The notes under the pieces are model-generated. The model had not been told where the DNA came from. It did no database searches and saw only the letters and a program-made list of their open reading frames with translations. Shown here in pieces: positions 1 through 33,784 of a stretch of DNA of 33,784 bases. Where the stretch lies: positions 268,231 through 302,014 of the forward strand of contig NW_003107099.1 in the NCBI RefSeq assembly GCF_000003605.2. The letters are read 5' to 3'. Made by a program: the position numbers and the translations under genes. Each line of letters opens with the position of its first letter. The stretch's first letter is position 1. This stretch comes from Saccoglossus kowalevskii (Eukaryota; Hemichordata; Enteropneusta; Harrimaniidae).

Positions 1-300
1 GGGGACCACAATCGTTCTTCGTCGGCGGCGGCGCTGTGCTCTCATGTACGCCGCTATTGATAACTTACGGCTTTCTCTATTTCATACGTGTCAAATCGGC
101 GAAGAAATTAAACACAGATATAATGGTAGTACCCATTTTGTGCATATGTCAATTACGTATATTATTCTATTAATTATAATCCTAATATCTAGTTACCCGT
201 GGGAACCAGAGTGTGCAACTGCCACACATTTACAATATTCCTCAGACCTTTAAAAGCAGATTACACCACTAACCTAAAACCTTTTTCATAAAGCCCTTGA

Positions 301-586
301 TTAAAGGACGGTAGTCGTCGCACCACGCATGTGCGAGATATATGGGTCTCATGTAAACAAAGATGGCGACTTTGACTGTTGCGCAGATCAACGAGTACGA
401 ACTGAGACGTTTCAGCTTTAATTAGATAATTTTCAGGTGATTTGAAGGTATCGAAGGAGTCACCGGCGGTAATCCGTGCAAGTCGTGCCCTGATCAAACC
501 TCACACCTCACATTGGATTGTGGGAAAATCAGTATTTATCAACACAAATGTCGCACATGCGCAGCACGACGACCACCTCGCTTTAA
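301..586 (+). mobile_element. MITE copy 1, TTAA-ended, about 286 bp
   Basis: The ends are imperfect inverted repeats: TTAAAGGACGGTAGTCGTCG at the left, and on the right the reverse complement of TTAAAGCGAGGTGGTCGTCG. Both continue into GCATGTGCGA. The interior matches copies at 17560 (inverted) and 30428. Terminal TTAA suggests piggyBac-type target duplication. It has no coding capacity. Confidence 0.75.
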
Positions 587-1689
587 GTTGTAGAACATTC
601 CGTAAAAAAGATGTTTCCTTTTACTGGATGATATGTTGAATTACGGCCGGGGAGGGCTTATCAATCTCCGGGTTTGCACCGTGGTATTGTGGCCTAGTAA
701 TGTCTTTGTTTCGGGTACAAGATCGTATTCAGTGTCATCCTTTAGCTGGGTCGTCGGCGATTCCTAGATGTCAGTTGTAGTCTTAAAAATTCAAACTCAC
801 AGGCGTTAGTTGACAGTGTGAATAATATTACTTGGGTTAGCACCATGAGAGCATTAACGTAGTTTCTCAGCATTTTAGTATGTTATCACCACAACTTAGA
901 CAGGGACTATACTCTCTCTCATCTCAACGGACTGATAAAATGTTATGTTCCAGTGGCTGCTCTTGGATATAATAAAGAATGTGTCAGTACTATATTTTGA
1001 GCAAATATCACCAATCTTCGTATGTTCAAGAGAAGCTTTGATGGGAAAATGTTGTACATGTTAGGATAGTTGTTATATTCAAATAAACCGTTTGTATATA
1101 ATTATAATAATGAGTCAAAAGAATGATCATGCCATTTAAATTTGAAACCGTAGAATATGTACTTTGATGAAGACATAAGTACAAACGGGTTATGAGAATT
1201 AAAAAGTCAAATTAATGTTACTTTTTAATCGGTATTTGTAATAATATTAGAGACATATTTTTCTCAAATGTTTGTACAAGAGACATTCGCAACAAAAATG
1301 AAATTCATCTTCCACTTTCTGTAAAGCACATAAAGTACCCTACCACTTTACATACGCAATCTATGACAAGAAACACGAAATCTGCATAGGAAACTCCTAA
1401 CAAATCTTTATCAATAAATATTTCTCAAAAAACAGATTATTTTTTATACAGGTGATAGGTGTCACGTTTGGAAAAGGATTGCATACTTAATGACCATTGT
1501 TATGCAGCAAAATCAGGCGAACTTTGATACAGACATATTGACATTGCCAACCCTTTGCATATTCCAGGCCATACCGAAACCAAAACTAAAAAAACCAAAA
1601 AAAAACCAACAGTTTTTACATTATATGCCCAGCACTTGTAACCCTTTTCGGCCATTTCACATTGGTAGTTATAACATTTAATATACGAC
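587..1689. other. Non-coding interval, nothing recognised
   Basis: AT-rich DNA between the MITE and the LINE remnant. Short open frames here lack family motifs and splice context. It may include the decayed 3' part of the LINE near 1500-1690, but I cannot support that. Confidence 0.4.
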
Positions 1690-2190
1690 GTCTTGTCACG
1701 ATCTAGGCATCATAAGGGTTCTCAGCGGAAATCTACCAAGTTCAGCGGTTTACAGGTATTATTATTCAACATATTATAGTATATACTTGCAAAAAGAGGT
1801 ATGGACATTTTCAATATTTTCTCCAGCATGGAATCCCCAAATTTCGCAACCATATAATTTAATATTGGAACGATTTTGACGTCAAAGATCTTCAGGGCAA
1901 TATTAATTTCAACATTCTTAAATTGGCTTAATATCTTTTTTTACACTATGCCCGCTTTACTCGCACGACTTGCCAAAGCACGCTGAGCGTGGTCCATAAC
2001 CCATCGATATACCAATGCTCATCTGATTTAAGTCTACCCCCGTTTCTAAACACTATAATTTTATACTTGTTTGCATTGACTTTAAGCTTCCATTTTTTTT
2101 ACAGTAAACACATAATTTATCCAAATGCCACTTTCCAGTATATCGCCTATATCATTAATGAAAATATTCAATGAAAGAGGGAAGAATGTA
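1690..2190 (-). mobile_element. Non-LTR retrotransposon (LINE) reverse transcriptase remnant
   Basis: Minus-strand frames, with several shifts, give the region after the LINE catalytic core: FINDIGDILESG, LKVNANKYKIIVF, then HAQRALASR, LKIFDVKIVPILNY and finally TAELGRFPL. These are the usual thumb-region motifs (K-VN-KT-vF, LFD-PIL-YG, ELGRFPL) of LINE ORF2. It is broken by stops and frameshifts and is inactive. It may be the same family as the C-terminal fragment at 16240. Confidence 0.7.
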
Positions 2191-2341
2191 AATGATTCAT
2201 TTGAACAAAATAATGAGTATAATATAAATGAAATTAGTCCATTGCGCAGATAACGTGGCAATGTAAAGCATTACAGAAGAGCCATGTAACACATGCGAAA
2301 TACAATACAGATAAAATCACACAAATATTTTAAATTATTAT

Positions 2342-2347
2342 TTTAAT
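2342..2347 (-). promoter_or_regulatory. ATTAAA, possible polyadenylation signal of gene B
   Basis: The minus-strand sequence about 35 bp after the gene B stop reads ATTATTAAAATAAT, containing the common variant hexamer ATTAAA. Position fits a short 3'UTR. The surroundings are AT-rich, so chance occurrence is possible. Confidence 0.35.
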
Positions 2348-2380
2348 AATGAAAATACAATAACATCACGTACATTTTGT

Positions 2381-2545
2381 CTAATTTTCCATAAATAGAT
2401 CAATCCAATCGCGCGCGGCAGTCACCCGGGCAAAGCCTGATGGTAGATATGGACTAGCACATTCTCCCATTATCCACGATGTAATGCCCGCTAAATACCA
2501 TCGACCATCCGACTTCTTACATACTAGTGGGCCATCACCGTCTCC
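2381..2545 (-). CDS. Gene B SPH2 exon d and stop: Ser195 replaced by Gly
   Basis: Acceptor CCCTGTAG, 54 codons plus stop TAG at 2381-2383. It begins GDGDGPLVCKK where GDSGGP is expected, so Ser195 is Gly and Gly196 is Asp. It goes on GRWYLAGITSW, GEC (Cys220), GFARVTAARDWIDLFMEN and stops, the usual C-terminus of a stand-alone chymotrypsin-fold protein. The corresponding gene A exon splices onward instead. Confidence 0.88.
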   Translation of the reverse strand, partial: GDGDGPLVCKKSDGRWYLAGITSWIMGECASPYLPSGFARVTAARDWIDLFMEN

Positions 2546-2835
2546 CTACAGGGAAGCAAGTAAGCGAGGTTAGTCACAGAAACTACATTATTTTCTCTAT
2601 ACGCCGCGACAGTAATAGGAGCGATATTGCGATATCATAGCAACGCCCTTCATATTTATACTTCAAATGTGCTCTATTTTTTATGGTTCTCGTTGATGAG
2701 ATGGAGTTCAGAGTTTACTGGTGAATATCTCAATACATTCATTTGACTCTAACAACGGGTAGAGACCCCATCTACTCTCAACTGGAAAAAACAACAACAA
2801 CACTTAGCATCAGTGAAAATATTCAAGAAACTTAC

Positions 2836-2978
2836 GAAACAGACTCCACTGGATCTATTGTCATGTACACACAGCATGGTACCAGTGACACTCACACCAT
2901 AGTTAGAATACAAAGTGGTGCAGGCAGCGCCGTCTAAAATAGATACTACTACTTGATGCAAGATATCCGGATAGCCAA
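2836..2978 (-). CDS. Gene B SPH2 exon c: Cys168-Cys182 region
   Basis: Acceptor TTTGTATAG, donor GTAAGT after TTC, 143 nt, phase 1 in and 0 out. It reads GYPDILHQVVVSIL, AACTTLY (Cys168), TGTMLCVHD (Cys182), SSGVCF (Cys191). Position 189 is Gly. Motif spacing is normal for the family, and no lesion is seen. Confidence 0.87.
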
Positions 2979-3861
2979 CTATACAAACGAAAATGGAAGC
3001 AATAATTGGAAAAAGTTACTTCAGGCACCCACATCTAACCTGAACCCTAACTCCCCAGCACCCAATGTAATTGCTCCTCCAGATAAATACACTGATGAGG
3101 GGGTACACGTAGTTAATATGGTTTAGGATTAGCGTTATGGGAGAGGGGCTATTAAAAATATTTCCCTGAAAAATACGCAGAGCCTTTCATGATTTGTACT
3201 AGTGCACATTCATAATGCAAATCTTGTTATTATATTGGAACCTATTAAATTCCAAAAGAATCTCTTATATTTGGTTTTCAAAAGTATGTTTTGCAATTTA
3301 TGACCAGAACGTCAAATTTAGCCTAAAGTATGGTTAAAGACAATTTGTAGAATTGCTAAAATGCTATCAGTCTTCCCGGAATATAATCACCAGCATAAGT
3401 ACTTGTCCTTATAATCAGGATACTAATATGTACACATTATTTCATCCATTCAAATGATTTCGAATGGATGAAAACTACGTTTGGCTTACTTTTGATGAAA
3501 ACGCTTCTACCTTAGAAAAACACTATTCAGCTATTTCGACAAGGAAAATATTTGGAAAAATTGTATGTTCTCAAGAAAACAAGGAGTATATCGTCAGATA
3601 GCTTTGTACTGGTAATGTTTACCACCCAATATATGTCATACAAACCTCACAGGATGGTGAGTAAAGGATTAATTGTAAATCAATTTATTGTTTCATATGT
3701 GTGCATGTCGAAATATCACACTATGACGTTCACCGGAGTCTAGGTGGATGGCATTAGTAACATGCCAGACAGTCCTTGGGCTGGCTATGAGCGATGCGTC
3801 TATTCGTGGGCAAAAAAGCGTCACTGCTCAAAAATATCATTTGTAAATACTATCAACTTAC

Positions 3862-4166
3862 GTCCATCGTCCAATGCTCCCCATCCAGTAGTGTAACATA
3901 TGTCAGCATTGTGAAAGAAGTTGTCAAATTCAGTATTCGGCAAACCTACTGGCCCTATGAAATCATTGAAAAAAATTCTCGTCGATGTGTATAAGAGGGC
4001 AAAGTCCCAGTTCAAGGTATCTGGGTCGTATCTAGGATGGACACTAATGGATGTGATGTCTGTCCAATTCTCATGTGGCGATGTTGAGTTCAAAGCCACC
4101 ATTCCCATCCTTAGGTCGATATGTTCAGGACGGGTTTCTGTAGTCGTATGAGCAGTATAATTAAAG
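3862..4166 (-). CDS. Gene B SPH2 exon b: Asp102 retained, Cys122 lost
   Basis: Acceptor AATTTCAG, donor GTAAGT, 305 nt, phase 2 in and 1 out; the junction gives QCVFNYT. It carries HIDLRMGMVAL, HPRYDPDTLNWDFALLY (Asp102 retained) and TTGWGALDDG. The usual RPxCLP motif is GPVGLPN, so the Cys that pairs with the pro-region Cys of exon a is Gly, leaving that Cys unpaired. It is 3.6 kb from exon a, across the minisatellite intron, yet the phases agree. Confidence 0.87.
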
Positions 4167-5498
4167 CTGAAATTACACGCATTGGGTACAGTAGAAGTTA
4201 GGCAAATAGTATACACGTTGGCACAGGTAGAAGGTAAGCGAATATTGTACCAAGATTACGAAAGATATTACACAACAATTCCAGAAAAGTTTTCCCACAG
4301 TCACTCTATCACCGGTCTGAAAACTGCTAGCGTTATTTTGCATCGAACCGCGTTGCGGGTAAACAAACTGTTCAGACCCGGGCCGAGGAAGTCATGTTAC
4401 GATAACGTCAGAATACTAGTAATCATTCAAATCGGCAAATTTACCGTCATTCATAGCGATACTTCGTTGTGTGATTTGACCTCAAATTACAGGCAACTAT
4501 AACGTAAACAAAACATGTAAACTAATTGTGCGTTATTGAACCCTGATACGCATCAAAACCAACCTACCATCTCATACACATTCAGTTCATGCCATGTAAA
4601 AATTAATATCGGGAATTATGTTCATCTTCTTGTTTTAATAGGAAAAAACGGCGCGTAACAATATATAAATTAATGAACTACTCGTCGGCTAAAATATGAC
4701 CTTATAAAGATATCCTGGTTAAACAAGTATGTGAAAAAGCTATAATTCTGGAATATACAACTAAATGGTAAAAAAACACATAGCCCTGACGATGTCAAAA
4801 ATAGTGACCGGCTGTGTACTGATCACGTGACAATGCTTCGCGCATACCCACAACACGTCTTTGCCAGGGAGGGAGGACAATTCACATCTAATACAATAGC
4901 TGTTTTCAGACCGGGATACATAGACTGCGGTTTTCCCAATTGCATTCAAACTGAGTTTACCATACTTAAGCAATACACCATCACCCAGTATACCACAACC
5001 TTGTATGGCTTATATTTGTTAAATGCCATATAGTTTTAGTGTACTTTCTAGGAACCCCCCCAAAAAACAAACAAAAACAAACACACGCCATCAATCAAAT
5101 CATGGAAACAACATCGACCTCTCGCGTTATGTGTATTCTAATCATTTCAAAACTCATGAGCATATTGATTAGAGTTCAAGTAAGTTTAATTAATTAATAT
5201 AATTCAACTAATCGAACAGCTATATCCATTGTCCGAAATCAAGTTTACATTAGTGTAGCGATAGCGGTGACGCATAATAGAAGTTGTAGAGGTGGTAATT
5301 TGATCATCTGGCGCAGTTTGTGTTATTCAAAACGCAATTTTCCATTTCCCCAATTCCCCAATTTAGTTTTAATTGTAATCGAACAATATTTAACAAGATT
5401 CTCGAATGTTACTGGTTTAGTATTAATAATTTCCATTCTTTCTTGTGGAATAAAAAGAACGTCATCATGGTATACTCTCATTATATGCACAGTTAGAA
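4167..5498. other. Intron of gene B, unique part, nothing recognised
   Basis: This part of the gene B SPH2 a-b intron contains no recognisable exon, repeat family or RNA gene. The open frames at 4182-4502 and 5267-5530 have no family motifs. Confidence 0.5.
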
Positions 5499-7645
5499 TT
5501 GGCCACAAGTATCACAGCGATGTATGTTGACCACAAGTATGACAGCAATGTTTTAAAGACGTTGGCCACAACTATCACAGCAATAATTTAAAGAAGTTGG
5601 CCACAAGTATGACAGCAATATTTTAAAGAGGTTGGCCACAAGTAACACAGCAATAATTTAAAGAAGTTGGCAACAAGTATGACAACAATGTTTTAAAGAG
5701 GTTGGCCACAAGTATAACAGCATGTTTTAAAGAAGTTGGCCACAAGTATGACAGCAATATTTTAAAGAAGTTGGCCACAAGTATCACAGCAATATTTTAG
5801 AGAGGTTGGCCACAAGTATAACAGCAATATTTTAAAGAGGTTGGCCACAAGTATAACAGTGATGTTTTAAAGAAGTTGGCCACAAGTATCACAGCGATGT
5901 TTAAAGAATTAAGCCACAAGTATCACATCAATGTTTTAAAGAAGTTGACCACAAGTATGAAAGCAATATTTTAATGAGGCTGGCCACAAGTATCACAGCA
6001 ATGATTTAAAGAAGTTGACCACAAGTATGAAAGCAATATTTTAATGAGGTTGGCCACAAGTATGACAGCAATAATTTAAAGAAGTTGGCAACAAGTATAA
6101 CAACGATGTTTTAAAGAAGTTGGCCACAAGTATGACTACAGTATTTTAAAGAAGTTGGCCACAATATGACAGCAATGTTTTAAATAGGTTGGTCACAAGT
6201 ATCACAGCGATGTATGTTGACCACAAGTATCACAGCGATGTTTAAAGAAGTTGACCACAAGTATCACAGCGATGTTTAAAGAAGTTGACCTTAAGTATTA
6301 CGGCGATGTTTAAAGAAGTAAGCCACAAGTATTACAGCAATGTTTTAAAGAGGTTGGTCACACGTATCACAGCAATATTTCAAAGAAGTTGGCCACAAGT
6401 ATCACAACGATGTTTTAAAGAAGTTGGTCACAAGTATGACAGCAATAATTTAAAGAAATTGGCCACAAGTATCACATCAATATTTTAAAGAGGTTGGCCA
6501 CAAGTATAACAGCGATGTTTTAAAGAAGTTGGCCACAAGTATGACAGCAATAGTTTAAAGAAGTTGGCCACAAGTATGACAGCAATGTTTTAAAGAAGTT
6601 GGCCACAAGTATGACTACAGTATTTTAAAGACGTTGGCCACGTCATGACAGCAATGCTTTAAAGAAGTTGGCCAAAAGTATCACAGAGATGTTTTAAAGA
6701 CATTGGCCACAAGTATCACAGCGATGTATGTTGACCACAAGTATCACAGCGATGTTTTAAAGAAGTTGACCACAAGTATCACAGCGATGTTTAAAAAGTA
6801 AGCCACAAGTATTACAGCAATGTTTTAAAGAAGTTGGCCACAAGTATCACAGAGATGTTTTAAAGAAGTTAGTCACAAGTATCATAGAGATGTTTTAAAG
6901 AGGTTGGCCACAAGTATCACAGCAATGTTTTAAAGAGGTTGGCCACAAGTATCAAAGCAATATTTTAAAGAAGTTGGCCACAATATGACAGCAATGTTTT
7001 AAAGAGGTTGGCCACAAGTATCACAGCGATGTATGTTGGCCACAAGTATCACAGCGATGTATGTTGACCACAAGTATCACAGCAATGTTTAAAGAAGTTG
7101 ACAATAAGTATCACGGCGATGTTTAAAGAAGTAAGCCACAAGTATTACAGCAATGTTTTAAAATAAGTTGGCCACAAGTATCACAGAGATGTTTTAAAGA
7201 CATTGGCCACAAGTATAGCAGCGATGTTTTAAAGAAGTAAGCCACAAGTATAACAGCGATGTTTTAAAGAAGTTGGCCACAAGTATGACAGCAATATTTT
7301 AAAGAGGTTGGCCACAAGTGTAACAGCAATGTTTTAAAGAGGTTGGCCACAAGTATGACAGCAATATTTTAAAGAAGTTGGCCACAAGTATCACAGCAAT
7401 GATTTAAAGAAGTTGGCCACAAGTATCACAGCAATGTTTTAAGGAGGTTGGCCACAAGTATCACAGCAATATTTTAAAGAGGTTGGCCACAAGTATCACA
7501 GCAATAATTTAAAGAAGTTGGCAACAAGTATGACAGCAATGTTTTAAAGAAGTTGGCCACAAGTATGACAGCAATGTTTTAAAGAAGTTTGCCACAAGTA
7601 TCACAGAGATGCTTTAAAGAAGTTGGCCACAAGTACCACAGCGAT
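5499..7645. repeat. 35-bp minisatellite, about 61 units, with higher-order structure
   Basis: Tandem units of about 35 bp built around TTGGCCACAAGTAT and GTTTTAAAGAAG; most differ at a few positions. Shortened 28-bp units containing GCGATGTATGTTGACCAC recur at about 5517, 6208, 6718 and 7027-7065. They sit in similar neighbourhoods (a preceding CAATATGAC or GACTACAG unit, a following AAGTAAGCCAC unit), so blocks of several units have been duplicated. The array fills 60% of the intron between SPH2 exons a and b of gene B. An open frame inside it (6285-6488) is a by-product of the repeat. Confidence 0.95.
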
Positions 7646-7757
7646 AGTTGGATGTAAATCTGGTGAGATATATTTAAAATAATAAAGTAAGGATAAATTA
7701 GAGAGTGAAAAATCAATGATAAGTTAGTAGGTACCATAGTTTCAAATGTATACTTAC

Positions 7758-7917
7758 ACACACTGTGCGCTTGTCATGATATAGTGCTCATCAACGATAA
7801 CACCACTACATTTATGCAAACCCATAACGTCGATTCGGACATGCCCTGGCCAACTGCCAATGGAAGCGTCGGAACCACCAACAATCCTCCGTCGCGGTAA
7901 TGTTCTTGTGCCACATT
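7758..7917 (-). CDS. Gene B SPH2 exon a: His57 replaced by Gln
   Basis: Acceptor CCCGCAG, donor GTAAGT, 160 nt, phase 1 in and 2 out. Motifs: ECGTRTLPRRR|IVGGSD (activation site intact and unusually basic), GSWPGHV, HKCSGVIVDEHY, MTSAQC. The TAAHC His is Gln. No frame lesion. The donor lies only about 110 bp from the end of the 35-bp minisatellite that fills the next intron. Confidence 0.87.
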
Positions 7918-8486
7918 CTGCGGGCCCCGAAAAATTGATTAAAGACTTTATATGTACAATAACGTCCAGGTCTTGACTGTGTTCAAAACATTCGTTTAAT
8001 TGCCGTAAACTCACAATGTCATGTCTATGTCTTTATGTAGATCGTAAGCATCGCTATGTTTGCATTCATATAAGCAAATTATAATAGCTACGTATGCATT
8101 TAAGTGTAGCAACGCTTACAGCAACGTTTATTCATATGTAGGTTGTAAACAAACAGCAAGATAGAGTTCTTCTACAGCAATTGAAAAACGTTGGCCAAGG
8201 GAGGAACCAAAAATCTATCATACCAGGTACAACGCTTGAGCTGTCGAAAATTTGGTCGGTCCATTAATGTAAATGCTTATGTAAATTAATTACATGTATT
8301 CAGGCAAGTATTTGCACAACAACCATCTTTTTCGCAAAGACTTCGTGATATACTAGTAATCGGTAGTTGTACGCTTTGTTTTGTGTTTAAGCCTATTTTA
8401 TTTACAACTGCAAAGCCACTCCAAACCGTGCAATTATCAGCTTGTCTTGTACACTGTGTGTACATACAAACATACATGTGACTCGC
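7918..8486. other. Intron between SPH1 and SPH2 of gene B
   Basis: About 570 bp linking the phase-1 end of SPH1 exon d to SPH2 exon a. No other feature seen. If the GC donor at 8481-8486 is unused, the frame reads on after the TGA to 8286. Confidence 0.5.
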
Positions 8487-8631
8487 CTTTTCTTATTGTG
8501 TCCTGTATCCAGTCACTTGAAGACGTTATGCGTGCATACAACATCGGTTCTTCGCAGTTAGTCACGTGACCACCGATTCCGGCGAGGTATCATCTGTCAT
8601 TACGTATCCGGCACACCAAAGGGCCTGTAAT
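8487..8631 (-). pseudogene. Gene B SPH1 exon d: Ser195 loop deleted, TGA at conserved Trp
   Basis: Acceptor ACGCAG, then ITGPLVC in place of GDSGGPLVC, so the Gly-Asp-Ser of the active-site loop is gone. Twelve codons in, TGA (8590-8592) replaces the Trp of the WYLAGI motif present in all three sister domains; after it the frame continues YLAGIGGHVTNC, LYARITSSSDW. The phase-1 end is followed by GCGAGT, a possible GC-type donor, and the next acceptor at 7918 is phase-compatible. Confidence 0.8.
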
Positions 8632-8709
8632 CTGCGTATGTTAATAATAATTGTATGTAATGCTAGAAATACATTTCCAAGACACCTGAACAAACATCAC
8701 TTCACTCAC

Positions 8710-8849
8710 TTGACAGGTATTGTTGTCACCACCAGTTTGCAAGGCACACATGTTTGATTTGAATATCTCTCTCCCGTATGTATTATTACATGCGTCATCA
8801 TTGATCGTCTCAACCATGGTTTCCAGGGTGACAACCGAGTAGCCAGAAT
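8710..8849 (-). pseudogene. Gene B SPH1 exon c: Cys168-Cys182 region
   Basis: Acceptor TTTTCCACAG, donor GTGAGT after CAA, 140 nt, phase 1 in and 0 out, as in gene A. It reads SGYSVVTLETM, DDACNNTYGRE (Cys168), SNMCALQTGG (Cys182), NNTCQ (Cys191). Residue 189 is Asn. This exon itself has no lesion. The following intron is only 78 bp. Confidence 0.83.
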
Positions 8850-9041
8850 CTGTGGAAAACCAAAACAAATTCGTACTGAATTGTGTAACGTGAATGCAGC
8901 TTATAGTAAGTTGTATACGTGGTTTAACTATGATATACTAAATTACAATGATTAAAATGTATTATTATTACAAAAAACGATGAACACGGCGTCAAAACTA
9001 ACCCGTGTACGCCACTAAGCTAGTTGTAACTGTATACTCAC

Positions 9042-9305
9042 CACTCGATAGCGTCGGGTCCACCCTGTGACCACACAAGCTTTGCCGACCGGATCAAAAC
9101 CATTGTTCAGCGGTGGAAGACATATTGGACGGACATAGTTAGTATATGGGATTGGCGAGTCCACGTACAGGATCGCAAAATTCCATTGTAAGGTTGTTGC
9201 ATCGTACAACGGGTGAACTGCTATATACCGGGCAGCGGAGGCGTATTCCTCAGGTTCCGACAGAGATGACATGCCCATGCTAATTTCAAATGTATTCGAG
9301 TGTAG
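9042..9305 (-). pseudogene. Gene B SPH1 exon b: Asp102 replaced by Asn, frame broken
   Basis: The frame reads EISMGMSSLSE, VHPLYDATTLQWNFAILY (Asp102 position is Asn), VRPICLPPLNNG, GKACVVTGW. The splice sites that bound it (CACAG before 9305, GTGAGT after 9042) leave 264 nt, divisible by three. The three sister exons are 290, 299 and 305 nt, all leaving remainder 2. Joined by canonical sites to exon a, the frame shifts and soon meets a stop. A weaker GTGTAA donor in exon a would avoid the first shift but not the second. This looks like a net indel in a decaying gene. Confidence 0.8.
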
Positions 9306-9551
9306 CTGTGTACCAACAAACACAATAAAATCAAGCTGCTGGCGAACTGTGGCCAACACGATGCTTATACGGTCATTGAAACGTATCATATTGATAACCT
9401 TTTCGCAAAATCGATACATGCACTGGTACTGCGACAGAGCATCGTATATATTTAACAAGACAGGGAAATAACAGTATTTCTTTTTATATACAAAACACAA
9501 CATTGGTTACAGGTATAACCAACACCCCAATGGTGAACACAATTTACTTAC

Positions 9552-9708
9552 ACGCATTGTGCATTTTTCAAGATCCAGTGCTCTTCAATGACGACACCAT
9601 TACATGAATGGTTCCCGGCAACTTGTAACGACGCTAGCCAGGGCCATTTTCCTGAAAACATGTCCGAACCGCTGTCCGTTGAGGCGACGGACGGGCGAGT
9701 TCCGCATC
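9552..9708 (-). pseudogene. Gene B SPH1 exon a: His57 replaced by Gln, activation site lost
   Basis: Acceptor TTAATAG after a T-run, donor GTAAGT, 157 nt, phase 1 in and 2 out as in gene A. It reads GCGTRPSVAS, GKWPWLAS, GNHSCNGVVIEEHW, KNAQC. His57 is Gln. The R-IVGG activation motif is replaced by an acidic/Ser stretch (STDSGSD), so this domain could not be converted from zymogen form even in principle. It is closest to gene A exon 5 (GNHTCSG, WIL). Confidence 0.85.
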
Positions 9709-10756
9709 CTATTAAAAAAATCATTGTACTGACATCAAACATGTATAGTCGTACCATACATTGCAAAGGTGCGTTATTGACGAAATAAAGTCAATCAGAT
9801 GACAAAAAGTTTACACAAAGCCCCCCTTACTAGATAGCACATACGGACTGTGGTTCATGGCACCAAAATAAGCAGCTTCAGTGAGAATCAGCCTGTGAGA
9901 ATTTGCACGTTATTTACGGAAGTTTAACAACATATCCACGAGTTCGCAGATAAAACGTTTTTTTTGTCCACACATTTCGAACGTCCACACGTAATCACGA
10001 ATGTTTCTGACAGACCTACGGAGTGTCACATAATTGTATATAGTAAGCAAATTTTAAATACATTTCATAATTTGATATCGCATATAACAATGATTTATTG
10101 CAAACAGATATTGTTATGGTCGTGCTATACAGACGTTAGGGCGCATGCGTGTTTGAGTGATTCGGCATTTTGTGTGCGAGCATATAGATATGTTAAGAGA
10201 TGTACTAATATAGAATATCAATCAAGCACGGTACAACTCATCAATAAAGCTTCATATATTTAAAGTGCCACAATTTCATTTTAAATTGTTTGTCGTTTTT
10301 CCACATAGAAAGTAGTTTTATGTATTGCCACAACATCAGCTTTTATTGTTTGTTTGTTGGTCTGTTTATTTATGTATTGTTTAATACGGACACGGACTCG
10401 AATGGTTTGAAGTAAATATTTCCGCGCCCCACACCAGACTATTTTTTATTACTATTCATTACGAAGCCGGTCTTGACTTTTCAGATTAACTTAGTAGGTG
10501 GAAATTGAATATTTCATAAGACAGTGGTTAAGTCAGATTAGGATGCATAGGTCATCTGTGTAACAACAATGGTCACATATTGTCATACCAACAGTGTAAA
10601 AATAAATATAAAATCAAAACAGACTTTTAACTAGTGTTGCATGCAATTCCAAGACCTTGGAAGATAAAGAGTTGCTGGCAGATAATGCATGTGAACATGT
10701 ACAAAGTACCTCTGATCATAATTTCATAGGAAAAACACGCGATTTTTATATTTTAT
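9709..10756. other. Gene B interval between SPH1 and the LINE fragment
   Basis: The C-terminal lectin exon of gene B would be expected in this stretch. I could not find a convincing copy of FLCE with splice sites. The 99-codon frame at 9964-10263 on the plus strand has no recognised motif. Confidence 0.4.
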
Positions 10757-10775
10757 TTGGCCACAAGTATCACAC
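10757..10775 (+). repeat. Solitary unit of the 35-bp minisatellite
   Basis: A stretch reading TTGGCCACAAGTATCACA matches the core of the array that ends 3.1 kb away at 7645. It directly abuts the LINE fragment that starts near 10779. One unit only. Confidence 0.7.
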
Positions 10776-10778
10776 AAT

Positions 10779-11229
10779 GGAATGATACAAGATACGCAAA
10801 TCGTTCAGATTGGGAAAAAATTGGAAACTATCATACAAATCGTCAATGAAAGAAAAAATGAGAAATTTCCTGTTTAACTTTTTACATCGCATTCTTGCCA
10901 CAAAATATTCCCTTCTCCAGGACAAAGATAAAATGATAATGAATGTACATATTGTAAACAAGAGGAGATAATAGAGCACCTTTATTGAGAATGCAAAATT
11001 ACATTTGGGGGGGGGTTATTGGCGGAATTTTAAAACTACAGAAAAAAAGTTTTACACTAACATCGGAGAATATATTCCCAGAGGAAGATACTCTATCGAA
11101 TCACCTCATTTTAATACTTGTTCTATATAAGTCACTATACGAATTTAACTAACATATTATATCAGAAATGTAAAGATGAAAATAAATGTTAAAGAAATCT
11201 TAAGCGAAAATAATTTTATTTTGAAGTGG
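10779..11229 (+). mobile_element. LINE ORF2 C-terminal fragment, degenerate
   Basis: Plus-strand frames with shifts read MRNFLFNFLHRILATKYSLL, then NECTYCKQEEIIEHLY-stop-EC, then a degraded tail ILILVLYKSLYEF. The C-x2-C ... EHL ... C pattern and the hydrophobic 'nFLHRILATN'-like segment are typical of the C-terminal region of many LINE ORF2 proteins. It is inserted antisense to gene B, between its CTLD exon and SPH1, about 50 bp from the CTLD open frame's stop. Confidence 0.75.
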
Positions 11230-11277
11230 GGCCCGCTGACTAGCTATCTGAACGACTAAAGTTCGCAATGATTTGTT

Positions 11278-11562
11278 TTATTGGCATTCACGTACTTGTT
11301 GTTTTGTTTGGATGTGTGTAAATTGTTGATGTAACTTGCCATCTGACCACCGTAGTCTACCTTCACGGCGTCGGTCGTTGAGTCCAATCCAAAAATCACC
11401 GGCAATGCCTGCATCTCTCAAAGTACTTTCATAGTCAGCATTTCTGGCGCGGGTGGATGGTTTGCCTAACATACCACCGTGAGACACACAGTATGCCAGG
11501 GCGTCCGGTCATGCCATCGTGTCGCCGACTACCAATATATCAAATTCAACTGCTTTGAAAAT
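11278..11562 (-). pseudogene. Gene B CTLD exon with in-frame TGA at a conserved Trp
   Basis: Clear paralogue of gene A exon 3: ILVVGDTMA, then TGA at 11509-11511, then PDALAYC, GGMLGKPST, FWIGLNDRRREG, LRWSDG. The TGA stands exactly where gene A has the Trp of LPWYDAQSYC, i.e. TGG to TGA. Two acceptors are possible: CGCAG before 11562 (phase 0, which would join exon 1 directly) or AAGCAG before 11549 (phase 1, like gene A). At the 3' end a GTACGT donor could end the exon at 11296; otherwise a stop falls at 11278, just after REC, which resembles the NDC core Cys. The rest of the lectin fold is missing. Confidence 0.75.
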
Positions 11563-12705
11563 CTGCGTACGACCTAGAATAGCGGAGTTCACAAATAACG
11601 TTAATATTCAATGTGATAATTGTTATGAATACAGTCTATTAAAACGAACTGTTAGTAAACGCATAATAGAAACTTCCTTTGCATTCAAACCCATCGCTGG
11701 AAAACAAGTAACAAATAGGTGTAAAATATTTTCTCTAATCAAAACGGCATCTTTCTGTTCTTGTTTAAAACAATACCATAATACTGAACAACATCCAACA
11801 AGGTGCGTGTACTCAATTCAAAGTTTATGTGAAATACAATTATAACGACATATCCGGCGCTGCTCTCGTTTCCTTGGTAACTTAAACTAGATAGTGAAAA
11901 ATGTAGTGAATAGTAGATATTTATTTTGAACACATCTCTAAATTGTTACCTCCGCTGTATATAGAACCAATGGTAGTGGGTAATCGTATGCTATTTTGAA
12001 AAGATTTGATAAAAGTGGACACTTTCAAATACGTTCATTTCGTGACGAAAACTACTGTAACAATTCTCTAATTTCAATGAATATTTGTTTTGATTTTTTT
12101 TTCTTTTTTTGAAAACGGTTAGCATATTTTCTTTAATATATTATTTGCATGTATCTTGGGTTGATCTTTCTCAGATATGTTAACTTCTTGAAAACAATTA
12201 GGCATGTGTACAAATATTTACACAACATATAAATTTCCTCGCTCTATAAAGTGACTATATCGATCTTAATGAATTGTGTGCTTGAAATGTTCAGCAAAAA
12301 ATATTGAAAACTGTTACGTTACCCAGCCATGTGAGCTTTGATCGATATTATACACCACACACCATATCACTTTTCGGGGACGTCAGGCTACAGTCATTTT
12401 TAGTTGTTTGGGGCAGTATTTTATACATTTCACTGCAGTCGAGAAGTGAATGGAAAATCGTCCACTAATACTCTTTTCAAGAACAGTACAGTCAGTGTTA
12501 GGGCAACGCTGTGTTAACATTATAAGATATTTATCAACTTATTACGATATATCGGAGCTCGTTTTTCGAGTATTATATCGTTATCACATTTTCGTGGGAA
12601 TATATACCAAAAGACCTAATTAGAATACTAGTATTAACGATTAAGCAACATGACGACAAATTACCAACAAGCACTTGTTTTAGAACAAGGGCACCGATCA
12701 TTTGT
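11563..12705. other. Gene B intron 1, nothing recognised
   Basis: AT-rich. I looked for a counterpart of the gene A microexon and did not find one that repairs phase. If the acceptor at 11563 is used, none is needed. Confidence 0.4.
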
Positions 12706-12714
12706 TTCTGAAGG

Positions 12715-12825
12715 TAGACCGATTGGTACCCTGTAATGAGGACACACGCTGATTGGTTCCCTGTAATGGGCAGGGACGCTGATTGGTTCGGTTCCCTATA
12801 ATGAGCAGGCACGCCGATTTGTGCA
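12715..12825. repeat. Short tandem repeat, three to four units of 31-36 bp
   Basis: Units start at GCTGATTGGTTCCCTGTAAT with variations (CCGATTGGTACCCTG, GCTGATTGGTTCGGTTCC). Each contains ATTGG, the inverted CCAAT pentamer. It lies in gene B intron 1, about 550 bp downstream of exon 1. Confidence 0.7.
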
Positions 12826-13287
12826 TTTACAACACTGATTACTATAATTTTGGTGTATATTATCACGGCTTTCTTTTGCCAACCGTCAACAGACGCAACA
12901 AAACCGGAGTTTTACAGCGATACAAATTTCAAATTTCAATACGTAATACGTATACGGATCGATTTCATGAATTATTCAAATATTCATCGGAAAGTTATTC
13001 AGATTATGTTGAACCCGTAAGACTAACATAAAATAAAACAGATTTGAAAGATGCCATGTCCTTAACTTATTATATAACAAAAATAGTACAACATTGATTA
13101 TGAGTTAAATGCGCATTATAACAAACTTCGTGCATCGCCACAGTATGCGAGATCTCGGTAATTAATTATTGAAGGTTAGCGACTCGATTAATATCTCCTG
13201 TATAAATAACATCGAATGCAATAATATTCGTATTCATATACCAAGATGGTGGACTTGAACTTCGCTAACAGCATCATTACTACCTAC

Positions 13288-13359
13288 CGCTGTTCCCTCA
13301 GCCCATGTAGAAAAACACAGCCATGTGGAGATGCATACAATGGCAGCAACTGAAAACAT
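13288..13359 (-). CDS. Gene B exon 1: signal peptide
   Basis: An ATG at 13359 opens MFSVAAIVCISTW followed by LCFSTWAEGTA, a hydrophobic core with small residues before a likely cleavage site (Trp-Ala-Glu). A donor GTAGGT follows 13288 in phase 0, the same phase as exon 1 of gene A. Reading past the donor the frame ends at 13234. It could instead belong to another gene, but strand, phase and position ahead of the CTLD copy fit gene B. Confidence 0.6.
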
Positions 13360-14832
13360 GTTTCCGGAAAGCAGACCGATAGTATACAGTAATTGGAAAT
13401 TGTAGCACGGTACCACGTTGTACAAAATGTATATTACAACCAGTTCCGGAAACACAAGACACACCCGGTAAGGTACACTGTTTGTTAGCAGCTCAGTGTA
13501 CGTGTACACCTGTGTCACTCGATATTGAATGCAAATGCACTCTGCATATATTAGGATTGTCCAATCAAATTATAAATAACAAGGGCGCGTGTAGCCAGAG
13601 TCGAACCAATCAGAAGACATCAAAACAACATGTTCAGATTGGTAGGTTACATTCAGTTTTGAATAAGAGGAAATATGTTGTCTATTTACGGTCTGAATGA
13701 TGTGCCTTCATTTGGATATTTGGTGGTCTTATTAGCAGATATTATTTAGGTTTATCGAAATTATAATTTCATGATTTTACCGCGATATCACTGTTTTATA
13801 GCTTGCTGTTCACTGGACATTCTCACTGGGACATAGATATTTTAACAACGTAATTTATACCGTCATTTGACAAGAAATGACACAGGTAATCCTATTTTTG
13901 GTAAATAGAACACATACATGTTCAACACTTCCCTGACTGCATGGTCATCAACAAATGTTTAGATGTTTGTGTAATTAGAAAACATGTTTTAGTCTCATAT
14001 CTTATTATTTCACTCGCGTTAAAAATAGAATAAAATGGAATAAACTGCGCCAAGCAATTATGGGCGACACAAAATCAGCAAGAAAAGATAGATCGGGAGA
14101 TTCTTCTCTAAGAAATTATTCTATTGTTTCGCAAAGTACACGGTGAATGGCATACACGTATTATATTGAATATACAGATTCTTTTTTGTCTGTATGAACA
14201 CTTTCCCATTTTTGCAAGTTATCTTGATGCGAAAATAGGCTTTAATTTCAACATTAGACGTATTCTGTAGATTGATAAGAATTGTGATATAGCTGTGTAT
14301 GTTGTGTGTATATCTCGTAATTAAACATAAAATGACATTCGTTCTTTATGGCATACGTACCACAAAATAACAGCCTTGCTTATGAATACATTTTTGCTCT
14401 GTGATTTGTTATAGATTTGTTTTAATTTGTTAAATGTATTTCAGTACAGGCTTTTGTTATCACTGATTTGACACCTATGTTTACGTTCAGTTTCATCAAA
14501 TGTAAGTTTTTTTTTTCTGAACATGATTTCAGCTTGTAGTCATTTGCAATTACAGGCATTCGTCACGGTGATGTTATCGCAAGAAGATGAGTAGCAACCG
14601 GTCAAAGGTTAAACGTGTGGTTTGTGAAAACAATTCGAGAGCTTTTTCACAACGTAGGCATCGCAGTTACAATGCATGAGAATAACATTTCAAATTAGTA
14701 TGTTGATTACATTGGTTATGTGCGAGTATGTTGTTATGGGCATGTTTCAAATTGGATGTAATTGATATTCCGGTCTAGTAATTGACCTCGTACGAACCTA
14801 GGCGAGTGTAATTGAACGTCTAATTTTATCAT

Positions 14833-14833
<1 letters not shown>
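13360..14833. other. Intergenic region upstream of gene B
   Basis: About 1.5 kb upstream of the gene B signal exon. No TATA box at a credible distance and no other gene seen. The promoter of gene B, if still present, should lie in the part nearest 13360. Confidence 0.4.

Positions 14834-14893
<60 letters not shown>
14834..14893. repeat. (AT)n microsatellite
   Basis: An almost uninterrupted AT dinucleotide run of nearly 60 bp, directly before the 32-bp minisatellite. Confidence 0.95.
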
Positions 14894-14895
<2 letters not shown>

Positions 14896-14904
14896 CTTGA
14901 CATG

Positions 14905-15835
14905 TGGAACACGTAAGTGTCAGTGATTGGTTAATAATGTCAACATAAGTGTCCGTGATTAGTTAATAATGTCAACATAAGTGTCCGTGATTAGTTAATA
15001 ATGTCAACATAGTGTCCGTGATTGGTTAATAATGTCAACATAAGTGTCCGTGATTAGTTAGTAATGTCAATATAAGTGTCCGTGATTGGTTAATAATGTC
15101 AACGTAAGTGTCAGTGATTGGTTAATAATGTCAACATAGTGTCCGTGATTAGTTAGTAATGTCAATATAAGTGTCTGTGATTGGTTAATAGTGTCAACAT
15201 AAGTGTTTGTGATTAGTTAATAATGTTAACGTAAGTGCCCGTGATTAGTTAATAATGTCAACGTAAGTGTCCGTGGTTGGTTAATAATGCCAAAATACGT
15301 GTCAGTGATTGGTTAAAAATGTCAACGTAAGTGTCAGTGATTGGTTAATCATATTAACAACCGTGTCAGTGATTGGTTAATAATGTCAACATAAGTGTCC
15401 GTGATTAGTTAATAATGTTAACGTAAGTGTCCGTGATTAGTTAATAATGCCAACATAAGTGTCCGTGATAGTTAATAATGTCAAAATAAGTGTCCGTGAT
15501 TGGTTAATAATGTCAAAATACGTGTCAGTGATTGGTTAAAAATGTCAACGTAAGTGTCAGTGATTGGTTAATCATATTAACAACCGTGTCAGTGATTGGT
15601 TAATAATGTCAACATAAGTGTCCGTGATTAGTTAATAATGTTAACGTAAGTGTCCGTGATTAGTTAATAATGCCAACATAAGTGTCCGTGATAGTTAATA
15701 ATGTCAAAATAAGTGTCCGTGATTGGTTAATAATGTCAAAATACGTGTCAGTGATTGGTTAAAAATGTCAACGTAAGTGTCAGTGATTGGTTAATCATAT
15801 TAACAACCGTGTCAGTAATTGGTTAATGTCAACGT
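14905..15835. repeat. 32-bp minisatellite, about 29 units, with 223-bp higher-order repeat
   Basis: Units of about 32 bp carry AAGTGTCCGTGATTGGTTAA followed by TAATGTCAACA. Variants with GATTAG, GTGTCAG, ATCATATTAACAACC and a one-base deletion (GTGATAGTT) recur in fixed order. The marker CAAAATACGT falls at 15291, 15514 and 15737, exactly 223 bp apart, so a seven-unit block has been duplicated recently with very few changes. It is intergenic, between genes A and B. Confidence 0.95.
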
Positions 15836-16239
15836 AAATAAGGTAATCAGTGACAGTCATTTAATCGCTATGATGTTGAAGGGAATCCCCTTCAGTTCAA
15901 AACTTTCGTTGCCGTAACACATCGGGGGGAGAAGAGAAGTGAACATTTTCAAAATTCGAAATAGCATTAATAATTGTATTAATTGTATAATGGCCTCCGG
16001 CCCATTGCAATCATACAGAATAATTATTGACAAGACATAAATTGATATTACAAAATATGTATGAAAATATAGATGAAGAGGGTGTCAATAGATAATATAA
16101 TCATTATATAATATTGTGATGGGGATATTAATATTTATATACATACAAACTTATTAGGTTATTCTGAAATGATCTTTGATTAAAAACACTTATAAATAGA
16201 GCATAATGGGCTAATGCTTTGGCTGTTAGAGGAGCTTAA
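15836..16239. other. Intergenic, nothing recognised
   Basis: AT-rich spacer between the minisatellite and the LINE remnant; no gene or repeat identified. Confidence 0.4.
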
Positions 16240-16530
16240 TAATTGTACGAGAGTATTCAAAATTCGGGGGAGGGTGTCTCATTTGGGAGATACTTTTTCC
16301 TGATTGTGTGCCATGCAATGCATTTTAGTAAAAAATGATATTCATCATCAATTTCTTGCAGGCACAAATAATAAATACGGCTCTCCCTAGGGTTATGTCT
16401 GTCTCTTTCTATTTCTAAGGGATGGCGTGCACATCTTAATCTTGCTATTGCTCTGCGCAATTTCAACTGTGGCAATGCCACATAGTTTTCAATTCCAAAT
16501 TGTGTTTTGTATTGCCTATGATAGCATTAA
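16240..16530 (-). mobile_element. LINE ORF2 C-terminal fragment
   Basis: An open minus-strand frame reads YKTQFGIENYVALPQLKLRR, then ARLRCARHPLEIERDRHN, then SRIYYLC, EIDDEYHFLLKC and IRKKYLP. The pattern R-x-LR-x3-H-L-IE-x-x-R, then C, then E-DE-x-HFLL-x-C is the signature of the C-terminus of LINE ORF2 proteins. The surviving piece has no stop, so it is younger than the fragment at 10779, but only the end of the ORF remains. Confidence 0.82.
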
Positions 16531-16599
16531 AGAGCTACGAAAAGGCAGCAGCAAATACAGCAGCAATGTGAAAACTTGATGAACAAATGATAGCGGGCG

Positions 16600-17250
16600 C
16601 ATCAGTCTTCTTCAAACACATAAGTGAAGTGTTACAGATATTGCAAGATTGGGCATAAGTTAGTGCTGGGGAAAGCCGATGAAGAAGATCTTATGTGACG
16701 TCTGCAAGTCCACAGCCCACGTGACACAAGAGTGCAGGATGGATTTAATATGCCGCCAAAAGCATCAATAACGAAACTGAACACTCATTTTGTTTACACT
16801 CAGTCATGACAAAAAATCTGCAGTTAAACACAGCTTGTTGGTGGGTGGTGGGGGGGGCACCTACACGTATTGTAGATAATGAGAAATTTGAGAATTTTAA
16901 TAACAATTGTGATACAAATAGTCATGTGATAGAGGTTGCTGATGGCAGCCGTACAACTAATATAGTTTGTGTTGTATGATGTAAATGGTCGAGTTCATGA
17001 TGTTATTTTAGAGTATTCTCTATATGTACCATCCTACCAAGCAGGACATTTTTTCCGTTCAGGCTGCTACAAGTAAGAGATTAATCATCAGTAATCTTTT
17101 ATCCGAATGGAGTCATTATGAAAGCCAGAGATGGTACATTTTTTGAAGCAGAATATATTGCATTGGCTAGTGCTGATCAAGAAACAAAGTGGACAGTCAG
17201 TCAGAAGGCCTGTATTGTTTGCCGAGTGCCACAGCTTTAGCTAAAATTAG
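16600..17250 (+). mobile_element. Copia-type LTR retrotransposon remnant (Gag knuckle and protease region)
   Basis: Plus-strand frames give a zinc knuckle CDVCKSTAHVTQEC (C-x2-C-x4-H-x4-C), then RIVDNEKFENF, HVIEVADGSRTTN, DVILEYSLYVPSYQ, DIFSVQAATS and VIFYPNGVIMKARDGTFF. That is the order of Gag, protease and pre-integrase segments in TNT1-94-like Copia elements. It has stops and frameshifts, and neither reverse transcriptase nor LTRs are seen. It lies opposite in strand to the adjacent LINE fragment. Confidence 0.72.
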
Positions 17251-17559
17251 AAAAAAATTGTTTTGTTTTTTGGAGACATATTAAAAATTAATTCAGAACT
17301 TATTAACTGTCTGCCATGAACGTCACAGACATAACCTAACAAATGCAGGGCGTATTGCATTTCGGGGAGGGGGGTCTAAAAACAGTATCGGAAATATGGT
17401 AGTTTATTATCCACCAATTACATTTTCTAGTCACCAACATTACAGTTTTGTGAGCGAGGAAGTTCTCGAATTAAGATAAGCACTTCATTTATTTTGTTTA
17501 GTAATACAATAAATAGCAAAGTATGCACTTGATGTACAACATGCTATGAGTTGGTAACC

Positions 17560-17852
17560 TAAAGAGGGGTGGGTGGTCGTCGCGTTGCGCATGTGCGACA
17601 TTTATGTTGATAAACATCGATTTTTTTTTCTACAATCCAATGTGCTCTTCTGGTTGAAGTTTTGACCTGGGCGCAACATGCATTAATTACCACTGGTGAC
17701 TCCTGATACTTTCCAAACACCAAAGAAATTACATAGTTAATATTACTAACGTCTTAGTTTGTATTCTCTGCGCAACAGTCAAGGGCGCCATCTTTGCGCA
17801 CACGAGTCTCATATCTCGCGCATGCGTGGCGAGACGACCGCTGCCATTTAAA
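17560..17852 (-). mobile_element. MITE copy 2, inverted relative to copies 1 and 3
   Basis: Terminal inverted repeats: GGTCGTCGCGTTGCGCATGT at the left and its imperfect reverse complement at the right, where ACGACCGCTGCCATTTAA ends the element. The reverse complement matches copy 1 through the interior, including AAAGATGGCG, CTTGACTGTTGCGCAGA, GGAGTCACC and ACATTGGATTGT. It lies about 75 bp beyond the gene A stop and AATAAA, so it borders or overlaps the transcript end. Confidence 0.75.
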
Positions 17853-17924
17853 CATACCAATGCACAATGGTAGGTGGTTTGCCTATACAAAGAGACGTGC
17901 AAAAACTACCATAAATACACAAGT

Positions 17925-17930
17925 TTTATT
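17925..17930 (-). promoter_or_regulatory. AATAAA polyadenylation signal overlapping the gene A stop codon
   Basis: On the minus strand the end of the 158-codon open frame reads GAATAAAAC, so the stop TAA is contained in a canonical AATAAA. It supports 17926 as the 3' end of gene A. A single hexamer can occur by chance. Confidence 0.45.
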
Positions 17931-18401
17931 CTTCGTATTTGGCTTTACTGGCAAATAACGACTGCCGATCACAATCACTTTTGTAATCAATGCGAGTGGG
18001 GAGGGGGTCGTCGTGGTTTATTTTCGTTTTGATAAAGCTGTTCACAATAGTGAAACGTGTAATGCATTGAATGCCGTCCATAGCAGTATTATATCTTAAC
18101 ACAGTCAGGCAGTCACTGTTGTTACCAGATTCCATGGAGTCGTCTGGGAATGTCTGTTTTGTTAACGTCTCTTGTAATTGATCCATGTGTGTATTACGAG
18201 TTTCAATGCACAATGTTTTATGGTGTTCGTGTATTTTGATTGCACTCGGCTCGGTACACCCACTGTTAAATTGCACAGAAACTACACTGTATGCCTCATA
18301 GGAATATAAAGTAGAATAAGAGTAATTTACGACTTGGAAACCACCATGTGAACGAGTTATAAATTGATACGTTTTCAATTGATTACACGTTTGCTGAACA
18401 G
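17926..18401 (-). CDS. Gene A exon 13 (candidate): C-terminal six-Cys domain of unknown family
   Basis: From acceptor TCTGCCAG at 18402 there are 158 codons without a stop to TAA at 17926, far longer than expected by chance in DNA this AT-rich. The acceptor phase (1) matches exon 12, giving QAVQQTCNQL at the junction. The segment has six Cys (contexts QTCN, SGCT, TLCI, SDCL, IQCI, SDCD), an aromatic N-terminal part (YSYSTLYSYEAYS) and no hydrophobic anchor; six Cys suit a disulfide-bonded extracellular domain. I recognise no family. The TAA lies inside an AATAAA, so the 3'UTR would be extremely short. The pyrimidine tract before the acceptor is interrupted, and exon use needs transcript data. 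Confidence 0.5.
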
Positions 18402-21400
18402 CTGGCAGATTTTTTCATTCATAATACAACAAGAAAAACTAATTTGCATATGATTTCTTTGTTATTACTAATACAATATTTCACAAAATTCGCAATTGTA
18501 AATATTTCTAGAAATTACAACAAATTTCATTTTTAACACTATAAATGGTGGTCTGAATCAGATATACTTATTGAATCTTTTTACTTGTTCGCAGGAGATC
18601 CGTCAGTGGCCGTGGTCGGTATTACAATACACGAACGGTATTACAATACACAAGCAAACAGTGGAGTCTTTAAATACTCCTAAATACAAAAAAAATGTAC
18701 TTACTTCGCTCAACGCAGATACTCAAACGAATACCTTGCATAAATGTGCTTGACGGAAAATGCATTTAATCACGGGTGGATAATAAAAAAGGGGTATATG
18801 CACGTGACCCTAGTGTCGTGATATGCATAGAACATTTCTACTTACAACTTTCGCAGGGAGATTTGGATTATAACTATGTAAACCCTACTTTCAGCCAATA
18901 AACATTCCTTTGTGTTTAGTGCTGAGCTCTTGTTAAGTATAACAGCAAATATTCTGTTGGTATATTTTTCATCCAAATAGGAAGAGAATCCAGAGAGTAA
19001 ACAGCCAAAACCCATTTACGAGGAAAACGTGAAAACTCGATATTTCATGTAATATTAGGTTTTAAGTCCAGGAAATCACAATAAATGAACCCAAAATCAT
19101 GCGATAAAAACATACCTACGATTTTCCAGAATTCCATGTTAACACGTTGGCTTCTATATTGACATTGACTGCTTATTATATTGAATAGACATAGCTTGTG
19201 AGCCAACTGATAACAGACATTCAAAACGTGCACAGAATGGCCGAAACGCGCACGTTTCATGCGGATTATAAAAAGTGGAGTAAGCAGAAATTTTCATATG
19301 TGAACATAACGAGAAATGGTTTAGGGGTCGTTTCTGGTGGTTTTCCTAGGCCGAATAGAAAATCTGCAGATAGCATTGACTTTTTGAATAGAATAACATC
19401 TCCGAAGCATGCGTCGTTTATTTTTCGGCAATTGAATCTTTCCATAGCTTTAGATGAGCCACGACCATAATAATCAGATCGAAGTTCGAGTCGTCAAGAT
19501 TTATGATTTCCGGAACCCGTACATTGCGTGAACTAGCATCCCGAGATTTCAATGGAATCTGTACAACATGTCACCGTGCATTATACAGAAGTTTTGAGAT
19601 GAATCTGATTTTTCCCCTTTGTCTCTTCTCTTGATATTTCGAAATAATTACAAAACGTTTGTGTGTGGCTGGGACAGAATGAAAGTTTTAGAAAATAAAG
19701 TCTGTGCGCAAGTTTTTATAAGAAAGCACATTTAATAATGAGCAAAAACATACTAATTCCCCCCAGCATTTCGTCAAAAGGCGCTTGTAACACAAGCGTA
19801 AATATATTTAAATATATATATTTGTATATTGCTGAAAAATGCATCTGTATATCCGAATCCATTAAAGTAAATTATGGTCAGAAATATGAATTTAATGAAC
19901 TTGATTAGACATATGTGGCCTAGTCCAACATCCATGCTCTCGCATCCAATTCCGAACAGTGGCCATTTTAACCACCTGAAAACAAAGAGTAAACGTAGCA
20001 TTGTTAATAACATTCACCAAGCATTTCATAAATATTAAGAACGTGCATGACATATATGAAACTATTGGAATATTATTGTTTTGATGTTTTGTAGTGAGTG
20101 AACTTAATAATTTCTTATCATTTTTATTACTGCATTTCTTCACACTTGTGTGTTACTCTGGTTTTGCTTAACCTTTCCCCATTTTACCATAATTAGTATA
20201 TCTACCTTATATTGGGACGATGCACTATACTATAAATAAAATTATATTCAAGTTATTTTCTTTGGTGTTGTTTTTATTTGTTTATTTCTGTTCAGTCACT
20301 ATTCACTAAGTACTGTTCTGGCAGCTTGGCACAAAAACCCGACCACCTTAAAATAAGATACCTCATTCACTCGCAATCAGCCACCGTGAGAAGTCAGTAG
20401 AGCTCAGATAAAAATTAATTTGCGAGTAAATAAAACAGTAAATGAAAAAAAATAAAATAAAAAATCGAACAATAAAGACAAATGGTATGAAATCAATAAT
20501 TGTTTTGTGTGAGAACATCATTTTGACTGACAAAGATGTATTGAACACTAAAAATCATCAAATTTCCCGTACAATCTACGATTTTCCATACTGTTTTAGT
20601 AGGAGAGTGTTAAACAAAATGACAACCCATATCCGATCCACGTTATCCAACGTCAACAAAGCAAACACAGAAAAGCATTTACTCCTGCATTTGACAGAGA
20701 CGAGTTTTAAATTTGAAGTCTCGAATGTGTGTTGTTACCTTGTAAAGTTTGGTCGATCCAGGCACGTGTCGCTGTGACCCGGGTATAGACAGACGGCAAT
20801 GCGTTGCCACAGCTACCAGTAATCAGTGACGCTATGCCAGCCAGATACCACAATCCATCATTCTTCTGGCAAACTAATGAAGACCCCACATCTCCCTGTG
20901 AGAGAGACAACATTGTTAGGTTTGACGTTATCCATATTTGCATATATGTACTTTCAAAATCATAACCTGTCTCTAATTACAAATTACTAGGGCTCAAACG
21001 CAACATTTGCATGTGCAACTACGAATTTATTACAAATACGTCAACATTGACATTTGACATTGCGTGTAAAGATGGGGAAACGTTGAGCATTATTCATCGG
21101 CCACTGAATTTCCCCTGTTAGTTCACATATTAACAGGTGTATTAGAAAGTAAAAAAATAATTTCTGTTAAACTCTAAATGCACTCTTAATTTTAAGCCCG
21201 ATTTTGATAATTAATCGCGATACAACAATATATTTGAATTCATTTTAATTACAGCCTGAGCGTAATGAAAGAGCGATTATTGAAACAACTACTTTATTCA
21301 GAGGGAGAGCATAAAAAAGAAACATCAGTGATATGCAATATTATAACAAGACCACGTTATTGTTATAACTTCTTCACGATAAATACCTAAGCTAAGAAAA

Positions 21401-24400
21401 AGTTCAGTATTTTGGAAATGGTATTTATAATATTATTAGATGACTTCACTTCAGTATAACAATGACACTTACCTCACATGGTCCAGTGACGACAACATTG
21501 TAGCTGGCGCAGATCTCTGCAATTGTCAGGCGTATTCCGAGCAGCGAATACAGAAATTTACATCTTATAGTGTCATAAATAATCGCATCCGCTTGCTGTA
21601 GCGTGTTGGAATATGGAGCTATGATTAAAAAAAGAAACGTAAGCAGTAGAACATCAGACTGAATAGGATCGCATTTGTAATAATACGGAATGCTACCGTA
21701 TAAGGCATAATTCATGGGTTTCCCGAAAGTTGTCGCCGATTTCACAGCTTTCTTGCATATACTTTAAACTCGACAAGTCTCACTGTTCTCAAAACCAGTA
21801 TTGTCGAAAATCATTTTTGTAGATTAGTATGCGATAGTTTTTTTGCATCTTAAGTCATCACTTTACTAAATTGCACGTACACCCAACTTCCTGGGTAACA
21901 ACTGCGTACCGTGGAATTTATGAAACGAATATTTTACTCATGTTTCCACTGGCTACGACAAACATTCGCTAATTCTCAGCTTAGTTGTGTTTAGTGCACA
22001 GTAATTACAAACGGGGGATTATTTTAGTGAAGACACCAATAACTAATAGCAGAATATTTCAGGTTTTGAACATGTTACCTTCGTAACTTTCAGATTTGTT
22101 TTAGTTACTCAAAATGCAGTTCATTATTTACAGACGCAGATATGCAGCGTTTTCCAAACCATGACCCTAGATTCATTCCATCGGAATTCATTGTGCAAAC
22201 AATATACAATGAAGGATCAGTAATTATACTACGTAATCGTTACTTACCATTATCATTCAATTTACCCCATCCAGTAATAACACATTCGGTGCCAGCTGCG
22301 AAGAAATCGTCGCTATCGGCATTCGGTAAACATACTCGGCTCGTGTAGAAGTTAAACGGTATTGGCGTCTTTGTATACAGTAGTCCCACATTCCAGCTGA
22401 TTTTATCCAGGCTAAATTCATTGTGAATGTGAACAGCATCTATGTTAGTCACGTATTTCTCGTACATAGTTACATATGCATGCTTTTTAACCATGCCAGC
22501 TATTACTTGGAATTGCTCTGGTGACGCCATTGTTTCGCCATCGTATCTAAACAAAACAAAAACGGTGACATGAATGTGAATATTCCATGCATTACGTCTT
22601 GTAATTTGCATTGTCGCCCACTGAGTGCCTCATTAGTCAAGGACATTTAATAAAATAGATTTCTTTTCAGGCGCAAAGGTGTTATGTGTATTAGGATTTT
22701 AAGTTGATTGTTTCTATTTGATTCATTTATTTCAGTAATTGCTGTGACATACGGAAACCAACAAAATCACTTAAAATGGATATACACTTACAAACACCGA
22801 GCAGCTGTCATGATCCAGTGATCATCGATAATGACACCACTACAGTTATGCGATCCTTCCACTGAGATGACGACTTCCCATGGCCATGAACCAAGGAGTG
22901 AATCTTGTCCTCCGACGATTCGATTCTCGACTACAGATTTCCTGCCACAGATATCAGGACCTGTGGATATAGACATCCAAAGACATAATATATCGTATGC
23001 GATAAACACATTGTGAAAGGAAAGTATAATAAGTATTAGAACATTAAATAAGCGAGACACGAGTGAGTGAACGCATTGTGATGTAATTACAGAAAGGTTA
23101 AAATCCAACAGCTTACACGCCTATAATAAGTTAAAATTTTGTTTTTCCTGCCAACATATTTTCTTTCCTCAGTGTGAAATTAATTAATTGGCAGCTTTTT
23201 GAAGTAGAATTTTGAACACTCGTTTTTTTTGGAATGAACACACAATTAGAACATTCCCATATCAAACTTGATGTAATCTTTCCAGTATTAATCAACAATA
23301 TATTTAATAAAACCACACTGAAATAAAGTCAAATTTTGTTAGCTCGAATAACTATATACGCCACTTTTTCAACATATTTTCACAGAGCAAAATTTGAATA
23401 TTTCAATTACAAATTCTATAAACATTTTTCTAGACAGGTTGAAATATTCTAACTTTCTAGGTTTTTGTGCTTTGGCAGCTGTTTTTTGGACCACAAAAAT
23501 GCCTAGACGGGGAAGCATTAGGTACCTGACCTAGTCATCAACACGTAAAATACCGCCGATTCATAGGTCTCCTTGATCAATTACGTGCAAAATTGAACCT
23601 ACATATTTGTGTGAGCTTTCTAGTTCTTAAATACACATTTTACGTCTACTTTTTCGAAGGTTTCTGCATCAAAAATATTGTTTATAATTTTACACCCCAA
23701 TTAAAAATTGGACACCCCCCCCAACACACACACACAAAGAACGCCTATTTGACGACTCACCAGTATGTATCGTCTGGTTTATCCATTCATTTGCAGCAGT
23801 TACGTTGAAATATGTAGCAGGGTTGTCGCAGTCTGGCCTCGAATTGAATAATCCAGCTACGTACCATCTAGAATCGTCCATGTAGCATACCAAAGGTCCA
23901 CCACCGTCTCCCTGTCAATTGTAAATCAGGCACATTCAATTATATAACATAACATATTCGTCTAAATGCAAATGGCCATTACACCCAGAAAAAAAAGTGT
24001 CTGTTACTCGTTTTTTTCCAGATACGTCGGCAGATACAAAAGTATGTCAGGTACGCATGTGGTACAGATGTATGTCAAAGTGGTAGCAAGTTGAAAACTT
24101 ATTTTGACATTTACTCGTCGTTCAGAGTCGATATTCGAGAAAATCACGTAGAACAAATTCAAAACGTGGCCGGAAAGTTCACTGGTGAAGCCATATTATA
24201 CAGAAAACACAATACCATTAAGAAATATCATTATGAATATTAACATTGTTAATTATAATGTCAGAGTTCTAAAATTAAATTAAATTATTAATTTAATAGA
24301 TTCTTGGGATGTTTTATTCCTACAGCAACACAGGCTGAATAATGATATATTATTTTCAAATTCTGATGCGTTGCACAGTAAAATGATATCAGTGGGTGCC

Positions 24401-27400
24401 AGGGTCATAGCTCACGTGGTGTACTGAGGGCAGGTCGCACGTGGGTCTAACTGATTAACGATAGTAAGAATAGAGTTATTGGTAATGAAATACCTAACAA
24501 TGACTAATTAAATGTTTATTCACCCACAGCTGGATCTGATATTGGTAAATTCAAGAGCATTCTTGGCATGTTTCCGGTCAATATTGTTGATTTAGATGTG
24601 TCACTAAAATGTGTTTATTTCTTTGAGATGGTGCGCGGATCGAGAACTCGTTTAAAAATAAGTTCATTCGTTGTATTGTAAGACAATTGAGAGTGAACTT
24701 CGTGCAAATTCTTCTGCTGAAAGTCTGCAAAAAATCCGAACTTCTAATGGGGAGACGTATGTAAACATAAACCATCAGCGACTTCAGCGGTTGGTAGATG
24801 TGGGAGATGTGGCAACTATGTAGCTTATGGCGACATAATGAGTTGACGTCACATCCACTATTCCAGCATTCAGTTCTTTTAAAACATGAAAACAGCGCCA
24901 CTCCCGGCAATTGCACCCACAAACTGTCTCGACATCCGTTTTAGGCTAAATCTAAATCTAATTATGCCATGGTTGCTGTGACAACAGTCACGTTTAAACA
25001 ACTAAAATATATATTGCCGGGTTGCTGTATTGAATATCTCACTGTTACAGGCCGATAATTGTTTAAAGCGGGAGAGTCGTCGTCTGCGCGTGCGTCAGAT
25101 GGCCATGAGACTTTGCGTTTTTAGCGCGTGTTGTTAATGTCGCTTGGGACTCAATTCCCGCGCGTGCGCAGGTGACGACCCTCCCGCTTTAAGTGAGAAC
25201 ATGACACGTTATTTCAATTTTTATCATTAGGGAAGTTTTAGATAATTATGAGCGGCCACATGATATTCATAATAATAGTGATAATATTGACAAATTACTG
25301 ACAGTGAACGTTTTACTCGCGGTACGGGGTTAAACGAGAGATTTATATCTTCGAGTTTATTTACAATGTATTGTATGGTTGTCACTTTTGTGACGACCAG
25401 ATTAAGCATCTTTCATATACTGAGAATTTGGCCTTTATTTCTCCTGCTTCGTATGGTTCATTTTTCGTTAATTACAGCAGCAGAGTTAACAATACCAGTC
25501 GAAGAGTTACATTTTTTTTGGACTAGCAGAACAACTTAATTTGTTATCGCATTTTTCTCTTATGAATTTTCTATTTTTTTAGTCTAAAATAAAGTTTAGT
25601 AATAATACTTAAACCATGTAAACAAGCAATCCATCAACTAATTGACTGGTCACTTATATGTTAGCTTTGGGTAGATAGTCGGGAAGTTCGTATAAAGTCA
25701 CTCATCCAGTAACACAACAAAGCAGTTAGATTAGCCACCCTGTTTTAAAATAGTGTTCCACGTTCGTATAAAGAAGTTCACAGTGCAGTCATATTTACTT
25801 GACAAGTGTCGTTGCTTATGCTTGACTCGATGGCACATAGTTCGGAATCTGATATAGTAATATTACAATGTCCGTACTCTGTCGTTTCTGTTATCGCTTC
25901 CTGTAGTACGTCCACCTGTATTGTATCTACATTGGAAAAATTGTAATAAAATGGATTGTAATTAAACATACGGAAATCGAAATGTATATAACTTTATAAT
26001 ACACGAACAGTAAAATAAAACTGCGATCATACATATTTTGACTGCTTCGAAATTGAAAGTGAGATTGAAGTTGGCCAAAGCATGACCTAGCAACAGTTGA
26101 AGAAAATTGTCAAATATCTTTGTTGTATTGTTTTTTTTGGTTTTTGACTAAATGGCCAGTAATCAAACTAACTGCGTATGATCCATTCATAAATTCATAA
26201 CGAACGAGACGTGTCCGATATCACGCGGGCGATGTGTATATATGCACTTGAATTTAATAACTATAATCCTTACCGGTCGCCGACTTCTGAGCCCACCCAA
26301 CACTAACGCACTGCCGACCAATAGGATCAAAGAAATTGGCATCATCCAACGGCGGAAGACACACGGGTCGAACAAACTCTGTGTATTCTATTGGATTATG
26401 TATGTAAAGCAAGGCGATATCCCATGGTGAATCATAGTGGGAATGTGTTGCGATATAATCGACTGGCGAGACATGTTCGTGTATGGACGATTCTGATAGC
26501 GAGACTGTGCCCACGTGAACCTCATACATATCTGCACGTAGATATGTGTCCGCATTGGAAATGCTGTTAGGAATAATATTAACATCAAAGACTTACTACG
26601 AGTCTATCGAAATTCCGTTCTTTGCCACGTCACAACTGTGTCAGAGGCCAATGCATGATTGGTGTGAAGAAACACTAGTTAAAACATTAATTCAGATTAC
26701 AAATTGAAAGCTTTTTTTCCGAATCATTTTTCCTTGCACCGTACACGTTTTCATAGAAATACAAATCACATAGAAACACAAATTGTGTTAAATCACTTCT
26801 CACACTTCCAAGAGAACAGGACTGTCTCTGATTTGCTCTCCTGTTGAAAAGAAAATCGCAATAACATGCATTGTGATAATCTAATAGGGCAGCCAATCAG
26901 AATACTTGTACGTGATGCAGTCAATTTTAATAGCACAAAATACGCCTTCCCTTCATAATTACTCTTATCGTTTTTATTTCCAACTCAGAGTTGTCAAGTT
27001 GAGAAAGGATTAGGATTCTAAGTTGTCCATTATTAAAAAGGATCTTCCCAGAAAAACTATAGTAACTGTATAAAAAATACTCAGTATTAGAAGTCAGAAA
27101 CTACCGAGCTATTGTCATGAATTTGTTTTTGCGTATCTGTTAACCGACTTAATTAGTTGATTATTAGCTGAATTGCTGTGTTATGTCAGTCATCGTTTAG
27201 GCCTATTTGAAGTTTTGGACGGAACTTGGCTCAGTGATTTGAAACTAATTACGAGATAACCGTCGCTATTCTGACTACTCATTTTGACAGTTGGTATTCA
27301 TAGTTATTAATGTAGTGAACGACTAATCAAAAAATATGACGTATTCAGTACTTAGTGTGATTGGCTTTATGATTGAAGGTTACGCCCTAGAGTCTTTTTT

Positions 27401-30400
27401 CTGCTTTGTAATTGGTTAGAGTTTTGAAAATGAATAAAGTTGTTTTAGTTGGTCTTGGGGAGTACAGCAGAACAGACGCAGTCCTGGAGAGACTTGGGGC
27501 GAGCCTTCACACAGTCTAAAAGAGTCTTGGGTCAGCCTTGCGATAGTCTTGGGGATTTTTCCCCAGGGCGCCGTGTCTTATAGAGTGCTCGAAAGACCGA
27601 CTAAGACGGGAGCTGAAACGTATTTCGTTGTGTGTGTCTTATTTGACTGTAAAGCTTAACTGACTTCCCGATCCCGCACCTCAAGGGGACGAGATATAGA
27701 GACGAGACCCCCCTCCCCTGGCAAGTGTGGAGAACCCCCCAGAGAAGAATTTACCCTCTGATACTATTACAATTGTGCCTGTCTCCAGTTAAATATTCGA
27801 TTCCATTGTTAATACACAGTTGTTTTATCTAATCTAGACAAACTTGACATTCTTCCCAAAATTAAATTCAGATATTGTGTCAAACAAAATACACAACTAA
27901 TCATGGCAGAATTAACGACAATATTGCTGGTCATGAACACAGGGGCAACACTTTGGGTATTTTTATCGGTCCGCGGAAAGCCATTGATACCATCAACCAC
28001 ACCATCTTGTTGAACAAATCTGTATACTATGGTTTTCGATGTGCTTTTTTGAAATGAATTCAATCCCATTTAATATTTCGAAAATAATATGTTTATGTAA
28101 ATGTAAGTCTGTCGGATCGCCAACATATTTTATGCGGGATCCCACCGGGTTCTACCTTGGAACCAACTTAATTTGAACGCCTAAAGATAAGGAACTTTGT
28201 AAAGTTACTGATTGATAACATTGACATAAATAATTATATGATTTTTAAAACAACTCAAAGGCAGATTGGATATGTATTGCAGTCTATATATCTTAGTGTA
28301 ATTTAATATAGCTGTCTAACATGGAAAGAGCATACAAGTTCTTACATATGTATTCTAGTTGTTGAAACTTGACTGTCTGTTTCAACAACGCTAGATGGTG
28401 AAAAATGATATACAATTTCTGAGAGGTCCAATTATTCATAGGATGTAACAATACTGTAGCCGATGTGTACAAGTTTCGGTCTAGAAGTATAGCTTATTGA
28501 TGTGGAAATTACTTTTTCTTTGAACTAAATTTAAGATTTAAACCACATGATACATATCTAGTGTATACTTGCATGCACAGGGCAGAAGTGAGTATCCAAT
28601 ATTCGCCGATGATGGCGCCACTACATGTATGGTTACCGCCTCGTCTTACAGACACTTGCCATGGCCAGATTGTAGGCGAATCGATGGGTTCAGCTCCAAT
28701 TACTCTTTCAGAAACCAATGGACGAGTGCCACATTGTACTGGGCCTGTAGTTGAGATAAAAAAAGGAAATGAGATTAATTATTGGAGATCTCATCACACG
28801 ATTAAACACGATTCTCCAAAGCGCAACATGAGAACATACATTGGATCATAAACCATATCCGAAATTTACGACTTGCAGGAAGATGTATAATTGCACTCTA
28901 TTATAGTCTGGCAGTCAATGGCAGGATCTAAATGGCACGAACTAGGACGAGTTTCAGGGTCGAGCCATTATTCCACCTTCAGGGCCCTAACTCCAAATCC
29001 TCAATTTCACATGCAAAGAACTTTGGCGTGATTGTGGCGTATTAATGCTGCCGGCATCGGCCAATGTTGACATGAGTCTATTAGTTTCAGTCAAAGTTTG
29101 GATAGTGTTATTTAAATACCTGTAATTTCACACAAGAACTTTCTTCGCCTGTAGCACTGGGTGAATTTCCACTGGAAGTCTACACCCCCTCGAACTGATC
29201 TGAAAGATATACACAATTACAGCAAAATACAATAAAGTAAAACAATTTATATAAAAGAATCAATTTCTTATTATGCAAACCAGAATGTTGTAACCAGTAT
29301 GCTATCAGATATCGAATAGACAGATTACACGACAGTGAAATAAGGAACTAGCTAATCTCATCAAATATCGTGCATGTGTACCAGGCCGATAAGGCGAGAA
29401 ATTCAATATGTTAATGATTTTTTTTACAGAATTTGCTGGTATCTTTGGTTTTATGAGGTAAATATTCAGGAAGCTCAACGCACATCGTGAATACACAGTC
29501 GTTTTTATCATTATTGTTGGAAATCTTCCCAGTGTGCCAATCGTCTTTGAATCTCGCCTTCGTGCCGTCCGTCCACCGCAGTAAGCCTTCTTTCTTGATG
29601 TCGTTCAGCCCTATCCAGTAGACACCTTCGATTCTGGCGCGTTTCAAAGCTTTCTCGTAGTACTTATTTAGACGTAGGGTTGACGGTTGGCCTAACCTTC
29701 CGCCTTGCATCTCACAATAGGACTGCGCGTCGTACCATGGCAGTTTGTAAGTTACAACCAAAATAATTAAGTCATCTGCGCTGAGAGTCTTTTCCCCTTG
29801 ACATAATAAAGATGAACGTATTAGTAAACAAATAGGTTATTATTTGCAACGATGTAATATCAGTGGTTAAGGAAACAGTATAGAAGTTTCAAAAAAGTGT
29901 TGGCCCACAATTTTCCGGGCAACACAGGGAAAATACCACATTTCATAATTATATTACTATCTGATCAGTTACCTGCAATGCTTCTTCTCATCCCCATCTA
30001 AAGTAAAAAAAAAAACAAGCAGATGTATTTAATATTTTTAATATAATTAACACACACGCACACACAAATGGAAAATGGTGATAATATCCAGGCATTGTTG
30101 TTTCGACTGTGTTGCAAAACAATGAACGGTGCCGCTTTGTATAGTATTAATGCTGACTGTCGTTTTCATACAGTTGTCAGTACACAATTAATGACAACAT
30201 ATTGATACACGGATTTCAGTAAATTTCTCAGTCATTTAAAATTAAAGTACAGCATCTTTGACACAAAAATTCTGATTAATTCAAATAGAAATAGGTTTAG
30301 TTCAAATAATTGTAACACAGTTTGTCAGATTATTTAAGTGTCTCATCAGTATTGTTTGATAGTTTCTACAGAAATAAAACAATACATACAAGCTATCCCC

Positions 30401-31057
30401 GGCCACGTACTTTCCTTAGTTGACATGTTAAAGGGCAGTGGTCGTTGCATCACGCATGTGTGAGATATGGGTTTCATATAAACATAGATAGTGACTTTTG
30501 CGCAGACCTACGATGCAAACTGAAAGTTTACGAGTTACTTTGAAGATTAGAAGGTATCGAAAGAGTCGCCGGCGCTAATTGGTGCACGTTGCGCCCTGGT
30601 TAAAACTCGTACTCGTGATTTTCCTTGGAAAAATGCATTAGATTATGGGAAAATTGGTCATTATCATCACAAATTCTCCATGCACAGTTTACAACAGCAT
30701 ACATCGCGTTACGTAATATAAATACAGCCAGCTTTGTGTACAAGTACGTGTTGTTTGGGCCGTACCTGTTTATCACACAGCTGATGACACTGCCACTAAT
30801 TCCCGGTTGGCTCTTACACATGTACAGTTCTCAGTATCAAAAATGACATTATACAGCACAACAGATGAGTCTGAGTCGATAACAACTTGTTGTACAATCT
30901 TGACCACCCAATGAACATGACAACAGTCGGTTTCTCACAGCCTAACTGTGCTGCTAGTGTAATTACTCACCAGTGTGTCGTTCGAGCTGTTGTTGTTGCC
31001 CACAAACGCACCTAAACTCCCTGCAATGACGATGGTAGCGAGAACTACCGGAATCAT
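17926..31057 (-). CDS. Gene A: secreted CTLD-SPH-SPH protein (lectin fused to two pseudoproteases), 13-exon model
   Basis: Gene-level entry; exons are listed separately. The model joins 13 exons with compatible phases, giving 823 residues: signal peptide (1-29), linker (30-37), C-type lectin-like domain (about 38-161), first trypsin-fold domain (about 162-409), second trypsin-fold domain (about 409-665) and a C-terminal Cys-containing segment (666-823). What is seen: paired splice sites at every internal boundary, CTLD hallmarks (WIGL, four core Cys) and chymotrypsin-fold hallmarks (R-V/I-x-G activation site, WPW, CSG, LLY, GW, C191). Neither trypsin domain has the catalytic His or Ser, so protease activity is not expected. 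Likely role by family analogy: secreted recognition, adaptor or decoy protein in immunity or mucus. Function is inference. The last exon is the least certain part (a short alternative terminal exon exists at 19968-19975). Confidence 0.82.
18402..20738. other. Last intron of gene A (model)
   Basis: Contains the alternative terminal acceptor at 19976 but no other recognised exon. The 90-codon plus-strand frame 19198-19470 and the 111-codon frame 20442-20777 have no family motifs, and the latter overlaps a gene A exon. Confidence 0.4.
19968..19975 (-). CDS. Gene A alternative terminal exon (Gly-Gly-stop)
   Basis: A very good acceptor (pyrimidine-rich tract ending GTTTTCAG) sits at 19976. Joined in phase 1 to exon 12 it would add Gly-Gly and stop at once, giving a 667-residue protein ending just after SPH2. 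The acceptor is stronger than that of the 18401 exon, but only eight coding bases support it. An ATTAAA on the same strand near 19732 could serve 3'-end formation. It may be an alternative last exon, or a decoy site. Confidence 0.3.
20739..20895 (-). CDS. Gene A exon 12: SPH2 C-terminal part, Ser195 replaced by Val
   Basis: Acceptor CTCACAG, 157 nt, phase 0 in and 1 out, donor GTAACA. It opens GDVGSSLVCQ where active proteases have GDSGGPLVC: Ser195 is Val and Gly197-Pro198 are Ser-Ser. It continues GLWYLAGIASL, GSC (Cys220), SVYTRVTATRAWIDQTLQ, a good C-terminal trypsin helix. There is no stop before the donor, so at least one more exon follows. Confidence 0.87.
21473..21618 (-). CDS. Gene A exon 11: SPH2 Cys168-Cys182 region
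   Basis: Acceptor AATCATAG after a T-rich run, donor GTAAGT after GAG, 146 nt, phase 1 in and 0 out. It reads APYSNTLQQAD, IRCKF (Cys168), AEICASY (Cys182), VTGPCE (Cys191). Residue 189 is Gly, not Asp, so the trypsin pocket is not kept here. The fit on both ends (Gly-Asn-Ala junction upstream, GPCE|GDVG downstream) confirms the exon, though its sequence is the most divergent of this class. Confidence 0.85.
22248..22546 (-). CDS. Gene A exon 10: SPH2 middle part, Asp102 replaced by Asn
   Basis: Strong acceptor (a long T-rich tract ending TTTAG) and donor GTAAGT, 299 nt, phase 2 in and 1 out. It includes ISWNVGLLY at the Asp102 position (normally D-I/F-A-LL), so Asp102 is Asn. It also has SRVCLPNADSDDFF and GTECVITGWGKLND. 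With His57 and Ser195 also replaced, this domain has lost all three triad residues. Spacing is otherwise normal. Confidence 0.9.
22792..22960 (-). CDS. Gene A exon 9: SPH2 N-terminal part, His57 replaced by Arg
   Basis: Acceptor CCACAG, donor GTAAGT, 169 nt, phase 1 in and 2 out. Motifs in order: GPDICGRK (pro-region Cys), ENR|IVGGQ (intact trypsin-type activation site), GSWPWEVV, SHNCSGVIIDDHW, TAARC. The last motif is TAAHC in active enzymes, so His57 is Arg. The exon is nearly textbook otherwise. The closest relative in the window is the B-SPH2 first exon at 7758-7917 (VIVDEHY, IMTSAQC). Confidence 0.9.
22961..23760. other. Intron joining SPH1 to SPH2 in gene A
   Basis: 800 bp between phase-1 donor and phase-1 acceptor. 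No stop-plus-polyA arrangement, signal peptide exon or promoter motif was recognised here, which supports one transcript through both domains. Confidence 0.5.
23761..23911 (-). CDS. Gene A exon 8: SPH1 C-terminal part, Ser195 replaced by Gly
   Basis: Acceptor TTGACAG, 151 nt, phase 0 in and 1 out, donor GTGAGT. It begins GDGGGPLVC where active enzymes have GDSGGP, so Ser195 is Gly. The rest is well preserved: SRWYVAGL, Cys220 in RPDC, and the C-terminal helix NEWINQTI with an N-glycosylation sequon. The exon does not end in a stop; its donor and phase 1 end match the acceptor of the second module at 22960, giving HTGPDICG. That is the evidence that the two trypsin-fold domains belong to one transcript. 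Confidence 0.87.
24240..24600 (+). mobile_element. Possible LINE endonuclease-domain remnant
   Basis: Plus-strand frames, with shifts, read NINIVNYNVRVLK, then DFWDVLFLQQHRLN, later NDSKNRVIGNEI and NVYSPTAGSD. The order resembles the N-terminal half of LINE apurinic-type endonucleases (NxNxR, then D-I-hydrophobic-LQE-h-L, then S-R-I, then N-x-Y-P), with QQ where QE is normal. It is degenerate and lies in the intron before gene A exon 8. The call rests on spaced motifs only. Confidence 0.45.
25062..25192. mobile_element. Short MITE, 131 bp, TTAA-ended
   Basis: The ends are perfect over 12 bp (TTAAAGCGGGAG and CTCCCGCTTTAA) and continue as an imperfect inverted repeat through GTCGTC and CTGCGCGTGCG to about 30 bp. 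End sequence resembles the 290-bp family, but the interior is shorter and different, so it is probably a deletion derivative or sister family. It lies in the intron between gene A exons 7 and 8. Confidence 0.75.
25799..25926 (-). CDS. Gene A exon 7: SPH1 Cys168-Cys182 region
   Basis: Acceptor AATGTAG, donor GTAAAT after CAA, 128 nt, phase 1 in and 0 out. It reads QVDVLQEAI, then GHC (Cys168), ELCAIE (Cys182) and SNDTCQ, ending exactly before the active-site serine loop. The position equivalent to S1-pocket residue 189 is Asp, as in trypsin, so this domain keeps the trypsin-type pocket base although the catalytic serine is lost. Sequons NIT and NDT are present. Confidence 0.87.
26274..26563 (-). 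CDS. Gene A exon 6: SPH1 middle part, Asp102 retained
   Basis: Acceptor CTAACAG, donor GTAAGG, 290 nt, phase 2 in and 1 out. It encodes the first beta-barrel after His57 and the interdomain linker: VHVGTVSLSE, HSHYDSPWDIALLY with Asp102 retained, EFVRPVCLPP with the Cys that pairs with the pro-region Cys, and RQCVSVGW (Cys136 and the start of the second barrel). Length and motif spacing are normal for chymotrypsin-like proteins. Closest exon in the window is the B-SPH1 middle exon at 9042-9305 (VRPICLPP, FDPVG). Confidence 0.9.
26564..28572. other. Gene A intron between SPH1 exons a and b
   Basis: A 2-kb intron that starts from the GC-type donor after exon 5. Most is AT-rich with nothing recognised, apart from a GC-rich block at about 27460-27780. 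Confidence 0.5.
28573..28744 (-). CDS. Gene A exon 5: SPH1 N-terminal part, His57 replaced by Leu
   Basis: First exon of the first trypsin-fold module, phase 1 in and 2 out. It holds the pro-region Cys (PVQCGTR), an activation site SER|VIGAE, WPWQVSV, an N-glycosylation sequon at NHTCSG (Cys42) and TSALC, where active proteases have TAAHC. His57 is therefore Leu. The phase-correct 3' end is followed by GCAAGT, a GC-type donor; no GT donor keeps the phase, and the next exon's first base (C) completes an Ile codon. Acceptor CTACAG follows a pyrimidine-rich tract. Confidence 0.88.
29120..29199 (-). CDS. Gene A exon 4: C-type lectin-like domain, C-terminal part
   Basis: Acceptor CTTTCAG, donor GTATTT, 80 nt, phase 2 in and 1 out. 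The only frame that fits exon 3 reads DFQWKFTQC then RRRKFLCEIT. This is the standard end of a CTLD: Trp, third core Cys, basic run, then the FxCE motif with the fourth Cys. WND is replaced by QWKF, so the second Ca2+-binding motif is missing. The exon is too short to show as an open reading frame by itself. The final G joins GC of the next exon to make a Gly, and the chain runs directly into the first trypsin-fold domain. Confidence 0.85.
29484..29775 (-). CDS. Gene A exon 3: C-type lectin-like domain, main part
   Basis: Acceptor CGCAG at 29776-29780, donor GTGCGT after 29484, phase 1 in and 2 out. The translation carries the CTLD core: LPWYDAQSYC (helix 1 with the first core Cys), GGRLGQPST, the hallmark VYWIGLND, then LRWTDG and finally NDCVFT with the second core Cys. 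It is a short-form CTLD, lacking the extra N-terminal Cys pair. The carbohydrate/Ca2+ motifs EPN or QPD and WND are absent, so classical Ca2+-dependent sugar binding is not supported. Reading past the donor would hit a stop at 29411 and lose the C-terminal half of the fold; splicing to exon 4 restores a complete domain, which is why the donor is placed here. Confidence 0.85.
29973..29997 (-). CDS. Gene A exon 2: 25-nt microexon
   Basis: A T-rich tract ends in TTTAG just before 29997, and GTAACT follows 29973, leaving a 25-nt exon. Read from phase 0 it gives MGMRRSIA plus one base, and that single G completes the first Asp codon of the lectin exon. The exact phase repair (0 in, 1 out) is the reason for accepting so short an exon. 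It forms a short basic linker between signal peptide and lectin domain. A chance match is possible; RNA would decide. Confidence 0.62.
30428..30690 (+). mobile_element. MITE copy 3, right end decayed
   Basis: Begins TTAAAGGGCAGTGGTCGTTG and matches copy 1 through GCATGTG-TGAGATATGGGT, GACTTTTGCGCAGA, GGTATCGAAAGAGTCGCCGG and TGGGAAAATTGG. The right inverted repeat is largely lost after about 30688. It lies in intron 1 of gene A, in the same orientation as copy 1. Confidence 0.65.
30971..31057 (-). CDS. Gene A exon 1: signal peptide
   Basis: An ATG at 31057 opens 29 codons with a hydrophobic core (residues 2-19, rich in V, I, A, L, G), followed by an Asn/Ser-rich stretch NNNSSNDTL with N-glycosylation sequons. 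The exon ends in phase 0 at a good donor, GTGAGT. It reads as a signal peptide, although there is no basic N-terminal residue and an uncleaved anchor is possible. This start was chosen because it is the nearest ATG whose exon splices in frame to the lectin exons. No TATA box could be placed with confidence near it. Confidence 0.75.
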
Positions 31058-33240
31058 AGCTCACTGCAAGGTCTAAGTTTGCTGGAAATTATCACACGTG
31101 TTGAACTTTCCAGGTGGCCGCGATGAAAAAAAAACAAAAACACGTTTGCATACCACGCGTGCGCAAAGTACATGCGTAATAAGTTGCGTAATTTGCTACA
31201 TGAGAAATATCTGGCCATGCACACGCAGCTCCCCGACAAGAAAACAAACAAAATAAACACGTGTTTTTCTCCCACAAAAAATAGTTTGTTTTTTTAATCT
31301 TATATTCCTGCAAATTCATATTAGCGGTTATGTTAATGATAAAGCCAAATTAACTGTATTTCATCACCTACCCATTGCAGACAGCCAATTGATGGTGTAT
31401 GTGGTGAATTCAATACAAATGTTTCATTTACATTACCAGGCTTCTGACCATCATACAAAAAAAGTTTATAAAAAGTGGGGGGGGGGGTATCGTAAAGTGT
31501 TAAAGTGATAAGCCATCGAATATAGTTTTGTTCTTACGTTCACATTAGTAATCAAACAATTTGTTCGTTCTTTACATTATTAAAAAATAAAAACATATAT
31601 GAATATTAAAATAAAATATAAGAAATGATCTCTAGATTGTAATGAAGTGGATATTCAAACATGGCAAACCAACTGTTGTTATCGTGAAGTGCCGAATAGT
31701 GATAATATTAGCTTCAAAGCAGAAAGCCACATCGGCTTAACAATTTTAAAGTGTATGATATAGTATTGTATGGTACGATGACAACTTTAAAAGATGCCAT
31801 TTGCTTAGATCGTGGTACACACTACACTACCGTGGAAATATTCAGTCATGTTTGTAATATATGAAACTTTGGTAATAAAAACAAACTAATTATGAGCAAT
31901 TTCCTGCGAAATCTAGTGTCCAGATTACACACCATATATAGTCTTGTTTTGTGATTCTTTCTCGGGTAACCTGAACCAGAACTCATACATACTCAAGAAT
32001 GAACAACAATTAGCCATAGTCAACAACTATATTACTCGTTTGCATCTGTCTGATGCTGACATTTGAGAACAAAAACGGACAAGCATGTCAAGGACGGCCG
32101 CGGTGTCGTTGAAACAACAACAAAACACAAAACCCATATTGTACCAAATTTAACGAACTTTTGTATCAAAGATATGGGCGAGGACAATAAAAAAATGAGC
32201 GCCAATTTGTTACATGGAAACACAACAATATTCAAAGAAAACATCTTAATTACTATGTCTTATCCACCACAAACAGCAAGAACATTTGAAACAACTTGAC
32301 GTGTTGTCAGCAGAACATTCAGAATCAGATCCACTACAAAACAACTTAACGTACATCACTAACCTATCAAGTACCAAGTTCCTACCAAGTTGAAATGAAA
32401 TCGGTCTAGGCATGTACGAGAAGCCATTGGCGACGTGTTGGAATTTTGTATTTTGGTGTCTAAATTGTTGAGACAGGAATAGCTATCAGTCGGTCAAATA
32501 TCAACTACGCCATTTGGACAAATGTCGAGAAAACGAGAAACAAATTTACAAGTATAGGCAACTGGTAAAGTCGACCGATCCCACGTCAGACATATGTACC
32601 AAACTTGAAAACAAAAATCGGTATAGGCATGTCCGAGAATTTCCATCATATGGATAAGTCTAGGTAAACATTTATGAGACCGTCAAATATTCATACCACG
32701 TCTGAATGCCACTGTTTTTTGATTTTTGGCTAACATTCGACTTTTCAATTTACCAACAATATTCGTTACAATTTAACGCTGCATCCTCTATAGTGCCATA
32801 GTGGTCGCTCAACGCTCGCCGAACAAGCAATACGTCGTGTACGTCCCTTGAAACAAACGCCTAACGCGACGACATTCAAGCTGAAAATAAAATGAAAGGT
32901 GTGAACCGCCCTCGCTTTTGAACTCGTTGATGTTTATTTGACAACCATTAAATACATTTACTCTTGTCATCCACAGAGAATTTTTTAAAACAAACACTAG
33001 TTTGATATATTTTGTTCATTTTAAAAATGTGCCTACTTTGTATGCTTGAGTGTCATGTAATTGTTCAAAAAATTGCTGTTTTTATTAAAATAATAGACCA
33101 ATTATGCTGCAAGGGATGCTGTTGGCATGTTACCATGGAATTCTGGCTCCATGATTGTACAGAATACACCAATGAACATTCTCGTGCGATTTATGACCAA
33201 CTTTATGAAATAAATTAACAGTGGTCCGACATTGTTTTGT
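31058..33240. other. Region upstream of gene A, no gene recognised
   Basis: It should contain the gene A promoter and 5'UTR, but no element could be placed reliably; a TATAAA on the minus strand at about 31464-31469 is some 400 bp from the ATG. Around 32380-32430 and 32592-32640 an imperfect duplicate occurs (AATCGGT-TAGGCATGT-CGAGAA). No coding region supported. Confidence 0.4.
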
Positions 33241-33243
33241 ATA

Positions 33244-33784
33244 CAAGATAACTAGTACGCTAGCACTGTCTACCGATGTCAGTTTCCGTAACAAGATAAC
33301 TAGTACGCTTTCACTGTCTACCAATGTAAGTTTCCGTAACAAGATAACTAGTACGCTATCACTGTCTACCAATGTAAGTTTCCGTAACAAGATAACTAGT
33401 ACGCTATCACTGTCTACCAATGTAAGTTTCTGTAAGATAACTAGTACGCTATCACTGTCTACCGATGTCAGTTTCCGTAACAAGATAACTAGTACGCTAT
33501 CACTGTCTACCACTGTAAGTTTCTGTAAGATAACTAGTACGCTATCACTGTCTACCACTGTAAGTTTCCGTAAGATAACTAGTACGCTATCACTGTCTAC
33601 CACTGTAAGTTTCCGTAACAAGATAACTAGTACGCTATCACTGTCTACCAATGTAAGTTTCCGTAGGATAACTAGTACGCTACCACTGTCTACCACTGTA
33701 AGTTTCCGTAAGATAACTAGTACGCTATCACTGTCTACCAATGTAAGTTTCCGTAACAAGATAACTAGTACGCTATCATTGTCT
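33244..33784. repeat. 45/48-bp minisatellite, about 11 units, continuing past the window end
   Basis: Units contain GATAACTAGTACGCTATCAC and CTGTCTACCAATGTAAGTTT and differ by a 3-bp indel (CCGTAACAAG or CTGTAAG), giving 48 or 45 bp. Both lengths are multiples of three, so frames stay open through the array: on minus, a repeat RKLTLVDSDSVLVIL; on plus, ITSTLSLSTNVSFRNK. The minus frame continues without a stop to 33130. No start or exon evidence was found on either strand, so I treat it as a repeat. Confidence 0.9.

Follow-up and report, generated by a model that had tools for sequence, protein, structure and literature searches.

The window analysed here is a stretch of 33,784 nucleotides from the hemichordate Saccoglossus kowalevskii; mitochondrial features, too, indicate a hemichordate. 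On its minus strand, gene A can be read as 12 exons from 31057 to 20707, whose joined, stop-free frame encodes 682 amino acids. The predicted protein has a signal-like start and the residues of a 25-nt microexon, followed by a C-type lectin-like domain (CTLD) and then by two protease-like domains, SPH1 and SPH2. A second gene of this kind, copy B, lies in tandem with it and is damaged.

30971..31057, minus strand: gene A exon 1, start resembling a signal peptide, MIPVVLATIVIAGSLGAFVG..., phase 0 out
29973..29997, minus strand: gene A exon 2, 25-nt microexon MGMRRSIA-G, phase 0 to 1
29484..29796, minus strand: gene A exon 3, first part of CTLD, WIGLND present, EPN/QPD absent, phase 1 to 2
29120..29199, minus strand: gene A exon 4, second part of CTLD, QWKFTQC...FLCEITG, phase 2 to 1
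28573..28744, minus strand: gene A exon 5, first SPH1 exon, R-VIGA, H57 to L, GC donor, phase 1 to 2
26274..26563, minus strand: gene A exon 6, second SPH1 exon, D102 kept, phase 2 to 1
25799..25926, minus strand: gene A exon 7, third SPH1 exon, phase 1 to 0
23761..23911, minus strand: gene A exon 8, fourth SPH1 exon, GDGGGP, S195 to G, D194 kept, phase 0 to 1
22792..22960, minus strand: gene A exon 9, first SPH2 exon, R-IVGG kept, H57 to R, phase 1 to 2
22248..22546, minus strand: gene A exon 10, second SPH2 exon, D102 to N, phase 2 to 1
21473..21618, minus strand: gene A exon 11, third SPH2 exon, phase 1 to 0
20707..20895, minus strand: gene A exon 12, last SPH2 exon, GDVGSS, S195 to V, in-exon stop (preferred gene end)
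17926..18401, minus strand: last exon proposed by the sequence-only reading, 158 aa, open and in phase; coding not supported
2381..13359, minus strand: copy B, second CTLD-SPH-SPH gene, in tandem with gene A, damaged
13359-13288, minus strand: copy B signal-like exon
about 11538-11338 and 10014-9940, minus strand: copy B CTLD
about 9712-8485, minus strand: copy B SPH1
7927-2381, minus strand: copy B SPH2

The sequence-only reading of this DNA had linked the CTLD, SPH1 and SPH2 in one gene through phase-compatible joins without a stop, and the genomic frame bears this out. The CTLD/SPH1 join (FLCEIT-GPVQCG) and the SPH1/SPH2 join (IHT-GPDICG) are both open and in phase, and 10 of the 11 introns are GT-AG, the exception being the GC donor at exon 5. 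A domain search of the joined translation, which that reading had suggested, returned Lectin_C and two Trypsin stretches in Pfam. The microexon is the sole candidate passing our script filters in its intron. The same search in G1, a paralog on contig C1270, gave one candidate, likewise 25 nt long and dibasic (VITKKALS-G), and in copy B it gave two, neither of 25 nt. Signal-like phase-0 exons were also seen by eye in copy B (13359-13288) and G1 (9082-9138).

The gene A chain was read from genomic DNA and might be two or three adjacent genes (CTLD, SPH1, SPH2) wrongly strung together. One weak signal-like candidate exon with a poor donor does lie ahead of SPH1, as one does in two of six control introns within protease modules. 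However, SPH1 has no in-frame start ahead of it, the sole upstream in-frame ATG of SPH2 lies a few codons from the acceptor and opens no signal peptide, and the 800-nt intron before SPH2 holds no signal-like exon. The identical domain order, moreover, recurs at five loci, with identical phases in G1. We consider such a cluster very improbable and rejected it on the recurrent order and the lack of separate starts with signal peptides. Frame and phases are consistent with one chain, a tandem-S1 polypeptide, and the recurrence of the order in five genes, two of which have their domain exons open, takes the architecture beyond chance. It is well supported, from paralogs and intron phases, that gene A is one gene of CTLD-SPH-SPH order in which both protease domains are predicted to be inactive.

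What did not survive of the one-gene claim is its boundary at 17926. Exon 18401-17926, a striking 162-codon ORF, has zero Pfam matches and no tblastn counterpart in the stretches examined from five contigs. Its codon score (-0.107) falls in the range of background ORFs, against -0.054 to 0.324 for ten gene A exons, under a score that was trained partly on paralog G1 and so favours the exons of gene A. ORFs of similar length occur in background DNA, where 108,470 bases held two of at least 157 codons (162 and 157), although some of these may be real genes. We therefore rejected the exon. Gene A most likely ends at the stop at 20707, since reading the last SPH2 exon through to its stop is the simpler model; the last SPH2 exon of copy B likewise closes with an in-exon stop.

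The Trypsin family (PF00089) matches gene A in two stretches, with an E-value of 9.3e-78 for the whole protein. At triad positions 57/102/195, SPH1 has L/D/G and SPH2 has R/N/V, so neither has the full triad of an active S1A protease. Both are serine protease homologs, that is, S1 domains missing one or more triad residues, as defined in PMC1761132. The cysteines of all five disulfides (42-58, 136-201, 168-182, 191-220 and 1-122) are present in both domains, in agreement with the chymotrypsin folds claimed earlier; both domains are dead, H57 and S195 being lost from each. Each domain also retains an activation site (R-V/I) as well as D194. The pocket residue is D189 in SPH1, where it lies at the bottom, and G in SPH2.

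Across the five genes with two protease domains, His57 is found in none of the 10 domains of our residue table, and D194 is found in eight, the remaining two being gapped. The R-I activation site is present in four of five SPH2 domains, whereas SPH1 has lost its activation site in three of five genes, so switching by cleavage is better supported for SPH2. An unusual catalytic arrangement might in principle leave such a protein active: SPH1 of gene A keeps D102, and SPH1 of G1 keeps D102 and S195. With H57 and S195 missing from both gene A domains, and His57 missing throughout the double genes, we regard an active enzyme as scarcely credible, and this reading was rejected.

The CTLD also lacks canonical residues. 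Lectin_C (PF00059) matches residues 55-166 of gene A (1.6e-15; 58.1 bits against a cut-off of 22.6), and WIGLND and the four core cysteines place the domain in the superfamily. Sugar-binding C-type lectins carry an EPN or QPD motif together with a WND motif. In the place of EPN, gene A has KIS and G1 has TLS, unlike a sugar-binding lectin, and the WND place reads W-K/A/S/T-F in all five copies aligned (G2 and relative X were left out of this alignment). The lectin fold that had been claimed is therefore present, but the canonical calcium and sugar residues are gone from gene A, G1 and, where readable, the other aligned copies, and we call the domain lectin-like rather than a lectin.

By tblastn, the CTLD-SPH-SPH order was seen in five genes on three contigs of the one genome compared: gene A and copy B in the window, G1 and G2 on contig C1270, and C2174. 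G1 likewise carries the Pfam domains; its ten CTLD and SPH exons are open, and its intron phases are those of gene A. Copy B, which had no place in the sequence-only account of gene A, has a TGA at 11511-11509 (CTLD), another at 8592-8590 (SPH1) and a frame break in the CTLD, all read by eye, with both stops also seen in the tblastn alignment. Damage in the form of stops, frame breaks, truncation or an insertion affects B, G2, G3, X and C2174, which makes five of the seven loci read. The family is therefore partly in decay, and gene A, with its one GC donor, could be a recent casualty that is still unbroken, that is, a functionless pseudogene or nearly so. However, gene A and G1 are both open over ten CTLD/SPH exons although their synonymous sites are saturated (pS 0.80), and pN is far lower (0.36 over 602 aligned codons), which argues for selection on an inactive protein. 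We find it quite unlikely that gene A is a relic.

A gene-A-type CTLD was not detected at significance within 3-5 kb upstream of any of 20 other trypsin loci in a profile search, in which the loci were a selection from the PF00089 scan list and the positive controls were members from which the profile was built; the best non-significant match was at L042 (8.5 bits, E 0.2). Tblastn likewise gave no such CTLD in the stretches from C4 and C2182. Scoring covered 150 of the 480 candidates of the PF00059 scan and, for PF00089, all 125 first-look candidates, so that rare family members may have escaped.

The Pfam scan of gene A (E up to 1) listed five families, with no clip domain and no LCCL, EGF or CCP module among them. 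Insect SPH1 and SPH2 bear clip domains, and gene A differs from such clip-domain cofactors in this respect. Factor C of Limulus/Tachypleus, reportedly described by Muta in 1991, has one active protease plus EGF, CCP and LCCL modules. As predicted for gene A, a single secreted polypeptide carries both an S1 protease domain and a C-type lectin-like domain (PMC10581989). In gene A, in contrast, the one CTLD is followed immediately by two protease domains, both inactive, the triad being lost and the factor C modules missing. The Tequila/SP22D-type mosaics and honey bee SP23 also combine a C-type lectin domain with S1 in one protein but with many further modules and a single protease of predicted specificity (PMC1761132).

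Polyserases 1, 2 and 3 carry tandem S1 domains per chain, some of them inactive. Secretion is described for polyserase-2 and -3 and protease activity for all three human proteins, while polyserase-3 and domains 2-3 of polyserase-2 are without the RIVGG activation motif (PMC1435904), a motif that SPH2 of gene A keeps. Beetle polypeptidases have tandem protease and/or SPH domains, so an all-inactive member would be possible, and the accessible parts of these sources mention no CTLD in either polyserases or insect polypeptidases (PMC11172050, PMC1435904). Gene A is best read as a variation on known kinds, namely lectin-protease mosaics, polyserases and serine protease homologs. No described protein with a CTLD and two dead proteases was met in the literature surveyed, which lay mostly outside subscription journals.

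That the protein acts as an adaptor, cofactor or inhibitor decoy, as had been proposed, is plausible. With confidence at about the midpoint, we suggest a secreted, cleavage-switchable pseudoprotease adaptor or cofactor, built of a CTLD without canonical sugar residues and two non-cutting domains. The protein would be secreted and held by its CTLD at a surface or partner, and an upstream trypsin-like protease would cut it at R-V/I. Pairing of the new N-terminus with D194 could still switch the fold, and the C1-C122 disulfide would keep the cleaved halves together. Once switched, the pseudoproteases might serve as cofactor or scaffold by binding proteases or substrates. Alternatively, the dead domains could serve as a decoy or dominant-negative inhibitor that ties up the substrates of active proteases, their inhibitors or their activators, the CTLD doing no more than position the dead domains. 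The complete disulfide cysteines of both domains and the retained D189 of SPH1 fit such a role, and dominant-negative binding has been proposed for the inactive domains that secreted polyserases contain (PMC11172050). However, a pure decoy has no need of the activation site and D194 that SPH2 keeps, and the pocket residue of SPH2 differs from that of SPH1. We consider the decoy unlikely, although less so than the relic.

The switchable cofactor has a parallel in insects, where SPH1 and SPH2 are processed by proteases and occur in immune complexes with C-type lectins, the same parts list of a lectin and two inactive proteases (PMC5310873). There the parts are separate proteins, whereas in gene A they share one chain, and no homology is claimed. 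It is a possible but doubtful further step that this hemichordate family has fused those parts into one chain, with all three domains lacking textbook chemistry, and yet has been selected as a cleavage-switched, CTLD-tethered cofactor of a protease cascade.

The architecture probably goes back to an active protease with a lectin tag, whose symmetrical phase 1-1 protease module was duplicated before catalysis was lost. Dating this duplication by tree proved weak: the best tree places the SPH2 domains on one side of one branch (62/88, not decisive), the SPH1 domains do not form one group (2 changes), and seven of 11 inner branches are open. Pseudoproteases are common, and their selective value is mostly unclear. 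Here, two paralogs that diverged long ago both have an inactive double-protease architecture that is still open, and next to them stands a damaged relative, X on contig C1270, in which a single protease domain was seen with H, D and S all kept. This natural series, leading from an enzyme with a lectin tag to a pseudoenzyme with one, lets one ask why dead protease domains persist, and it sits in a phylum near the base of the deuterostomes.

The gene on the minus strand of the window, from 31057 to 20707 (gene A), has twelve exons that can be joined in phase: a start, MIPVVLATIVIAGSLGAFVG..., that reads as signal-like, a 25-nt microexon, two exons for a C-type lectin-like domain (CTLD), and four for each of two chymotrypsin-fold serine protease homolog domains (SPH1 and SPH2). 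Ten of the 11 introns follow the GT-AG rule; the other uses a GC donor. The sequence-only reading had proposed this phase-linked chain, with joins at CEIT-GPVQCG and HTGPDICG, and both joins proved correct. The domain search that it had called for, run with Pfam on the joined translation, returned Lectin_C and two Trypsin stretches. A PDB sequence search with the same protein found S1 proteases; among the 60 of 603 matches listed, nearly all lay on the SPH2 half, and the one aligned to SPH1 was an enteropeptidase-1 chain.

Its 3' boundary had been placed further on, at a last exon of 158 amino acids (18401-17926), and here the proposal did not hold. The proposed exon is open and in phase; it has no Pfam match, no tblastn counterpart in the fetched contig stretches, and a codon score (-0.107) inside the range of background ORFs and under all ten gene A exons scored, although the training set took in the paralog G1 and so was biased in favour of those exons. 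We dropped it on these grounds. Reading on to the stop at 20707 gives a product of 682 amino acids, and in copy B, a second, damaged gene in the window, the homologous last exon is also terminated by an in-exon stop.

Both protease domains had been called dead, and the residues at the catalytic triad, numbered as in chymotrypsin by alignment, agree: L57, D102 and G195 in SPH1, and R57, N102 and V195 in SPH2. In each, an R-V/I activation site and D194 survive, and no cysteine of the five chymotrypsin disulfides is missing. Across five such double genes, His57 is present in none of ten domains and is replaced by five different residues, Ser195 is present in one (one other is gapped and one uncertain in the alignment), and D194 in eight, the other two being gapped. 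Since R-I is found in 4/5 SPH2 domains and R-V or K-V in 2/5 SPH1 domains, SPH2 looks, from sequence, to be the more activatable of the two.

Retained activation site, D194 and cysteines, together with lost catalysis, fit a protein that is cut at the activation site, changes shape, and then binds instead of cutting. The next best explanation is that the inactive domains act as a decoy. For the cut-and-bind reading there is an insect analogy: according to PMC5310873, processed SPH1 and SPH2 raise phenoloxidase activity, and C-type lectins and SPHs are found in common complexes. We take this as an analogy for how the gene A protein works and not as family membership, because no clip domain was found in it by the Pfam scan. 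No described protein with the CTLD-SPH-SPH order was found in the literature searched (animal genome databases were outside its scope), nor in the portions available of PMC2034537, PMC10140915, PMC5310873, PMC11797021, PMC1435904, PMC514892, PMC1761132, PMC3390340, PMC11172050 and PMC2697986; PMC10210618, on acorn worm immunity, mentions neither lectin, serine protease, trypsin nor complement.

The CTLD of gene A has WIGLND and the core cysteines. The sugar-binding motifs of C-type lectins are EPN/QPD and WND, and neither is present; all five copies aligned (G2 and X left out) have W-K/A/S/T-F at the WND place. Calcium-dependent sugar binding in the textbook manner is unlikely, and other ligands are possible.

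When the animal's own genome (572 Mb, 4830 contigs) was searched, trypsin exons adjoined CTLD exons on three contigs, C176, C1270 and C2174, at the sensitivity of the scans used. The order CTLD-SPH-SPH is seen in five genes:

Genes with the CTLD-SPH-SPH order
C176, within the window: gene A and copy B
C1270, about 9.1-18.3 kb: G1, CTLD-SPH-SPH
C1270, about 24.3-34.9 kb: G2, CTLD-SPH-SPH
C2174, 75.9-83 kb: C2174 gene, CTLD-SPH-SPH

In two further relatives, G3 and X, a single protease domain was seen, the far side of X being read in part; X retains H, D and S. Stops, frame breaks, truncation or insertion damage B, G2, G3, X and the C2174 gene, and only A and G1 are open among the seven family loci read. 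We noted a locus on the minus strand of C1270 (L011, about 4.2-7.3 kb) with a CTLD and a protease domain whose His, Asp and Ser are intact; its reading frame is broken both within the CTLD and within the third protease exon. On C4110, CTLD matches with near-identical scores recur on both strands about every 8 kb (about 4-37 kb), which suggests either tandemly arrayed lectin genes or a repeat in the assembly.

In G1, the ten CTLD and SPH exons are open, with intron phases equal to those of A. It has a single microexon candidate, of 25 nt, encoding VITKKALS-G (MGMRRSIA-G in A, where there is likewise one candidate); copy B has none of that length. A and G1 are 51% identical across the CTLD, with 40% for SPH1 and 47% for SPH2. 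Comparison of 602 codons gives a pS of 0.80, which is saturated, and a pN of 0.36. Without constraint, two paralogs so diverged would not be expected both to remain open and to preserve such a gap between pS and pN. Two points qualify this: the acceptor required for the last exon of G1 adds three codons and has no clear pyrimidine tract, and the SPH1 of G1 has lost both halves of one pair, C191 and C220, with C168 absent in the alignment.

Intron phases in gene A are 1-2-1 for the CTLD and 1-2-1-0-1 for each protease module. Each module is therefore symmetrical (1-1) and can be duplicated with the frame intact, a simple explanation for the tandem protease pair.

Three tandem repeats were noted in the window: about 62 copies of a 35-bp unit (5526-7642) within an SPH2 intron of copy B, a 32-bp array (14914-15827), and a 48-bp array (33243-33784) that extends to the end of C176 and may be the reason for the contig ending there.

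C4830 (17,037 bases, of which 15,500 were examined) is a mitochondrial genome; Pfam identified COX1, and the remaining genes were assigned by visual reading of their translations. At places in COX1 where we take Ile to be usual, ATA stands at three of four checked and ATG at the fourth; AAA stands at one presumed Lys place. The genes nd3, nd4L and nd4 form a cluster, and nd5 adjoins cob. According to PMC2697986, ATA encodes Ile in echinoderms and hemichordates, nd5-cob adjacency is given for hemichordates and Xenoturbella, and nd4L and nd4 are non-adjacent in echinoderms. These mitochondrial features are best matched by a hemichordate. COX1 is encoded on one strand and the remaining protein genes seen on the other, and ND2, named by eye, precedes ND1, an arrangement that seems unusual among deuterostome orders.
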